Shown here piece by piece: positions 1-64,000 of a stretch of 64,000 nt of DNA. The stretch covers positions 24,553 to 88,552 of the forward strand of contig JAIPFF010000018.1 of assembly GCA_021736785.1 (NCBI GenBank), written 5' to 3'. The translations under genes were made by a program, and so were the position numbers. Within the stretch, counting starts at the first letter, position 1. Every line of letters starts with the position of its first letter. Origin of the DNA: Thiohalocapsa sp. (GTDB taxonomy: Bacteria; Pseudomonadota; Gammaproteobacteria; Chromatiales; Chromatiaceae). The notes under the pieces were generated by a model that was not told the origin of the DNA, did no database searches, and worked only from the letters and a program-made list of their open reading frames with translations.

Positions 1-1599
1 GCCGGCGTCCCCGCGGAAGTCGTCGCGCAGACGCTGTGGCGGGTATTTTTTCTCTCCATGCTCGGCTTCGGCGTCGTCGCCTGGCTGATCGTGCTCGTCA
101 GCGAGAGCCGCCGCTTTGCCCAAGACGAGGCCCGGCGGCATACGCATATGCTGGTCAAGGAGATCGAGGCCCACGAGCGCACCGACGCGCTGCTGCAGCA
201 GGCCAAAGAGACCGCCGAGGCCGCCAATCAGGCCAAGAGCCGCTATGTGGTGGGCTTGAGCCACGAGTTCCGCACACCGCTCAACGTCATCAGCGGCTAT
301 ACGCAATTGCTGGAGCGCGACACGGCGATCCCGAGCCAGTGCGCACCGGCGCTCGGCGTCATCAAGCGCAGCGCCGACCACCTTTCCGAGCTGATCAGCG
401 GTTTGCTCGACGTGGCCAAGATCGAGGCCGGGCGTCTGCACCTGCACCGCGACGAGGTGGACCTGCCGGGTTTCCTCGGTCAGATCGTCGACATGTTCCG
501 GCTGCAGGCCGCCGCCAAGGGCATCGAGTTTCACTTCGAGTCGTCCGGCAAGCTGCCGCGGACCATCAGCACCGACGAGAACCGCCTGCGCCAGATCCTG
601 ATCAATCTGCTGACCAACGCCATCAAGTTCACCGCCTCCGGGCACGTGGTGCTGCGTGTGCACTACCACGCCCAGGTCGCGGAGTTGGAGGTTCAGGACA
701 CCGGCATCGGTATTGCAGCCGACGATCTGCAGCGAATCTTCGAGCCCTTCGAGCGAGCCGCCTCGCCGGTGGTGAAATCCGCCCGCGGCACCGGTCTGGG
801 GCTCTCCATCTGCCGGCTGCTGACCGAGGTCATGGGCGGCGAGATCCGCGTCGACAGCGAGCCCGGCCGCGGCAGCAGGTTCCGGGTCAAGCTATTCTTG
901 CCCGAGATCGCCAATCCCTTGGGACTGCCGCAGCCGGCGCGCCCCATCATCGGCTACGAGGGCTCGCGGCGCACCGTCATCGTCGCCGACGACGAGCCCG
1001 ACCACCGCGGCCTGATCGAAGACATCCTCGCGCCGCTGGGCTTCGTCGTGCTCGGCGCGGCGGACGGGCCGGACTGCCTGGCGCTGGCCGAGAAGCACCC
1101 GCCGGACTTGTTTCTGCTCGACATCTCCATGCCCGGCATGAACGGTTGGGAGCTGGCCCACGCGTTGCGCGACGGCGGCTTCGATCGGACGCCCATCGTC
1201 ATGGTCTCCGCCGACGTCGCCGAGGGCATGGAAGGCCCCGAGGACGCGCGGGCTCACGACGGCTACGTGGTCAAGCCGATTCTGGTCTCGGTGCTGCTGG
1301 AGCAGATCCGCGCCCGCTTGGGGCTGAGCTGGATTCACGCCGCGGCGCCGGTCGAGCCGAAGGCCGTCGCTCCGGGCTCCCCGACGGCCTGGACCGACGC
1401 GGAGATCCCGCCCCGCGGCGAGCTGGAGGATCTGCTCGGGCTGGTCGGCATCGGCCATGTCCGCGGCGTGACCTCGAAGCTCGAATCACTGGGGCAGCGT
1501 TATCCCCACAGCCGCCATTTGATCGGCGAGCTGCATGAAATGCTGAAGGGATTCCAACTGAAGCAGATGTCCGCCCTGCTGGAGACCTTGCTGCGATGA
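1..1599 (+). CDS. Hybrid sensor histidine kinase/response regulator, 5' partial
   Basis: The reading frame is open from base 1, so the sensor N-terminus lies outside the window. The visible 532 residues start in a hydrophobic membrane segment (about residues 12-36), then a coiled linker, then the dimerisation box HEFRTPLN with phospho-acceptor His at residue 88. The ATPase domain follows with an N-box (NAIKFT), G1 (DTGIGI) and G2 (GTGLGLS). A receiver domain carries the acceptor Asp near residue 374 in LLDISMPGMNG. About 60 further residues of unknown fold end the protein. A membrane kinase that autophosphorylates and relays to its own receiver is expected. Its stop overlaps the start of the next gene by 4 nt (ATGA), so the two are translationally coupled and the LuxR-type regulator is the likely partner. 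The signal is unknown. Confidence 0.93.
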   Translation, partial: AGVPAEVVAQTLWRVFFLSMLGFGVVAWLIVLVSESRRFAQDEARRHTHMLVKEIEAHERTDALLQQAKETAEAANQAKSRYVVGLSHEFRTPLNVISGYTQLLERDTAIPSQCAPALGVIKRSADHLSELISGLLDVAKIEAGRLHLHRDEVDLPGFLGQIVDMFRLQAAAKGIEFHFESSGKLPRTISTDENRLRQILINLLTNAIKFTASGHVVLRVHYHAQVAELEVQDTGIGIAADDLQRIFEPFERAASPVVKSARGTGLGLSICRLLTEVMGGEIRVDSEPGRGSRFRVKLFLPEIANPLGLPQPARPIIGYEGSRRTVIVADDEPDHRGLIEDILAPLGFVVLGAADGPDCLALAEKHPPDLFLLDISMPGMNGWELAHALRDGGFDRTPIVMVSADVAEGMEGPEDARAHDGYVVKPILVSVLLEQIRARLGLSWIHAAAPVEPKAVAPGSPTAWTDAEIPPRGELEDLLGLVGIGHVRGVTSKLESLGQRYPHSRHLIGELHEMLKGFQLKQMSALLETLLR

Positions 1600-2522
1600 C
1601 GACACTTAGCGCACTGACCCGAGAGACCGTGCTGGTGGTGGACGACTCGCCGGACACCCTGGGCCTGCTGACCGATTCCCTGGAGGCGCTGGGGCTGACG
1701 GTGCTTGTCGCCCTCGACGGCGAGACCACCATGACGCTGCTGGAGCGGGTCACGCCCGACGTGATCCTGATGGACGCGCTGATGCCCGGCATGGACGGCT
1801 TCGAGACCACCCGGCGCATCAAGCTCAGGCGCGAGCTGGCGCATATCCCGGTGATCTTCATGACGGGCCTGAGCGAGACCCGGCATATCGTCGAGGGCTT
1901 CAAGGCCGGCGGCGTCGACTATCTGACCAAGCCCATCGTGCCGGATGAGGTGATCGTGCGCATGCGCGTCCACCTCGCCAACGCGCGCCAGACCCACAGC
2001 GCCCACGAGGCCCTCGACGATGCGCGCCGTTTCCTGCTCTCGGTGGACCGCGACGGACGCATTCTGTGGGGCACCCCGCAGGCAGCCCGGCTGGTGGAAG
2101 GCGGACCGCCGGAGCTGTCGGCGGACGGGGCGACTCTGGCGGTGGCGTTGCGCATCTGGCTGCGGCGCTGCATCGACGGCGGGCCGCGCGAGAGCCGCGA
2201 GTGGTCCATCGCTACCGGCGAGGACGCCAAGCTGGTGGTGACCTACTTCGGCGAGGTCGGCCGCGACGAGTTCCTGCTGCGCCTGGTGGAGCACAGTCTT
2301 GCCGGCGATCGGGCACGCCTGCAGGAGCGCTTCGGCGTCACCCCGCGGGAGGCGGAAGTCCTGTTTTGGATCGCCCGCGGCAAGTCCAACCGGGAGATCG
2401 CGCTGATCCTCGACCTCAGCCCGCGCACCGTCAACAAGCATCTGGAGCTCGTTTTCCAGAAGCTGGCGGTGGATAACCGCACCTCCGCCGCGACGCTCGC
2501 GCTGCAGGCCCTGGGCGGATGA
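1596..2522 (+). CDS. Response regulator, receiver plus LuxR-type HTH
   Basis: Protein of 308 residues. The N-terminal receiver has the acidic pair VVDDS (residues 14-18), the phospho-acceptor Asp60 in ILMDALMPGMDG and the conserved Lys in YLTKPI. A middle region (about 130-240) looks like a degenerate PAS-type sensor (LLSVDRDGRILWGTPQA). A C-terminal GerE/LuxR helix-turn-helix (about 245-305) contains VTPREAEVLFWIARGKSNREIA. It is a DNA-binding transcription factor activated by the upstream hybrid kinase, whose stop overlaps this start. The target genes are unknown; the next gene (sucrose phosphorylase family, 370 nt downstream, same strand) is a candidate only by position. Confidence 0.93.
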   Translation: MTTLSALTRETVLVVDDSPDTLGLLTDSLEALGLTVLVALDGETTMTLLERVTPDVILMDALMPGMDGFETTRRIKLRRELAHIPVIFMTGLSETRHIVEGFKAGGVDYLTKPIVPDEVIVRMRVHLANARQTHSAHEALDDARRFLLSVDRDGRILWGTPQAARLVEGGPPELSADGATLAVALRIWLRRCIDGGPRESREWSIATGEDAKLVVTYFGEVGRDEFLLRLVEHSLAGDRARLQERFGVTPREAEVLFWIARGKSNREIALILDLSPRTVNKHLELVFQKLAVDNRTSAATLALQALGG

Positions 2523-2892
2523 GGGGCGGTCCGTGCGGCCGCCGCCGTCGTGAAACCGCCCGATCCCGCGCCCGATCCTGCCCGATCCTGTTTGTATAGA
2601 TTCCGCGCCCGGCCTGCGCGCGCTCGACGTACGGCACCCGCACCCCGGTATCCGCGCCGACGAAGCCGCAGCGGGTCCGGCCGCGCTCGCCCGCATCCGG
2701 CGCGTTTCCCCGTCATCGGCAATTGAGCGAGCGCAACTTCCGTCGAATCGGAACGTCGGAAATTACCGAAACGAGAAGCGGTTCTGCGATAGGTCAATCC
2801 TCCGCATTGTATGCTCCCCGCGAGGAGATATAGTCTTATGCACCGTTGCCCGTGTACGCGGGGGATGACCCAACATCACACCAGGGGGCACG
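2523..2892 (+). other. Intergenic region upstream of the sucrose phosphorylase gene
   Basis: No credible gene in 370 bases. The segment has three near-copies of CCCGATCC (about 2559-2590) and a less GC-rich stretch around 2740-2840 that probably holds the promoter of the next gene. I could not assign convincing -35/-10 boxes. A purine-rich ribosome binding site (AGGGGG) sits 4 nt before the ATG at 2893. Confidence 0.4.
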
Positions 2893-4644
2893 ATGAACGC
2901 CGAGCGACTCGCGACCGAACAACAGATCCCGTTCGGGGTCATGCTGAACGCCTATCCCGACAGCATCGGGGGTCGATTGACCGAGACGGTGGATCTGCTC
3001 AAGCGCCCGGAGCTCGATGGCGCCTTTTCGCTGTTCTACATTCTGCCGACCTTCTTCAACAGCGATCTCGACCGCGGCTTCTCGATCATCGACTACGACA
3101 TCAACGAGGACTTGGTCTCCGAGCAGGATCTGGAAGACCTGGCCAATCTCGAGATCACGTTCAAGTTCGACCTGATCCTGAACCATCTCTCGGTTGCCTC
3201 GCCCCAGTTCCGCGATCTGCTGGAGAAGGGCGATGCCTCCGAGTACCGCGACTTCTTCGTCGATTGGAACGCGTTTTGGCAGGCCCATGGCGACGTCGGC
3301 GAAGACGGTTACGTGATCCCGCGGCAGGATTATCTCGATAAGCTCTTCATGCGTAAGCCGGGCCTGCCGATCCTGAAGGTGGGATTCCCCGACGGCACTG
3401 AGCGGCCCTACTGGAACACCTTCTACCAGCGCGTCGGCTACGGCGAGCTCTCCGCCGGCGACCTGTCCGGTATCCGCAGCGTCGGCGGCGAGACCGCGGT
3501 CGCCATTGCCGCGATGGTCAACGAGCAGATCCGCGCCGAGTCCGATCTGCAGACGATGGACCTCGACGGTTACGCCGACTACCGGGGCGAGATCATCAAA
3601 GCGCTGGAGCGCAAGCGCAGGTACCTGGGCCAAATGGATCTCAACGCCAAGTCCGAGCTGGTCTGGCACTTCTACGACGAGACCCTGGCCAAGCTGCGCG
3701 GCTACGGCGCCAAGATCATCCGGCTGGATGCCTTTGCCTATCTGCACAAGGAGCCCGGCGAGGCGAACTTCTTCAACAAGCCCGGCACCTGGGACTATCT
3801 GGAGCGCCTCAAGGGCATCGCGCGCAAGTACGACCTGGTCATCTTTCCGGAGGTGCACGCCGAGTACGGCGCCGGACTGCACGAAGAGGTGGCCGCCCGC
3901 GGCTTCCCGATCTACGACTTCTTCTTCCCCGGCCTGGTCATCGACGCGCTGGATCGCGGCGTCAACACGCACTTGCTGAGCTGGATCGACGATATCCGCC
4001 GCAAAGAGCTCAAGACCATCAACATGCTCGGCTGCCACGACGGCATTCCGGTGCTCGACCTGCGCGGCTCGCAGGGACAGGGCATCGATCGCCCGGGCCT
4101 GCTCAGCGATGCCCAGATCGAGGCCGTGATCGAGCGCATCATCGCCCGCGGCGGCCGCGTCAAGAACCTGTACGGGCCCGACGGGCGCAAGATCGCTTAC
4201 TACCAGGTCAATGCGACCTTCTTCAGCGCGCTGGGAGAGGACGAGCGCAAGCTGCGCCTGGCCCGAGCCATCCAGATGTTCATGCCGGGCATCCCGCAGG
4301 TCTGGTACCTGGATCTGTTCGCCGGCAAGAACGACTACGCCGCCGCCGACAGCGGCGGTGAAGCCGGACACAAGGAGATCAACCGCACCAACCTGTCCAT
4401 GGACGACATCGAGGAGCGGCTGGCATGGCCCATCGTACGCCAGCAGCTCGAGCTGATCCGGCTGCGCAACACCTCGCCGGCATTCCTCGGCGAGCTCGAG
4501 ATCGAGGACACCGAGCCCGATCGCCTGCGCATGACCTGGCGCAACGGTGCCAGCCGCGCGACGCTGGACGCGGATCTGAGCGGCCACGGCTTCAGCATCG
4601 AGCGCCGCGGCGACGGCGGCGACGGCATCACCGGCTACGACTGA
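2893..4644 (+). CDS. Sucrose phosphorylase-family glycoside hydrolase (GH13_18-like)
   Basis: Protein of 583 residues, usual size for GH13 subfamily 18. These enzymes use phosphate to split an alpha-glucoside such as sucrose into glucose 1-phosphate plus the acceptor (fructose, glycerol or glycerate). The catalytic triad is visible: nucleophile Asp279 in IIRLDAFAY, acid/base Glu320 in IFPEVHAEY and transition-state Asp383 in GCHDGIP. The N-terminal ILPTFFNSDLDRGFSIIDYD and DLILNHLS strands of the barrel are typical. No signal peptide, so cytoplasmic. The exact substrate cannot be read: sucrose, sucrose 6'-phosphate, glucosylglycerol and glucosylglycerate phosphorylases share this fold. Sucrose is favoured because this genome has sucrose-phosphate synthase and phosphatase at 22536-25713. 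Confidence 0.85.
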   Translation: MNAERLATEQQIPFGVMLNAYPDSIGGRLTETVDLLKRPELDGAFSLFYILPTFFNSDLDRGFSIIDYDINEDLVSEQDLEDLANLEITFKFDLILNHLSVASPQFRDLLEKGDASEYRDFFVDWNAFWQAHGDVGEDGYVIPRQDYLDKLFMRKPGLPILKVGFPDGTERPYWNTFYQRVGYGELSAGDLSGIRSVGGETAVAIAAMVNEQIRAESDLQTMDLDGYADYRGEIIKALERKRRYLGQMDLNAKSELVWHFYDETLAKLRGYGAKIIRLDAFAYLHKEPGEANFFNKPGTWDYLERLKGIARKYDLVIFPEVHAEYGAGLHEEVAARGFPIYDFFFPGLVIDALDRGVNTHLLSWIDDIRRKELKTINMLGCHDGIPVLDLRGSQGQGIDRPGLLSDAQIEAVIERIIARGGRVKNLYGPDGRKIAYYQVNATFFSALGEDERKLRLARAIQMFMPGIPQVWYLDLFAGKNDYAAADSGGEAGHKEINRTNLSMDDIEERLAWPIVRQQLELIRLRNTSPAFLGELEIEDTEPDRLRMTWRNGASRATLDADLSGHGFSIERRGDGGDGITGYD

Positions 4645-4699
4645 CGGGCGCGGCGACGCGTAGCGGGCGGACCGGCCAACCGTCGGCGCCGGTCCGCGC

Positions 4700-5353
4700 T
4701 TAGCCCAGTTCCGCCTTCAGCGCATCCAACTCCTCGCGCAGTGCGGCCACCTCCGCCTCCAGGCGCACGATCCTGTCCTCGTCGACGCCGGGAGCGGCCG
4801 CGGTCGCCTTCGCCGCCGGGCGCGCGATGTCCTCCACGTCCGGCTCCCCGCACAGCAGATGCGCGAAGCGCTGCTCGCGCATGCCCGACTGGCGCGGCAG
4901 CTCGCGCACCAGCGGCGGGTTACGGTGGGCGAGGGCATCGAGCGTCTGATGGATCTGCGAGAGCTCGTCGAAATCCGCCATGCGCCCGACATGGGTGCGC
5001 AGCTCGCCCGGCGTCTGCGGCCCGCGCAGCATCAACACGCACAGCAGGGCCTGCTCGCGGCGGTCGAGCATGAACGTGCCTACCAACTTATGGTCGTAGC
5101 GCTCCGTGCGCCCGCTGAAGCTGGCATGGATCAGCCCCCGGTCGCGCAGCTGGCCGACGGTGTGCCCCACATCCCCCGGCGTCAGCTTCATCACCGGATG
5201 CCGGCTGGTCTTCTGGTTGCAGGCCGTCACCAAAGCATTCAGCGTCAGCGGATACTGATCCGGCGTCGTGCGCTGCTTCTCCATCAGACAACCGAGAACG
5301 CGCGCCTCGATCGGGGTGAGCATTGCTTCGGTCTGATCGGTCTGATCGCTCAT
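4700..5353 (-). CDS. yceH: YceH/DUF480 family protein
   Basis: 217 residues from ATG at 5353; an upstream in-frame extension lacks similarity and was not used. The N-terminal part LTPIEARVLGCLMEKQRTTP followed by YPLTLNALVTACNQKTSR is the hallmark of the DUF480/YceH family, two tandem winged-helix domains. The C-terminal 30 residues form a short coiled coil (RIVRLEAEVAALREELDALKAE). The molecular function is not established; DNA or RNA binding is inferred from the fold. It stands alone, convergent with the preceding gene. Confidence 0.88.
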   Translation of the reverse strand: MSDQTDQTEAMLTPIEARVLGCLMEKQRTTPDQYPLTLNALVTACNQKTSRHPVMKLTPGDVGHTVGQLRDRGLIHASFSGRTERYDHKLVGTFMLDRREQALLCVLMLRGPQTPGELRTHVGRMADFDELSQIHQTLDALAHRNPPLVRELPRQSGMREQRFAHLLCGEPDVEDIARPAAKATAAAPGVDEDRIVRLEAEVAALREELDALKAELG

Positions 5354-5452
5354 CGTGCGTGGGTCTCCATGCGGTGGTCGGGATCTAACCCGCCATATTA
5401 AGGCCATCGACAACGGCGCGCGTTCCGTTTCCGGCAGCCTGTGCACGATCGC

Positions 5453-5860
5453 TCACCGCGCCGAGCCCGCGCAGGCGTCCCCCTCCGCGCCACCTTCCAG
5501 CCACCGGCGCAACTGCGCCGTGCGCTCGCGGGTCAGCCGGGCCTTCTGTTCTGCCAGGCACATCGGCAACATCGACCCGTAGGCCTGCTGCATCGAGCCC
5601 GATGCCGGCGGCGGGTAAAGCGCCTCCAGCTCCGCATCTCGAAATGCGATCCACGCCCGCTGCGCATCGCGCAGCTTGGTCAAAAACTGCGGCTCGTCCC
5701 GGTAACGCTTGCGTATCTGCTGGTAGACGCCATTCAGCTCGGCGTCCGCCGCGGCAAACTCCGCGCCCGCCCGGGCGTTGAGATCGAGCTGGGTCTGGGC
5801 CGCGAGTGGTGGTGAGAGCAACAACAAGGCAACAACTAGCCAACCAAGCGTGCGATGCAT
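5453..5860 (-). CDS. Secreted LprI-like/DUF1311 protein
   Basis: 135 residues. A clear signal peptide (LGWLVVALLLLSPPLAAQ) is followed by a helical DUF1311/LprI N-terminal-type domain: LDLNARAGAEFAAADAELNGVYQQ, then LRDAQRAWIAFRDAE, which is the family's characteristic LxxAQRAWxxFRD core, and a late Cys pair (CLAEQ, DACAG). Family members are periplasmic; LprI of Mycobacterium inhibits lysozyme, but for most members the role is unknown. Single gene, no operon partner evident. Confidence 0.85.
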   Translation of the reverse strand: MHRTLGWLVVALLLLSPPLAAQTQLDLNARAGAEFAAADAELNGVYQQIRKRYRDEPQFLTKLRDAQRAWIAFRDAELEALYPPPASGSMQQAYGSMLPMCLAEQKARLTRERTAQLRRWLEGGAEGDACAGSAR

Positions 5861-6642
5861 GTCGAGCCTACTTGATGGTGGGTGCTAAGATTTTGGTGGG
5901 TTATCGCTGGTTATTTTTCCGCCAGCGTCTCTAAGGTTACTTGCAGATTGGCGTGGGCGGAACGCTGGCACCGAACTCTCGGCGATCCGCCGCGCCGGCG
6001 CGCAGCGCTTTGGAACGATTCCGAGCAACCGAAAGCTGTTTTGAGTCGTTCGATCCGAATACGCTGGGGCGTGCATCGGTGCCCACCGCGGGGCTGGCTA
6101 ATGTTCAACGCGTCATCGTTATGCGACTAGCACTTACCATCGCCATCGTCGGCGGTTCCGTTTGCGTATCTTTACCCTTCTTTCAAGTTGCCGCTTGGCT
6201 GGGTGTTTTCGCGCTCTTGATCGTTTTGGCGGCGTGTATGGTCGTGGTTGGTATTCCGTCCGTGATTTTCGCCCCCGACGCGCGCTCGGCGAAACGATTC
6301 GGGCAATTTTGAGAATGATGTTCAGGATGGGCCGACTTAGCCGGCGGTTTGCAGGCGAGACGGTTCAAGCGCCGGCTCGACGCCGTTTTGCTCCGCAGGT
6401 CAATGACCGCTCCGCGGATTCGTCCGCGCCGGAGCAAACTTCTGCGATGACTATCCCTAACGGCCGAAAGATGCGAAGCCGCTCTGCCTGATGCTCTTGC
6501 GAGCCCCTGGCCTTACGCCCGAAACGCCGAGCGGTGGCGTACGATTATGCCATCTACGGCTCGGTCGTACGAAACAGTCGCCGATTCATGCCGCCGAAGC
6601 GGGAAGCACCCCCGCAGCGCGAACCGTGGAGTTCTGCACATT
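5861..6642. other. Non-coding or decayed stretch before the CRISPR trailer end
   Basis: About 780 bases without a strong gene. It contains one weak small membrane ORF (6121-6312, listed separately) and an inverted repeat with arms TTTGCTCC (about 6389) and GGAGCAAA (about 6431). Base composition is less GC-rich than the flanking genes near 6110-6310, suggesting foreign or decayed DNA. Confidence 0.4.
6121..6312 (+). CDS. Possible small two-helix membrane protein
   Basis: 63 residues with two hydrophobic segments (LALTIAIVGGSVCVSLPFF and WLGVFALLIVLAACMVVVG) and a basic C-terminus. There is no good ribosome binding site and I recognise no family. It may be a real small membrane protein of the accessory region or a chance ORF. 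Confidence 0.28.
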   Translation: MRLALTIAIVGGSVCVSLPFFQVAAWLGVFALLIVLAACMVVVGIPSVIFAPDARSAKRFGQF

Positions 6643-9600
6643 CGGTTCATCGCCGTATGCGCGGGGAACACCGCGTCGATGCAGACGACAAAGGCCGTTG
6701 TGATGGTTCATCCCCGCGGGCGCGGGGAACACCTCGTAGGATTCGGTGGAACGCGTTCCGATGCCGGTTCATCCCCGCGGGCGCGGGGAACACGGCCGAG
6801 TATCGCCGCGGCGGTAACTGTTTTGCGGTTCATCCCCGCGGGCGCGGGGAACACAGCCGTAGACCTGTTCCATGATAGTGCGCCTCCGGTTCATCCCCGC
6901 GGGCGCGGGGAACACGCCTGGTAAAGACCGATTGCAGTCGACAGTACCGGTTCATCCCCGCGGGCGCGGGGAACACGCAGCGAGCAGCCAGTTCTCGCGC
7001 GCCTGCAACGGTTCATCCCCGCGGGCGCGGGGAACACCGTAGCACGTGACGGACGCGGCGACGGGATAGCGGTTCATCCCCGCGGGCGCGGGGAACACCT
7101 CGGCGCCGGCACCCCCCTCGAGCTATCCGGCGGTTCATCCCCGCGGGCGCGGGGAACACCAAGAGACGGCAAAATAGGCCCGGTCAGATACGCGGTTCAT
7201 CCCCGCGGGCGCGGGGAACACTCGAGCAGGTCCACCGCAGCCTTGTTCCATGCCGGTTCATCCCCGCGGGCGCGGGGAACACGCGCCGGTGTCGCTCTCC
7301 GGCGGCATCGCCGACGGTTCATCCCCGCGGGCGCGGGGAACACTATCTCCGCCAACTTAGCCGTTATGCGGGTATCGGTTCATCCCCGCGGGCGCGGGGA
7401 ACACGTACCGGACCTTCTCCGGGTCTGTTGTTGTTGCGGTTCATCCCCGCGGGCGCGGGGAACACGCGCCACCCTCCTGCATACGCATTGCGCATCGCGG
7501 TTCATCCCCGCGGGCGCGGGGAACACGGCCCGTCCATTCCGAGCCCTGATCGCCCCAACGGTTCATCCCCGCGGGCGCGGGGAACACGGATTTGGTTGCG
7601 GTCATAGCGCGCGGACTGTCGGTTCATCCCCGCGGGCGCGGGGAACACGACGCTCAGCCGCCGCAATCGCGTGGCGCAATCGGTTCATTCCCGCGGGCGC
7701 GGGGAACACATCGATCGCTGATTTTCGTTCGAGGTTCGATGCGGTTCATCCCCGCGGGCGCGGGGAACACGATGAAAGGCGCTCGGCGTATGTATTGCGA
7801 CACGGTTCATCCCCGCGGGCGCGGGGAACACACGTGCTCCGCGAGCTGCTGTCGTGCGGTGCCCGGTTCATCCCCGCGGGCGCGGGGAACACGGTCAGGG
7901 CGAGCGAGCGCGTCCGATTGCAGTCGGTTCATCCCCGCGGGCGCGGGGAACACCGTGGCCGCGTGCTGGGTAAGGTTGATGATTGCGGTTCATCCCCGCG
8001 GGCGCGGGGAACACGCCTGAAGACGTTGGCGCTCTTGGCGCTCGTGCGGTTCATCCCCGCGGGCGCGGGGAACACAAACCGCGAAATACCGCCCTCGTCA
8101 TCGTCCACGGTTCATCCCCGCGGGCGCGGGGAACACTCAACAGCATCGTTTTCGGTCCGTCGATGTGGCGGTTCATCCCCGCGGGCGCGGGGAACACGCG
8201 GTGGTCGGCAGCTATGAAGTGGCGTGAACCGGTTCATCCCCGCGGGCGCGGGGAACACGTAGTCCGCGTCGTAGTGATCCGGGATCGGCCCGGTTCATCC
8301 CCGCGGGCGCGGGGAACACCTCTCGTTGCGCCTTCAACTGTTCAATGATCGCGGTTCATCCCCGCGGGCGCGGGGAACACTGGAATCCGGCGAGGTCACA
8401 GCCGATCGGCTGCGGTTCATCCCCGCGGGCGCGGGGAACACGGTGATCGCGATCGATCCGGACTGACTCGCGGCGGTTCATCCCCGCGGGCGCGGGGAAC
8501 ACCCTTTTTCCGCTGTTTGCACGCTTGCGTCTTGCGGTTCATCCCCGCGGGCGCGGGGAACACACCCCCATGTAAGCCTTGATTTGTTTTGCAACCGGTT
8601 CATCCCCGCGGGCGCGGGGAACACAAACGAACCAATGTCCGCCTATGTTCACGTATCGGTTCATCCCCGCGGGCGCGGGGAACACCTGTCATCCAGTGTG
8701 TCGGGGGGCGTTGCCTGCGGTTCATCCCCGCGGGCGCGGGGAACACTTCGCCCGTGATCGCGCACCTAAGAATCCATGCGGTTCATCCCCGCGGGCGCGG
8801 GGAACACGAATCCAATCCGGTCCGAAGTCATCTTTGCAGCTGGTTCATCCCCGCGGGCGCGGGGAACACGCCGCAAGAAAAGAGTCGCTGTCTTCCGCGA
8901 TCGGTTCATCCCCGCGGGCGCGGGGAACACGAGCCAGCGCGCGCCAGCAGTGTTTTGGCCACCGGTTCATCCCCGCGGGCGCGGGGAACACTCTTTGGCC
9001 GCGAGCGCGGTAACGGCCGCGGTCGGTTCATCCCCGCGGGCGCGGGGAACACATGTGTGGCAGTCGGCGGCAAGTATCGAGGGGCGGTTCATCCCCGCGG
9101 GCGCGGGGAACACGTAGTCGTAGCCGCCGAATTGGTTCCTCTTGCCGGTTCATCGCCGCGGGCGCGGGGAACACGCGGCTGGATGTCTCGCGAAACCGGG
9201 GAATGGCGGTTCATCCCCGCGGGCGCGGGGAACACTCCTTCGATCGAATGGTGCGGTTCGATGATGCCGGTTCATCCCCGCGGGCGCGGGGAACACTCTC
9301 GGTGCCATCGCGACGCATGCAGGTATCCCGGTTCATCCCCGCGGGCGCGGGGAACACTGCGCTGGCGTCTATATCACGGGATGCATCCGCGGTTCATCCC
9401 CGCGGGCGCGGGGAACACGAGCGACGGGGCCGTGGCATGAAGCAAGTCACCGGTTCATCCCCGCGGGCGCGGGGAACACCTCGCCCGGCGCCTGGAACAC
9501 TTGCTCCCAGGCGGTTCATCCCCGCGGGCGCGGGGAACACGGGCGCGTGGAATTCGGCGAATGGTCCAAGTGCGGTTCATCCCCGCGGGCGCGGGGAACA

Positions 9601-11128
9601 CACGGTCTTTCCGCTGGCCAGATATTCGGATGCCGGTTCATCCCCGCGGGCGCGGGGAACACGATTACCTGTCGGTCAGTCGTTGGTCCTCGGGCGGTTC
9701 ATCCCCGCGGGCGCGGGGAACACCCATCAGATTTGCACCTCCCCGCCGAATGCTTCGGTTCATCCCCGCGGGCGCGGGGAACACGATCACCTGTCCTTGT
9801 CCTTCGGCTGCCGCTGCGGTTCATCCCCGCGGGCGCGGGGAACACCGCCCGCGGCCGCACTCGCGGAAGCGAAGGTGCGGTTCATCCCCGCGGGCGCGGG
9901 GAACACGGTGGCGCGCGGTACGGGCGAATGGTTGCCGTCGGTTCATCCCCGCGGGCGCGGGGAACACGATTTAACACCCGCAGCGCAGGCCGGGTTTTTC
10001 GGTTCATCCCCGCGGGCGCGGGGAACACAGAATTGCGCCGAGGCGCGCAATTCGTCGTGGTGGTTCATCCCCGCGGGCGCGGGGAACACGTCGGTGCTGC
10101 CGAGGGCGCTGTTGTCGCAGCCGGTTCATCCCCGCGGGCGCGGGGAACACGCCATCGCGGCATGCGCGCGGGATGAAATAGCCGGTTCATCCCCGCGGGC
10201 GCGGGGAACACCGCCATCGACGCGGCCATCCCGGTGACGACGACGGTTCATCCCCGCGGGCGCGGGGAACACCAAATAGGCGTTGTGCCGCTCGATTGCG
10301 GTCCGCGGTTCATCCCCGCGGGCGCGGGGAACACCTTTTGCCCGATCCGGGCAGCCCGGTATACGCCGGTTCATCCCCGCGGGCGCGGGGAACACGGCAA
10401 GCTCGATGCCGTTACTGGGCTGTCCGACGGTTCATCCCCGCGGGCGCGGGGAACACCCACCGCCACCGCGCCGCCCAGGCGTAACCGGCGGTTCATCCCC
10501 GCGGGCGCGGGGAACACCGTAGCCGCGTACAGCGATGATGCCGCGTCCGCGGTTCATCCCCGCGGGCGCGGGGAACACTGCGCATTTCCGCCGAGGCGGG
10601 ATCTGTATTGCGGTTCATCCCCGCGGGCGCGGGGAACACTAGTGCGTCGGCACGAAAACGATTTGCCCCGCCGGTTCATCCCCGCGGGCGCGGGGAACAC
10701 GCTGTCGAGATTGGCAGCGAGTGCAAGAATTGCGGTTCATCCCCGCGGGCGCGGGGAACACGCGCGTCCACCCATTCAAGCACCATTTCGCGGCCGGTTC
10801 ATCCCCGCGGGCGCGGGGAACACACTTCTAGCGTTGATTCTCCCGCGTCCCAGAACGGTTCATCCCCGCGGGCGCGGGGAACACCGTCGACCATCGAAGC
10901 GTGCCATCCTCCATGACGGTTCATCCCCGCGGGCGCGGGGAACACTGATAACGCAGCGTCAGCGAAAACGGCGTCGTCGGTTCATCCCCGCGGGCGCGGG
11001 GAACACCGGGCCGACTTGATCGCTGTTGACGGGAATATCGGTTCATCCCCGCGGGCGCGGGGAACACGGCGCTGATTTCACGTCTGCCGGCGAAGCCATC
11101 GGTTCATCCCCGCGGGCGCGGGGAACAC
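6643..11128 (-). CRISPR. Type I-E CRISPR array, 74 repeats and 73 spacers
   Basis: 29-nt repeats occur every 61 nt. Read on the minus strand (direction of the leader and cas operon) each begins GTGTTCCCCGC, folds as stem CCCCGC, loop GCCC, stem GCGGGG, and ends with the 8-nt handle ATGAACCG. Spacers are 32 nt except four of 33 nt (7160-7192, 8808-8840, 10273-10305, 10762-10794). The leader-proximal repeat is 11100-11128. The trailer-end repeat (6643-6671) is degenerate, as expected for the oldest end. Variant repeats: 6704, 8841 and 10061 (outermost base T instead of C on the plus strand), 7681 (C to T) and 9146 (C to G). The length and near-perfect repeats indicate an active or recently active adaptation system. 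Confidence 0.99.
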
Positions 11129-11221
11129 TCTTCCTCTACTTCCTTGTATTTTGGAACAAAAAAAGGCCACAAGAAATCCACCAACTCGGCGGCATCTTTT
11201 CAGCCAGACTTCACCAATTTG
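11129..11221 (-). promoter_or_regulatory. CRISPR leader
   Basis: 93 bases between the cas2 stop and the first repeat, clearly AT-richer than the surroundings, with an A/T tract near 11157-11163. On the minus strand a possible promoter is TTGTGG (11167-11172), 18-nt spacer, TACAAG (11143-11148), which would start transcription just before the first repeat. Leader position and orientation are certain from the cas2 side and from repeat decay at the other end; the exact promoter boxes are tentative. Confidence 0.75.
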
Positions 11222-12413
<1,192 letters not shown>

Positions 12414-12542
12414 CTGCGGTATTCCTTGGGTAATGCAATGGTCCTGAATGCTGGTTACTGCGAGTGGTCATCTCGATAGCTGAAAGCCAAGGCGACAGAA
12501 GCGGTGGGTCGCGTAGGGGGCCTTGCGCTTGCGAACGGTACT

Positions 12543-13235
12543 TTACCCGGCGCGCTTAATAAGCATCAATCCGCATCCGAAGCCCTTTGCATGGCCGAGT
12601 CCGTTATGAAGAGATGAGACAAAGCGCTCCACATCCACTACTCTTAGTACGCCCTGGTAGTCGAGCGTGCTGAATTGGATCGCTTGGCGCTGCCCGCGTT
12701 TAACTAGCCGGTGTTGGCAATAGTTGTCCACTTGGAGTGTCTCCAGAGCGAAACCGTTGGTGGCTGCGCGCTCTTCAAGCCAACGCGGCCCCGCGTTCTG
12801 TACCAGCTGCGACTGGCTGGAGCGTTTTGTGGGATTCGCCTCCGCCGCTTGCTCCTGACGCTTCGCATGCATGATCACGTCGTCGCGGTAGCGACGCTTA
12901 TCATCCGGATCATCGCTTGCTTTGCGTGTGCGAACAGGGTTGGCCCGAAGTACGAAGCTTAGTCGCTGCCCCTCCGCCAACTTGGGTGCAAACGGCTTCG
13001 TCTGCACGGTCCAAGCGCCGTCCAACGTGGACGGTTCGCGCGGGGATAGCAAATAAAACACAGGCCAGTGGCCAAGTTGCTCGCGGCGAAACAAGAAGTC
13101 GCGAGGCTGCTCCGCGTTCGAAGCCATTAAGCGCCAGATGGCTTGGTGCTCAGCGTACGCGTTCTGAAAAATCGCATTTGCGAGGATTGCCGGTGGTTGT
13201 TCCCTGGCCAACTCGACCTTGCTCAAATACCACAT
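12543..13235 (-). CDS. cas6e: CRISPR pre-crRNA endoribonuclease Cas6e (CasE)
   Basis: 230 residues. The N-terminus MWYLSKVELAR and the C-terminal glycine-rich loop GLGHAKGFGCGLMLI are typical of Cas6e. It cuts pre-crRNA at the 3' base of each repeat hairpin, leaving the 8-nt AUGAACCG handle, and stays bound to the hairpin as part of Cascade. The same enzyme would be needed to process the mini-array RNA at 17657-17746, whose hairpins keep the required 6-bp stem. Two nucleotides separate it from cas5e. Confidence 0.95.
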   Translation of the reverse strand: MWYLSKVELAREQPPAILANAIFQNAYAEHQAIWRLMASNAEQPRDFLFRREQLGHWPVFYLLSPREPSTLDGAWTVQTKPFAPKLAEGQRLSFVLRANPVRTRKASDDPDDKRRYRDDVIMHAKRQEQAAEANPTKRSSQSQLVQNAGPRWLEERAATNGFALETLQVDNYCQHRLVKRGQRQAIQFSTLDYQGVLRVVDVERFVSSLHNGLGHAKGFGCGLMLIKRAG

Positions 13236-13237
13236 AC

Positions 13238-13987
13238 TCAGTCCCCTTCGCTGGCGGAATAGTGTTCGGTTCGCGGTGCAAACTGCCGGCGTGTTCTGGA
13301 CATTGGCTGGTCGTGCCTAGGAATCGACCGCGAGGGGCGCAATCCTGCCGGGACGCCGTCTTCCCAATAGATCCCTCGTTCGCGTGCTAGCCGAGCAAGA
13401 CCAAGTTCATCTAAAAAAGCTGCGCGTCCGTTGCCTGCATCCGTCTCATCGTAGTGGGCGATTGCGGCCACGACGGTGTGCGCCTCGATAAGGCGTGGCG
13501 ATAATGGGAATGCGGTGGGGCAGGATCTACGACCGAGGTAAGGGGCGAAGGTCGGTTTGAGCAGCGATGAGACGATGGTTTCCGCGGTCGCCCTGCTGTC
13601 GCGCATACGTTCATGCAGACATACAGTGTACAGACCGTCAGTGCGATAATCTCGAGTTGAAAGCGACGCTATACGATTGTGGGGATCAAGCAGTTCGTCT
13701 CTGCGTGTGTGCAAGTGCTTGAGCCGGGAAACGCTCTTCGGGTACTGGCTCGTGTGATAGTCCCGCAACGGTACGCCGCCGGACTGCACTCGGACGGCGA
13801 ACCCAAGGCTGTCGCGTAGCGCTTCATGAGCGTCGTCATCGGACCGCCGTATCCCTAATGCGGCAGCAACCAACCCCAATACAGCGGATTTGGATGGATG
13901 CGTCGCTGTCGGCCGTTGCTCGCCGACGGCAATGTCGCCCCAAGCCGCCAGCGGGCCGTAGAGTCTAAATACGATAAATCGTTCCAT
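13238..13987 (-). CDS. cas5e: Cascade subunit Cas5e (CasD)
   Basis: 249 residues from ATG at 13987; a TTG at 13996 overlapping the cas7e stop is an alternative. The N-terminus ERFIVFRLYGPLAAWGD and the SAVLGLVAAALGI segment are the usual Cas5e motifs. The subunit caps the 5' handle of crRNA and contacts Cas8e in the interference complex. Tightly packed between cas7e and cas6e. Confidence 0.95.
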   Translation of the reverse strand: MERFIVFRLYGPLAAWGDIAVGEQRPTATHPSKSAVLGLVAAALGIRRSDDDAHEALRDSLGFAVRVQSGGVPLRDYHTSQYPKSVSRLKHLHTRRDELLDPHNRIASLSTRDYRTDGLYTVCLHERMRDSRATAETIVSSLLKPTFAPYLGRRSCPTAFPLSPRLIEAHTVVAAIAHYDETDAGNGRAAFLDELGLARLARERGIYWEDGVPAGLRPSRSIPRHDQPMSRTRRQFAPRTEHYSASEGD

Positions 13988-13992
13988 CGCCG

Positions 13993-15030
13993 TCAATCCG
14001 TAATGAATGCGATCAGCTTTCGCAACGTTCCGGAGCCGTTGACGGCATCCATGATGCAGTGGTCATCGCTGCAGGCGCCATAGGCTGCATCCATCTTAGA
14101 GCGGGTGTCGGTGAGCCGCTCGATGGCTTCCGGCAGCATTCCGTGCCGGCCGTCGACTGACTTCAGAAAGGCAACCGACAGTGACCGCGGCTGCTGGTCG
14201 CCCTTTTCGGCCAAGATGTACGAGGCCCTTGCGCGAGAGGCGAAGCTGTTCTGTTTGCCGGTGGGGGCCACGGTAGCGGCGGCTTCGGTAAGAGCTGCAA
14301 GCGCTTTGTCCCGCAGGGAAAGATCGTTGCCGAGATTGTCCGCCAGGGATTCCCGGTCTATACAAAGGTAGAGATAGAAGAGTCCGGCAGCGAACTCGGT
14401 CTCGCCCATGTGCCCTGCGCCGACGTCTTCGATGCCCTCGTTCAGGTCGTCGACGGCGGTAAAGAAATCGTCCTCGACTGCAACTTTGTGCACCGTCACG
14501 GCGTGAGCCACTTGGGCCGCAGCGTCGGTATTGTAGCTGGGCGCTGCGGCTAGCATTCGCCCGAACAGGGCGATGTCCACGGCGCGGTGCTGGTGGCGCA
14601 GCAGGTTGAGCTCGTCTTCCGTCGGCGCTGATTTCCGCTCGATGAGTTGGTCTACCAAGGTATTGATCGCACTCAGTTCTTCCGGGCTGAAGTGAGCGAG
14701 TTGCTCGATCTCCACTGAGCCGGATTTCAGCTTACCGAACCGCTTCGCAATGGCGCCGGCCCATTCTGCTGCCTGCTTCTCGGAGACACCGGCAGCCAGA
14801 AGACGTTGCTGAATTCGTGTGCCTTCCTCCTTGGTACGTGTGCCGATGTGGCCGTCGAGTGCTGATTTGAAGCTGTCGGATGTGCGCCAAGCCCTTTTTA
14901 GGCTTTGAGAGGAGATCCGAAGTCTCTTTTCGCCTCCCATAACCGCGGTCTTGGGCCGACCGAGATCGTCCCTATTAAGATTCGCTGGCGGATAGGATGT
15001 CAACAGGTGTAGTTGGATAAAACGGGTCAT
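13993..15030 (-). CDS. cas7e: Cascade backbone subunit Cas7e (CasC)
   Basis: 345 residues. The start FIQLHLLTSYPPANLNRDDLG followed by KTAVMGGEKRLRISSQSLKRAWR is diagnostic of Cas7e. Six copies form the helical backbone that holds the guide and kinks out every sixth base of the guide. That property matters for the mini-array guide, whose mismatches include positions 6 and 18. It begins 2 nt after the cse2 stop. Confidence 0.97.
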   Translation of the reverse strand: MTRFIQLHLLTSYPPANLNRDDLGRPKTAVMGGEKRLRISSQSLKRAWRTSDSFKSALDGHIGTRTKEEGTRIQQRLLAAGVSEKQAAEWAGAIAKRFGKLKSGSVEIEQLAHFSPEELSAINTLVDQLIERKSAPTEDELNLLRHQHRAVDIALFGRMLAAAPSYNTDAAAQVAHAVTVHKVAVEDDFFTAVDDLNEGIEDVGAGHMGETEFAAGLFYLYLCIDRESLADNLGNDLSLRDKALAALTEAAATVAPTGKQNSFASRARASYILAEKGDQQPRSLSVAFLKSVDGRHGMLPEAIERLTDTRSKMDAAYGACSDDHCIMDAVNGSGTLRKLIAFITD

Positions 15031-15032
15031 GA

Positions 15033-15650
15033 TCAGGCTCCTTTTGCTCTGTCAAAGTTCTCGTGTTCCAGCAGCGCGCTATAGTAGTGGAATGTCCATT
15101 CCCGCCGAGGATGCCGCGGCAAATGCTCCCACGAAGGGTGGTCCCATTTGCGGATGCTATCGATAAGGTCTCGCACCGGCACACGGTCACCGGCAAGATG
15201 AATGATCCGAAGCAAGGCTGGATAAAGGTCATCGAGCTTTCGGATCTCCGCGAAACGCTGAAAGCGCAATTCGCTGACTCTGGGGCCGAAGCCGGGCTTT
15301 GTCGGCTTGGCCAGAAAAGCGCCAACGGAACGGGGGTCTTCGATGTCGCCCTTGACATGCGCCAACAGGCCGGCAACAGCAGCGATGCTGATGCGGTCGC
15401 TCCAGCCGGTGGGGCGAAGACGATAATGAAGCCGATGGTAGGCAGGCACGAATAAGACTTCTTCGAGAGTTTTGCAACGTCGCAACTCTGCGAGCTCTCC
15501 CCGGTTGCTAGGCTTGCCGGGCTCCGGCGGTGCGATCAATCTGTTCCACCATTTGTACGTCTCCCCCACGTGGTCTGGTTGGTTCTTGTTAGAGGCGGGC
15601 GGTTCCATCAGGTGCTCCTTGATCGTAGGATCAGCGTATTGGTCTGTCAT
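15033..15650 (-). CDS. cse2: Cascade small subunit Cse2/Cas11 (CasB)
   Basis: 205 residues from ATG at 15650 (a GTG at 15659 is also in frame). WWNRLIAPPEPGKPSNRGELAELRRCKTLEEVLFVPAYHRL and LRIIHLAGDRVPVR are typical of CasB. Two copies form the belly of Cascade and stabilise the displaced DNA strand. Between cas8e and cas7e as in other I-E operons. Confidence 0.94.
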   Translation of the reverse strand: MTDQYADPTIKEHLMEPPASNKNQPDHVGETYKWWNRLIAPPEPGKPSNRGELAELRRCKTLEEVLFVPAYHRLHYRLRPTGWSDRISIAAVAGLLAHVKGDIEDPRSVGAFLAKPTKPGFGPRVSELRFQRFAEIRKLDDLYPALLRIIHLAGDRVPVRDLIDSIRKWDHPSWEHLPRHPRREWTFHYYSALLEHENFDRAKGA

Positions 15651-15684
15651 CTGCTTCACCGGAAAGCCGCTTTGATTCGAAAAT

Positions 15685-17316
15685 TTACGCAGCCGCCGGA
15701 GGACTAGAAATGGCCCTGTCGGGTATCTCTAGTAAATCTTTGATCTTCTTGCTGTAATTGTATCGCAGCAGCGCGCGTCTGGCTTGCGCGATGCGGCGAG
15801 GATTGGATTGTTCGGTAATTTGGTTGTAGTCCACCCAGCGGTCGTAGGCTTTCTGGGTGTGCTCGTTCAGATACCGGTGCCATAGATGGCGCGCGGCGGT
15901 ACTCGCTGCAGTGGTATCGGCGGCGCCCGCGATCGCGTTTATTCGCTCGTAAAATACCGCTTCGGTTTCCTGCCAGAAAGCGTCTTTCACGTGTTCCAGC
16001 TTCGCTGACTTGTGGCGCGGGTCATTTGTAGCGAACCAAGCATCCTTAATGGCGCTGCGTAGATTGTAGAGAAATAACCCTGCTGCGTTCACCATGTCCT
16101 CGGCGGCGCTTTCCAGCGTGGTGCGGTGAATATCGCTGTAAACGCTGAATAACGGCAATGTCGACTCGAACCAGCACCTTGGTTTCATATTGTCCATGTC
16201 GTAGCCGAACGCCCACAGGCGATATCGTAAGCCCTCTCGGTTCAGCCGATGGGCATGAAACCGTTTGACGACGGCCGCTGGAAGGCGCTTGGCTTTTTTG
16301 TCACTCGTTTCCTGCATGAGACTTAACCAATGGCGATAGTTGATGCTACCGCGAGGGTGCATCGGGATTAAGTCTTTTCCGTCGTGGGTGTAGGGGCTCA
16401 ACGTGTGTGACCAGGCGCCGGTGTAGTTGATGCCATAGTTTTTAGTGCGATAACGGGAGATCAATGTGCATGAATGCGCGCCGGTAATCGCGCATTCACC
16501 ACCGGGTTCGGACTGGTCTAGGTCAAGCCGGATGCGGCGGGGCATGCCCCAGAACATCTGCAGCGGGTGCGCCGCTTCGGGCGTCGTAGGGTTCGCGCCT
16601 TTCTCGCTGGTCCGCGTCGGAGCGAGCCATGGAAAGATGCGTGCGGCATCGGATGGCTTGGTGGGGAATCCCAGCGTTTCTAGGGTTTCTTCATCGAGGA
16701 CATTTAACCAGAGCGTTTGCCAGAGCGTCGGTGGCCGCCGCTCGTCCTCGGGTGTTGCGATCACGAGCGTCGTCAGCGGTCCGCCGCCACGCAGGGAAGT
16801 CCGGTGCCCGACACCGCCTGACGGTGCATTGGTTTGTAAGGTGTAGAGGGCCATGGCAGCCGCCGCTAGGCTCATGCCCTGAGCGGGAAGGTCTTTCACA
16901 AAATGCGTCTCGCTGCCGGCGGTATCGATGAGCAACGCGGTGATCGGCAGAGGGGCTTGGCCCGATAACGGATCCTGATCTTGCATGAACCGTGGCCCGT
17001 CGCCGTCTAAGTCGAAGGCGTGCGCGTAAGCTGAAAATGCGTCTTGAAGCACCTCCGGGGTCGGCGCTGTGGCAAAGCGCTCGAACCATTCATCCGGGTC
17101 GCGGGGAGCAAATGCGGTCTGCAATAGACCGATCAGGAACTGCACCAGTGCGCCGTTGAAGTCAGGTCGCGGCGCGTCCAACGCTACGATTGGATTGGTG
17201 TCGATGGCGTCGGTTATTTGCCAGGGAGCGATGTTTTGCTGCTCTTTGGCCGGCGATAACCGCCGAATCGGGATCCATGGGGATGTCAGAAGGTTATGCG
17301 GCATGATCCTGTCCAT
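15685..17316 (-). CDS. cas8e: Cascade large subunit Cas8e (Cse1/CasA)
   Basis: About 543 residues. The N-terminus NLLTSPWIPIRR and the following ITDAIDTNPIVALDAPRPDFNGALVQFLIGLLQTAF match Cse1. It recognises the PAM (AAG-type in this family) and recruits Cas3. The start is ambiguous: TTG at 17322 (6 nt after TAGGAG), ATG at 17316 or ATG at 17304 are all in frame. The ribosome binding site lies inside a small upstream ORF (17294-17506). This gene heads the Cascade block and lies downstream of the mini-array target site at 17560-17594. Confidence 0.94.
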   Translation of the reverse strand: MDRIMPHNLLTSPWIPIRRLSPAKEQQNIAPWQITDAIDTNPIVALDAPRPDFNGALVQFLIGLLQTAFAPRDPDEWFERFATAPTPEVLQDAFSAYAHAFDLDGDGPRFMQDQDPLSGQAPLPITALLIDTAGSETHFVKDLPAQGMSLAAAAMALYTLQTNAPSGGVGHRTSLRGGGPLTTLVIATPEDERRPPTLWQTLWLNVLDEETLETLGFPTKPSDAARIFPWLAPTRTSEKGANPTTPEAAHPLQMFWGMPRRIRLDLDQSEPGGECAITGAHSCTLISRYRTKNYGINYTGAWSHTLSPYTHDGKDLIPMHPRGSINYRHWLSLMQETSDKKAKRLPAAVVKRFHAHRLNREGLRYRLWAFGYDMDNMKPRCWFESTLPLFSVYSDIHRTTLESAAEDMVNAAGLFLYNLRSAIKDAWFATNDPRHKSAKLEHVKDAFWQETEAVFYERINAIAGAADTTAASTAARHLWHRYLNEHTQKAYDRWVDYNQITEQSNPRRIAQARRALLRYNYSKKIKDLLEIPDRAISSPPAAA

Positions 17317-17506
17317 GGTCAAGGGTGTCTCCTAGCGGCAATCCGTCGTGGAACGGGTCGGCTTGCATCTCCAACTCCCTCACACGTTCTCGGAGGGCGA
17401 CCAACTCGTTGCGTTCCTCCCGGCGAAGCTCGGTTAGTTCGCTGAGGGTTATTTGGAGGGATTCTATTTTCTGCAGAATTTGATCTGTTCGTTTCGGTGT
17501 CGGCAT
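17294..17506 (-). CDS. Small coiled-coil protein between cas3 and cas8e
   Basis: 70 residues from ATG at 17506, ending inside the start of cas8e in another frame. The central part (ILQKIESLQITLSELTELRR and the following RVRELE segment) has a regular heptad pattern of Leu/Ile, indicating a coiled coil. No known Cas family is recognised and the ribosome binding site is weak. It is the first ORF after the crRNA-like target site (start 54 nt downstream of it), so it could be a leader peptide for translational coupling to cas8e or the product controlled by the mini-array. The heptad pattern favours real coding, but this is not certain. Confidence 0.45.
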   Translation of the reverse strand: MPTPKRTDQILQKIESLQITLSELTELRREERNELVALRERVRELEMQADPFHDGLPLGDTLDHGQDHAA

Positions 17507-17559
17507 TACGCTGTGCCTGTTGCTGTACCGGTATGCCAACGGTAGCGCTGTTCGGCGCG

Positions 17560-17594
17560 TGGGGAAAGTGGCCACCGACTGATGTAGAAAGCTT
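17560..17594 (-). promoter_or_regulatory. Putative Cascade autorepression target: AAG PAM plus partial protospacer
   Basis: On the minus strand, AAG (17594-17592) is followed by CTTTCTACATCAGTCGGTGG (17591-17572). This matches the first 20 bases of the mini-array guide at 17686-17705 at 16 positions: 1-5, 7-9, 12-17 and 19-20. Mismatches are at 6, 10, 11 and 18; positions 6 and 18 are flipped out in type I-E Cascade and tolerate mismatch. No similarity continues after 20. Partial seed-side matching of this kind supports binding without Cas3 cleavage. The site lies in the 5' region of the small ORF and cas8e, consistent with repression of the Cascade operon. Confidence 0.72.
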
Positions 17595-17656
17595 TGCTAT
17601 TCCTGCCGGGGCCGGTCAGCTCGAACGGTGCATTTGCCTTCGAGTGGTAGACTGCA

Positions 17657-17746
17657 AGCGTCCTGCAGCCTTGCGGGATGAACCGCTTTCGACACTAGTC
17701 GGCGGAACGCAGCTAACACGTTCCCCGCTGCTGCGGGGTAACAGGA
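17657..17746 (+). CRISPR. Antisense mini-CRISPR: degenerate repeat, 32-nt spacer, degenerate repeat
   Basis: The first pseudo-repeat (17657-17685) keeps stem CCTGCA (17662-17667), loop GCCT and TGCGGG (17672-17677), then the intact 8-nt handle ATGAACCG (17678-17685). Exactly 32 nt later the second pseudo-repeat (17718-17746) has GTTCCCCGC, loop TGCT (17729-17732), GCGGGG (17733-17738), but a diverged tail. Stem, loop and spacing geometry equal the main array although the sequence has drifted. It is on the plus strand, opposite to every cas gene, in the 269-bp gap between cas3 and the small ORF. Such two-repeat elements are known as CreR (guide repressing cas genes) or CreA (antitoxin RNA). 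Confidence 0.8.
17678..17738 (+). ncRNA. Predicted 61-nt crRNA-like RNA (CreR/CreA type)
   Basis: If Cas6e cuts both hairpins at the 3' base of their stems, the product is 8-nt handle (17678-17685), 32-nt guide (17686-17717) and 21-nt 3' hairpin segment (17718-17738), the exact size and layout of a type I-E crRNA. A possible -10 box TAGACT lies at 17648-17653, which would start transcription at the first pseudo-repeat; I see no good -35. A weak hairpin AGGGA/TCCCT at 17756-17775 could end the transcript. At its own locus the PAM position is CCG from the repeat, so self-cleavage would be avoided. Confidence 0.6.
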
Positions 17747-17775
17747 CGGCGCGACAGGGAGCGTCCGCAGTCCCT

Positions 17776-20490
17776 CTAGTCTTCGCGGATCCTCATTAGT
17801 CCAGTCATCGCGTCGTAGCAGAAGCATGTCGCACGGCCGCGAGCATCGATGCCTTCGCCGACCCATGAATCGCCCTCCGCAGGCCGTAGCGGCAAGAGTC
17901 GACTCCAGCGGCCCTTGTCGTAGACGGTTTCGAGGTAGTCGGAGATCGCTTGCCGGAGAGCCGGATCGGCGGGCTCCGCATCCGTGGCGAACCACGTCGC
18001 GCGGATCGTGACTTCGCTCATGGCCCATTCGAAATCTTCCTTTGAGCACCAAGGGGTCAACTTGCCGTCCTGCCAGCGCGCAAGACGAAGCCGTATGCTG
18101 GGATCGCCGAGTCTCGTTGGCGCGAGGATGTCGTCCCAAAAGTCCATGTCGGCGGCGTAGCCCTGCTCCAATGTCAGCGCATTGAAGCGCGCCATCGACT
18201 TGTCGTTCATCGAAGCGGCATCGGCGTCGGTGCTGGCCATTTCGATGTCGGTCGGTGCAGGTTGCGCCCTGTCGCCATAGACGCCTTCGATCAAGGGACG
18301 GGCACCCTCGGGCATGCAAATCGCTCCGTGCTCTCGGAGTAGTCGGGCCGTCCGCCAGAGGCAGCGAAGGTCCGGGTAGACCTTTCCGGTCTTGGGCAGC
18401 AGTGGTCCGAGCCAGTCTGCGTCCGCGTCCTCGGTGGGGTCCGGAGTCAGCACATGCAGGCACGGGGGCGAGCGGCGCTCTTGGTCTCGGCGCGCACCGG
18501 AGCGGTCCCGATGGTGGCGCTGCAGCCTGCCGGCCCGTTGGATGATTAGATCCATCGGCGCCAAGTCGGTGACCATGACATCGAAATCCAAATCGAGAGA
18601 TTGCTCGACCACTTGAGTTGCGATCAGAAGCCGACCCTGCCGTTGTTCGAGGCCGCTGGTCGGTCCGAAATTGGTCAGCACGCGTTCCTCGATTCGTAGC
18701 CGGTCGCCCAAGGCGAAGCGCGCATGAAACAGGTCGATCTTGTCCACCGGCACGTCGGCGGCTCGGAGCGCGCGCCATGCGGTGATGGCATCGTCGACGG
18801 TGTTGCGGACCCAGCACGCGCATTGGCCCTGTCGATGCGCATTCAGCAGGATGCCGATTGCTGCCGATTCCTCGCTGATTTGCTGGACGTCGACGCAACG
18901 AGCGATTTCCGGGCGGGCTGTAAGCGGGCATTCTTCCAGTCCGTTGCTATGGACCCGGGTCAGCATCGGGTAAGCATCGCTGGCTACGGCAGACGGTTCG
19001 GCCGAAAGCCCATTGCGGAACGCATTGATCAGCGCTTGGCGCATCGACTTGGGTAGGGTCGCCGAGAGCAGAATTGCATGCCCGCCGATGTAGGCCTGAA
19101 AGCGCAGCAAGGTCGCGAGGAGTGTTTGCATATATGCATCGTATGCGTGCACCTCGTCGACGATCAGTACCTTGCGCGCCAACCCCAGCAGCCTCAGGGA
19201 TTGGTGCCGACTGGGCAGAACGCCCAGCAAGGCTTGGTCGATATTGCCCACGCCCAGGTCCGCCAGCAGCGCCTTCTTTCTGTGATCGCCGAGCCAAGCT
19301 GCGCGAAGGTTGGCGGCGCTCGGCTCGCCGGCGGTGTAGTCGCCCTCTCGCGGGGCTTGCGGAAGCACTGCTTCTCGCGCTTCGGATTTCTTCATTAGCC
19401 GAGCCGCCGCATGGGTCAGCACAACGGCGGGCTCGCCCGCAAATAAGCGCTCGTGTAACCCCTGGTCGACGATACGCCGGTGCATTGCATTCGACGTCGC
19501 CATGGTGGGCAGTCCGAGGTAGATGCCGTCAGCTGCTCCGGTCATCTGGACACGATGCGCCAAGGTGAAGGCTGCCTCAGTCTTGCCGGAGCCGGTGATG
19601 TCTTCGAGGATGAAGAGCTGCGGGGAACTTGAGACTGGGATGTCCGCGGCAAGTTTCTGCAACGGCGTTGGTGTTTTGAGGTATCCGAACAGCTCTCGTT
19701 GACTCCGCGGAGATGCCGCGAGCGGCACCACGCCGCTCATCTCGATAGCCCGCCGAGCCCCTGGCAGCGCGTAGTCGCGCCAGTAGACGTCAATTGGCAT
19801 ATCGTGGGAGACGAGGCGGAATATCTCGGCATTCGAGCCGAGCCAATCGCATAACACCGCGACGCCGGCCAGCCACCAAGACAGACGCTTGAGCGTATGT
19901 TCTAGTGCCTTGGCGTCGTTGATTTCCAGCTGAACGCCGTCGAGGATCAGTTCCCCGGCGTCATTGCAGAACGCCGCGGCTGCGTGTTGATCGTCGGGCG
20001 TGAACTGGTCAGTGATCGGTCGCCCGTTCGGTGTGGCTGGCGGCTGCCCATGATGCCCCACGGCGGTGCCGATCCATGCACTCAGCGCCCGCCGCGTCGC
20101 TCTGCTCGTTGACGTCTCCGACACGAACTTCTTCAGAACGGACTCTTCCAGTACCTCGTACCAGAGCAGCAAGCCAAGGCTGTCGTGTCGCGGATGGTAG
20201 CGTTTGGCATCGGCGGGACTCTTTGCCAGGAACGGAAAATCCGGCCTCAGATTTTGGAATCGGTGGCCGAACTTGCCCCCGTCATGCAGTGCGAGCATGA
20301 AGGCTATCCAGCGCATAAGGGTCGTTTCGTCGAGGCCTAGGCGTGCCGCAAGCTCCTTCCTTAACGCGGTGTGGCGCTCAAGGAAGATCCAGCCGCATGC
20401 CGCCACATCAAGGGAATGATAGGGCAGCAGATGGAACGCTCCGTCATTGCCCGCTTTGCCCCAGTAACGGAAATACTGCTTTCCCATCAT
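17776..20490 (-). CDS. cas3: CRISPR-associated helicase/nuclease Cas3, type I-E
   Basis: About 904 residues from ATG at 20490, with GGGAGA 9 nt upstream; an ATG at 20529 lacks a ribosome binding site. The N-terminal HD nuclease has His25 (PYHSLDV) and the His69-Asp70 pair (LALHDGGKF). The SF2 helicase shows Walker A (ITGSGKTEAAF), DEVH (LIVDEVHAYD), SAT (LLSATLP) and motif VI (QRAGRLQRH). HD and helicase are fused in one chain, as in most I-E systems. Cas3 degrades DNA after Cascade recruits it to a fully matched target. It is first in the cas block and separated from cas8e by a regulatory gap. Confidence 0.97.
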   Translation of the reverse strand: MMGKQYFRYWGKAGNDGAFHLLPYHSLDVAACGWIFLERHTALRKELAARLGLDETTLMRWIAFMLALHDGGKFGHRFQNLRPDFPFLAKSPADAKRYHPRHDSLGLLLWYEVLEESVLKKFVSETSTSRATRRALSAWIGTAVGHHGQPPATPNGRPITDQFTPDDQHAAAAFCNDAGELILDGVQLEINDAKALEHTLKRLSWWLAGVAVLCDWLGSNAEIFRLVSHDMPIDVYWRDYALPGARRAIEMSGVVPLAASPRSQRELFGYLKTPTPLQKLAADIPVSSSPQLFILEDITGSGKTEAAFTLAHRVQMTGAADGIYLGLPTMATSNAMHRRIVDQGLHERLFAGEPAVVLTHAAARLMKKSEAREAVLPQAPREGDYTAGEPSAANLRAAWLGDHRKKALLADLGVGNIDQALLGVLPSRHQSLRLLGLARKVLIVDEVHAYDAYMQTLLATLLRFQAYIGGHAILLSATLPKSMRQALINAFRNGLSAEPSAVASDAYPMLTRVHSNGLEECPLTARPEIARCVDVQQISEESAAIGILLNAHRQGQCACWVRNTVDDAITAWRALRAADVPVDKIDLFHARFALGDRLRIEERVLTNFGPTSGLEQRQGRLLIATQVVEQSLDLDFDVMVTDLAPMDLIIQRAGRLQRHHRDRSGARRDQERRSPPCLHVLTPDPTEDADADWLGPLLPKTGKVYPDLRCLWRTARLLREHGAICMPEGARPLIEGVYGDRAQPAPTDIEMASTDADAASMNDKSMARFNALTLEQGYAADMDFWDDILAPTRLGDPSIRLRLARWQDGKLTPWCSKEDFEWAMSEVTIRATWFATDAEPADPALRQAISDYLETVYDKGRWSRLLPLRPAEGDSWVGEGIDARGRATCFCYDAMTGLMRIRED

Positions 20491-20837
20491 CTCGATCTTT
20501 CTCCCTGCCTGACCTCGATTGCAACACATAAAATGTACGCGGGGCGAGTATGGGATTTCCCCATGAGCTCGGCCAAGAGCAGCAGATTATGGCGGATGTG
20601 CTGACTCAAACGGTGATGCCGTGTCGGCGCTGGATTCGGCAGTACTGCACCTGTTAGTGCGATTCGTGCACGACGTTACGCGCAAATGGCGCGTGTACGC
20701 AAGCCGGAGACAATCGGATGGTTAAAGCCCTAAGAGGGCGCTTGGAAAGGCCGGAGTGCGGAATTTCGTGGAGTTGCAGTCTGGCCTAGCTCTAAGTTTC
20801 TGAAAACAAATCGCGATTCCACGGGATGGCGGAAGAG
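20491..20837 (-). other. Gap holding the cas3 promoter region
   Basis: 347 bases with no gene I can support. The AT-rich end near 20521-20540 probably belongs to the cas3 5' leader. I searched by eye for a second AAG-CTTTCNACA site that the mini-array guide could bind and found none here. Confidence 0.4.
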
Positions 20838-22478
20838 CTATCGCTCTTGCCGCGGGCCAATGAGCCCATAGCGGCGGAACAGCTCAAGCAAACCGATGAC
20901 GGCTGCTTCGAGTTGCGGCTCTACTTCGGCCTCTTCGCCAAGCGAACCGCTGAAATGCGCAAGAGCTTCCGGCGGCGCCTGCAGCCGGCCACCGGCGAGC
21001 TCTGCCGCCAGGTCTTGTGCCAGGTCGGCGAGGGTGCGGGTGCCGTCTAGGCGGCCGAGCAGGTGGAGGGCGAGCGGGTCGAGCTCCAGGTTGCGGTGGT
21101 CGAGGGTGGCGACTTCGCGGGCGCCGGCGGTGAGTTGTGCGCGGGCGAGGGCGGTGGCGCGGGGGCGCCATTGTGCGTTGCCGCGGCCACTCGCTCGCCC
21201 CCCTTTGGTCGGCTTCGATGGCCCCGTCGGCGATATGATCGGCAGCGGCGGCGGGGCCGGCCGCGGGGTAAGTCGGGCGCCGATCGCGTTGGCGATGAAC
21301 AGCGAGAAGAGCTCTTCGATACTGGCTTGGATCTGCTCCGGGCCGATGGCGTCCTCGGGCGCCGCCGTGGAACTGCCGAGCTGCTCGACCGCGTCGCGCA
21401 GCAGTGTCGGCAGCGGCACGGCCTCGGGGTAGCGGCCCGCGAGTATGAGCAGGGCCGCGCGGGTGAGCGGGTGGCGGGCGGTCACCGGCTCGCCGCCGGG
21501 CAGAGTCAATTCCATGGGCTGGTGCGATTGCCGCAGGTCCGCCCACAGGGCCAGCGTCGCGAAGGCCTCCAGGCTCAGTGCCTCTTCGATGTCGGTGTCG
21601 TCGCGGAACAAGATGCTCTGGCGGAAGTTGCGGGTGCCGAGAAAGTCGAGCCATTGCTCGACGTCGGCGCCGTCGGCGAGGTCGGCCAGGGCCTGCTCGG
21701 CGCTGTCGCCGAGGCGGGACGGAAACAGGGTCTGCAGGTCGCAGTCGCAGAGGTAGCGCAGGCCGGCAGCCTCGGCGCCCGCGAGGAACTCGCGGAACGC
21801 GACCGGATGGTGCTCGCGCGCCAGCAGCTCGTGGTAGAGGTAGCTGGGCGGCGCGTCGCGCAGACGGCGAAGCTCTTCGCGCAGGTAGTCCGCGGCCAGC
21901 CCGCCGACGTCGGTCAAGCCGTACTCGAGTCGCTGCAGTGCGCCGGCGGCGGCGGCGAGCCGATCCCGCGGAGATACCGCCTCGCGCGCGGCATCCAGCA
22001 GAATGTCCCGCAGCATGCCGCGCATGCGCCAGCCGGGCAGGGTGTTGTAGCTGACGTAGAACAGCCCGTGCGGGCGCAGCAGTTGCCGACCCGCGCGCAA
22101 CAGTGCACCGGCGGTGTCGGGCGGCACCCAGGAGTAGACGCCGTGGGCGATGATGTAGTCGAAGCTGCCGAGGTCGTCCGGCAGGTGGGCGATGTCGCCT
22201 TGGCGCAGTGTGATGTTGGGCAGCCCGAGTCCGTCGACGATGCGCTGCCCGGCCTTTATCTGCTCGGCGGCGAGGTCGATGCCCACCAACTCGGCGTCCG
22301 GCGTGCGCCAAGCCATGGGGATCAGGTTGCCGCCTGTCGCCGCGCCCAGTTCCAGCACCCGGCAAGCCGCGGGCTGCGCCGTTTGCAGACCGAACAGCCG
22401 GCCGAGCACCGCGAGGCGCTCCGGGTCGGTGTCCGGGATGCACAGGCTGTCGTAGAACAGCGCGTCGTAGTCGTCCAT
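20838..22478 (-). CDS. SAM-dependent methyltransferase with regulatory domain
   Basis: 546 residues from ATG at 22478 (a TTG start lies 27 nt upstream). The N-terminal class I methyltransferase has the SAM-binding motif LELGAATGGNLIPMA and GIDLAAEQI, then IIAHGVYSWV. A middle MethyTransf_Reg-type domain follows (about 230-330), and a C-terminal winged-helix-like segment. This architecture occurs in bacterial protein-lysine methyltransferases of the rickettsial OmpB-methylating (PKMT) type and in related proteins. The substrate is unknown. It follows the sucrose-phosphate phosphatase on the same strand with a 57-nt gap, but a functional link is not evident. Confidence 0.82.
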   Translation of the reverse strand: MDDYDALFYDSLCIPDTDPERLAVLGRLFGLQTAQPAACRVLELGAATGGNLIPMAWRTPDAELVGIDLAAEQIKAGQRIVDGLGLPNITLRQGDIAHLPDDLGSFDYIIAHGVYSWVPPDTAGALLRAGRQLLRPHGLFYVSYNTLPGWRMRGMLRDILLDAAREAVSPRDRLAAAAGALQRLEYGLTDVGGLAADYLREELRRLRDAPPSYLYHELLAREHHPVAFREFLAGAEAAGLRYLCDCDLQTLFPSRLGDSAEQALADLADGADVEQWLDFLGTRNFRQSILFRDDTDIEEALSLEAFATLALWADLRQSHQPMELTLPGGEPVTARHPLTRAALLILAGRYPEAVPLPTLLRDAVEQLGSSTAAPEDAIGPEQIQASIEELFSLFIANAIGARLTPRPAPPPLPIISPTGPSKPTKGGRASGRGNAQWRPRATALARAQLTAGAREVATLDHRNLELDPLALHLLGRLDGTRTLADLAQDLAAELAGGRLQAPPEALAHFSGSLGEEAEVEPQLEAAVIGLLELFRRYGLIGPRQER

Positions 22479-22535
22479 CGGCCGCGTGCCCGCCGGGTGT
22501 CTCAAGCGTGCTTTATCGTCCTCGATCGGGCGTCC

Positions 22536-23414
22536 TCAATCGGGCTCGATCCGCAGCAACGATGGATCCGACCAGAGGCCGACGGTGTCCGGCAGGTAAT
22601 GGGCGACGCCTTCGAGGATGCCGGCGGAGTAGCAGCCGTTCATGCCGTGGAAGTCACCGCGGGCCTGGTAGAGCAGGTGGCCGAGGCCGGCGGTCTCGGC
22701 CAGCGCCGTGGCGTCGGCGCGGACGTCGGACGTGGCGTTGGCCACCAGCACGGCCTGCAGCGGGCCGGTGAGCATGGCCAGGTCGTTGCCGCTGTCGCCG
22801 GCGCATACCGTGCCTTCGTGGCTGAAGCCCTGGCGCGCCATCAGGAACTCGATGGCGTGCTGCTTGCTGGCGGCGGCCGGCAGCACGTCGAGCAGTCCGG
22901 TGCCGGTGTGCTCGTCCAGGCTCCAGATCAGGTTGGCGTCGATGCCCTGCGCGTCGAAGCGCTGCCCGATTTCGGCCAGCAGCGCGGGCCGGTCCCAGTC
23001 CTGCGGCGTGTAGTAGCTGAGCTTGAACGGCCCTTGCTTGGCAGGCTCCTGCAGCAGCAGTCCGTCGACGTCGTCGATCAGTGCGGCGAGGGCATCCGGC
23101 GTCTTTCCGCCCCAGCTCTCGCCGATGTGCTTCGCCCATTCGGGCCAGCGGGTCCAAGTGCCGTCCTGGATGCGATAGATGCTGGTGCCGACATCGCCGA
23201 TGAGGAACTCCGGCACCGGAATGTCGTATTCGGCAATGGCGTCCATGACCAGCTCGCGATGACGGCCCGTGACGTAGGCCACGCTGACGTTGGGCGCGGC
23301 GGCCAGCGCGCGGAATCGCGGGCGCGCCAGCGGTGATTCGGGCTGCGAGCCGTTCGGCAGCAGCGTGCGGTCGAGATCCGTGCAGATCAGAATGGGTTGT
23401 ATCGGCTCGGACAT
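22536..23414 (-). CDS. spp: Sucrose-phosphate phosphatase (HAD-IIB)
   Basis: 292 residues from ATG at 23414, preceded by GGGAGA at 7 nt. HAD motif I is intact (CTDLDRTLLPNG), motif II is YVTGRH, and motif IV is intact in CAGDSGNDLAML. It hydrolyses sucrose 6F-phosphate, made by the neighbouring synthase, to sucrose and phosphate. The intact motifs contrast with the altered ones in the C-terminal HAD domain of the synthase next door, so this gene is probably the true phosphatase. The pair is about 90 nt apart on the same strand and likely co-transcribed. Confidence 0.9.
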   Translation of the reverse strand: MSEPIQPILICTDLDRTLLPNGSQPESPLARPRFRALAAAPNVSVAYVTGRHRELVMDAIAEYDIPVPEFLIGDVGTSIYRIQDGTWTRWPEWAKHIGESWGGKTPDALAALIDDVDGLLLQEPAKQGPFKLSYYTPQDWDRPALLAEIGQRFDAQGIDANLIWSLDEHTGTGLLDVLPAAASKQHAIEFLMARQGFSHEGTVCAGDSGNDLAMLTGPLQAVLVANATSDVRADATALAETAGLGHLLYQARGDFHGMNGCYSAGILEGVAHYLPDTVGLWSDPSLLRIEPD

Positions 23415-23505
23415 TTTGGTGTCTCCCAAAGTGGCGTCCGGTTGTTGGCGGCAGGCGGGTTACGGCGCGTCGGGGCCCGGCCCGGGGTGCGCTGCAGGTT
23501 CCGCC

Positions 23506-25713
23506 TCAGGCCGCGCCGGGGCTGGATTTCGCGGGTCGCGGCATGGTGTCGCGGGCATGGCCGGGGTCCACCGGCACTTGGCAGGCATCGAAGAACCGAT
23601 AGTGGGCGATGGCCTCCAGGATGCCGGCGGCGAACGGCCTCTCGGCAAAGTAAATGCTCTCGGTGTCGGTCAGCTGCGAGAGCTCCTCGTTGTGGCGGTT
23701 GGCGACCACGACGGCCAGCGTGTTGCCCCGCATCATATCCTCGTCGGAGCCCGAGCCGCCGGCGGCCAGGCAGTGCTCGAGCGGGATGCCGTATTGGTCT
23801 GCCACGTAGCGCAGTGCCAGGCCCTTCGACGCGCGCGCGGGCACCACGTCCAGGAACTGGCCGAACGACAGGAACAGGTTCACGCTGAGGTCGGCCTGGT
23901 GCAGGATGCTGGAGATCTCCTCCAGGCAGGGCGCGTGCTCGGGATCGATATAGAAGCTGATTTTGAAGCGGCTCTGCTCCTTGCCCGGCTGGCGCTCGAT
24001 GCCGGGCAGGTCGGCCATCGCGTCGCGCACGCGGCGCGGGTACCAGAGATGGTCGATATGGCGCATCCAGGCATGGTCGGCGGTGAGCTGCGGTGCGTAG
24101 TAGATTTCGGTGCCGAGCGCGGTGATCAGTACGTCAGGACGGGGAATGCCGTAGCGGCGCATGATGCTCAGCGCCGAGTCGAGGCGCCGGCCCGTGGCGA
24201 TGCCGAAACTGGTGCAGCTTCGGTTCTCGCGCATGATGCGCACGAAGTCGGCCAAGGATTCCGGGTCGCCCAGCAGATTCTGGTCCAAATCGGTGAAAAT
24301 GGCCCGGTCGTGGTAGAGCATGGGCCGGCGCGTGACCGGCGCCCGCGGCGGCGGCTGCACGTCCGCGAGCAGCGGCGCGACCGCCGCCATATAGCTCTCG
24401 GCGTGCGCATGCCATGAGTAGTGCTCCGTTACGCCGTCGATGCCGTTTTTGGCCAGGCGCCGCCAGCGGGAGCGGTCGCTGATGACCTTGAGCAGCGCCT
24501 TGATGATGTCCTGTTTGTCGAGCGGGTCGATCAGGATACCGTTCTGGCAATGCTTGATGATGTCGATGGGCCCGCCGTCCTCTGTGGCGACGATGGGCAG
24601 ACCGCTGGCGGCGGCCTCGATCAGCGTCAGGCCGAAGGGCTCGGTGAGCGCCGGGTTGATGAACACGCCGCGCGACGCGGTCGCGATCTGATACAGCACC
24701 GGCACCTCGTCGGCGCGGTGGTGCTTGGGATAGGCGGCACGGCCGTAGAGGTCGTACAGGTCGATCAGCAGCAGCACGTCGGTGAGCACCTGCTGGGCGC
24801 CGCTGTCGAGCTCGTGAATGTCGTCGCGGTTGCCGGCGACGATGACCAGATTGGCCGCCTTCTGCAGTTCCGCGGACTCCCCGTAGGCCTCCACCAGCGT
24901 GGCGATGTTCTTGCGCTCGTCGGGCCGCGACAAGGCCAGGATGATGGGCTTGGCGGGCTCGCGCAGAAAACGCTCCAGCTCCTTTTTGATCGGCGCCTTC
25001 TGCTCGCTGCCGTCCGGCGGGTGGAAGCGGGTCAAGTCGGTGCCGGGGGGGATGACCGACATGCGCTCGGGCTGGTAATGGTCGTAGAGGCCGTATTGCT
25101 CTTCGATCTCTTGCGTGGTGCTGGTCACCACCAGACTCGCGGCGCCCAGGGTCTCTTCCTCGGCGTGGATGCGCCGGTCCATGTTGTAGCGCTCGTCGAT
25201 GCGCTCCTGCTTCACGCCCGAGGCCAGCAGCCTGCGCCGCTTCACGCGTCCGAGCGAGTGCCCGGTATGCACCAGTGGCACGCCGAGCTGCGCGGCGACG
25301 CGCAAGCCCACGTAGCCGGCGTCCGCATAATGGCTGTGGATCAGGCTCGGTAGCGGCGCGTGCTCGCGCAGGAAGCCCAACATGTTGTCGGAGAAGGCGT
25401 CGAGGTGATCCCAGAGCTGTTCCTTGGGCAGATACTCGGCAGGGCCGGCCTCGATGCGCACGATGCGCACGCCGTCGCCGATCTCTTCGATGGGGCGCGC
25501 ATAGTCGGTGCTGACGTGGGGGTCGTCCACCAGCCGCGTGAACAGGTCGACGCATGCCACGTCGTCGCGCTCGGCCAGCGCACGGGCCAGCTCGACCACA
25601 TACAGGGTCTGCCCGCCGGTATCCGCATCGCGCCCCAGCTCCAGGTCGCGGCCGCGGATCAGGCCGTGGACGCTGACGAGGACGATATAAGGGGTGCCGT
25701 TGTGTGCGGTCAT
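23506..25713 (-). CDS. sps: Sucrose-phosphate synthase, bidomain
   Basis: 735 residues. The N-terminal GT-B glycosyltransferase (about 1-460) has LVSVHGLIRGRDLELGRDADTGGQ (UDP-glucose/fructose 6-phosphate site), HSHYADAGYVG, HTGHSLGRVKR and the C-terminal TEPFGLTLIEAAASGLP. The C-terminal part (about 475-715) is a sucrose-phosphate phosphatase-like HAD domain. Its motif I reads TDLDQNLLGD and its motif IV GGSGSDEDM instead of GDSGND, so phosphatase activity is doubtful. The enzyme joins UDP-glucose and fructose 6-phosphate to sucrose 6F-phosphate in the cytoplasm; sucrose serves as compatible solute in many halotolerant bacteria. Confidence 0.94.
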   Translation of the reverse strand: MTAHNGTPYIVLVSVHGLIRGRDLELGRDADTGGQTLYVVELARALAERDDVACVDLFTRLVDDPHVSTDYARPIEEIGDGVRIVRIEAGPAEYLPKEQLWDHLDAFSDNMLGFLREHAPLPSLIHSHYADAGYVGLRVAAQLGVPLVHTGHSLGRVKRRRLLASGVKQERIDERYNMDRRIHAEEETLGAASLVVTSTTQEIEEQYGLYDHYQPERMSVIPPGTDLTRFHPPDGSEQKAPIKKELERFLREPAKPIILALSRPDERKNIATLVEAYGESAELQKAANLVIVAGNRDDIHELDSGAQQVLTDVLLLIDLYDLYGRAAYPKHHRADEVPVLYQIATASRGVFINPALTEPFGLTLIEAAASGLPIVATEDGGPIDIIKHCQNGILIDPLDKQDIIKALLKVISDRSRWRRLAKNGIDGVTEHYSWHAHAESYMAAVAPLLADVQPPPRAPVTRRPMLYHDRAIFTDLDQNLLGDPESLADFVRIMRENRSCTSFGIATGRRLDSALSIMRRYGIPRPDVLITALGTEIYYAPQLTADHAWMRHIDHLWYPRRVRDAMADLPGIERQPGKEQSRFKISFYIDPEHAPCLEEISSILHQADLSVNLFLSFGQFLDVVPARASKGLALRYVADQYGIPLEHCLAAGGSGSDEDMMRGNTLAVVVANRHNEELSQLTDTESIYFAERPFAAGILEAIAHYRFFDACQVPVDPGHARDTMPRPAKSSPGAA

Positions 25714-25860
25714 GCTCGCGCCTTGTGATTCCTGCGGATCGCAGCGTCAGCCTAACAGGGTCCGGTCTCGCCGCTCCACCCCCGATGGTCCGAAGGCGCT
25801 CATCTGAAGCCGATGCTCCGCGGGCGGCGGTCGGCAGGCGCGCCTTCAGCCGGCGCCTCT

Positions 25861-27528
25861 TCAGCCGGCGCCGTTCAGCATTTCCTCGGCGTGGGCGCGG
25901 GTGGTGTCGGTGATCTCGGTGCCGCCGAGCATGCGTGCGATCTCGTCGATACGGCGCTCGGCCGCAAGCGGCTGGATCTCGGTGAAGGTTTGGCCGTCGA
26001 CGGCCTGTTTGTGAACCTTCAATTGATGATGCGCCTGGGCGGCGACTTGCGGCAAGTGGGTCACGCAGAGCACTTGCCGGGCACCGCCGAGACGGCGCAG
26101 CAGCCGGCCGACGATCTCGGCCACGCCGCCGCCGATGCCGACGTCCACTTCGTCGAAGACCAGCGTCGGGATGCGCCCGACCTCGGCGGTGGCGACCTGA
26201 ATCGCCAGGCTGATGCGCGACAGCTCGCCGCCGGACGCGACCTTGGCCAGCGGCTGCGGCGGCTGCCCCGGGTTGGCGGTGACGACGAAGGTGAGGTTGT
26301 CGAGGCCCGATGCGCTCACCTTGTGCTCATCGCCCGTCTGTACCTCGACGGCGAAGCGCCCGCCGCCCATGCCCAGTTCCTGCATGGCGGCGGTGACCGT
26401 CGCCGACAGCCGTTCGGCGGCATCGCGCCGCGCCGTGCTCAGCATGCGGGCTTGCTCCAGCAGTGCGGCAAGCGCCGTGTCGCGCTCGTCGCCGAGCGAG
26501 CCCAGCGTCTGATCTGCCTGCTCCAGTCCGTCGAGCTCTTCGCGCAGCGCCGCGCAGGTCTCCATCAGCTGCTCGGGCAGTATGCGGTACTTGCGCGCCA
26601 TGTCGTGGATCCGGCCCAGCCGTTCTTCGACGGCGGCGAGACGCCCGGGGTCCATATCGAGATCATCGAGGTACTGGCGCAGGTTCGCGGCTGCCTCGCC
26701 CACTTGCACCACGGCGCTGTCGATCAGCTCGCGCGTCTCGGCCAGCTGCGGATCGATGCCGGCGAGGCCTTCCAGCTCGCCGGCGGCATGGCCGAGCTGA
26801 TCGCGCAGCGCGGTATCGCCTTCGTAGAGCAGGTCGACCAGGGCCGCGGCGGTGGACTGCAGGCTGCCGAGGTTGGCGAGCCGGCGCTGCTCCGCGTCGA
26901 GCTCGTCGAGCTCGCCGTCGGCCAGCGCCAGCCCGTCGAGCTCGTCCACCTGAAAGCGCAGCAGATCGATGCGCGCGGCGCGCTCGTCGCGGGCGGCGGT
27001 GAGCGCGCGCCAGCGCTCGTCCAAGTCCTTGAATTTTCGATAGTGCTCGGCGACCTCGGCGGTGGCGCCCGCAAGCCCGCCGTAGCCGTCGAGGAGGGCG
27101 CGCTGGGCGGCGGGGCGCAGCAGCGACTGGTGCGCGTGCTGGCCATGGATGTCGACCAGCAAGTCGCCCAGCTCGCGCAGCTGCGCGCTGCCGGCCGCGG
27201 TACCGTTGATGAAGGCGCGCGCGCGCCCGCCGCGCACCAACACGCGCCGGATCAGGCACTCATCGCCGTCGTCCAGCGCCTGCTCTTTGAGCCAGGCAAG
27301 CGCCTCGGGACAGCCGGCCAGGTCGAAGCCGGCGCTGACTTCCGCGCGCTCGCAGCCGCTGCGGATCATGCCCGTGTCGGCCTTCTCGCCGAGGGCGAGG
27401 CCGAGGGCGTCGATGAGAATGGATTTGCCGGCGCCGGTCTCGCCGGTGAGCGCCGTCATGCCGGCGGCGAAGTCGAGCTCCAGCGCGCTGACGATGACCA
27501 GATCGCGGATGACGATGTGGGTCAGCAC
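25861..27528 (-). CDS. recN: DNA repair protein RecN
   Basis: 555 residues, normal length. Walker A GETGAGKSILIDAL near residue 30, long coiled-coil middle, signature and Walker B LVFDEVDVGIGG near the C-terminus followed by QVLCVTHLPQVAA. RecN is an SMC-like ATPase in double-strand break repair. Its start overlaps the end of nadK by 7 nt, so the two form an operon, a common gammaproteobacterial arrangement. Confidence 0.97.
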   Translation of the reverse strand: MLTHIVIRDLVIVSALELDFAAGMTALTGETGAGKSILIDALGLALGEKADTGMIRSGCERAEVSAGFDLAGCPEALAWLKEQALDDGDECLIRRVLVRGGRARAFINGTAAGSAQLRELGDLLVDIHGQHAHQSLLRPAAQRALLDGYGGLAGATAEVAEHYRKFKDLDERWRALTAARDERAARIDLLRFQVDELDGLALADGELDELDAEQRRLANLGSLQSTAAALVDLLYEGDTALRDQLGHAAGELEGLAGIDPQLAETRELIDSAVVQVGEAAANLRQYLDDLDMDPGRLAAVEERLGRIHDMARKYRILPEQLMETCAALREELDGLEQADQTLGSLGDERDTALAALLEQARMLSTARRDAAERLSATVTAAMQELGMGGGRFAVEVQTGDEHKVSASGLDNLTFVVTANPGQPPQPLAKVASGGELSRISLAIQVATAEVGRIPTLVFDEVDVGIGGGVAEIVGRLLRRLGGARQVLCVTHLPQVAAQAHHQLKVHKQAVDGQTFTEIQPLAAERRIDEIARMLGGTEITDTTRAHAEEMLNGAG

Positions 27529-28397
27529 GGCTCGTCCCCTCGCTTGTGTCCGCCCCAGCCAAGCTTGGCGCGGAGGATTCCGTAGTGATTGTGCCCGCGC
27601 GGGTGCAGGAGCTGAACGCGATGGGCGCTGCGCTCGATGACGATGGGGGCGCCGTCCGCCATGGGCAGGTCGACCTGCCCGTCGCAGGTGAGTCGGACTT
27701 GGTCCGGCTCGTAGTTGCAGATGCGGATCTGTATGCTGCTGTGGCCGGCGACCACCAGTGGGCGGTTACTCAGGGTATGCGGGCAGATCGGCACCAGCAG
27801 CAGCGCGTCGAGGCTCGGATGGATCAGCGGGCCGCCGCCGGACAGGGCGTAGGCGGTGGAGCCGGTCGGCGTCGAGATGATCATGCCGTCCGAGCGCTGC
27901 GCATTGACGAACTGACCGTCGATATAGGTCTCGAACTCGATCATGCGCACGGTGTTCCATTTGTGCAGCACGACGTCGTTGACGGCGCGCCCGAAGGCGC
28001 CGTCGATGCGCGCATCGAGGACGGTGCGCTCGTCGGCGTCGAACTCGCCGCCGAGGATTTGATCGAGCCGCTGTTCCAGATTGTCGGGCGAGACGTCCAC
28101 CAGGAAACCGAGCCGCCCGAGGTTGATGCCGACCAGGGGAACATCGAGCTCCGCCGTGTCGCGTGCCGCGTGCAGCAGCGTGCCGTCGCCGCCCACGACG
28201 ACGATCAGATCGCAGCGACGGCCCAGATCCGTCAGCGTGACGCCGCCGCCGACGCCGGCGATGGCGCCCGCCTGGGATTCGTACAGTACCTCGACACCGC
28301 ATTGATGCAGATGCCGGGCGAGGCGCACGAGTGTGGACGCGAGGCGAGCGTCTTCGAGCTGCTTGCCGATGATGCCGACGGTGCGGAAACGGGACAT
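27522..28397 (-). CDS. nadK: NAD kinase
   Basis: 291 residues from ATG at 28397; an upstream extension lacks conservation. The catalytic loop VVGGDGTLLHAAR and the downstream NDVVLHKW and SDGMIISTPTGSTAY motifs are diagnostic. It phosphorylates NAD to NADP. Divergent from hrcA and overlapping recN at its 3' end. Confidence 0.96.
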   Translation of the reverse strand: MSRFRTVGIIGKQLEDARLASTLVRLARHLHQCGVEVLYESQAGAIAGVGGGVTLTDLGRRCDLIVVVGGDGTLLHAARDTAELDVPLVGINLGRLGFLVDVSPDNLEQRLDQILGGEFDADERTVLDARIDGAFGRAVNDVVLHKWNTVRMIEFETYIDGQFVNAQRSDGMIISTPTGSTAYALSGGGPLIHPSLDALLLVPICPHTLSNRPLVVAGHSSIQIRICNYEPDQVRLTCDGQVDLPMADGAPIVIERSAHRVQLLHPRGHNHYGILRAKLGWGGHKRGDEPC

Positions 28398-28504
28398 GGG
28401 CGGGATCGTGGGCCTTGGTTGAGCGGCCGGTGTGGGCGAAACGTTAGCATGCACGCCTTTGCGCGCCAACTGCGCACTGGCGCACGCACGGGGCCGTCGC
28501 GCGC

Positions 28505-28533
28505 TTGACAGCCCGGCCCGTTAGCCATAGATT
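28505..28533 (+). promoter_or_regulatory. Sigma70 promoter of the hrcA operon
   Basis: -35 box TTGACA (28505-28510, perfect) and -10 box TAGATT (28528-28533) with a 17-nt spacer. The start site would be near 28540, immediately before the CIRCE element, so bound HrcA would block transcription initiation or clearance. Confidence 0.85.
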
Positions 28534-28541
28534 TGCGAGGC

Positions 28542-28568
28542 TTAGCACTCTCGCGAGGAGAGTGCTAA
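28542..28568 (+). promoter_or_regulatory. CIRCE operator (HrcA binding site)
   Basis: Perfect inverted repeat TTAGCACTC (28542-28550), 9-nt spacer, GAGTGCTAA (28560-28568). CIRCE is the established operator of HrcA. Its location just downstream of the promoter and upstream of hrcA implies autorepression. Confidence 0.97.
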
Positions 28569-28607
28569 CACTTCTTCAGCGACGTGTGCGGGCATCTCTT
28601 TATCGAC

Positions 28608-29690
28608 GTGAGCGAACAGACGCGAGCAAACGATTCCCGCCGGATCCCGACCAAGGCCGGCGAGATCAACGAGCGCGCCTTGCACTTTTTGAAGGCGCTG
28701 ATCGAGCGGCATATCCGTGACGGACAACCGGTCGGCTCGCGCACGCTCGCGAAAGATGCGGGGCTCGACCTCAGCCCGGCCACGGTGCGCAACGTGATGG
28801 CCGACCTCGAAGACATGGGGCTGGTCTCCTCGCCGCATACGTCCTCCGGGCGGGTGCCCACGGTCTCCGGCTATCGGTTGTTCGTCGACAGTCTGCTGAC
28901 CGTCTCGCCCATGGAGCAGGACGATGTCAACGTCCTGCGCTCCGGGCTGGAATTCAACGGCGACCCGAAGGCGCTCATCGAGACCGCGTCGAGGCTGCTG
29001 TCCGGTGTCACGCACATGGCCGGGCTGGTGATGGTGCCGCGCCACGAGCGCGACGTGTTTCGGCAGATCGAGTTCGTCTCGCTGTCCGGCACACGCGTGC
29101 TGGCGATCCTCGTCACCGGCGAGGGCGAAGTGCACAACCGGGTCATTTATACCGATAAGGCGTGCAGCCCGGCGCAACTGCAGCAGGCCTCGAACTTCCT
29201 CACCGAGATGTTCACGGGCCAGGATATCAATACCGTGCGCCGGCGGCTGGTGGATGACCTCAAGCGCACCCACCGACACATGGATCAACTCATGGCGCGC
29301 GCCATGGAGATGGCGCAACGTGTCATGGAGACCGCCGAGCACCGCGACGACGTGCTGATTGCCGGCCAGACCAATTTAATGGAGTTCGAGGAACTGGCAA
29401 CCATGGAACGGTTGAAGTCGCTGTTCGACGCCTTCACGGAGAAACGACAGATACTCGATCTGCTCGACCGCTGCATCGAAGCGGACGGCGTGCAGATCTT
29501 CATCGGCTACGAATCCGGCTACGAACTGCTGGACGACTGCAGCCTGGTGACCACGACGTACCGCGTCGAGAACGAGGTGCTCGGCGTGCTCGGCGTCATC
29601 GGACCGACACGCATGGATTACCAGCGGGTGATTCCGGTGGTGGATGTTACCGCCAAGCTGCTTGCGGCAGCGTTGCGGCAGCAACCTTAG
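28608..29690 (+). CDS. hrcA: Heat-inducible transcription repressor HrcA
   Basis: About 360 residues. The N-terminal winged helix has NERALHFLKALIERHIRDGQ and PVGSRTL, with LSPATVRNVMADLEDMGLV, and the GAF-like domain follows. It represses chaperone genes through CIRCE and needs GroEL to stay folded. No ATG start: GTG at 28608 or GTG at 28584, neither with a clear ribosome binding site. First gene of a grpE-dnaK-dnaJ locus on the same strand. Confidence 0.95.
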   Translation: MSEQTRANDSRRIPTKAGEINERALHFLKALIERHIRDGQPVGSRTLAKDAGLDLSPATVRNVMADLEDMGLVSSPHTSSGRVPTVSGYRLFVDSLLTVSPMEQDDVNVLRSGLEFNGDPKALIETASRLLSGVTHMAGLVMVPRHERDVFRQIEFVSLSGTRVLAILVTGEGEVHNRVIYTDKACSPAQLQQASNFLTEMFTGQDINTVRRRLVDDLKRTHRHMDQLMARAMEMAQRVMETAEHRDDVLIAGQTNLMEFEELATMERLKSLFDAFTEKRQILDLLDRCIEADGVQIFIGYESGYELLDDCSLVTTTYRVENEVLGVLGVIGPTRMDYQRVIPVVDVTAKLLAAALRQQP

Positions 29691-29733
29691 CTGCCGCGCG
29701 CCGGCAATGACCTCGTCCTAACAATCAAACGAA

Positions 29734-29755
29734 GCGTATCAAGGCGCCGATACGC
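29734..29755 (+). terminator. Hairpin between hrcA and grpE
   Basis: Stem GCGTATC (29734-29740), 8-nt loop, GATACGC (29749-29755). No T-run follows, so it may be an attenuator or mRNA-processing structure instead of a terminator. Confidence 0.4.
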
Positions 29756-29802
29756 ATGCGGCCCGGGGCTGCGTTGCGGTCGGCACCGGGGAGATCGACA
29801 CC

Positions 29803-30432
29803 ATGAGCAAGGACCAGAGCAAAGACCAAGACCAGTATCAAACGCCCGGGGAAGCAGCCGATACCGAGCTGTCCGAGGCGCAGGCCGATGGCGCGCCGGG
29901 CGTCGAAGCGTCGGGCGAGCAGGGTAACCCCGGCGAGGCCGCGGACGCCGCGCCGGCCGACCCCGCGGAGCTGACCATGCTGCTGGAAGACGCCCGCTCG
30001 CGGGCCGACAAGACCCACGACCAGTTGCTGCGCACCCGCGCCGAAATGGAGAACATGAGCCGGCGCCAGGCCAAGGAGCTGGAGAACGCGCATAAGTTCG
30101 CGCTGGAGTCATTCGTGCGCGAGCTCCTGCAGGTGCGCGACAGCCTGGAGCTCGGCCATGCCGCATCGCAGGAAAATGACGCCGACATCGCCAAGCTGCG
30201 CGAAGGCACCGAGCTGACACTGAAGCTGCTCGGCGACGTGATGGCGAAGTTCGGCGTCGAGCGGATCACGCCCGAAGGCGAGCCGTTCAATCCGGAATAC
30301 CACCAGGCCATGTCCGTGCAGCCGCGCGCCGATCTGCCGCCGAACACCGTCACGGCGGTGATCCAGAGCGGTTACGTGCTGAACGGGCGGCTGGTGCGTC
30401 CGGCGCTGGTCATGGTTTCCGGTCAGGCCTGA
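29803..30432 (+). CDS. grpE: Nucleotide exchange factor GrpE
   Basis: 209 residues. Acidic, disordered N-terminus (1-60), long helix (RTRAEMENMSRRQAKELENAHKFA), then the beta domain ending VLNGRLVRPALVMVS, the typical GrpE C-terminus. It releases ADP from DnaK. A ribosome binding site GGGGAG precedes the ATG. Placed between hrcA and dnaK as in many Gammaproteobacteria. Confidence 0.96.
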   Translation: MSKDQSKDQDQYQTPGEAADTELSEAQADGAPGVEASGEQGNPGEAADAAPADPAELTMLLEDARSRADKTHDQLLRTRAEMENMSRRQAKELENAHKFALESFVRELLQVRDSLELGHAASQENDADIAKLREGTELTLKLLGDVMAKFGVERITPEGEPFNPEYHQAMSVQPRADLPPNTVTAVIQSGYVLNGRLVRPALVMVSGQA

Positions 30433-30440
30433 GACGGGCC

Positions 30441-30465
30441 CGCGGCCGACGGCCGAACGGCCGCG
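30441..30465 (+). terminator. GC-rich hairpin after grpE
   Basis: Stem CGCGGCCG with CGGCCGCG around a 9-nt loop, 9 nt after the grpE stop. No T-run follows; function as terminator is tentative. Confidence 0.4.
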
Positions 30466-30508
30466 CCGCCGCCCCATAGGGGCATCGATCCGGGCAGCCC
30501 GCAGTAGG

Positions 30509-30537
30509 CTTGAGAATCACAAGGTTTTGCCCCAACT
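30509..30537 (+). promoter_or_regulatory. Sigma32-type heat-shock promoter of dnaK
   Basis: CTTGAGA (30509-30515), 14-nt spacer, CCCCAACT (30530-30537), close to the sigma32 consensus CTTGAAA / CCCCATNT. It lies about 95 nt before dnaK. Together with CIRCE upstream of hrcA it implies dual heat-shock control of the locus. An inverted pair GGTTTTGC / GCAAAACC lies around 30523-30577 in the leader. Confidence 0.7.
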
Positions 30538-30631
30538 GGGAACCCAACTGAGGACCCGACCGGGGACCTAGCAAAACCGCCCGGATTCACGGTTTTACAA
30601 GGTTTAAGACGAATTACTGTGGAGAAAGCAT

Positions 30632-32593
<1,962 letters not shown>

Positions 32594-32921
32594 GTCCGGC
32601 CCTCGGGCGGGGCCTGCGGGCCCGCTGCGCAACGAGCCGCCGCCGCTCGTGCGGCAGCGGCGCCGTTCGGCCGTGGTTGCCGCGCTGATCACCCCGGACC
32701 GGGGTGATCGGCGCGTTGCGTTTGGCGGCGCGCTCGTCCCGCGGCCGCCGAGAGCGCTTTCGGGGCGGCGCGGGCGCGGCCGGCGTCCGCCGGGCTCCCG
32801 TTAGCCGTCCATCATCCCGATGCCTTGCACGCGGCTGCCCGCATTCACCGGCGGCCTGTGATGCAGCCGGCGCGCGGTGCCACGCGCCCGGCCGCTGAAA
32901 GCTGGAAGCTCGATAAGAACC
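32594..32921 (+). other. dnaK-dnaJ intergenic region with strong hairpin
   Basis: 328 bases with no gene. A near-perfect 23-nt palindrome at 32687-32709 (arms GATCACCCCGG and CCGGGGTGATC, one central base) could act as a terminator or mRNA-stabilising structure between dnaK and dnaJ; no T-run follows. I see no other signal. Confidence 0.5.
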
Positions 32922-34058
32922 ATGTCCCAACGTGATTACTACGAAGTCCTCGGCTTGAGCCGCAACGCCAGCGAGCAGGACATCAAAAAGGCCTTCCGCC
33001 GGTTGGCGATGAAACATCATCCCGACCGGAATCCGAACGATGCCGAGGCGCTGACTAAGTTCAAGGAAGCCAAAGAGGCGCACGATATTCTGTCCGATCC
33101 GCGCAAGCGCTCCGCCTATGATCAATTCGGCCATGCCGGCGTCAGTGGTCAGGGCGGATTCGGCGGCGGCGGACCCGGCGACTTCGGCGCCGGCGGGTTT
33201 TCCGACATCTTCGGCGACGTCTTCGGTGACATCTTCGGCGGCCGTGCCGGCGGCCGGCGCACCCATCGGGGCGCCGACTTGCGCTACGACCTGTCCATGT
33301 CGCTGGAAGAGGCGGTTGCCGGCAAGGACGTCAAGATCCGGATTCCGACCACCGTCGAGTGCCATCACTGCGGCGGCAGCGGCGCCAAGCCCGGCACCAA
33401 ACCGAAAGAGTGTCCCACCTGCCACGGCGCGGGTCAGGTGCGGATGCAGCAAGGCTTCTTCTCGATCCAGCAGACCTGCCCGCAGTGCCGCGGCTCCGGC
33501 ACCGTCGTGGAAGAGGCCTGTCCGCACTGCCGCGGCGCCGGCCGGCTGCGCGAGGAGAAGACATTGTCGGTCAAGGTGCCGGCCGGCGTCGATACCGGCG
33601 ACCGCATTCGGCTTTCGGGCGAGGGCGAGGCCGGGGAGCACGGCGGCCCCGCGGGCGATCTGTACGTCCAGGTCAACGTGCAGACGCACCCCATCTTTAC
33701 CCGCGAGGACAGCAACCTGTTCTGCGAGGTGCCGATCAGCTTCGTTACCGCGGCCCTCGGCGGCGAGCTCCAAGTCCCTACGCTCAGCGGCAAGGTCGTC
33801 CTGAAGGTGCCCGCTGGCACGCAGACCGGCAAGATGTTCCGCATGCGCGGCAAGGGCGTGAAGCCGGTACGCGGAGGCCCGGTGGGCGATCTGATCTGCC
33901 GCGTCTTGGTGGAAACGCCGGTGAACCTGACCGAGCGCCAAAAAGAGCTGCTGCGCGAGTTCGACGACAGCGTCAGCGCGGGCGGCAAGCACCACAGCCC
34001 GCAGTCGAGCAGTTGGCTCGACGGGGTGAAGAGCTTCTTCGAGAAAATGGGCTTCTGA
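32922..34058 (+). CDS. dnaJ: Chaperone protein DnaJ (Hsp40)
   Basis: 378 residues from ATG at 32922. J-domain with HPD motif ([11 protein letters not shown]), Gly/Phe-rich linker ([20 protein letters not shown]), four zinc-binding CxxCxGxG repeats ([32 protein letters not shown]), and the C-terminal peptide-binding domains. Stimulates DnaK ATPase and delivers substrates. Separated from dnaK by 328 nt. Confidence 0.97.
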
Positions 34059-34202
34059 GGCGAAAGCCGAGCGGCCTGTTGCGGGGCTGGCTATCGCTCG
34101 CCCCATCTCCTGTCATCGACCCGCGGCTTACTGCCGCCGGGCATCGGCGCCTCTGTCTTGTGGGTGCCGCCGATTCCTGTCTGGCCAGGATACTGATTTC
34201 GG

Positions 34203-34244
34203 CTACCGGCTACCGGCTACCGGCTACCGGCTACCGGCTACCGG
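34203..34244 (+). repeat. Tandem repeat, six copies of CTACCGG
   Basis: Six exact head-to-tail copies of the 7-mer CTACCGG directly after dnaJ. The length is likely variable between strains by slippage; no function is evident. Confidence 0.95.
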
Positions 34245-34563
34245 CGCGGCGAGTCATGCGTCGCGGATGCCCCGGCCGGTTTGCGGCGCGCCCGATTGCC
34301 CGCTGGGCGGCGCTGCAAACCGTCGGTCGCTCCGACGTTTCGGACAGTTGACAAATGCGCCCTCGGACATTCTCGGTGCGCGCTTTTCAACATGCTGCAC
34401 GGGCCGGCGCCGTAACCTTATCCGATGTGCATGTATTTGCAGTCTTTTCCTGTCAAGAGCTGTAAAAACAGTCACTTATCGCATTGGCTAAAAATGCGCC
34501 AATCTGTTGCAGCGGCTGTCTTTTCGGGAGGTTAGGACGCTTCTCAAAGTCTTCTCAACAAAG

Positions 34564-34572
34564 TTATCCACA
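34564..34572 (+). promoter_or_regulatory. Solitary DnaA-box sequence
   Basis: TTATCCACA, an exact match to the strong DnaA box, inside the AT-rich part of the dnaJ-typA gap. Only one perfect box is visible and no dnaA/dnaN/gidA genes are near, so it is not evidence of an origin. It might be a regulatory or titration site, or chance. Confidence 0.4.
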
Positions 34573-34855
34573 GCAGTTGTGCATCCATTTTACGAAGCCG
34601 CGACCGGCGGGCTTCTTTCGGGTGACGGCAATATCGCTTGCACGACCGGCGCCGCATGCGCCGGCACACCGGTTCGAGGCAGAGGCGCCTTTGTCGCTCC
34701 ATTGATGCAAGTGCCGGGGGATGCGCCGCGCGGAGTAGGCTATACTGGGCGGCCTGTTCGACGGCCGGCATCCGCTACCGCGCCGTCATCCGCACGAACT
34801 TTTTCGTCCGATTTTTTTCGTCCCGACGGTATCGACTGCCGGGCACCATGGAGTC

Positions 34856-36691
34856 ATGTCCGCCGTGATCGAGAACCTTCGCAATATCGCCATCATCGCC
34901 CACGTCGATCATGGCAAGACGACCTTGGTCGACAAACTCCTGCAGCAGTCGGGCACGCTGGGGGACCGGTTCGGGCCCGTCGAGCGGGTCATGGACTCCA
35001 ACGATCTGGAGAAGGAGCGGGGTATCACCATCCTCTCCAAGAATACCGCCCTGCGCCTTACGCTGAACGACCAGGACTACCGCATCAACATCGTCGACAC
35101 CCCGGGCCATGCCGATTTCGGCGGTGAGGTGGAGCGCGTGCTCTCGATGGTCGACTCGGTGCTGCTGCTGGTGGATGCCCAGGAAGGACCCATGCCGCAG
35201 ACGCGCTTCGTCACCAGCAAGGCCTTCGCGCATGGGCTGCGCCCGATCGTGGTCGTCAACAAGATCGACAAGCCCGGAGCGCGTCCGGACTGGGTCATCG
35301 ACCAAGTGTTCGACTTGTTCGACCGCCTGGGTGCCACCGACGAGCAGCTCGACTTCCCGATCGTCTACGCCTCCGCCATCAATGGCTACGCCGGGCTCGA
35401 GGACGACGTGCGCGACGGCGACATGACACCGCTGTTCGAGGCCATCGTCGAGCACTGCCCGGCGCCCGACGTGGATCCGGAAGGCACATTCCAGATGCAG
35501 GTCTCGACCCTGGATTACAGCTCCTTCGTCGGCGCCATCGCCGTAGGCCGCATCCAGCGCGGCAGCGTAAGGCCGAACCAGCAGGTGGTCGTGCTCAAGC
35601 GCGACGGTAACCGGCATAAGGCCAAGATCGGGCTCGTCTACGGCTACATGGGTCTGGTCCGCAGCGAAGTAGCCAGCGCCAACGCGGGCGATATCGTCGC
35701 CCTGACCGGCATCGACGCACCGAACGTGTCGGACACCTTGTGCGATCCGGAGATGGTCGAGCCATTGCCGCCGCTCAATGTGGACGAGCCGACGGTGACC
35801 ATGACCTTCCAGGTGAACACCTCGCCTTTCGCCGGCCGCGAAGGCAAGTATCTGACCTCGCGCCAGCTCAAGGACCGGCTCGAGCGCGAGCTGATCCACA
35901 ACGTCGCGCTGCGGGTGGAAGAGGGCAACGACCCCGAGAAGTTCCGCGTCTCCGGCCGCGGCGAGCTGCACCTGTCCATCCTGCTCGAAAACATGCGCCG
36001 CGAGGGCTACGAGCTGGCGGTGTCGCGGCCCGAGGTGATCTTCCGCGAGATCGACGGGGTCATTTGCGAGCCCTACGAGCAGTTGACCGTGGACGTCGAC
36101 GAAACCAGCCAGGGTGCCATCATGCAGGCCCTCGGCGAGCGCCGGGGCGATCTCAAGGACATGGTGCCGGACGGCAAGGGCCGGGTGCGCCTGGACTACG
36201 AGATCCCCTCCCGCGGCCTGATCGGCTTCCAGACCGAGTTCATGTCGATGACCTCGGGCACCGGACTGAAGTATCACGTCTTCGACCACTACGGACCCGC
36301 CAACGCCGCCGGCATTGCACCGCGACGCAACGGTGCGATGATCTCCAACGCCCAGGGCAAAGCGCTTGGCTACGCGCTATTCAATTTGCAGGATCGCGGC
36401 CGCATGCTGGTGGGGCATGGAGACGAGGTCTACGAGGGCCAAGTGGTCGGCATCCACTCCCGCGACAACGACCTGACGGTCAACCCGCTGAAGGCCAAGC
36501 AGTTGACCAACATCCGCGCCGCGGGCTCGGACGAGAACATCCTGCTGACACCCCCCATCCGCTTCTCTCTGGAGCAGGCGCTGGAGTTCATCGAAGACGA
36601 CGAGCTGGTGGAGATCACGCCCGCCGCCATTCGCATCCGCAAGCGCTTCCTGAAGGAGCACGAGCGCAAGCGGGCGGGACGCAGCAAGTAG
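34856..36691 (+). CDS. typA: Translational GTPase TypA/BipA
   Basis: 611 residues. EF-G-like G domain with [16 protein letters not shown], the switch region [34 protein letters not shown], then domains II, III, V and the TypA-specific C-terminal domain ([17 protein letters not shown], then [15 protein letters not shown]). It binds ribosomes and supports subunit assembly and stress adaptation. Single transcription unit; a TATACT box lies about 110 nt upstream. Confidence 0.97.
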
Positions 36692-36708
36692 ATACTGCCC
36701 CGATGATC

Positions 36709-36843
36709 GCGGCGCTCCTGATGCCGGCGCCCGTGATCCGGGCGCCGCTCATTCCGGCACCCCTCATTCCGGCACCCCTCATTCCGGCACCCCTGATACC
36801 GGCACCCCTGATACCGGCACCCCTGATACCGGCACCCCTGATA
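36709..36843 (+). repeat. 15-bp minisatellite downstream of typA
   Basis: Six near-identical 15-bp units run from 36754 to 36843 (two ending CTCATT, then four CCGGCACCCCTGATA), preceded by about three degraded units from 36709. In one frame the unit reads PAPLI, but no start or gene supports translation. It lies in the typA-smpB convergent gap. Confidence 0.95.
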
Positions 36844-36940
36844 CCGACTCAGGGCCATCGCAGTCGGGATATGCTGTGCGGCTACCGTCCGAAAAGACCC
36901 GGCCGCGAGAATCCGTGGCGGCCGTTCCTTGCGACGGCCG

Positions 36941-37417
36941 TCACTGCTGCTTGAACAGACGCTCCTTCTCGCGCTGCCAGTCGCGATCCTTCTCCGACGC
37001 GCGCTTGTCGTGCAGTTTCTTGCCCTTCGCGAGACCGATCTCGAGCTTCGCGCGGCCGCGCTTCCAGTACATCGCCGTCGGCACCAGCGTGTAGCCGGCG
37101 CGCTCCGTTTGGCCGATGAGCCGGTTCAGCTCGCCGCGCTTGAGCAGCAGCTTGCGGGTGCGCGTCGGGTCGGCATTGACATGCGTCGACGCCGACGTGA
37201 GCGGCGACAGATGCGTGCCGATCAGAAACGCCTCGCCGTGCAAAATCTTGACGTAGCTCTCCGACAACTGCACGCGCCCCGCGCGCAGGCTCTTCACCTC
37301 CCAGCCCTCCAGCACCAGCCCGCACTCGATGCGCTGCTCGATGTGGTACTCGTGGGTCGCCTTCTTGTTCAAGGCGATGGTGTTGCTGTTGCCGGTCTTC
37401 TTCTTTCCCTTAGCCAT
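36941..37417 (-). CDS. smpB: SsrA-binding protein SmpB
   Basis: 158 residues. [35 protein letters not shown] and the C-terminal basic tail with [14 protein letters not shown] are the SmpB signature. It binds tmRNA and brings it to stalled ribosomes for trans-translation. No tmRNA gene is seen next to it in this window. Convergent with typA. Confidence 0.97.
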
Positions 37418-37576
37418 CGCGCCAGTTTATAGCAGGCGCGAGCCATCGTGAAAGCACCTTCGCAGTTGCGAGCGACGGCGATCCGGGCGATGCACGAATG
37501 CCGGTTCAGCGCCGGCGGGTGCGAAGGGGGGTTGACGAGGGTAAGTCGCGTCCCCTAGAATTCTCGGCTTACCAAT

Positions 37577-37652
37577 TCCCCGATAGCTCAGTTGGTAGAG
37601 CAACTGACTGTTAATCAGTGGGTCCGTGGTTCGAGTCCACGTCGGGGAGCCA
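37577..37652 (+). tRNA. tRNA-Asn (anticodon GTT)
   Basis: 76-nt cloverleaf including encoded CCA. Acceptor arms TCCCCGA / TCGGGGA, D-loop AGCTCAGTTGGTAGAGCA, anticodon stem CTGAC with loop containing GTT, T-arm GGTTCGAGTCC. An island-gene relic lies just beyond its 3' end, so this tRNA has served as an integration site. Confidence 0.97.
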
Positions 37653-37660
37653 AAAAATTA

Positions 37661-37691
37661 AGGGCTTACGGGAAATCGTAAGCCCTTTTTT
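37661..37691 (+). terminator. Rho-independent terminator of tRNA-Asn
   Basis: Perfect stem GGGCTTACG (37662-37670), 6-nt loop, CGTAAGCCC (37677-37685), followed by six T. Confidence 0.93.
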
Positions 37692-37700
37692 CGTTTTGGA

Positions 37701-37859
37701 TCATTTCCGGTAGCCGTTCGCCGCCATCAAGTTGAACATCGGTCGACCATCGCCTCCGCCCGCGGCCGACCTGCTGGGGAGGAGACTTCCCGGCCGGCGC
37801 CGGACCGAAACCTCCTCGGCCAGGACGAGCCTGACTTCGCGCTCGACCGGCGCATCTCA
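37701..37859 (-). pseudogene. Relic of a DUF3987 island gene (3' end)
   Basis: On the minus strand a 53-codon open piece reads VRLVLAEE, then about 25 Arg/Ser/Gly-rich residues, then MAANGYRK and stop. It parallels the C-terminus of the gene at 62905-64000 (IRPVLAEKDA ... LAPTNGYQ). Both stop codons lie exactly 49 nt past the 3' end of a tRNA gene. The rest of the gene is missing, so this is what remains of an island once inserted at tRNA-Asn. The reading is by eye and short. Confidence 0.6.
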
Positions 37860-38128
37860 TGGTAACCGCCACCAGCGACGAACGATGGTGTTCCCGCCCG
37901 GGATGTCGCCCTGTATGTCGCCGTACCTCCCCTCTTCCCAAGAGCGGGCACAGCCTGGCGCCGGCGCTGCTCAAGTGCCCCTCAAGCAGCCTCACCGCGT
38001 CCTGACCGACATTCCCGCCCTCGCCAGCCTCTCCAGCTAGCTCGACTTGTACGCACAGGGTCGCTTGGATTTCCGATCCCTATCCCTTATACCTTAGCGA
38101 TTGTCCCTTATCCCTCTTGCAACATGTG
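37860..38128. other. Island scar between the relic and the GTPase gene
   Basis: About 270 bases without a supported gene, probably further decayed island DNA. A less GC-rich stretch at 38050-38125 may hold the promoter of the next gene; no boxes are convincing. Confidence 0.4.
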
Positions 38129-39559
38129 ATGGAAAAATTCGCGAACCGGATCCGCGGCTACTACGAGGACACTCTCGACCCGCTGGCAACAGAGTTCATG
38201 TTCCGACGTCCGCCCACGATGGGCGAGTTGCGTCGGCCGCCGCAGGTCTTGCTCTTGGGCAATCACTCATCGGGGAAGTCCACTTTCGTGAACTATCTCC
38301 TAGGCGAGGATGTGCAGAGCACTGGGGTTGCTCCCACGGATGACGGGTTCACGATCATCACTTATGGCGCGACCGCGACCGAGCGAGACGGCGCTGCTGT
38401 CGTCAGCAATCCGGACTTGCCCTATGAGGGGCTGCGGCAGTTTGGTGGCCAACTGGTCTCGCATGTGCAGCTGAAGCTGCGCCCCGCTGAGCTCTTGCAA
38501 ACGGTGACGCTGATCGACAGCCCGGGCATGATCGATGCGGCCAAAGCCGAGAGCGGGCGTGGTTTTGACTTCCCCGGTGTGGTGCGTTGGTTCGCCGAAC
38601 GAGCCGACCTCGTGATGGTCTTCTTCGATCCGGATAAGCCGGGGACGACGGGCGAAACACTTCAAGTCTTCCGCGAGTCCTTGGCGGGCATCGACCATAA
38701 GATGTTGATCGTCTTGAACAAGGTGGATCAGTTCCAGAGCTTGCACGACTTCGCGCGGGCCTATGGGGCGCTCTGCTGGAATCTGGGAAAGGTGATTCCG
38801 CGCAAAGACTTGCCGATGATCTACAACACCTTTGTACCGCTGGCCGACAAGCCGAAGTCGCGCCTGCCGATGGAGGACTTCGAGAAGGCGCGCAACGACC
38901 TGATCGGTGAGTTACGCCGTGCACCCACCCGGCGGATGGACAACCAGATTACACAGATTCAGGCCTATGCCGAGCGGCTGCGGCTGCATGCGATGGTGAT
39001 CGGCGAGGCTGCGGACAGGTTAAGATCGGTCCGCGCGCGCTGGGTAGGCTTCTCGATCCTACTCTTGGGCGGGCTGAGTGCGGCCGCATTTGCCACGGGC
39101 ATGGTTGTGGCGTTGCCGGGGATTGCATTGGCCGCAGTCCTGGCTTTCGTTTTCATCGGGTACATAGCGCTCCCGCGGACCAAACGGCGCCTGATTGCTC
39201 GCTTCGACCAGATCTTCGAGGAGCTGCATAATCGAGAGTTGCTGTTGCGCGAAAGGGCGGAGGACCTGCGCATGATGTGGGAAGAGGTCAGCCCACGCGC
39301 CCGCGAGATTGCCGAGAAGCGCGGCCTCCAGTCGTTCGAGAAGATGCGTTGGGACGACCGCGAGCATCTCGAGGAACTGACGGGCAAGCTGATCCCGCAG
39401 CTTCGGAGCGAGCTCTACAACGCCATGCGTGATAGCGATGCGCCTGCACCCGCTTTGGAGCAGGATCGCCCGGAGATGTTGCCTGCATCAGAGCCGCGCC
39501 GTCCGCGACTGCTCCAAGGTGTCGGGTCCGGGACACCCAAACGTAAGACTTTCTTCTGA
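38129..39559 (+). CDS. EHD/dynamin-like membrane GTPase
   Basis: 476 residues from ATG at 38129 (TTG at 38117 possible). N-terminal YYEDTLDPLATEFMF, P-loop LLLGNHSSGKSTFVNYLL, switch APTDDGF, DSPGMIDAAK, then GFDFPGVVRWFAERADLVMVFFDPDK and LNKVDQ closely follow the eukaryotic EHD ATPase/GTPase pattern. After about residue 300 come two adjacent membrane helices (FSILLLGGLSAAAFATGMVV and the next hydrophobic stretch), then a helical region and a basic tail. EHD proteins remodel membranes; here the C-terminal EH domain is absent and a membrane hairpin anchors it. It sits beside the tRNA-Asn island scar and may be accessory. Confidence 0.83.
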   Translation: MEKFANRIRGYYEDTLDPLATEFMFRRPPTMGELRRPPQVLLLGNHSSGKSTFVNYLLGEDVQSTGVAPTDDGFTIITYGATATERDGAAVVSNPDLPYEGLRQFGGQLVSHVQLKLRPAELLQTVTLIDSPGMIDAAKAESGRGFDFPGVVRWFAERADLVMVFFDPDKPGTTGETLQVFRESLAGIDHKMLIVLNKVDQFQSLHDFARAYGALCWNLGKVIPRKDLPMIYNTFVPLADKPKSRLPMEDFEKARNDLIGELRRAPTRRMDNQITQIQAYAERLRLHAMVIGEAADRLRSVRARWVGFSILLLGGLSAAAFATGMVVALPGIALAAVLAFVFIGYIALPRTKRRLIARFDQIFEELHNRELLLRERAEDLRMMWEEVSPRAREIAEKRGLQSFEKMRWDDREHLEELTGKLIPQLRSELYNAMRDSDAPAPALEQDRPEMLPASEPRRPRLLQGVGSGTPKRKTFF

Positions 39560-39794
39560 GCCGAGCAGGCCGGGGCGTATTGACTTGGCCCAACCCATTG
39601 TCGGCGCCGACCTGAATCTGCAGGCATCCGGCCGGACTGAACGTGCGGCGGATCGCGAGCCCGGCGCAGCAGGGCGCGGATGATGGCGACTCGGGTCATG
39701 GCGGCATCCGCGGGGCCTCGGCCACCTCGGCCAAGATGGCGCGGACCTCGCCCTCGGCGTGCGTCCGCCCGGGCAGCGTGCGTCAGCGGTTACG

Positions 39795-40163
39795 TCACGG
39801 CTCGCCCGGGATCACCCGCGTCCGGCCCGTGCCGGGATCGATATTTAGCACCAGCTCGCAGTGCTCCGTGATCGTATCGACCGCTGACGGGTCGTCGGCA
39901 CAGTTGCAGCCGGCGATGATGCCGGCGTAGAAGATCCCCAAATGCACCCGGATGCGACTGTCCTCTTCGCGGCTGCTCAAGAGATGAACTGCGAGAGGGT
40001 CCTCGGCCACCGCGCTCGTTTGCACTAGACCCGCTTGCAGCAACGGCCGAAGCCCGGGGTGATGTGGTCCCAGCGCCTGGATCTCCGCGATCAGAGTCGG
40101 GCGAAACGCCGGGCTGTCCCACGCCGCCGCCGATCGTGTGAGGTCAAGCTGCGTCTCGCTCAT
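39795..40163 (-). CDS. Conserved hypothetical protein
   Basis: 122 residues, MSETQLDLTRSAAAWDSP at the start, ending DPGTGRTRVIPGEP. It has a central IFYAGIIAGCNCADDPS with two Cys but no signal peptide, so cytoplasmic. I do not recognise a family. Its ATG overlaps the stop region of the upstream DUF4174-like gene by 4 nt, so they are co-translated. Confidence 0.75.
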   Translation of the reverse strand: MSETQLDLTRSAAAWDSPAFRPTLIAEIQALGPHHPGLRPLLQAGLVQTSAVAEDPLAVHLLSSREEDSRIRVHLGIFYAGIIAGCNCADDPSAVDTITEHCELVLNIDPGTGRTRVIPGEP

Positions 40164-40600
40164 TCAGCGTCCTTCATCTCTCGTTGTCGCATGGGCATCG
40201 CATCGATGCGCTCGAATAGCCGAGGTAGGTCCAAGTGCCGATCACTGGCCTTGAGACCGCCGTCTTTACCGATCAGGAACACGGCGGCATCGGATCGGCC
40301 GAAGTAACGCTGCGCCAAATCCGCGGCCAGCGCATCGCCGATCGGCCCCGGATAGTTGCTCTGCAAACGCCGCTCGTGACCGACGAACCAGAGAATGTCC
40401 CGCTCATCAATGGCCTGCGTTGCCCCGCGCAGGCGCTCGACGGCATCCGGAATCCGTGCATCGACCAAGATGATGCGATGCTGCCAGCGCAGCGATGCAA
40501 GCTGGTCGAGCGGGGCGTCGCCTGCCGCCGACACGATGCTCGCCGCGCCGAGCCCGAAGCCAAGCGCCAGACGCAGACCGAGACCAAGCAATGTGTGCAT
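40160..40600 (-). CDS. Secreted DUF4174-like protein
   Basis: 146 residues from ATG at 40600. Signal peptide (LGLGLRLALGFGLGAASIVSAAG), then PLDQLASLRWQHRIILVDA and AVFLIGKDGGLKASD, which resemble DUF4174, a small thioredoxin-like fold without the CxxC pair. Probably periplasmic; function unknown. In operon with the 122-residue protein downstream. Confidence 0.75.
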   Translation of the reverse strand: MHTLLGLGLRLALGFGLGAASIVSAAGDAPLDQLASLRWQHRIILVDARIPDAVERLRGATQAIDERDILWFVGHERRLQSNYPGPIGDALAADLAQRYFGRSDAAVFLIGKDGGLKASDRHLDLPRLFERIDAMPMRQREMKDAE

Positions 40601-40866
40601 ACCATAACCTGACACCGGGAAAACGCATCCGTTTCCTCGACCTTCAATAGGTCACTGCAGGCCCGCTTTGCCGACGACGCGCTGCGGCCAAGCGGTTGTC
40701 GGCGGGGGCGCTTGATCGACGCTGATGTAGCTGAAGACGCGATCCACGCCCTCGGTGGTCGCGGCGAGCGGCGTGACGCGGACCGACTGGGAAGACGATC
40801 CTTCGCCCATACCGTCGATACTGAACAGCCGCCGCCGGCGGCCCGGATCTATAGGGACGATAGGAT

Positions 40867-41700
40867 ATGACGACGGTCTACCACATCTCCGACCTCCACT
40901 TCGGGCGCGAGCGCCAGCCACTGGTGCGGGCCCTGATCGAGGAAATCAACGACAGCGCTCCGGAACTGGTGGCGGTCAGCGGCGACTTGACCCAGTCGGC
41001 CCGGCGACGTGAGTTTGCCGCCACCAGGGACTTCCTCGCGCAACTGACGCCGCCCGTGCTGGTGGTCCCGGGCAACCACGACGTGCCGGACTGGGATGTG
41101 ATCCGGCGGCTGCTGCGTCCGTGGCGGCGTTACGGGCGCTATATCACCGAGGACATGTATCCGAGCTATTCGAGTCCGACCCTTGCGGTGCTGGGCCTCA
41201 ACTCGGCCAGGCGCTGGTCCCCGCACACCGACTGGTCCCGAGGCCGGCTCTCGCCACGGCAGATGGACGAGGTCGAGCGCTTCTTTTCCGGCGCCGAGCC
41301 CGACGCGGCGCGGGTGGTTGTGGTGCACCATCCATTCATCGCCCACGAGTTGGTGATCGGTCGCGGGGTGATCGGTCGCAAAGAGATGGCACTGCAATGC
41401 TTCGGGCAGAGCCAGGTCGATCTGATGTTGTCCGGGCACCTGCACATCCACCATAGCGAGACGATGGCCGCCGAGGCGGGCGGGCGCACCCTCGTGGCGG
41501 CCCAGGCGGCGACCACGCTGTCGGATCGCCTGGTGGCGGGCTACGCAAACAGCTTCAACGCTATCGAGATCGACCGGGAGCGGATCCGAATCGACATCCG
41601 GTGTTGGTTGGACGACGGCGGCTTCAGGGACTGCGAGCGGCTGCAGTACCGGCGATCCGCAGCCGGTTGGGAGCCGGATCCGGCCCGAGCGCATCGCTGA
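40867..41700 (+). CDS. Calcineurin-like metallophosphoesterase
   Basis: 277 residues. Metal-binding motifs in order: HISDLHFG, VAVSGDLTQSA, VVPGNHDVPD, VVVHHPF and LSGHLHIHHSE. These give the two-metal centre of the class III (CpdA-like) phosphoesterases. No signal peptide; cytoplasmic. Substrate unknown; cyclic nucleotide and nucleotide-sugar phosphodiesterases share this pattern. Monocistronic. Confidence 0.9.
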   Translation: MTTVYHISDLHFGRERQPLVRALIEEINDSAPELVAVSGDLTQSARRREFAATRDFLAQLTPPVLVVPGNHDVPDWDVIRRLLRPWRRYGRYITEDMYPSYSSPTLAVLGLNSARRWSPHTDWSRGRLSPRQMDEVERFFSGAEPDAARVVVVHHPFIAHELVIGRGVIGRKEMALQCFGQSQVDLMLSGHLHIHHSETMAAEAGGRTLVAAQAATTLSDRLVAGYANSFNAIEIDRERIRIDIRCWLDDGGFRDCERLQYRRSAAGWEPDPARAHR

Positions 41701-41884
41701 TTTCGGGCGATTTCACTGCCCGAGCGGCGGCTCTCCCCGGCACGCGCGCCAAATCGCCATCCCGTCACGCCTGTTTCATACAGCGCGACTAGCATCTCCA
41801 CCCAAGCATCCACCGTGCGGGGGCGCGGCGGAGTGCCGACGCCGGCAGCGCTGGCCGGCCCAGCCGTTCAAGTGGGAGATCACC

Positions 41885-42988
41885 ATGTTGCGACCAATAA
41901 CCGTTCCGGCCGCCGTCGCGGCCGCGCTTGCGCTTGCCTTGAGCAACCCGGCCGCGGCCGAGTCCGTGACCTTCATGACGTGGAACATCAACGGCGGGCA
42001 AGCCGACGCCGCTGCGCTGGCGGATCGTGCGCGGATGACGATGGAGTCGGTTGGCCCGGTGGATGTGGTGCTGCTGCAGGAGGTCATTGCCGAGGCGCAG
42101 GTGGCGGCGGTTGCCGAGGCGATGGGGCTCGCACACTACGCCATCAGCGATTTCTCGCCGCCGCCGGAGATCAGCGGCGCCTGGTTCAAATCGCTGGAGG
42201 TCGCGGTGCTGAGCCGACTGCCGATCGAGGGGGCGGCAGAGTGGGACACGACCGGGCGGGAGCCGTTCGGTGACACGTTCGCGCCGCGCCTCTCGACGGA
42301 AGGGGTCGAGCCCGAGCTGCTGGTACTCGACGTCGCGTTCGGCGAGAACCGTCCGTCGCGGGGCTTCCTGCGGGTCGATTTGGAAGGCGGATGGTCCGTC
42401 TACTCCGTGCACTGGAAGTCATCCCGCGGCGACTCCTGCAACGCGGCGGACATCGCCAACGCCCGCCAGCGCGAGGATCAGGCGGCCGGGCTGGTGCTGG
42501 ATGCGGCACGGGTGCTGCAGGCCGGGCGCAACGTGGTCGTCGCCGGCGACTACAACATCCAGGCGCCGGGGCGCGTGCTGCGGGTCGGTACCGATGCCGG
42601 CGAGGACTGCGCGCCGACGGGCTCGTGCGAGGGCGTCTGCGGGCCAGGGGGCTCGGACGGCTACGACGACAGCATCCACCGGCTGATGACCGTCGACCCC
42701 GGCGCCCGGCTACTGTCGGCGGCGCTCGACGAGACATTCGTCGCGCGATCGTTCCCCGGCGGCGCGATCGATCACATCCTGGTCGCCGGGCCGATGGCGG
42801 AGGCTTTCGAGGGGGCGAGGACGCCGTCGTTCTCGGGCGAGCTCTACTTCGGCTCCGATCACCGCCCGGTGCTGGCGACGGTGATGCTCGGCGGCGAGGA
42901 GGAAGCGGGGCCGCAGGAGCGGATACGGCGGCTGATCGGGGAGATTCGGGATCGGTTGTCGGAGATCGAGGGGATGTTGGGGGAGTGA
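41885..42988 (+). CDS. Secreted endonuclease/exonuclease/phosphatase family protein
   Basis: 367 residues with a signal peptide (PAAVAAALALALSNPAAAES). The EEP fold motifs are present: FMTWNINGG, VVLLQEV, VYSVHWKS, VVVAGDYNI and the final SDHRPVLATV with catalytic Asp-His. Three Cys occur in CAPTGSCEGVCG. The C-terminal 30 residues form an amphipathic helix. It acts outside the cytoplasm on DNA, RNA or a phosphodiester; which one is not readable. GGGAG lies 6 nt before the ATG. Confidence 0.85.
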   Translation: MLRPITVPAAVAAALALALSNPAAAESVTFMTWNINGGQADAAALADRARMTMESVGPVDVVLLQEVIAEAQVAAVAEAMGLAHYAISDFSPPPEISGAWFKSLEVAVLSRLPIEGAAEWDTTGREPFGDTFAPRLSTEGVEPELLVLDVAFGENRPSRGFLRVDLEGGWSVYSVHWKSSRGDSCNAADIANARQREDQAAGLVLDAARVLQAGRNVVVAGDYNIQAPGRVLRVGTDAGEDCAPTGSCEGVCGPGGSDGYDDSIHRLMTVDPGARLLSAALDETFVARSFPGGAIDHILVAGPMAEAFEGARTPSFSGELYFGSDHRPVLATVMLGGEEEAGPQERIRRLIGEIRDRLSEIEGMLGE

Positions 42989-43480
42989 GGGTTGGGTGTG
43001 GCTGTTGGCCATGTAGTGGCACTTCGATCGCGGCGGGAGATCGCATGGGCGCCGCAGCGCAAATGCTGGCCGGCGGGCCGCCGAAAACGGAATCGAATGC
43101 CTGCGCCTTCGGCGCAGAGGTGAAGCAATAGTCGAAGCTTGCGGCCCGCTGTGCCTGACTAGAGAGGCGTCCTGCCGACGATCCACGTCGGTGATCACCG
43201 GCTGCGTCGTCGGGCGGCTGCTTTGCAGCCAGAACCTGCCGGTCATTGGCAACCCACTGAGCGGCAGTACCCGACCCAGAAGCGACATTGACAGCCGCAG
43301 CGGTAGTGACCGGATTCAGAACGACTGCTGTCTCTCCGAGGTAGGACGCGAACGGCTGCTGTGCGTCGAAAACTTGCGGCCCGTCGCACCGGGCGGGCGA
43401 GACAGTACCCGACCCGGAGTGGACTCCCGCACCCATCTGCCGCGTGGCTGATTGGTGATTATCTGCGCACGCCCATAACC
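42989..43480. other. Unexplained patch with short internal repeats
   Basis: About 490 bases without a clear gene. The 12-mer AGTACCCGACCC occurs twice (about 43268 and 43405), and the minus strand has a long open frame with repeated SGSGT motifs, but no start, family or ribosome binding site. It flanks the transposase relic and is probably decayed accessory DNA. Confidence 0.35.
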
Positions 43481-43820
43481 TCACATCGGCACGAACACAC
43501 CGTGGAAACGAGTGAAAATTGACCCGCGGTTTCGGCACCAGAATCGCTACCCCGGCAACGAAATCGAGCGACTCAAAGATGACGTGCGTCGTGCCGTCGC
43601 GGTACGGCGTCTTCAGCTGGTAACGGGCGTTGCCGTTCGGCGTGAGCGACAGACGCTGCTCGGCGATTGCCGGTCGACTGATGTATCTGCATAGCCGTTC
43701 GAGCTTCTGGCGTTGATCCGCCTGGGCCGGAACGCCCGCGTGCAGGGAGAATCCAGCCGCCTTTTCGACTGCGTCATCGAAAGAATCCCCACAGGCCGGC
43801 CGCGTCTGTGGCGTGAACAC
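43481..43820 (-). pseudogene. IS91-type (Y2) transposase relic
   Basis: The minus strand reads GFSLHAGVPAQADQRQKLERLCRYI and later RYQLKTPYRDGTTHVIFE and LVPKPRVN, which match the core of IS91-family putative transposases. At about 43515 a one-base frameshift moves the continuation (TRFHGVFVPM) to another frame, and a stop follows at 43481-43483. The N-terminal zinc-binding part and the C-terminus are missing. Non-functional remnant of an insertion. Confidence 0.8.
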
Positions 43821-43941
43821 CTCTCCGTGTTGGCGGGTGGCCGCGGCGCGGGTCCGCGTACCGCGCGGGTGTTCCTCAGCCGTGTATCAGCCGCTGCACG
43901 TGCTCATTGATGCGCGGCGCCCGGCGCGCTCCTTTGTCAGC

Positions 43942-44050
43942 TCAAGACGTTCGCAGGATGGCCTCATCGCTATCCAATTCGAGCTCACGGCGAATACGCC
44001 AGAGCTGATTGCGGCCGCTGCGGAGCAGCCGGACCTGACGCGGTAGCCGC
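43942..44050 (-). pseudogene. Relic of a VapB/AbrB-type antitoxin
   Basis: Minus-strand residues VRLLRSGRNQLWRIRRELE then LDSDEAILRTS and stop resemble the N-terminal SpoVT/AbrB domain of VapB antitoxins (family pattern VRLFRNGRNQAVRIPREFE). No start codon in context, no C-terminal toxin-binding half and no VapC follow, so the module is broken. The match is short and made by eye. Confidence 0.45.
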
Positions 44051-44179
44051 GTTGACGTTTCTCCTGCACTTGAAGCAATGCAGGGTCAAGAGAACGGGGT
44101 CAGCCGCGCTATCCTTTATCCTGCTTGCCAAGCATCAATATCGGCTGCGCGCCGCTACTCCCCATGAAAGGATAGGCCT

Positions 44180-44749
44180 ATGACAAATTCTGCATCCACT
44201 ACCCGCCTGCTGGCGATGGCATGTATCACGTTTGCCATGGCTGCGCGCGCCGCGGAGATACCCAACCCGGCCGCCGTCTTCTGCAAGGAGCAGGGTGGTG
44301 CTTATCGCGTAGTACAGGAGGCGGAGGGCGAGCGCGGAATCTGTGTCCTGCAGGATGGTCGACAGGTCGATGCCTGGGGCTATTTCCGTGAACACCACGC
44401 GTCACCGTCGGTCGGGACGAGGCCGACTGCGGAATCGACGCATACTGATGGAGAGTCGATGACCGGTAACAAACGCGTAGGTGGCTGGACACGTCAGGAC
44501 ACGGCGAGCGAAGACGCCCAGGCGGCTTTGGACTGGGTGCTTGGGCAGATGAACACCGCGGCCGGCTTACGGGGTATCCGTGGGGTGTGGACCCAGGTGG
44601 TTGCCGGGCTCAACTATGCAATCGAATTCGAGCTCGATAACGGCGAGGTGTGGCACACCGTGGTGTTCCGTGACCTCGACGGCAAGTTCCACCTGGCGCA
44701 GCCGGCACAACTTGGCCCGCGGCCGGACCCCTACAACCGTAAGGACTGA
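44180..44749 (+). CDS. Secreted DUF333-cystatin-like fusion protein
   Basis: 189 residues. Signal peptide (LLAMACITFAMAARA), then a DUF333 module (IPNPAAVFCKEQGGAYRVV ... GICVLQDGRQVDAWGYF), a hydrophilic linker, and a cystatin-like module with the hallmark QVVAG (GVWTQVVAGLNYAIEFEL, then WHTVVFRDLDGKF). DUF333 proteins are small exported proteins; cystatin-type modules inhibit cysteine proteases in eukaryotes. The combination suggests a periplasmic or outer-surface inhibitor; this is inference. AAAGGAT precedes the ATG. Confidence 0.75.
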   Translation: MTNSASTTRLLAMACITFAMAARAAEIPNPAAVFCKEQGGAYRVVQEAEGERGICVLQDGRQVDAWGYFREHHASPSVGTRPTAESTHTDGESMTGNKRVGGWTRQDTASEDAQAALDWVLGQMNTAAGLRGIRGVWTQVVAGLNYAIEFELDNGEVWHTVVFRDLDGKFHLAQPAQLGPRPDPYNRKD

Positions 44750-44755
44750 CTGGCG

Positions 44756-44974
44756 ATGACCGAAGACAGCAATAAAGACAAGAGCTGTGGCCACCTAGTC
44801 CCTTGTGGTTGCACCCCGCCGTTGCTCGTTGCAATGGTGGAAGCCGCGGGTCTGCGACTGTCCCGACGGCACTGCATCAAAGGCGCGGGCGCATCTCGGG
44901 GAACGCTCGCCCTGAGCAGCCTCGCCTCGCGGGCGCAGAGCGGACCCTGCGAGAATCGTCGTCCTTATCACTGA
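44756..44974 (+). CDS. Possible truncated Tat-exported protein
   Basis: 72 residues starting 6 nt after the previous stop. It contains a Cys-rich start (SCGHLVPCGCTPP) and LSRRHCIKGAGASRGTLALSS, which resembles a twin-arginine signal (SRRxFLKGAG). The protein ends 22 residues later, so only the export signal of a once longer protein remains, or the ORF is chance. No strong ribosome binding site. Confidence 0.3.
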   Translation: MTEDSNKDKSCGHLVPCGCTPPLLVAMVEAAGLRLSRRHCIKGAGASRGTLALSSLASRAQSGPCENRRPYH

Positions 44975-45260
44975 CGCTGCCGATCACGCCCGCGCGCGGA
45001 CCACCCGCCGGGTACGATGTTCTCGGTGGTCTGCGGATTGTCGGGTGGCTCGGGCAGGACGGCAATCCAAGGGGCACGGCGGCGGCGTGGAAAATACAGG
45101 CCAGGAAGAGGCCGGGGCCGCGGCGGTTCAAGCCTGGATTCGGGGCGGGATGATGCTGAATAGGGCGGTTCGGAACCCGGCGACGGCAAGTACCCTATGC
45201 CGCCGCCGGCGCGTTCCGCGTGGTCACCGGCGGGCCGCCCGGAACCCTGGACAGAGGAAG

Positions 45261-45869
45261 CTAGGGTGCGTAGACGAAGGGGGCGGCGAGGCCGACCCGA
45301 TTGTCCTGGCGCCACTCCACGTCGTAGTCCTTGTAGTGGGCGTCCTCGGAGTAGCCGACCTCCACGGGATGGCCCGGCGACACCTGTAGCGGATGGTTGG
45401 CGACCGTCACCTTGCCGCCATCCTCGCCCTCCAAGGCATGGGTGAGGTTCCTGCCCACCCCGGGTATCTCCAGGAAATGATCGCCGTTCTCCTCCTTGAA
45501 CTCGATGGGTGCGGACTTCACGCCCAAGAGCTCACCCACCAGGCCCGCGAGCACCGCCGGGTGGCCGCCCGCCTCGCCGCCGAAGATACGGGTGAGGGCG
45601 GCACTCTGCTCATCGCTGGCGCGGTCGTCCAGATACAGGGCCAAGCGCCAGTTGCCGTCCGTGAGGCTGCCGGGGGAGTGCAGCCAGGCCGCGATGTTGA
45701 GGCCGTCCAGCTTCACGTCCCCCATGTGCCCCTCCTCCACGTGCCAGCCCACGAAGGCCTCGCAGAACCCCTCCGTAGGGGGACGCAGGAAGATGCACGG
45801 GCATACCAGGTCGCAGTTGCAGGACTCGAAGTAGTTGCCCTTGAGTTTCCAGTCGGATTCATTGGCCAT
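45261..45869 (-). CDS. DUF1326 domain protein
   Basis: 202 residues. The N-terminal WKLKGNYFESCNCDLVCPC motif with three conserved Cys (CxC, CPC) defines DUF1326, thought to bind metal. No membrane segment. Divergently transcribed from the DUF2182 membrane protein, with which it commonly pairs in other proteobacteria. Function unknown. Confidence 0.9.
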   Translation of the reverse strand: MANESDWKLKGNYFESCNCDLVCPCIFLRPPTEGFCEAFVGWHVEEGHMGDVKLDGLNIAAWLHSPGSLTDGNWRLALYLDDRASDEQSAALTRIFGGEAGGHPAVLAGLVGELLGVKSAPIEFKEENGDHFLEIPGVGRNLTHALEGEDGGKVTVANHPLQVSPGHPVEVGYSEDAHYKDYDVEWRQDNRVGLAAPFVYAP

Positions 45870-46168
45870 GGGAGTTGCCTCCGTTGTGGTCGGTCATGTT
45901 GCTTGTCAGGCCCGGGTTACGGGACTCGCTGTCCGCGGCACTGATGTCGGCTGCGCCGGCACGTCGCCCGGTGGGGGCGTGACATTCTCGCTGGATTCTG
46001 GGAGTGTCGCCTTCAGGCTATTAGCTCTCGCCGATGACGCATATACGTATAAACACCCGAAAACAGGGTTCTTGTAGCGGAAATATCCCCGGCCTGCACT
46101 TTGCCGGGTTCATCGGCTCGAAGTATTGCGTGTATTTTTCCGTTGGGGTCAATGGAGGCATTCATACC
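45870..46168. other. Divergent promoter region DUF1326/DUF2182
   Basis: About 300 bases. The half next to the DUF2182 gene is AT-richer (46040-46160). A ribosome binding site GGAGG lies 10 nt before the ATG at 46169. I see no clear operator. Confidence 0.4.
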
Positions 46169-46984
46169 ATGGTCGAGTCACCTCCTCCGGCAAGCGCCAT
46201 GACGCCGCCCGGGCGGCTCACCGCCCGGGAATACCTGGTGGTGGGCGGCGGACTGGCGGGCATCGCCCTCGTCGGCTGGGCCTACATGGCCTATATGGCG
46301 TGGGCCATGGCCAACATGGACAAGGTGGACATGTGGATGCCCCCCATGGGCGATGTGGCCTGGAGTGCCCGGGACTTCATCATGCTGTTCGTGATGTGGG
46401 CCATCATGATGGTGGCCATGATGACTCCGTCCATCCTTCCGATGGTTTCCATGTTCGCCACGCTGAACCGCAACCGGCGGGCGCGGCGCCAATCCTACAC
46501 CCCCACCTTCATCTTCGTGGTCGGCTACCTGGTGGCTTGGAGCGGGTTCAGCGTGCTCGCCACCGTGGCCCAGTGGCCGCTGCATACCGCCGGCCTGCTG
46601 AATCCGATGATGAACAGCCGCAGTTATCTCATGAGTGGCGCGGTGCTGATGGTGGCCGGAATCTACCAGTGGACACCCCTGAAGAATGCCTGCCTGACCT
46701 CCTGCCGCAGTCCCCTGGGCTTCCTCCTGACCGAGTGGCGGGAGGGCACGGGCGGGGCCCTGATGATGGGCATTCGCCACGGCATCTACTGCGTGGGCTG
46801 CTGCTGGGCCCTGATGCTGGTGCTGTTCGGCGTCGGCGTGATGAACATGCTGTGGGTGCTCCTCATCACCGCCTTCGTGGTGCTCGAGAAGATCCTGCCC
46901 GCCCCCGCCGTCCTACGTGCCGTCAGCGGCCTGGGGCTAGTGGTGTGGGGGGGCTACTGGGTGTGGCTGTATTTCTCGCTTTAG
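46169..46984 (+). CDS. DUF2182 membrane protein (predicted metal-binding)
   Basis: 271 residues from ATG at 46169; the longer frame upstream lacks a ribosome binding site. About seven membrane helices, very Met-rich (MDKVDMWMPPMGD, MLFVMWAIMMVAMMTPSILPMV). CLTSCRSP and GIYCVGCCWALM carry Cys residues. This is the DUF2182 family, annotated as predicted metal-binding integral membrane proteins and usually found with DUF1326, here divergent. Possible role in copper or other soft-metal handling is inference from Met/Cys content. Confidence 0.88.
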   Translation: MVESPPPASAMTPPGRLTAREYLVVGGGLAGIALVGWAYMAYMAWAMANMDKVDMWMPPMGDVAWSARDFIMLFVMWAIMMVAMMTPSILPMVSMFATLNRNRRARRQSYTPTFIFVVGYLVAWSGFSVLATVAQWPLHTAGLLNPMMNSRSYLMSGAVLMVAGIYQWTPLKNACLTSCRSPLGFLLTEWREGTGGALMMGIRHGIYCVGCCWALMLVLFGVGVMNMLWVLLITAFVVLEKILPAPAVLRAVSGLGLVVWGGYWVWLYFSL

Positions 46985-47043
46985 AAGGCAACCGGGCGGT
47001 GGCCGCGGCGTCACCGTCCAGGAGGCCACGTCATCGGCACGGA

Positions 47044-47538
47044 TCATTGCGACGAAGCTTGACTGGCAAGCCGATACCGATTCGACCCGGGCACGGATTT
47101 GCGCACGCGCAACCGGCTCACGCGGAAACATCTGCGTCCTCTGCCGATCTCGTCGATCAGCTCGCCGATGATCGCGGATTTCTCCTCGTATCTGATCTCC
47201 AAGAGTCGATAGCCTTCATCGAGCATGGTATTCGCGACCGCAGCGCTCGCCATCTCCGCCTGCGAGGCGGCGATCAATTCATGGAAGTCGTCTTTCTCCA
47301 AACCCGGCAGCTCGCCGTGTGCGGCCATCTTCGCGGTGGCGGTTCGGGTGCCACCGAGGATCAGCGCTTCCTCGCCGAAACCGTCTCCCGGACGGAGAAG
47401 GTTGGCCAAGGGTTGGCCGCTAATACTTGCGTCGCTCGGTTCTTCGCGGACGCTTGAGCATCGGAGCCGAACGTCCGGAATCGACCTGAAGCGTTTGGTA
47501 GGTGAGGTCAACTGCACGATAGATTTCCGCCGAACCAT
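47044..47538 (-). pseudogene. Relic of a CNB-rhodanese protein
   Basis: The minus-strand frame includes PLANLLRPGDGFGEEALILGG and LPGLEKDDFHELI, the core of a cyclic-nucleotide-binding domain, followed by MLDEGYRLLEIRYEEK, similar to the start of a rhodanese domain. Proteins with this order exist in many proteobacteria, but here the first half of the CNB fold and nearly all of the rhodanese are absent. Decayed gene in an accessory patch. Confidence 0.6.
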
Positions 47539-47832
47539 CGCATTTGACCCCGGGAACTTTGGTGCAGGATGTCGGGCTGTGCTTGTGCGATCGGGGGCTA
47601 AGCCGGTTTCAGGGCAGTGCGGACGCCGATGGCATAGACGTCGAGGCCGGCCGAGCCGATTCGCGGGACGATGTGCTCGCGCGCCGGTGGCTAGACTATG
47701 CGCAGCGCTCCAATCCGAGCTTTCAGACCTTCGGACCGAAGACGCGGCGGGCCTTTCCGACCGGGTTCAAGTTTTGACGGACAGGTGCATCGCAAGATGC
47801 CCGCCCCGCATGAGATCCCCGATCGCTGCTGT
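47539..47832. other. Non-coding stretch downstream of metK
   Basis: About 290 bases in which I see no gene, RNA or repeat. Confidence 0.35.
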
Positions 47833-49023
47833 TCATGCCGTGGTTAAGGAGTCCAAGCGATCCAGGCGCTCCCAGGGCGCATCGAGGTCGACGCGACCCA
47901 TATGTCCGTAGGCGGCCAAGTGCCGATAGAAGCCGCCGTGCCGGCGCGGCAGGGATTGAAGTCCCAAGGCGCGGGTGATTCCGGCGGGACGCAGTTCGAA
48001 GTTCGCCAAGACGCGCCGGCTGATCTCGGCGTCGTCGATCGCGCCAGTGTTGAAGGTATCGACGTAGACGCTGATCGGCCGCGCCTGACCGACGGCGTAG
48101 CTGAGTTGTAGCTCGCAGTCGTCGGCCAGCCCGGCGGCCACGACGTGCTTGGCCGCATAGCGGGCGGCGTAGGCGCCGGCTCGGTCGATGCGCAATGGGT
48201 CTTTACCGCTCAGCGCGGCACCGCTGTGCCGCGCGCACTCGCCATACGTGTCGATGGCCGTCTTGCGACCGGTCAGGCCGGCATGGATCGAGGGACCGCC
48301 GCCGATAAATGGACCTTCCGGGTTGATATGGAACTGGACCCCTTCGCGCAGCGACGCGCGCTGCTCGGCCAGCACCGGCTCGATCACGCACTGGATCAAG
48401 TCATCGCGCAGCTGTGCGGGCGCGATTCCCGCGCCGCGCGACTGACAGGCCGTGAGCGTAACGCTGTGCAGCGCGACCGGGCGGCGATCGGCGTATCGAA
48501 CGGCGACTTGGCTCTTACCGTCGGGGATCAGGTAATTCAGCGTGCGCTTTCGCGTGACCTCGTCCAGACGCTCGACCAGGCGATGAGCAAGAAACAGCGG
48601 GAGCGGCATGAGGTTGGCTGTCTGGCGGGTGGCGAATCCGAACACGGTGACTTGGTTGCCGGGCGGGATCCGCTCGATGGCCGCGTCGTCGAGATCCGCG
48701 ACGTCGATGGCCGGATAGTGCTCCGGGAGCAGCCCCAGATTGCTCGTCAGGATGGTGCAATCCTCGGCATCGAAGTCGTCCGGCCGATAGCCGGTTTGGC
48801 GCACGACCTGACGTGCCGTTTCGGCTAGATCGATACGTGCTGCCGAGGCGACGCGCGTGGCGAGGAAGATCACGCCGCTGGAAACGGCGCATTCGGCGAC
48901 GACGCGCGAAGAGGGATCCTGCTGCAGCATGCGGTCGACGATTTCATCGCTGATTCGGTCGCAAAGCTTGTCCGGGTGGCCGGCGCAGACCGATTCGGAG
49001 GTCAGGACGTATTCGGTGCTCAT
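47833..49023 (-). CDS. metK: Methionine adenosyltransferase (divergent paralogue)
   Basis: 396 residues from ATG at 49023, which overlaps the ATPase stop by 3 bases (ATGA). Motifs: SESVCAGHPDKLCDRISDE (ATP site), FGFATRQTANLMPLP, PDGKSQVAVRY, INPEGPFIGGGPSIHAGLTGRK and GAYAARYAAKHVVAAGLAD. It makes S-adenosylmethionine from methionine and ATP. The sequence departs from housekeeping MetK at several conserved places (KLCDRISDE where KIADQISD is usual) and the gene belongs to an ATPase operon instead of the usual metK-ahcY context, so it is probably a second copy. Confidence 0.88.
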   Translation of the reverse strand: MSTEYVLTSESVCAGHPDKLCDRISDEIVDRMLQQDPSSRVVAECAVSSGVIFLATRVASAARIDLAETARQVVRQTGYRPDDFDAEDCTILTSNLGLLPEHYPAIDVADLDDAAIERIPPGNQVTVFGFATRQTANLMPLPLFLAHRLVERLDEVTRKRTLNYLIPDGKSQVAVRYADRRPVALHSVTLTACQSRGAGIAPAQLRDDLIQCVIEPVLAEQRASLREGVQFHINPEGPFIGGGPSIHAGLTGRKTAIDTYGECARHSGAALSGKDPLRIDRAGAYAARYAAKHVVAAGLADDCELQLSYAVGQARPISVYVDTFNTGAIDDAEISRRVLANFELRPAGITRALGLQSLPRRHGGFYRHLAAYGHMGRVDLDAPWERLDRLDSLTTA

Positions 49024-52000
49024 GGGGGATTCTCGCTCGGGTTGCGGCGCATGGCCTCGGCAGGCTTTAGCGCCTCGTTGACGAGCAGGGGCACACAGGC
49101 AGTCACGACGACGACACCCAGGTCCACCGGTCCGAGGCGGCTGGTGCCGAGCAAGCGACGTAGGGCCGGCACGGCGAGCGTCGACATCTGCAGCCCCAAG
49201 GCTCCGCCTACCGCGGCGCTCAAATAGGGGTTCGCGGGCCGGCGCTCGCCCCACAGGACGCGCTCCTCCGAGCGGCAGCCCAGGGCGTGCAGGAGCTGGG
49301 CCGTGGTCAGCGTTTGAAAGGCGAGGGTGCCGGAAACGGCCCCGGGGCCGTAGCGCCATAGCCCATAGCCCAGACTCGCCAACGCGCCGCCGGTGATGAC
49401 CATGGACTCGCGGCCCATGCGCAGCAGCGCCCGGCCCGTCACGATAGGCTCATCGGGATCGCGCGGCGGACGCGCCATGACGTCCGGCTCCGCTGGCTCG
49501 ACCGCAAGGGCCAGCCCCGGCACGATGTCGCTGAGCAGATTGATCCACAGCAGCTGCATCGGGCTCAATGGCAAGCGCGTGCCCAGGCCGATACCCGCCA
49601 TCATGAGCGCGATCTCGCTGAAGTTGGTTGCGAGCAGAAAATGGATGGTCTTTCGAATGTTTGCGTAGATGCTGCGTCCCTGGCTTACCGCTACTTCCAT
49701 GGTGTGCAGGTTGTCGTCTTCGAGAACGACATCGGCCACGGATCTCGCGACATCGGTCCCGCTGCCGCCCATGGCGACACCGATGTCCGCGGCCTTCAGC
49801 GCCGGCCCGTCGTTGATGCCGTCCCCGGTCATGGCAACCACGCGTCCGCCGCGCTGATAAGCCTGGACGATGCGTAGCTTGTGCGCCGGGCTGACGCGGG
49901 CGAAGACGTCCACGTCCGGCACCAAGGCAGCCAGCAACTGGGGATCGAGCTTGTCCAGGCTGCCGGCGTCCAGGATCTTCAAAGGCCGGTCGCCGGCCAG
50001 CCCCAGCTGCTCGGCGACGGCTTGGGCCGTCGCGCTCTGATCGCCGGTGATCATGACGGTCTTGATGCCGGCCCGGTGATACATGGCCATCAGCCGGCGC
50101 ATGTCCGGACGCAACGGGTCCGTCATCCCGATCAGTCCGAGCCATATGAGCCCGCGCGCTTCGAAAGGCTCATCTGCCGGGATCAGCTTATAAGCAACCC
50201 CCAGCACTCGCTGCGCCTTGCAGGCAAGTGCGTCGTTGAGAGCGAGGACGGCATCGCGATCGGCGGCCGCCAAGGCAGCGTCCGGCGCCAGCAGCCAATC
50301 GCAGCGATCGAGCAATGCTCCCGGGCTGCCTTTGACGGCGACCAGCTGCCTACCGTCGCGCCAAGCGTGGAGCGTGCTGAGAAGCGGCCGCTGCTCGGCC
50401 CGCTGATGCATCTCCAAGAGCGCATGCTCGCCGCGTATCCGATCCGGATCCAAGCCGCAGCGCTCGACCAGCTCGATCAGTGCCTGCTCCGTCGGTGACC
50501 CGCTGCGCCGACCGTCGCCATCCACTTCAAGCTCGTTACAGAGAGCCAGCACCGTCAACATGAGCCGGAGTCCGTCGCGCTCGCGGGCCGGCAAGTCGCT
50601 GTTCGATCCGCGCGACCTCAGCTCGGCGAGCTCGAAGGGGGTGCGGCCCACCACCGCAGTCACCGCAGACATGCGATTCAGGGTGAGCGTGCCTGTTTTG
50701 TCGAGACAGAAGACCTGGACGGATCCCAGGGTCTCGATCGCATCCAGATGCCGCACCGCGACCTGGTGGCGGCGCATCTGCTTGATGCCGAGCGCCAACG
50801 TCGTGGTGGCCACCGTGGGAAGTCCCTCCGGAACCGCCGCCACGGCCAGCGAGACGGCAGACCTGAGCATCTCGAGCCCGCCGATGCCGCGCAGCATCCC
50901 GACCAGGAAGACGCCGCCGCAGACAGCAGCGCTGAGCACCCCGAGCTGACCGCCGAGCTTCCCGAGCTGACGCTGCATGGGGGTGTCGGGCGTGGCGACG
51001 CCCGCGGCCAGGGCCTGGATGCGCCCGAGCTGTGTGTGCTCCGCTGTCGCCACCACGACGCCGCGGCCGCTGCCTCCGGTGACCAAGGTGCCGCGATAAG
51101 CCAAGTTGCGGCGCTCCGCGAGGGCCAGTTCCGGCGGCAGCACCACGGCAGCATCCTTCGCGACGGGCAGGCTCTCGCCGGTCAACGCCGACTCGTCCAG
51201 CGTAAGATGTACGCTCTCGAGCAGCCGCATATCGGCGCCGACATAGGTTCCCGGCGCCAGGTGCATAACGTCTCCGGGGACCAGCTGCGAGACTTCGAGC
51301 TCGAGGTCTATGCTGTCGCGCACGACGCGGGCGTGTTGCGGCGCCATCGCCGCGAGTCCCTGGATGGTCAGATCGGCCTTGCGCTCGGTCACGTAGCCGA
51401 TGGTCGCGTTGATGAGCACCACTACGCCGATCACCGCTGCATCGGCCGCGCCCCCGGTGACGACCGAGACACCGGCAGACACCGCCAGCAGTCCGACCGG
51501 CAATGTCAGGAACTGCTCGAGCACGATCGTCAGCGGCGGGCGGGACTCGACGGTGGTGAGAGTGTTGAGGCCATAGCGCAGCAGCCGTCGTCGGGCTTCG
51601 GCCGCCTCGAGGCCGCGCTCGCTGCTGCCGAGCGTTTTCAGCACCGCCGGCGGCGGCAGTGCGTGCCAGTTGTCGGCGGCGTTCGGTGCTTCGGCGTGGA
51701 CCACCGGATGGCTTGAAGTGCGCGCCTTGTCGTTGCGGAGCAGGCTCCGGATAGCCCGAAGACCGGGCAGCGGAGGCGGTCTGCCTTTTGCCGCGGTGCG
51801 TGTGCCGGTCGCGCGGGCCGCCTCGGACACGGCGTCGATGTCGGGGACATCGAGCAGATCGGCCAGCGCGGCGAGCAGAGACTCCCGGTCGGCGTCTTTC
51901 GAGTAGCGAAGCAGGAGCGTCGCGCTCAGCTCGCTGACGCGCACCTCGTAGATCTCGGCGGCGCCTTCGAGCCGGTCGGCCAAATACCGTCCCAGTTGCG

Positions 52001-52112
52001 GGTTTCGGTACAGGGCCTCGATCCGCAAGCGCATGCGCCCGCGGACGCGATCGTGCACGACGCGTACGCCGGACCCGTAACCATCGTTCGGAGCCTGCGT
52101 AAGCCCCGGCAT
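49020..52112 (-). CDS. Cation-transporting P-type ATPase with N-terminal HMA2-like domain
   Basis: 1030 residues. An N-terminal HMA2-like module (VRGRMRLRIEALYRNPQL, about 20-95) precedes a P2-type ATPase: VPGDVMHLAPG, TLDESALTGESLPV, phosphorylation site CLDKTGTLTLNRM, MITGDQSATAQA, and TGDGINDGPALKAADIG, then C-terminal membrane helices. Such proteins pump a cation (Ca2+, Mg2+ or another) across the inner membrane; the ion is not readable. Upstream is an EcsC gene and downstream a coupled metK; the divergent 53616-54116 gene encodes a separate HMA2-domain protein. Confidence 0.88.
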   Translation of the reverse strand: MPGLTQAPNDGYGSGVRVVHDRVRGRMRLRIEALYRNPQLGRYLADRLEGAAEIYEVRVSELSATLLLRYSKDADRESLLAALADLLDVPDIDAVSEAARATGTRTAAKGRPPPLPGLRAIRSLLRNDKARTSSHPVVHAEAPNAADNWHALPPPAVLKTLGSSERGLEAAEARRRLLRYGLNTLTTVESRPPLTIVLEQFLTLPVGLLAVSAGVSVVTGGAADAAVIGVVVLINATIGYVTERKADLTIQGLAAMAPQHARVVRDSIDLELEVSQLVPGDVMHLAPGTYVGADMRLLESVHLTLDESALTGESLPVAKDAAVVLPPELALAERRNLAYRGTLVTGGSGRGVVVATAEHTQLGRIQALAAGVATPDTPMQRQLGKLGGQLGVLSAAVCGGVFLVGMLRGIGGLEMLRSAVSLAVAAVPEGLPTVATTTLALGIKQMRRHQVAVRHLDAIETLGSVQVFCLDKTGTLTLNRMSAVTAVVGRTPFELAELRSRGSNSDLPARERDGLRLMLTVLALCNELEVDGDGRRSGSPTEQALIELVERCGLDPDRIRGEHALLEMHQRAEQRPLLSTLHAWRDGRQLVAVKGSPGALLDRCDWLLAPDAALAAADRDAVLALNDALACKAQRVLGVAYKLIPADEPFEARGLIWLGLIGMTDPLRPDMRRLMAMYHRAGIKTVMITGDQSATAQAVAEQLGLAGDRPLKILDAGSLDKLDPQLLAALVPDVDVFARVSPAHKLRIVQAYQRGGRVVAMTGDGINDGPALKAADIGVAMGGSGTDVARSVADVVLEDDNLHTMEVAVSQGRSIYANIRKTIHFLLATNFSEIALMMAGIGLGTRLPLSPMQLLWINLLSDIVPGLALAVEPAEPDVMARPPRDPDEPIVTGRALLRMGRESMVITGGALASLGYGLWRYGPGAVSGTLAFQTLTTAQLLHALGCRSEERVLWGERRPANPYLSAAVGGALGLQMSTLAVPALRRLLGTSRLGPVDLGVVVVTACVPLLVNEALKPAEAMRRNPSENPP

Positions 52113-52201
52113 CTCGTACCTCGGTCTCGATTCAATGCACTCGGCGCTTCAGCGATAGCCCGTAAGGTCGCGTCCGACAAGCGGGCCCGGCCAGCGTCAC
52201 T

Positions 52202-53089
52202 TCACCCGGCGGCCCTTTGATCCGGCGCCCCCGCGAGCAGCGGAAGCGAGCGGTCCGAGCCGGGGTGCGCACCGGCGCGGTTATCGGCTTCTTCGAGACG
52301 TTCGTACTCGGCCTTAACGACGTCGGCACCGTATTTGCGCTCCAGCCGCCTGACGATGAAATGCCCGCGCGCCATCGTCTGATAATGGCTCATGAAGATC
52401 GTGTTGACCGCCGCACCGCCGGCGGCGCCGATCAACGGGACTGCCTGAGCTGCCGCCTTCTGCGAAACGGTGATACCGAAGCGGGCAGCGATAGCGCGAG
52501 CCAGGCCGACGATCATCGGGGCGCTCGCCCCTTTCAGGCCATGCTCGCTAACGTGCGTCAACGCCGAGCTTACCGAAAGCGACAAAGCCAGGCGGATGCC
52601 GTAATAGCCCGTCTCCGCCGCGTCATCGGTTTGGGCATGCCCTCCCAAGGCGAACACCTCCATGCAGGCGAGCCGCGTCTCCGTCTGGCGCAGGTCTTCG
52701 CCTTGCCGCCGGGCTTCGTCCGCAATTGCCCGCAGCATGATCGTGGTCGTGATCGGCAGCTCGACCAGCAGGGCGCCGATCCCCAATCCGCCGCCCAAGG
52801 CACCGGTTGTCGCGACCAGACCGGTGTAGTAGGCGTTGCTGTTGGTGGAATGGCGCGCAGACTCGTGCAGGGACGTGATCGCCAGGGTCGCCGCGCGCTC
52901 GATCGCGCGCTCGGCGACGTCCTGCATGCCGCGATAGAGCCGGGGCGGCAGCAGCTTGGTGGCCATCTCCAGCGGTGTGCCCACGACGCTGGAGAGGCGG
53001 GCGGCTAAACTGGGGTGCTCCAAGTGGTCGGCGGCCCACTGCAGCGCGAGCAAGTCCTCGCGAATAAGGGGTGATGCGCTAGATGTCAT
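52202..53089 (-). CDS. EcsC family protein
   Basis: 295 residues. GLVATTGALGGGLGIGALLVELPITTTIMLRAIADEARRQGED and the later QAVPLIGAAGGAAVNTIFMSHYQTMARGHFIVRRLE match the EcsC family. Probably membrane-associated through the Gly/Ala-rich hydrophobic helices. Function unknown. First gene of the ATPase-metK operon, 89 nt upstream of the ATPase gene. Confidence 0.88.
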   Translation of the reverse strand: MTSSASPLIREDLLALQWAADHLEHPSLAARLSSVVGTPLEMATKLLPPRLYRGMQDVAERAIERAATLAITSLHESARHSTNSNAYYTGLVATTGALGGGLGIGALLVELPITTTIMLRAIADEARRQGEDLRQTETRLACMEVFALGGHAQTDDAAETGYYGIRLALSLSVSSALTHVSEHGLKGASAPMIVGLARAIAARFGITVSQKAAAQAVPLIGAAGGAAVNTIFMSHYQTMARGHFIVRRLERKYGADVVKAEYERLEEADNRAGAHPGSDRSLPLLAGAPDQRAAG

Positions 53090-53301
53090 GGTGCGCTCGG
53101 CGCGCGGCCGGGAAGTTGATGCCTGATTTCAGCGTAGCATGCGTCCGCATGGGCCGATACTCGCTGGCGCTCGGCGGCGGGCGGTGCGGGGCGGGGGGTT
53201 CTGGCTTCGATTGCGATTACCGATTTCTCAGGTCGGTGCGGGTGACCTAAGCTTCTCTAGGGCGTCTGCAGCACTGACTTGCTTCACGGGAGGGCGAAAC
53301 C

Positions 53302-53619
53302 ATGGCACAGATCGATGACCTGGCCGGCGGAAGCGGCTTTGCGAAAGGTGTCGCTTTCGGGTTGGGCGTTGCCGTCCTGCTTCCGGTTGCGGCCATGGCG
53401 CTGGCGCCGGTTACTCGGCCCTTGGCACGTTCCGCGATCAAGGCCGGGCTCGTGGCTTTCGAGAAAGGTCGCGAGGCTGCCACCGAGCTCGGCGAGATGT
53501 TGGACGATCTGGTCGCCGAAGTGCGTGATGAGCTGGTCGAAGAGCGACGCGCCGCGGCCGGGGCCAGCGAAACCGGACACACGACCGAGACGGCGTCGGG
53601 TTCGGAATCGGCCCCATGA
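53302..53619 (+). CDS. DUF5132-like small membrane protein
   Basis: 105 residues. One N-terminal hydrophobic helix (AFGLGVAVLLPVAAMALAPV), then a positively charged and an acidic helical tail (ELGEMLDDLVAEVRDELVEERR). This matches small DUF5132-type proteins that accompany HMA2-domain and P-type ATPase genes. Divergent from EcsC. Its stop overlaps the next start (ATGA). Confidence 0.75.
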   Translation: MAQIDDLAGGSGFAKGVAFGLGVAVLLPVAAMALAPVTRPLARSAIKAGLVAFEKGREAATELGEMLDDLVAEVRDELVEERRAAAGASETGHTTETASGSESAP

Positions 53620-54116
53620 TGCCCGGCGTCATGATCGTCCACAGGGCATCCGGGCGACTGCGTTTGCGGGTGGCGAGTCGGCGCGCAGACGCCGCGTGGC
53701 TGCGCGCGACCGCCCGCCGCATCGCCGAAGTTCCCGGCGTCCTGGCCGTCGAGATGAATGTTTCCACGGCCAGTTTTCTGGTCAGACATCCGATTTCCGA
53801 GGACGTCGAACCGGCCTTGCGCGACCTCGATATTTGGTCGTTCGAGTATGAGGATCCCGCGCGGCCACCGCCTCTCGAAGTCTTGTCGGGGACAGTGGCG
53901 GAGCTGAACACTTATCTGCGCCGAATCAGCGCGCACCAAGCGGACTTGCAGACCCTGACCTTTCTGCTGCTAATTGGTTTGTCCATCGCCCAAATCCTGC
54001 GGGGCAAAATCATGGCGCCCGCGGCTTCGATGCTTTGGTATGCGCTCGAGCTTGCCGCGTTGTCGCGGTCCGCAACCATGAACAGGTCGGATGATACAAG
54101 CCGGCCGGCGCCATAG
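53616..54116 (+). CDS. HMA2-domain membrane protein
   Basis: 166 residues. N-terminal half (MIVHRASGRLRLRVASRR ... VPGVLAVEMNVSTASFLV) is an HMA2-type ferredoxin-like domain, the same fold as at the N-terminus of the divergent ATPase but lacking CxxC. The C-terminal half has two membrane helices (LTFLLLIGLSIAQIL and MAPAASMLWYALELAAL). Co-translated with the DUF5132 gene. Probably an accessory subunit of the ATPase; inference from fold and position. Confidence 0.8.
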   Translation: MMPGVMIVHRASGRLRLRVASRRADAAWLRATARRIAEVPGVLAVEMNVSTASFLVRHPISEDVEPALRDLDIWSFEYEDPARPPPLEVLSGTVAELNTYLRRISAHQADLQTLTFLLLIGLSIAQILRGKIMAPAASMLWYALELAALSRSATMNRSDDTSRPAP

Positions 54117-54196
54117 CGCCCCGTGCGACGAGATCCGAAGGGACTTGCGCTACGTCTTCGCAGATGACGCCTGATCCGCCACAGACAGCGGTTATC

Positions 54197-54580
54197 TCAG
54201 ATCTCGCCCGGTTCGTCGCCCAGGCCTTCGGGCAGCGGGAAGGGCGTCGCGTAGCGCAGCGGCGTCATGAAGAGGGCGCCGCCGCCTGGGCGATGGATGT
54301 CCGCTTGTTCATAGATACGATCGAAGAGTGCGTCTGCTTCGTCCGCATCGACAACGATCCGGACCAAACGCACCAGGTTCGGCTCGGGGAGCTTGCCGCG
54401 CCGCGTGACAGCCTCCCGCAGCACCGAATGACCGCGGCAATAGACGCTATCGGCGCGGCTGATTCCCTGCTGCCGAAGCCAGGCGAGCAGCCGCCGCTCG
54501 GTGCCGTCGTCGGGCAGGATGCAGGAGATCAGGCTCGCCGCCCGCCCTGAGACTTCCGGGCTCGTCCGCGCCTGGCTCAT
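54197..54580 (-). CDS. PII-like regulatory protein (distal)
   Basis: 127 residues from ATG at 54580. ISCILPDDGTERRLLAWLRQ and LVRLVRIVVDADEADALFDRIYEQADIHRPGGGALFM suggest a ferredoxin-like PII fold; the uridylylated T-loop Tyr region is not conserved. Start overlaps the preceding PII gene by 4 nt. Likely a ligand-sensing partner of the DUF1538 transporter two genes upstream. Confidence 0.7.
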   Translation of the reverse strand: MSQARTSPEVSGRAASLISCILPDDGTERRLLAWLRQQGISRADSVYCRGHSVLREAVTRRGKLPEPNLVRLVRIVVDADEADALFDRIYEQADIHRPGGGALFMTPLRYATPFPLPEGLGDEPGEI

Positions 54581-54951
54581 TGCGCCTCCTCCCCGTTCGG
54601 GACCCGGTCGAGGATGTCGCGGGGAACATAGGTGGCCATCCGCTCGACCGGCGTGATGTAGGCCACGCCGGCGCCGGGCACGTGCAGCCCGGCGGCACGA
54701 TAGACCGCCTCGAAGACGACGTCTTGATAGTCGCTGGCGACCAGGATATCGACCACATCCTTCTCGGCCTCGATGGCGATACCCAGAAGTCCGAGCCGTT
54801 CCCGCGGGCCGATGCCCCTGGCATGGTGGACAAGCGCCCCGGTGGCCCCCATGGTTCGGGCAGCCTCGATGACCGCATCGCCGCGGCCGGCGGCGACGAC
54901 GCAAGTGATCAGCGCCACGTCGGTCAGGTAGGTGATCTTTTCGTCTTTCAT
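54577..54951 (-). CDS. PII-like regulatory protein (proximal)
   Basis: 124 residues from ATG at 54951. LITCVVAAGRGDAVIEAARTMGATGALVHHARG, LGIAIEAEKDVVDILV and the later GVAYITPVERM are a clear PII (GlnB-like) pattern with RGxG-type nucleotide site, although the T-loop is short and lacks the modified Tyr. Coupled by 4-nt overlaps to both neighbours: DUF1538 upstream and a second PII-like gene downstream. Confidence 0.82.
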   Translation of the reverse strand: MKDEKITYLTDVALITCVVAAGRGDAVIEAARTMGATGALVHHARGIGPRERLGLLGIAIEAEKDVVDILVASDYQDVVFEAVYRAAGLHVPGAGVAYITPVERMATYVPRDILDRVPNGEEAQ

Positions 54952-56735
54952 ACCAGTGATTGGACCTCTTGCTCGTGATGGACGTCCGGTACGGCACGGG
55001 CGGCCCGTTCCTGCCGGCCCGCCTTCACACGCGCCCAAAGCCCTGTCAGCAGTACGCTGATGATCGGGCCGATGGATGCCAGACAGAGGATGCCGAAACC
55101 CTCCACGGCGTTTGTCGCATTGCCGAGCCCCAGGCCCATCGCGAGCACCAGCGGTACGGTGATGGGCCCGGTGGTGACGCCGGCGCTGTCCCATGCGACA
55201 TTGACGAATTCCTCCGACGAGACGGCCGTCAGCAAGGCTGCCGCCAGATAGGGCGGAACGATGAGCCAGACCAGGGGCAGGTCGAAGACGAGCCTGGTGA
55301 TACCGAGGGCGATGCCGCAGGCCACTCCGACCGACACGGCCAGGATCAGCGTCCGCTTCTTGAAGAATCCGTTCGTAAGCTGCTCCGCGGTGACCCCCAA
55401 CGCATTCAGCGCCGGCTCTGCGACGGTGGCGCCGAATCCGAGCACCCAGGCGAAGATCAGTGCGATCGTAACGCCGACCGCATAGCGGTAAAGCGGCGAG
55501 CCGTCCGCGCCGGGGATCTCCATAAAGGCGGCCGGCACCAGCGACCCGGCGCTGCCCCCGAGCTCGGAAAGCCCGTAGGTCAGGCCGAGATTAAAGATGC
55601 ACATGCCGATCACCGTCAGCGCGATTCCGAGCATCATCTCCCGCGGGCGCGGCAGACGCTCCTTCAGCACCAACGTCAGGATCAGAAACAGGAACAGCAC
55701 AAGCGGCACGATGGCACGGATGCCCATCACGATTTCCAGGCCCGGGCTGCGCTCGTACCAGGCCAGGGGGTCGGTCTCGGAGGCCGCCGTCGCCGCGGCC
55801 GCGACGATCTCGGCGGGGGTGACGGTCCCGGCCACATAGAAGGTCAGCAACAGCACGCCGACGATCGGAAACAGCGAGGCCAGCGTCACGATGCCGAAGC
55901 CGGAGAGACCGGAATCTCCCCTGCCGGCGGCGGCCGCGATGCCGATGCCGAGTGCCAGCACCAGCGGCACCGTGACCGGGCCGGTCGTCACCGCGCCCGC
56001 ATCCCAGGCCAGGCCGAGCACCGTGGTCAACTGCGGATCTTGCGCGGCGTACAGGGTCAAGCCGAGCACCGGCACCAGGGCGGCGTAAATCAGCGGCTTC
56101 AGGCTCCAGCCGTGCAGGAAGCGCAGGGTGCCCAGCACCGCGGCCAGTCCGACGCTGGCGCCGATGACCAGCACCAGAGCCATCGTCCATTGGTTGAGCA
56201 ACGCCCAGAGATAGGGGGCCTGCTCAGGCGAGACGTTCTGCCCGGCGGTCTTGAGCGCCCCGATTGCCGGCTCCGCGAAGGTCACGCCGATGCCGAGCAG
56301 CAGCGTGATGAAGAGCACCAGCGGTAGCGGCGATTTACGCGGCAGTGAATGTCCGATCAGCTCGCCGAACGGCATCAGGCCGAGCTTCAGGCCTTCCATA
56401 AAGAGCATCAGGCCGACGATCACGGCGAACAGCCCGCCGGTGACGAGCCAGGAGTCGTCGATGAGCTGGCGCAGGATCAAGATCTGAAACAGCGCCAGAT
56501 ACAGCCCCAAAGGCACGACAGCCCTGACCTGCTCCATGAAGCGCACGGAGACATAGGGCCGCAGCAGTGCTGCGATCTCGTCCGGTTGCAGCCGGATCGG
56601 ACCCGGTGCCGGGGGCGGCACGGGCCGTCCCTGCGCGTCCCGTCCCACCGGCGGCGCGATGGCGGTGAAGCTGATCTCCCGCCGTCCGGCACCGATGGTC
56701 CGGAGATAGTCGGCGTAACGGATTGATTGTGTCAT
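54948..56735 (-). CDS. DUF1538 membrane transporter
   Basis: 595 residues with about fourteen hydrophobic helices arranged as two homologous halves, each containing an FAEPA motif (GVTFAEPAIGALKTAG; GATVAEPALNALGVTAEQL) and a TTGPxTVPLVLA motif (AGAVTTGPVTVPLVLALG; AGVTTGPITVPLVLAMG). This internal duplication is typical of DUF1538. I recall DUF1538 proteins (UmpA/UmpB) reported as cation/proton antiporters in a halophile; a Na+/H+-type role would fit a halotolerant host. The two downstream PII-like genes probably regulate it. Confidence 0.86.
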   Translation of the reverse strand: MTQSIRYADYLRTIGAGRREISFTAIAPPVGRDAQGRPVPPPAPGPIRLQPDEIAALLRPYVSVRFMEQVRAVVPLGLYLALFQILILRQLIDDSWLVTGGLFAVIVGLMLFMEGLKLGLMPFGELIGHSLPRKSPLPLVLFITLLLGIGVTFAEPAIGALKTAGQNVSPEQAPYLWALLNQWTMALVLVIGASVGLAAVLGTLRFLHGWSLKPLIYAALVPVLGLTLYAAQDPQLTTVLGLAWDAGAVTTGPVTVPLVLALGIGIAAAAGRGDSGLSGFGIVTLASLFPIVGVLLLTFYVAGTVTPAEIVAAAATAASETDPLAWYERSPGLEIVMGIRAIVPLVLFLFLILTLVLKERLPRPREMMLGIALTVIGMCIFNLGLTYGLSELGGSAGSLVPAAFMEIPGADGSPLYRYAVGVTIALIFAWVLGFGATVAEPALNALGVTAEQLTNGFFKKRTLILAVSVGVACGIALGITRLVFDLPLVWLIVPPYLAAALLTAVSSEEFVNVAWDSAGVTTGPITVPLVLAMGLGLGNATNAVEGFGILCLASIGPIISVLLTGLWARVKAGRQERAARAVPDVHHEQEVQSLV

Positions 56736-56862
56736 CGCGTGTCAACGTCCCTCGTTGGTTGAGCGTCCGAGGGGCCTCGGCGCGTTCCGTGCTCACGCTG
56801 CCGTCGTCGAGCCTCGACGTTGCAACGATCTTCGACGGGCGATCGAGTCGTGTTCGACGCCG

Positions 56863-57867
56863 TCACAGGTAGCGTTCCGCCGCGGTGACGAGGTCCTCGC
56901 GGCGGGGGAGATCCCGTATCGCGATTCTGACGGGGAGTAGGGTGGCAGTTGCGCCGCGGGCGGTTTCGAGCTCTTGGAAGACCATCCGGCGCCCGGATGG
57001 GTCGTCGGGCTCGAGCCGAATGTTCATCGGGCTCAAACAAAGGTCGATCTCCTCTTTCCGGAGCTGCTGCTCGGCCGTTCCCAGTTGCTCGGCGACGATC
57101 TCCAAGTGCGCCTTCAGCACGCCCGCGTCCGCCCCCAGTGCCTGCAGCTGTTGCGAGACGGCGTCAAGGTCGGCTTGCAGGGCGGCTCTTTCGGCACTGC
57201 CCGCCTCGGGCGCATCGAAGCCCAGTGTGCCGCGCTTCATCGCCTGCAGCTGACGCTGCAGCAGGTCACGCTGGCGCTGCAGATCCGACCGCTGGACGCT
57301 TGTCTCCGTGATCTGGGCGAGTGCCAGCACAAGCAGGTGATCGAAGGCGCGCCGCTTGAGAAAACGGCTCGACTCGTCCTCGCCGACGCGGGGCTCCAAC
57401 AGGCGGTGCCCCGAGAAGCTCACCGACACTTGGGCCACGTCGCGCCGCACGTGCTCGCCCACCAAATCCATGCCGAGGACGTTGCGTTCCTCGCGGCGCG
57501 CCAGCAGCAGGGCGCTGACCTGCTCGGCATTCCTCCCCTCGGCGCTGGCGAGGTAATCCGTCAGCGACCGGTCGTGACCGAGGATCTGCAGCATGTCCTT
57601 GATGGAAGCGAAGAGGGCCGTGAGTCGGACATCGTCGCGGTAGCCATCCGTTCCCGCCGCCACCGGGGCCGGGAAGCTGTCCACCAAGGCCACGACATGG
57701 TCGATCGCATGGATGACCGGCTCGCGCAGCCGCTTGCGGTAACCCGATACCAGACGCAGCCGCGGGTCGGTGCCTTCCACCGCCCGTTCGATGGCCATCT
57801 CGATCAGGGTGTCGGGGTAGCGGCCGAGCGTCTCGCGGCCGCGGAAGATGGACTGAAACAGCTTCAT
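56863..57867 (-). CDS. Hypothetical protein
   Basis: 334 residues, soluble, no signal peptide. It starts MKLFQSIFRGRETLGRYP, includes a helical region and a coiled coil (about 200-265: LQRQRDLLQRQLQAMKRG and ADLDAVSQQLQALGADAGV), and ends in a mixed alpha/beta part. No family recognised. The small gene at 57941-58213 precedes it on the same strand, 73 nt away. Confidence 0.75.
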   Translation of the reverse strand: MKLFQSIFRGRETLGRYPDTLIEMAIERAVEGTDPRLRLVSGYRKRLREPVIHAIDHVVALVDSFPAPVAAGTDGYRDDVRLTALFASIKDMLQILGHDRSLTDYLASAEGRNAEQVSALLLARREERNVLGMDLVGEHVRRDVAQVSVSFSGHRLLEPRVGEDESSRFLKRRAFDHLLVLALAQITETSVQRSDLQRQRDLLQRQLQAMKRGTLGFDAPEAGSAERAALQADLDAVSQQLQALGADAGVLKAHLEIVAEQLGTAEQQLRKEEIDLCLSPMNIRLEPDDPSGRRMVFQELETARGATATLLPVRIAIRDLPRREDLVTAAERYL

Positions 57868-57940
57868 CGCCTGATCTCCACGCGAAAGACAGCCATTCGA
57901 TGCAAGGGCGTGTGCTCGGTCGGCAGGTCTTCGCGCGATA

Positions 57941-58213
57941 TCAGCCCTCGTTTTCCAACGCCTTGCCGGTGATCTCTCCGTACAGACGCACGACCTTGCC
58001 GACCAGGTTGTGGTACTGCGGATGCCGGTCCATGAAGGGCTTGGCTCGCTCCCAGTCCTCGGACACCTGCCGCAGGAAGGTCAAGTCCTCGTCGGCGAGT
58101 TTCTCTCCGGCGTCGACCTTGAGCTTCAGCGCCAGCAGCCGCGGCAGCCGCTGCTCCGTGAGTCGCTGCAGCAGGGCCTGGATGACGCCTTCATCCTGCG
58201 GTGAGTCTTTCAT
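57941..58213 (-). CDS. Small hypothetical helical protein
   Basis: 90 residues, all-helical pattern ([21 protein letters not shown], then [21 protein letters not shown]). No membrane segment and no family recognised. Probably co-transcribed with the 334-residue gene downstream. Confidence 0.65.
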
Positions 58214-58360
58214 GGGTTGTTCTCGTCGGTGGTTTGAGGGGTCTGATTGAACAGAGTCGCACCGGTTGTTGGAATCGTCCAGCTTGTCCCGTCATCGCTG
58301 GCGCCTCCCGATTTGGGTGTCCGATCGGGCGCACGGCGATTTCCGGGACGCCCGGTGCGC

Positions 58361-58756
58361 TCACGCGTTCCAATTGCGAAACGCCAGCAGCCAGGACGAA
58401 AGCCCCGGGTTGGCGATGCCGCGGGCGCGCAGGACTTCGGCGATCTCGATCATCAGTTCGCGGAATGCGCGCACTTGCGTGTCCCATTCGCTCTCCGCCA
58501 GGCCCGGGTTGTCGGTCATTGTCTCGGCCGCCAGGGAGCCGGCGCCGGCCCACCAGGCGTTGCTGTCGATGTCGCGCCAGGCCTGCGCCGGGTCTTCGTC
58601 GAAGCGCGCGCGCAGCGCCGCCACGTCGGCGGCACGGCTGCTGCCCATGTGCACGAGCAGGGGCTGCAGATGCGAGAGGGCTGCCTGGACGACGGCTCGG
58701 TCGGAGGCCTCGTCCCGGGGGGCGGCGGCGGTGCGCTCGCGTCGGCGCCTGCTCAC
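58361..58756 (-). CDS. Hypothetical protein
   Basis: 131 residues, basic N-terminus, then helices (VVQAALSHLQPLLVHMG, AWWAGAGSLAAE) and RAFRELMIEIAEVLRARG. Not recognised. Its start overlaps the stop of the phosphotransferase gene by 4 nt, so it is translationally coupled to it. Confidence 0.65.
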   Translation of the reverse strand: MSRRRRERTAAAPRDEASDRAVVQAALSHLQPLLVHMGSSRAADVAALRARFDEDPAQAWRDIDSNAWWAGAGSLAAETMTDNPGLAESEWDTQVRAFRELMIEIAEVLRARGIANPGLSSWLLAFRNWNA

Positions 58757-59859
58757 GGCCGGCGCGCGTGGTTGAAGCTGCAGTCGACGACCCGCCGGAT
58801 CATCGCTTGCTTGCGCTCGATGTCGGCGACCAGCGCGAACTGTATGCGCGCCTTGCGCAGGTTCTGTCCGCGTTCGGTGACGGCGAAGTAGCGGTCGCCC
58901 TGCAGATGGTCGGCGAGGAAGCGGATGCCGAGTTCGAAGGGAATCAGCCGAATGGCCGGGTACAGCAGCGCGATCTCATTCGCGTCGAGCAGGCCGCCCG
59001 CCTCCTGCGCGTAGGCATTGACGATGGCCTCGCACAGGTTGAGATCGAAGGTGACGGCCGGCGCGTTGCCGGCGGATTCGCCGAGCCGGTTGCAGCACGA
59101 GCGCAGGCTGTCGCCGATGTCGTGATGGACCAGGCCCGGCTGCACCGTGTCGAGGTCGATCAGGCACAGCGCCCGGTCGCTGTGGACATCGAACAGCAGG
59201 TTGTCGATCTTGGGATCGCCGTGGATGACCCGCGGGGCCGTGAGGCCGCGCTCCACGGCGTCCGTGAGCGCCGTCGCCAGATCGCGACGCTGTTCGACGA
59301 AGCCAAGCTCCGGCGCGGCCTCCTCGACGCCGGCACCGCCGGCGCGGACGATGTCGTCCAGGGCCGCGAGGTAGTCCGGCGTATGGTGGAAGCCGGGCAG
59401 CGTGATCTCGAAGGCGTCCGCCTCCAGCAGCGCCGCGAGACGGTGGAAGCGGCCGAGGGTCCGGCCCACCTCCAGCGCCTGCAACGGGTTTTCGATCTCG
59501 CGCAGTACACGGCTCGGATGGATGCGCTCCATCAGCCGCCAGATGCCGCCGTCCGCATCGCGCGCATAGGCGCTGCCGTCCGGCAAGTACGTCAAGCGCG
59601 GGAGTCTGACAGCCAATTCTCGATGCCGTGCCGCGGCCGCCTGCAGCCGGGCGATATTGCCCATGATACGCTCGGGCCTCGGAAACACGGCCGGGTTGAT
59701 CCGCTGCAGCACGTAGCTGCCTTCCGGGGTGTCGACGCGAAAGGTCTTGTTGATCAGGCCGTTGCCGAACCCCAGGATCTCGAGCGTGGTGTCGGCACCC
59801 AGAAAGCGCCGGGCGACATCCAGGGTTGCGGCGTTGCCGCTGGAACTGGTTTCTTGCAT
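58753..59859 (-). CDS. Sugar-kinase-like phosphotransferase (APH family)
   Basis: 368 residues. ILGFGNGLINKTFRV and YVLQRINPAVFPRPERIMGNI form the nucleotide-binding lobe. The catalytic loop is VIHGDPKIDNLLFD and the metal-binding Asp lies in CLIDLDTVQPG. The pattern (GxGLINxTF, LQRIN) is closest to NahK-type N-acetylhexosamine 1-kinases within the aminoglycoside phosphotransferase superfamily. It phosphorylates a small sugar or similar molecule; substrate unproven. Confidence 0.82.
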   Translation of the reverse strand: MQETSSSGNAATLDVARRFLGADTTLEILGFGNGLINKTFRVDTPEGSYVLQRINPAVFPRPERIMGNIARLQAAAARHRELAVRLPRLTYLPDGSAYARDADGGIWRLMERIHPSRVLREIENPLQALEVGRTLGRFHRLAALLEADAFEITLPGFHHTPDYLAALDDIVRAGGAGVEEAAPELGFVEQRRDLATALTDAVERGLTAPRVIHGDPKIDNLLFDVHSDRALCLIDLDTVQPGLVHHDIGDSLRSCCNRLGESAGNAPAVTFDLNLCEAIVNAYAQEAGGLLDANEIALLYPAIRLIPFELGIRFLADHLQGDRYFAVTERGQNLRKARIQFALVADIERKQAMIRRVVDCSFNHARRP

Positions 59860-60111
59860 CCGCGGGTTCTACCAGTCGTGCAGGCGATGGGCAATAGCCG
59901 GCTAGTATTGCGCGTGGTCGATGCCGTCCCGATGGATTGCCGGTCGCGGGTCGCGGGTGGCGGGTCGCGGCCGTGCTCGAATCCGGTCGATGCGGGCCCG
60001 CGCGCATCGCGCGCCGCCGGCGGCGGCGGGCTCGAGCCAATGGCGACCGAGCGCTTGCCGCCGGTGGCGGCTGTCCGACTGCACAAGCCGACGTATCGAA
60101 ACGCAACACCC

Positions 60112-60333
60112 ATGACGACCTTTAGCGACAAAGTCTTCGTCTTCACCGGCGCGACGCTGGAGCAGGCCTTGGCCGAGTGGACGGCCGAACAGGTTGCGGC
60201 CTATCCGCACCAAGAGGAGCGCATCCGCGTCACCGCGCTCGCGATGCGCGACTTCTTCGAGTCGCCGCAGATCGCCCGTCACAAGATGCTGCTGGGCAAT
60301 CAGCGCCGACGCGAGGGCGGTGGCGATGACTGA
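60112..60333 (+). CDS. Small hypothetical protein upstream of AbgT
   Basis: 73 residues, charged (MTTFSDKVFVFTGATLEQAL ... VTALAMRDFFESPQIARHKM). No membrane segment. Its end overlaps the transporter start by 8 nt, so the two are co-translated. No family recognised. Confidence 0.65.
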   Translation: MTTFSDKVFVFTGATLEQALAEWTAEQVAAYPHQEERIRVTALAMRDFFESPQIARHKMLLGNQRRREGGGDD

Positions 60334-61855
60334 CCGCGGGCGCTGGCTCGATCGCCTGGAGCATGCCGGCAACCGGCTGCCGGACCCGGCGACGCTGTTT
60401 TTCGCCGGCACACTGCTGCTGATGCTGCTCTCGCAGTTGGCGGTCTGGCTCGGCTGGCAGGTGCAGCGCAGTGTTCAGCGCGACGGCGAACCGGTCACCG
60501 AGACCATCACCCCCGTCAGCCTGATGGACGCCGACGGCGTCTGGTGGCTGCTGTCCAATCTGGTCGAGAACTTCGTCGACTTTCCGCCGCTGGGGCTGGT
60601 GCTGGTGGGCTTACTCGGCATCGGTGTCGCCGAGCGCTCGGGTCTGCTGCCGGTGCTGCTGCAGCGCCTGCTGGCCGCCGCGCCGCGCTCGCTGCTGGTG
60701 CCGGCAACGGTGCTGGTGGGCGTGCTTTCGTCGCTGGCCCTGGACGCCGGCTATGTGGTGCTGCCGCCGCTTGCGGGCGCGCTGTTTCTTGCCGCCGGCC
60801 GCTCGCCGCTGGCGGGGATCGCGGCAGTGACGGCCGGGGTGACCTGCGGCTTTTCGGCCAACTTGGTCATCACCGGTTTGGACCCGTTGCTGGCGGGTCT
60901 TTCGACCGCCGGCGCCGGGCTGATCGACCCCGGCTACGTCGTCGCGATCACCGCCAACTGGTGGTTCATGATCGTCTCGACGCTGGTGCTGACGGCGGTC
61001 GGCGCCGCGGTGACCGTGCGTGTTGTCGAGCCCCGGCTGCGCGCCGGCGCCGGCGCCGACGCCATGCCGGAGGCCGCCGCATCGACGGCGGGCGAGCGCG
61101 AGGCCGAGAACCGGGGCTTGCGCTTCGCCGGGATCGCGCTGCTGGTGCTTGGCGCCGCGCTGCTGTTGTCGGTGCTGATACCCGGCGCGCCTCTGGCCGG
61201 GCAGGGCAGTCGCTTTCCGCGCTGGATGGAAGTGATGGTGCCGTTGCTGCTGATCTTTTTCCTCGGCGTCGGGCTCGCCTACGGCATCGGCGCGAAAACC
61301 ATCCGCAACGACCGCGACGCCGTGGCGATGATGGGCGAGACCATGAAAACAATGGGGCCCTACATCGTGCTGGCGTTCTTCGCCGCCCAGTTCATCGCCT
61401 GCTTCGGCCACTCGCGGCTGGGCGAGATGCTCGCCATCGCCGGCGGCGGCTGGCTGGCGGCGATGGCGCTGCCGAGCGCGGGCTTGGTGCTGGCCTTCAT
61501 CGGGCTGGTGATGCTCGGCAACCTGTTCATGGGCTCGGCCTCGGCCAAGTACGCCTTCTTCGCGCCCGTGTTCGTGCCCATGTTCATGCAGGCGGGCATC
61601 AGTCCGGAGCTGACCCAGGCCGCCTATCGCGTGGGCGATTCGGTGACCAACGGCATCACGCCCTTCAACCCCTATCTGGTGATCATCCTTGCCTTTGTCC
61701 GCCGGTATCGCCCGGATGCCGGTATCGGCACGCTGGTGGCCCTGATGCTGCCCTATACGCTCGCCTTCGCGCCGGTCTGGTCGCTGCTGCTCGGGCTTTG
61801 GGTGGTGCTCGGATGGCCGCTCGGCCCGGGCGGACCGCTTTTCTATCAGCCCTGA
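60326..61855 (+). CDS. AbgT family transporter
   Basis: 509 residues from ATG at 60326, about a dozen membrane helices. [53 protein letters not shown] and [20 protein letters not shown] are AbgT hallmarks. Members import p-aminobenzoyl-glutamate or export sulfonamide-like antimetabolites using the proton gradient. Direction and substrate are not readable. Upstream small gene overlaps it. Confidence 0.92.
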
Positions 61856-61991
61856 CGGCGCGGTGCCCCGTGAGCCGGCGACTACGATCCCTGCAGCGCA
61901 ACTGACCCGGATCCGGCAACCCGCATCGGCTAACCCGGATCGGTTAAACCACATCGACCAACCCATACCAGCCAACGGAGCTCACCCAGCC

Positions 61992-62675
61992 ATGACCGCG
62001 ACCGACCAACCCCGCGCCGTCGTCCTGCTCTCCGGCGGCCTCGATTCGGCGACGGCCCTTGCCATCGCACGCGACCGGGGCTTTGCCTGCCATGCGCTCA
62101 GCGTCGACTACGGACAGCGCCATCGCGCCGAGCTCGACGCGTCGCGCCGCGTCGCCGACGCGCTCGGCACGGCCGGGCACACGGTCGTGCCGATCGGGCT
62201 CGGCGCCATCGGCGGCTCGGCCCTCACCGACACGTCCATCGCCGTGCCGGAGCAGCCCACCGAGGGTATTCCGGTGACCTACGTCCCCGCGCGCAACACG
62301 GTGCTGCTGGCGCTCGCGCTGGGCCAGGCCGAAGTGCTCGGCGCCGCGGACATTTTCATCGGCGTCAACGCCGTCGACTACTCCGGCTACCCGGACTGCC
62401 GCCCGGCGTTCATCGCCAAGTTCCAAGAACTGGCCGACCTCGCGACCAAGGCCGGCGTGCAAGGGCAGGGGCCGCGCATCCATGCGCCGCTGATCCAACT
62501 CACCAAGGCCCAGATCATCGCCCGCGGTTCGGCCCTCGGCGTCGACTACGCACTGACCGTCTCCTGTTACCAGGCCGACGACCAAGGCCGCGCCTGCGGC
62601 GTCTGCGACTCCTGCCGCATCCGCGCCGAAGGCTTCGAGGCCGCCGGCCTTGCCGACCCCACGCGTTATCGCTGA
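61992..62675 (+). CDS. queC: 7-cyano-7-deazaguanine synthase QueC
   Basis: 227 residues from ATG at 61992. PP-loop [61 protein letters not shown], and the zinc-binding Cys cluster [17 protein letters not shown]. It converts 7-carboxy-7-deazaguanine to preQ0 in queuosine synthesis. Its product modifies GUN-anticodon tRNAs such as the tRNA-Asn (GTT) encoded at 37577. Confidence 0.97.
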
Positions 62676-62780
62676 GCTCGCCCCGGCACATCGAGCCGCG
62701 GCGCGGCCGACGCATGTCATCGGTAGACAGACTTTCCCAGCGCGCCCGGGTCCGCTAAACTAGGCGATCTACTGCACATC

Positions 62781-62856
62781 GCGCCCTTAGCTCAGTTGGT
62801 AGAGCATCTGACTTTTAATCAGGTGGTCGTTGGTTCGAGTCCAACAGGGCGCACCA
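62781..62856 (+). tRNA. tRNA-Lys (anticodon TTT)
   Basis: 76 nt with encoded CCA. Acceptor arms GCGCCCT / AGGGCGC, D-arm AGCTCAGTTGGTAGAGC, anticodon stem CTGAC with loop containing TTT, T-arm GGTTCGAGTCC. A DUF3987 gene of an island begins right beyond its 3' end. Confidence 0.97.
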
Positions 62857-62871
62857 TACAATCAATGCTTT

Positions 62872-62888
62872 AGCCTCGCTTCGAGGCT
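62872..62888 (+). terminator. Hairpin after tRNA-Lys
   Basis: Stem AGCCTCG, loop CTT, CGAGGCT, with a few imperfect flanking pairs; weak T content follows. Possible terminator of the tRNA or of the facing island gene. Confidence 0.55.
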
Positions 62889-62904
62889 TCAGCATACTTT
62901 CCTA

Positions 62905-64000
62905 TTAGTCCCTGGTAGCCGTTTGGTAGCCGTTCGTCGGCGCCAACATAGCCGTTTCCGAGCGGGATCCCGCTGGATTTCCCGGGCCTGGAGAGATACG
63001 TCCGGCGTCTTTTTCCGCCAGGACCGGGCGAATTCGGTAACGAGGTCTGCGCCGCCCCGGTAGCGCCTCGGCCCTGACCCACCCGAGATCTTCCAGCAAC
63101 TCCAAAACCGCTGCGGCGGTTTTCGCATCTGGACGTGGCCTCGGACCGTAGAGGCTCATCGTTCGCGTCGTAACCGTCGCCTCGTCCCGACTCCCAAGCC
63201 AAGCCAGCGTCCGCCGAGCCGTCTCGAGCAACGGATCCTCGACCGCAGCACGCTGCACGCGGACGGCCTCGTCCAGAAACCAGAGTCCGATGCAGTGCGC
63301 CGCCGCCCAGGTGCCGGCGCCGATCTCGCTCGCGGGGTCGCGCAACGCCGTGGGGTCGGCGGCGACGTGCAGTACCAAGGCCAGCTTGCAGATCTGCGAG
63401 ACGGCCTTCGCGGCGATGTCGCGGACGTCCGTTAAGTCGCCGCCGTCTCCCATGCGGTCCTGCAATAGGTTGTGCAGCGCGATCCGCGCCTCGGCCGCTT
63501 CCGCGCTGAGCCTTGCCCGGTGCGGTATCGGGTGCCCCTGCTGATCCCCGGCCGGGACGTGAGCGAGCACATCGAGGACCAGCGCGGAGTAGGGCGCCAG
63601 TCGGTCGGCGTTCAGGCCCGGCTCGCCGAGCCGCTCGTGCTGGCGCCCCACCATCGACGGCAGCCACGCCGGCCAGATCCGCGCCAGCGCCCCGGACGCC
63701 CGCAGCGCCGGATGCGCGGCCACCTCCAGATACTTGTCCGGCTGCACCATGACGCAGACGTTGAGACAGGGTCGGCGGATGACTCGCTCCTCCGGGCCGC
63801 CGTCGCCGCTGCCGATGCGATCCCGCGTGATCGTGTCCCCGCTGATGCCGGCCAGATAGACGGCTTCGCCGGTGCGCCCGTCGCCCGAGTACTTGCCGAG
63901 AATCGCATCAAACACCGGTCGGCCCTCGCCGCTCATCACCGCGAAGGCTCCCGCGCGCTCGTGCATCATCTGGAACACCCGCTCCTCGGTGCAGTCCGTG
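62905..64000 (-). CDS. DUF3987 (YfjI-like) island protein, 5' partial
   Basis: The frame is open to the window edge, so the N-terminus is missing. The visible 364 residues read EERVFQMMHERAGAFAVMSGEG, YSGDGRTGEAVYL, then VMVQPDKYLEVAAHPALRASGALARIWPAWLPSMVG, typical of DUF3987 proteins with a Toprim/helicase-type core found in prophages and islands. The C-terminal part holds a winged-helix-like segment (LLEDLGWVRAEALPGRRRPRYRI). Situated 49 nt behind tRNA-Lys, facing it, as expected for the end of a tRNA-integrated island. Confidence 0.85.
   Translation of the reverse strand, partial: TDCTEERVFQMMHERAGAFAVMSGEGRPVFDAILGKYSGDGRTGEAVYLAGISGDTITRDRIGSGDGGPEERVIRRPCLNVCVMVQPDKYLEVAAHPALRASGALARIWPAWLPSMVGRQHERLGEPGLNADRLAPYSALVLDVLAHVPAGDQQGHPIPHRARLSAEAAEARIALHNLLQDRMGDGGDLTDVRDIAAKAVSQICKLALVLHVAADPTALRDPASEIGAGTWAAAHCIGLWFLDEAVRVQRAAVEDPLLETARRTLAWLGSRDEATVTTRTMSLYGPRPRPDAKTAAAVLELLEDLGWVRAEALPGRRRPRYRIRPVLAEKDAGRISPGPGNPAGSRSETAMLAPTNGYQTATRD

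Follow-up and report, generated by a model that had tools for sequence, protein, structure and literature searches.

CreR, as summarized in a review (PMC12737573), is a crRNA-like RNA with a limited match to the cas promoter that mediates autorepression of the effector. In the type I-E CreTA system of C. rodentium (PMC12055562), the 495-bp gap between cas3 and casA carries an antisense CreA and a site beside a PAM, together with a 96-bp ORF that is translated into a toxin and repressed by Cascade. The haloarchaeal CreTA modules (PMC8501985 and PMC9458426) are of type I-B. They are found either upstream of the operon or in the space from cas6 to cas8, and their toxin is a very short RNA in which rare codons occur; CreA pairs at positions 1–5 and 7–11 (PMC8501985). 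In type I-B Haloarcula, crRNAs with spacers of at most 24 bp repressed transcription, and interference disappeared (PMC10989794). For E. coli, a review describes an anti-Pcas RNA of 150–200 nt whose promoter lies immediately downstream of cas3, and reports its significance as unknown (PMC7074321).

The locus described here lies in a window of 64,000 nucleotides (the whole stretch of DNA analysed), where a type I-E operon runs on the minus strand and a one-spacer mini-array occupies the plus strand between its cas3 and cas8e genes. The mini-array resembles the C. rodentium system in its position in the gap, in its opposite-strand guide and in the partial, PAM-adjacent match that precedes a small ORF; the repressor there is Cascade without Cas3 and the same is proposed for the window. 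The two differ in the PAM (ATG in C. rodentium, AAG in the window) and in the ORF, a 96-bp translated toxin in the one case and a 70-aa coiled-coil protein overlapping cas8e in the other, which are likened here by layout. No difference was found from CreR as the review presents it, the regulator of the window being a predicted one: degenerate repeats outside an array flank a single spacer, and a limited PAM-flanked match (16/20, AAG) lies upstream of the cas genes, the window having in addition a small ORF before cas8e. With CreTA it has in common a crRNA-like guide whose PAM-flanked partial match precedes a small ORF, and since the C. rodentium gap ORF is a translated, Cascade-repressed toxin (PMC12055562) the window could hold CreR, CreTA or both. 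The two degenerate repeats are also found in the haloarchaeal modules (PMC8501985, PMC9458426), and pairing at 1–5 and 7–11 is common to those modules (PMC8501985) and to units of the window's kind. The Haloarcula work shortened the spacer itself (PMC10989794), whereas in the window it is the match that is short. Classing the mini-array among the crRNA-like regulators of the CreR/CreA kind is well supported, and this kind is already known.

Layout of the locus

The assignment to type I-E follows from the presence of cas3, cas8e, cas11, cas7, cas5e, cas6e and cas1e together with a CRISPR array. The features of the window referred to below are as follows.

17776..20529, minus strand, cas3 (NCBIfam domain models above cut-off, full-length model below)
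17718..17746, plus strand, psi-R2, second degenerate repeat, stem CCCCGC-TGCT-GCGGGG
17686..17717, plus strand, spacer (guide), 32 nt; of its first 20 bases 16 match the target
17657..17685, plus strand, psi-R1, first degenerate repeat, stem CCTGCA-GCCT-TGCGGG, with 8-nt handle ATGAACCG
17648..17653, plus strand, predicted −10 of the mini-array, TGG-TAGACT, by eye
17592..17594, minus strand, AAG motif (PAM) 5′ of the target, read from the sequence
17572..17591, minus strand, target, protospacer-like strand, CTTTCTACATCAGTCGGTGG, 16/20 to the guide
17539..17567, minus strand, predicted weak promoter TTTCCC-17-TACCGT, by analogy with relative L002 (TTGACA-17-TAGGCT), whose distance from its AAG is nearly the same
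17294..17506, minus strand, small ORF of 70 aa, overlapping the cas8e start
15685..17316, minus strand, cas8e (cse1), TIGR02547; start probably ATG 17304 or 17316
15033..15659, minus strand, cas11 (cse2), NCBIfam model
13993..15030, minus strand, cas7 (cse4), NCBIfam model
13238..13996, minus strand, cas5e, NCBIfam model
12543..13235, minus strand, cas6e (cse3), NCBIfam model
11502..12413, minus strand, cas1e, NCBIfam model
6643..11128, minus strand, CRISPR array of 74 repeats and 73 spacers, repeats agreeing at 25/29 or more positions with GTGTTCCCCGCGCCCGCGGGGATGAACCG

psi-R1 and psi-R2 each share 17 of 29 positions with the local CRISPR repeat, each forms a stem-loop in the predicted fold, and the handle ahead of the guide is the last 8 bases of the local repeat (8/8). 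The length of the mini-array spacer, 32 nt, is also that of 69 of the 73 spacers in the main array. Inspection by eye upstream of the predicted −10 of the mini-array recognised no −35; at roughly the equivalent spot several relatives have TAAACT, TACACT or TATACT, likewise judged by eye. Near the CRISPR locus (2893–4644 and 22536–25713 of the window) lie genes which we take to resemble those of sucrose phosphorylase-type hydrolase, sucrose-phosphatase-like and sucrose-phosphate-synthase-like proteins.

Match between guide and target site

The first-pass annotation had placed the guide and its target on opposite strands next to AAG, with 16 of 20 bases agreeing and mismatches at positions 6, 10, 11 and 18, and on re-checking every one of these particulars was as given. 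AAG was adopted as the motif of this system from what is known of type I-E and from the relatives rather than from the targets of the genome's own spacers. Among all AAG-flanked sites in the 64-kb window this site is the best match to the guide, the runner-up reaching 12/20 (14/20 if no motif is required), and of 200,000 shuffled guides only one reached 16/20 beside AAG within the 363 nt that separate the guide from cas8e. In the window's own genome (5,205,988 bases) seven places fit the pattern AAGCTTTCNACANNAGTCGG with at most three mismatches, namely the target site with none, the guide itself with two and five others with three; as the reversed control pattern fitted 11 places, the three-mismatch hits are at chance level. 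The spacers of the main array gave no good match to 17501–17760, the best being 12/20 beside AAG. In the window the guide and its site form an inverted repeat with about 95 nt between its two arms.

Survey of related loci

A search with cas8e gave 80 named loci, in which the 900 nt ahead of cas8e were scanned for handle, stems and second repeat, units then being picked by eye (L030 and L041, with a score of 19, were taken; L025 with 22 and L027 with 23, the latter on the sense strand, were not). Antisense mini-arrays were found in 24 of the 80 loci in addition to the window, every one on the strand opposite cas8e, and these 25 units were chosen before sites were searched for by script. Another search, across 288 related genomes, detected cas8e in 36 of them; the upstream DNA of 30 loci, that of the window included, was scanned and yielded five more units whose guides were new (L108, L117, L118, L119 and L122), for which unit and site were displayed together. 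Loci that were the same DNA as others were excluded (L094, L100, L102, L103 and L104, equal to L002, L017, L019, L032 and L039), as were L110 (closely related to L044, whose guide it shares) and L120 (in like relation to L118). This left 30 type I-E loci with a mini-array, the window included, and their guides are distinct, 12 of 20 bases being the highest agreement between any two. Of the 56 loci in which no unit was picked, 43 have a longest upstream frame, the putative cas3, that stops no more than 100 nt from the cas8e match. Two of the loci, L003 and L004 (recorded Thiohalocapsa MAGs, the same DNA as L097 and L096), are from the same genus as the window and have a cas8e 65% identical to its own; there cas3 stands directly beside cas8e, with neither a cas3–cas8e gap nor a mini-array nor a small ORF. 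As L003 and L004 have neither of these last two elements, mini-array and small ORF can come or go as one unit. Sharing its genus with these MAGs, the window is probably DNA of a Thiohalocapsa-like purple sulfur bacterium.

The spacers of the first 25 mini-arrays fall into two length classes, 32–34 nt in 18 and 19–22 nt in seven (L002, L008, L028, L039, L044, L057 and L081).

Pairing between guides and sites

A matching site was found for 28 of the 30 units, flanked by AAG in 26 cases and by AAA in two; for L006 and L008 no convincing site lies between guide and cas8e. When no motif was imposed on the stretch from guide to cas8e in the first 25 loci, the best site had AAG in 21 and AAA in two (L019 and L053), and with another scoring applied to the whole 900 nt the top motif was AAG in 20, AAA in two and something else in three (L006, L008 and L017). 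The five added loci all have AAG, the weakest, L118, pairing only at 1–5 and 7–11 (10 of 15 scored positions). When guides were permuted among the 25 loci, the highest total in 20,000 permutations was 222, against a total of 319 with every guide at its own locus; a guide placed on foreign loci agreed at a mean of 6.8 of 15 positions with a maximum of 12.

Position-wise pairing was computed for the 28 loci that remained once L006 and L008, with no convincing site, had been dropped. Positions 1–5 are paired in all 28, positions 7–11 in 23–28 and positions 13–17 in 18–26, but it should be noted that these levels are partly selected because the choice of site scored just these positions. Position 6 is paired in four loci and position 12 in seven, both at chance, and position 18 in eight; these and the positions beyond 18 played no part in the choice. 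Past about 17–20 the pairing fades toward chance, positions 23–32 being paired in two to seven of 20–21 loci. The pairing across the 28 loci thus shows the 5+1 rhythm that is Cascade's own. The target strand varies, sense in six loci and antisense in 22, and the motif is always on the 5′ side of the guide. The pair in the window is among the weaker ones: it is the sole locus mismatched at position 10 (paired in 27 of 28) and is also mismatched at position 11, where 25 of 28 pair.

The first-pass annotation had called for an alignment of relatives in search of compensatory change between guide and site, and this was found: between the window and L002 both guide and site differ at seven positions (3, 7, 8, 9, 14, 17 and 19). 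The L002 site is on the same strand as that of the window and at nearly the same distance from its promoter. Covariation across 30 mini-arrays with distinct guides strongly supports the earlier proposal of a crRNA-like guide aimed upstream of the operon.

Promoter of the cas8e operon

A scan of 17290–17800 for a consensus promoter found none. In L002 a promoter (TTGACA-17-TAGGCT) begins 3 nt after the 20-nt site, and the weak promoter predicted for the window is drawn by analogy with it. In a matrix scan, 17 of the 28 loci had a best-scored promoter overlapping the stretch made up of motif and 32-nt target, and for this reason the site is probably at the promoter; in six loci (L028, L030, L032, L039, L081 and L118) the −35 box of the best-scored promoter starts inside the complement of AAG. 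In the window the best-scored promoter by the same scan does not overlap the site. By analogy with the relatives the target there may also be at the operon promoter, which is only weakly recognisable in the window itself.

Small ORFs ahead of cas8e

The 70-aa product of the window's small ORF is predicted to form a single long helix (residues 4–49, mean pLDDT 79.6). Family models gave no match above curated cut-offs for the small ORFs, this one included, and a large protein search found only the window's own protein, as the one hit among five candidates. Similar coiled-coil proteins, 20–32% identical to that of the window, are encoded at the same place in L002, L005, L007 and L008. Among 288 genomes, a set not shown to include those of L005, L007 and L008, strong matches to this family occur only at this place in the window genome and in G167 (the genome of L002); one extra match in the window's own genome (E 0.003) lies inside a 319-aa frame.

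From these comparisons the 30 mini-array loci could be divided into three groups. Coiled-coil ORFs lie between site and cas8e in five, hydrophobic ORFs in 15 and no small ORF of either type in ten, the grouping of the 20 being our own and the hydrophobic set having been assigned largely by eye. The hydrophobic ORFs, of about 33–68 aa, comprise at least two sequence groups: those of L015, L018, L019, L030 and L032 are alike, as are those of L049, L061, L068, L070, L081 and L117, with L118 and L119 similar to the latter by eye, and those of L017 and L057 stand apart from both. Profiles of the two groups matched almost only their own members, missing the member L061, with weak extras in L057 (E 0.015), L118 (0.32) and L120 (0.47). 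An automatic count found a hydrophobic ORF ending near cas8e in 10 of 30 loci against 0.45 expected in shuffles, although the hydrophobicity cut-off was set after some of the peptides had been seen and the L032 ORF counted is in a different frame from the grouped L032 peptide. By the same measure the gap of the window has no hydrophobic ORF, and holds the coiled-coil family instead. The hydrophobic lead ORFs of the 15 loci are candidates for Cascade-repressed peptides. A literature search, with most subscription journals outside it, found neither a CreR of E. coli nor hydrophobic lead peptides beyond the C. rodentium toxin ORF; newness is not claimed.

In L054 a peptide of the second hydrophobic group stands ahead of cas8e in a stretch where the scan found no mini-array.

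Proposed mechanism and alternative explanations

We consider it very probable that the mini-array RNA guides Cascade to the site, where it likely blocks transcription of the small ORF and cas8e without cutting the DNA. The mini-array would be transcribed from a promoter just upstream of psi-R1, its RNA would be processed by Cas6e to a product of about 61 nt, beginning AUGAACCG CUUUCGACAC, and this would be loaded into Cascade and brought to a place over or beside the operon promoter. As pairing stops by about position 20, recruitment of Cas3 would be expected to fail, giving binding without cleavage. The most likely target of the regulator is the promoter of the small ORF and cas8e, and by analogy with CreR (PMC12737573) we infer that their transcript is repressed. 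Speaking against this model are the comparative weakness of the window's pair, the failure to find a consensus promoter in 17290–17800 or a best-scored one overlapping the site, the two loci of the same genus that lack both gap and mini-array, the two units (L006 and L008) with no convincing site, and the derivation of AAG from other type I-E systems. Repression would lift if Cascade were drawn off by an abundance of crRNAs, inactivated by an anti-CRISPR or eliminated by mutation, and the first gene to be freed would be the 70-aa ORF; because of this place a toxin-guarding role of the CreTA kind on top of autorepression is possible. The first-pass annotation had allowed for a CreTA-like variant, and this has gained weight because the ORF in the C. 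rodentium cas3–casA gap is a translated toxin (PMC12055562).

Taken by itself, the idea that the unit is a CreTA-type addiction module, in which the 70-aa ORF is the toxin and the mini-array RNA the antitoxin guide, so that loss of Cascade releases the toxin, seems to us on the unlikely side. It draws on the like layout in C. rodentium (PMC12055562), on the presence of a small ORF between site and cas8e in two-thirds of the mini-array loci (20/30), on the excess of hydrophobic ORFs in the automatic count (10/30 against 0.45 in shuffles) and on a coiled-coil family whose strong matches among 288 genomes are confined to this place and G167. However, the ORF of the window is not hydrophobic but a predicted helix with no family match above cut-off, ten of the 30 loci do without a small ORF of either type, and the count itself used a cut-off chosen after peptides had been seen and a differing frame in L032. 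Addiction and autorepression can nevertheless both hold, because the ORF overlaps cas8e and Cascade would be released along with it.

A decaying relic, in which guide and site formerly worked and now bind Cascade poorly, we consider decidedly improbable: mismatches at 10 and 11 are indeed rare among the 28 loci and both flanking repeats are degenerate, but degeneration of the repeats is usual for such units (PMC9458426), and the stems, the handle, the 32-nt spacing, the motif and positions 1–5, 7–9 and 12–17 are intact. Far less probable again is chance similarity, or an inverted repeat that serves as a hairpin or protein-binding dyad. The inverted arrangement of guide and site in the window is what such a dyad would call for, yet the pair is a direct repeat in 22 of the 28 loci, shuffling matched it once in 200,000, and AAG and the 5+1 rhythm would be left unexplained; on the shuffles and the direct repeats the chance and hairpin readings were set aside.

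The cas3–casA gap of E. coli K-12

One of the surveyed loci (L082) is E. coli K-12 MG1655 2878000–2887000, with a cas3–casA gap of 414 nt at 6140–6553 of this stretch. On the antisense strand the gap carries a stem CCCTAC-TTAA-GTAGGG (psi-R1), a perfect handle ATAAACCG and a guide, which matches an AAG site ahead of casA at 14 of 20 positions (mismatches at 6, 9 and 17–20); shuffled guides did as well in 62 of 50,000 cases. The anti-Pcas locus (PMC7074321) is like the window in having a psi-R1, a handle and an AAG site, and in an RNA promoter adjacent to cas3, which in the window is a predicted one, although its second repeat is barely recognisable, unlike psi-R2 of the window. Judged from the sequences, a guide–site pair of this kind would place the anti-Pcas transcript among RNAs like CreR and CreA. 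The similar K-12 arrangement and the C. rodentium layout (PMC12055562) also back the view that a crRNA-like guide in the window is aimed upstream of its operon.

Covariation of guide and site among loci with dissimilar guides indicates, whichever single genome is considered, that Cascade operons are commonly controlled by an RNA guide in the type I-E loci of Gammaproteobacteria and of some further groups. A broader reading, which we offer tentatively as possible but doubtful, is that many type I-E operons, that of E. coli K-12 included, are self-policing units in which an antisense guide holds the promoter of first a toxin-like ORF and then Cascade, the window representing a variant whose lead gene encodes an undescribed coiled-coil protein of 70 aa and the anti-Pcas RNA being such a guide. 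If that were true, a drop in active Cascade would set free the poison together with its cure, both from a single transcript, so that cells which rebuild Cascade would recover and others would be arrested. The layout joins autorepression (CreR) and toxin guarding (CreTA), gives the E. coli anti-Pcas transcript a testable identity and makes the lead ORF families concrete genes for study.

At least 80% of the K-12 stretch is present in 1,104 of 5,426 E. coli genomes. Two variants of it were read. Their guides keep the first 11 positions and depart from K-12 at position 12 and past position 19, and the site is altered at position 17.

An unannotated GTG-start ORF of 39 aa, with a hydrophobic stretch near its N-terminus, occupies 6136–6255 (minus strand) of L082; its stop overlaps the casA start, the same place as that of the small lead ORFs of the relatives.
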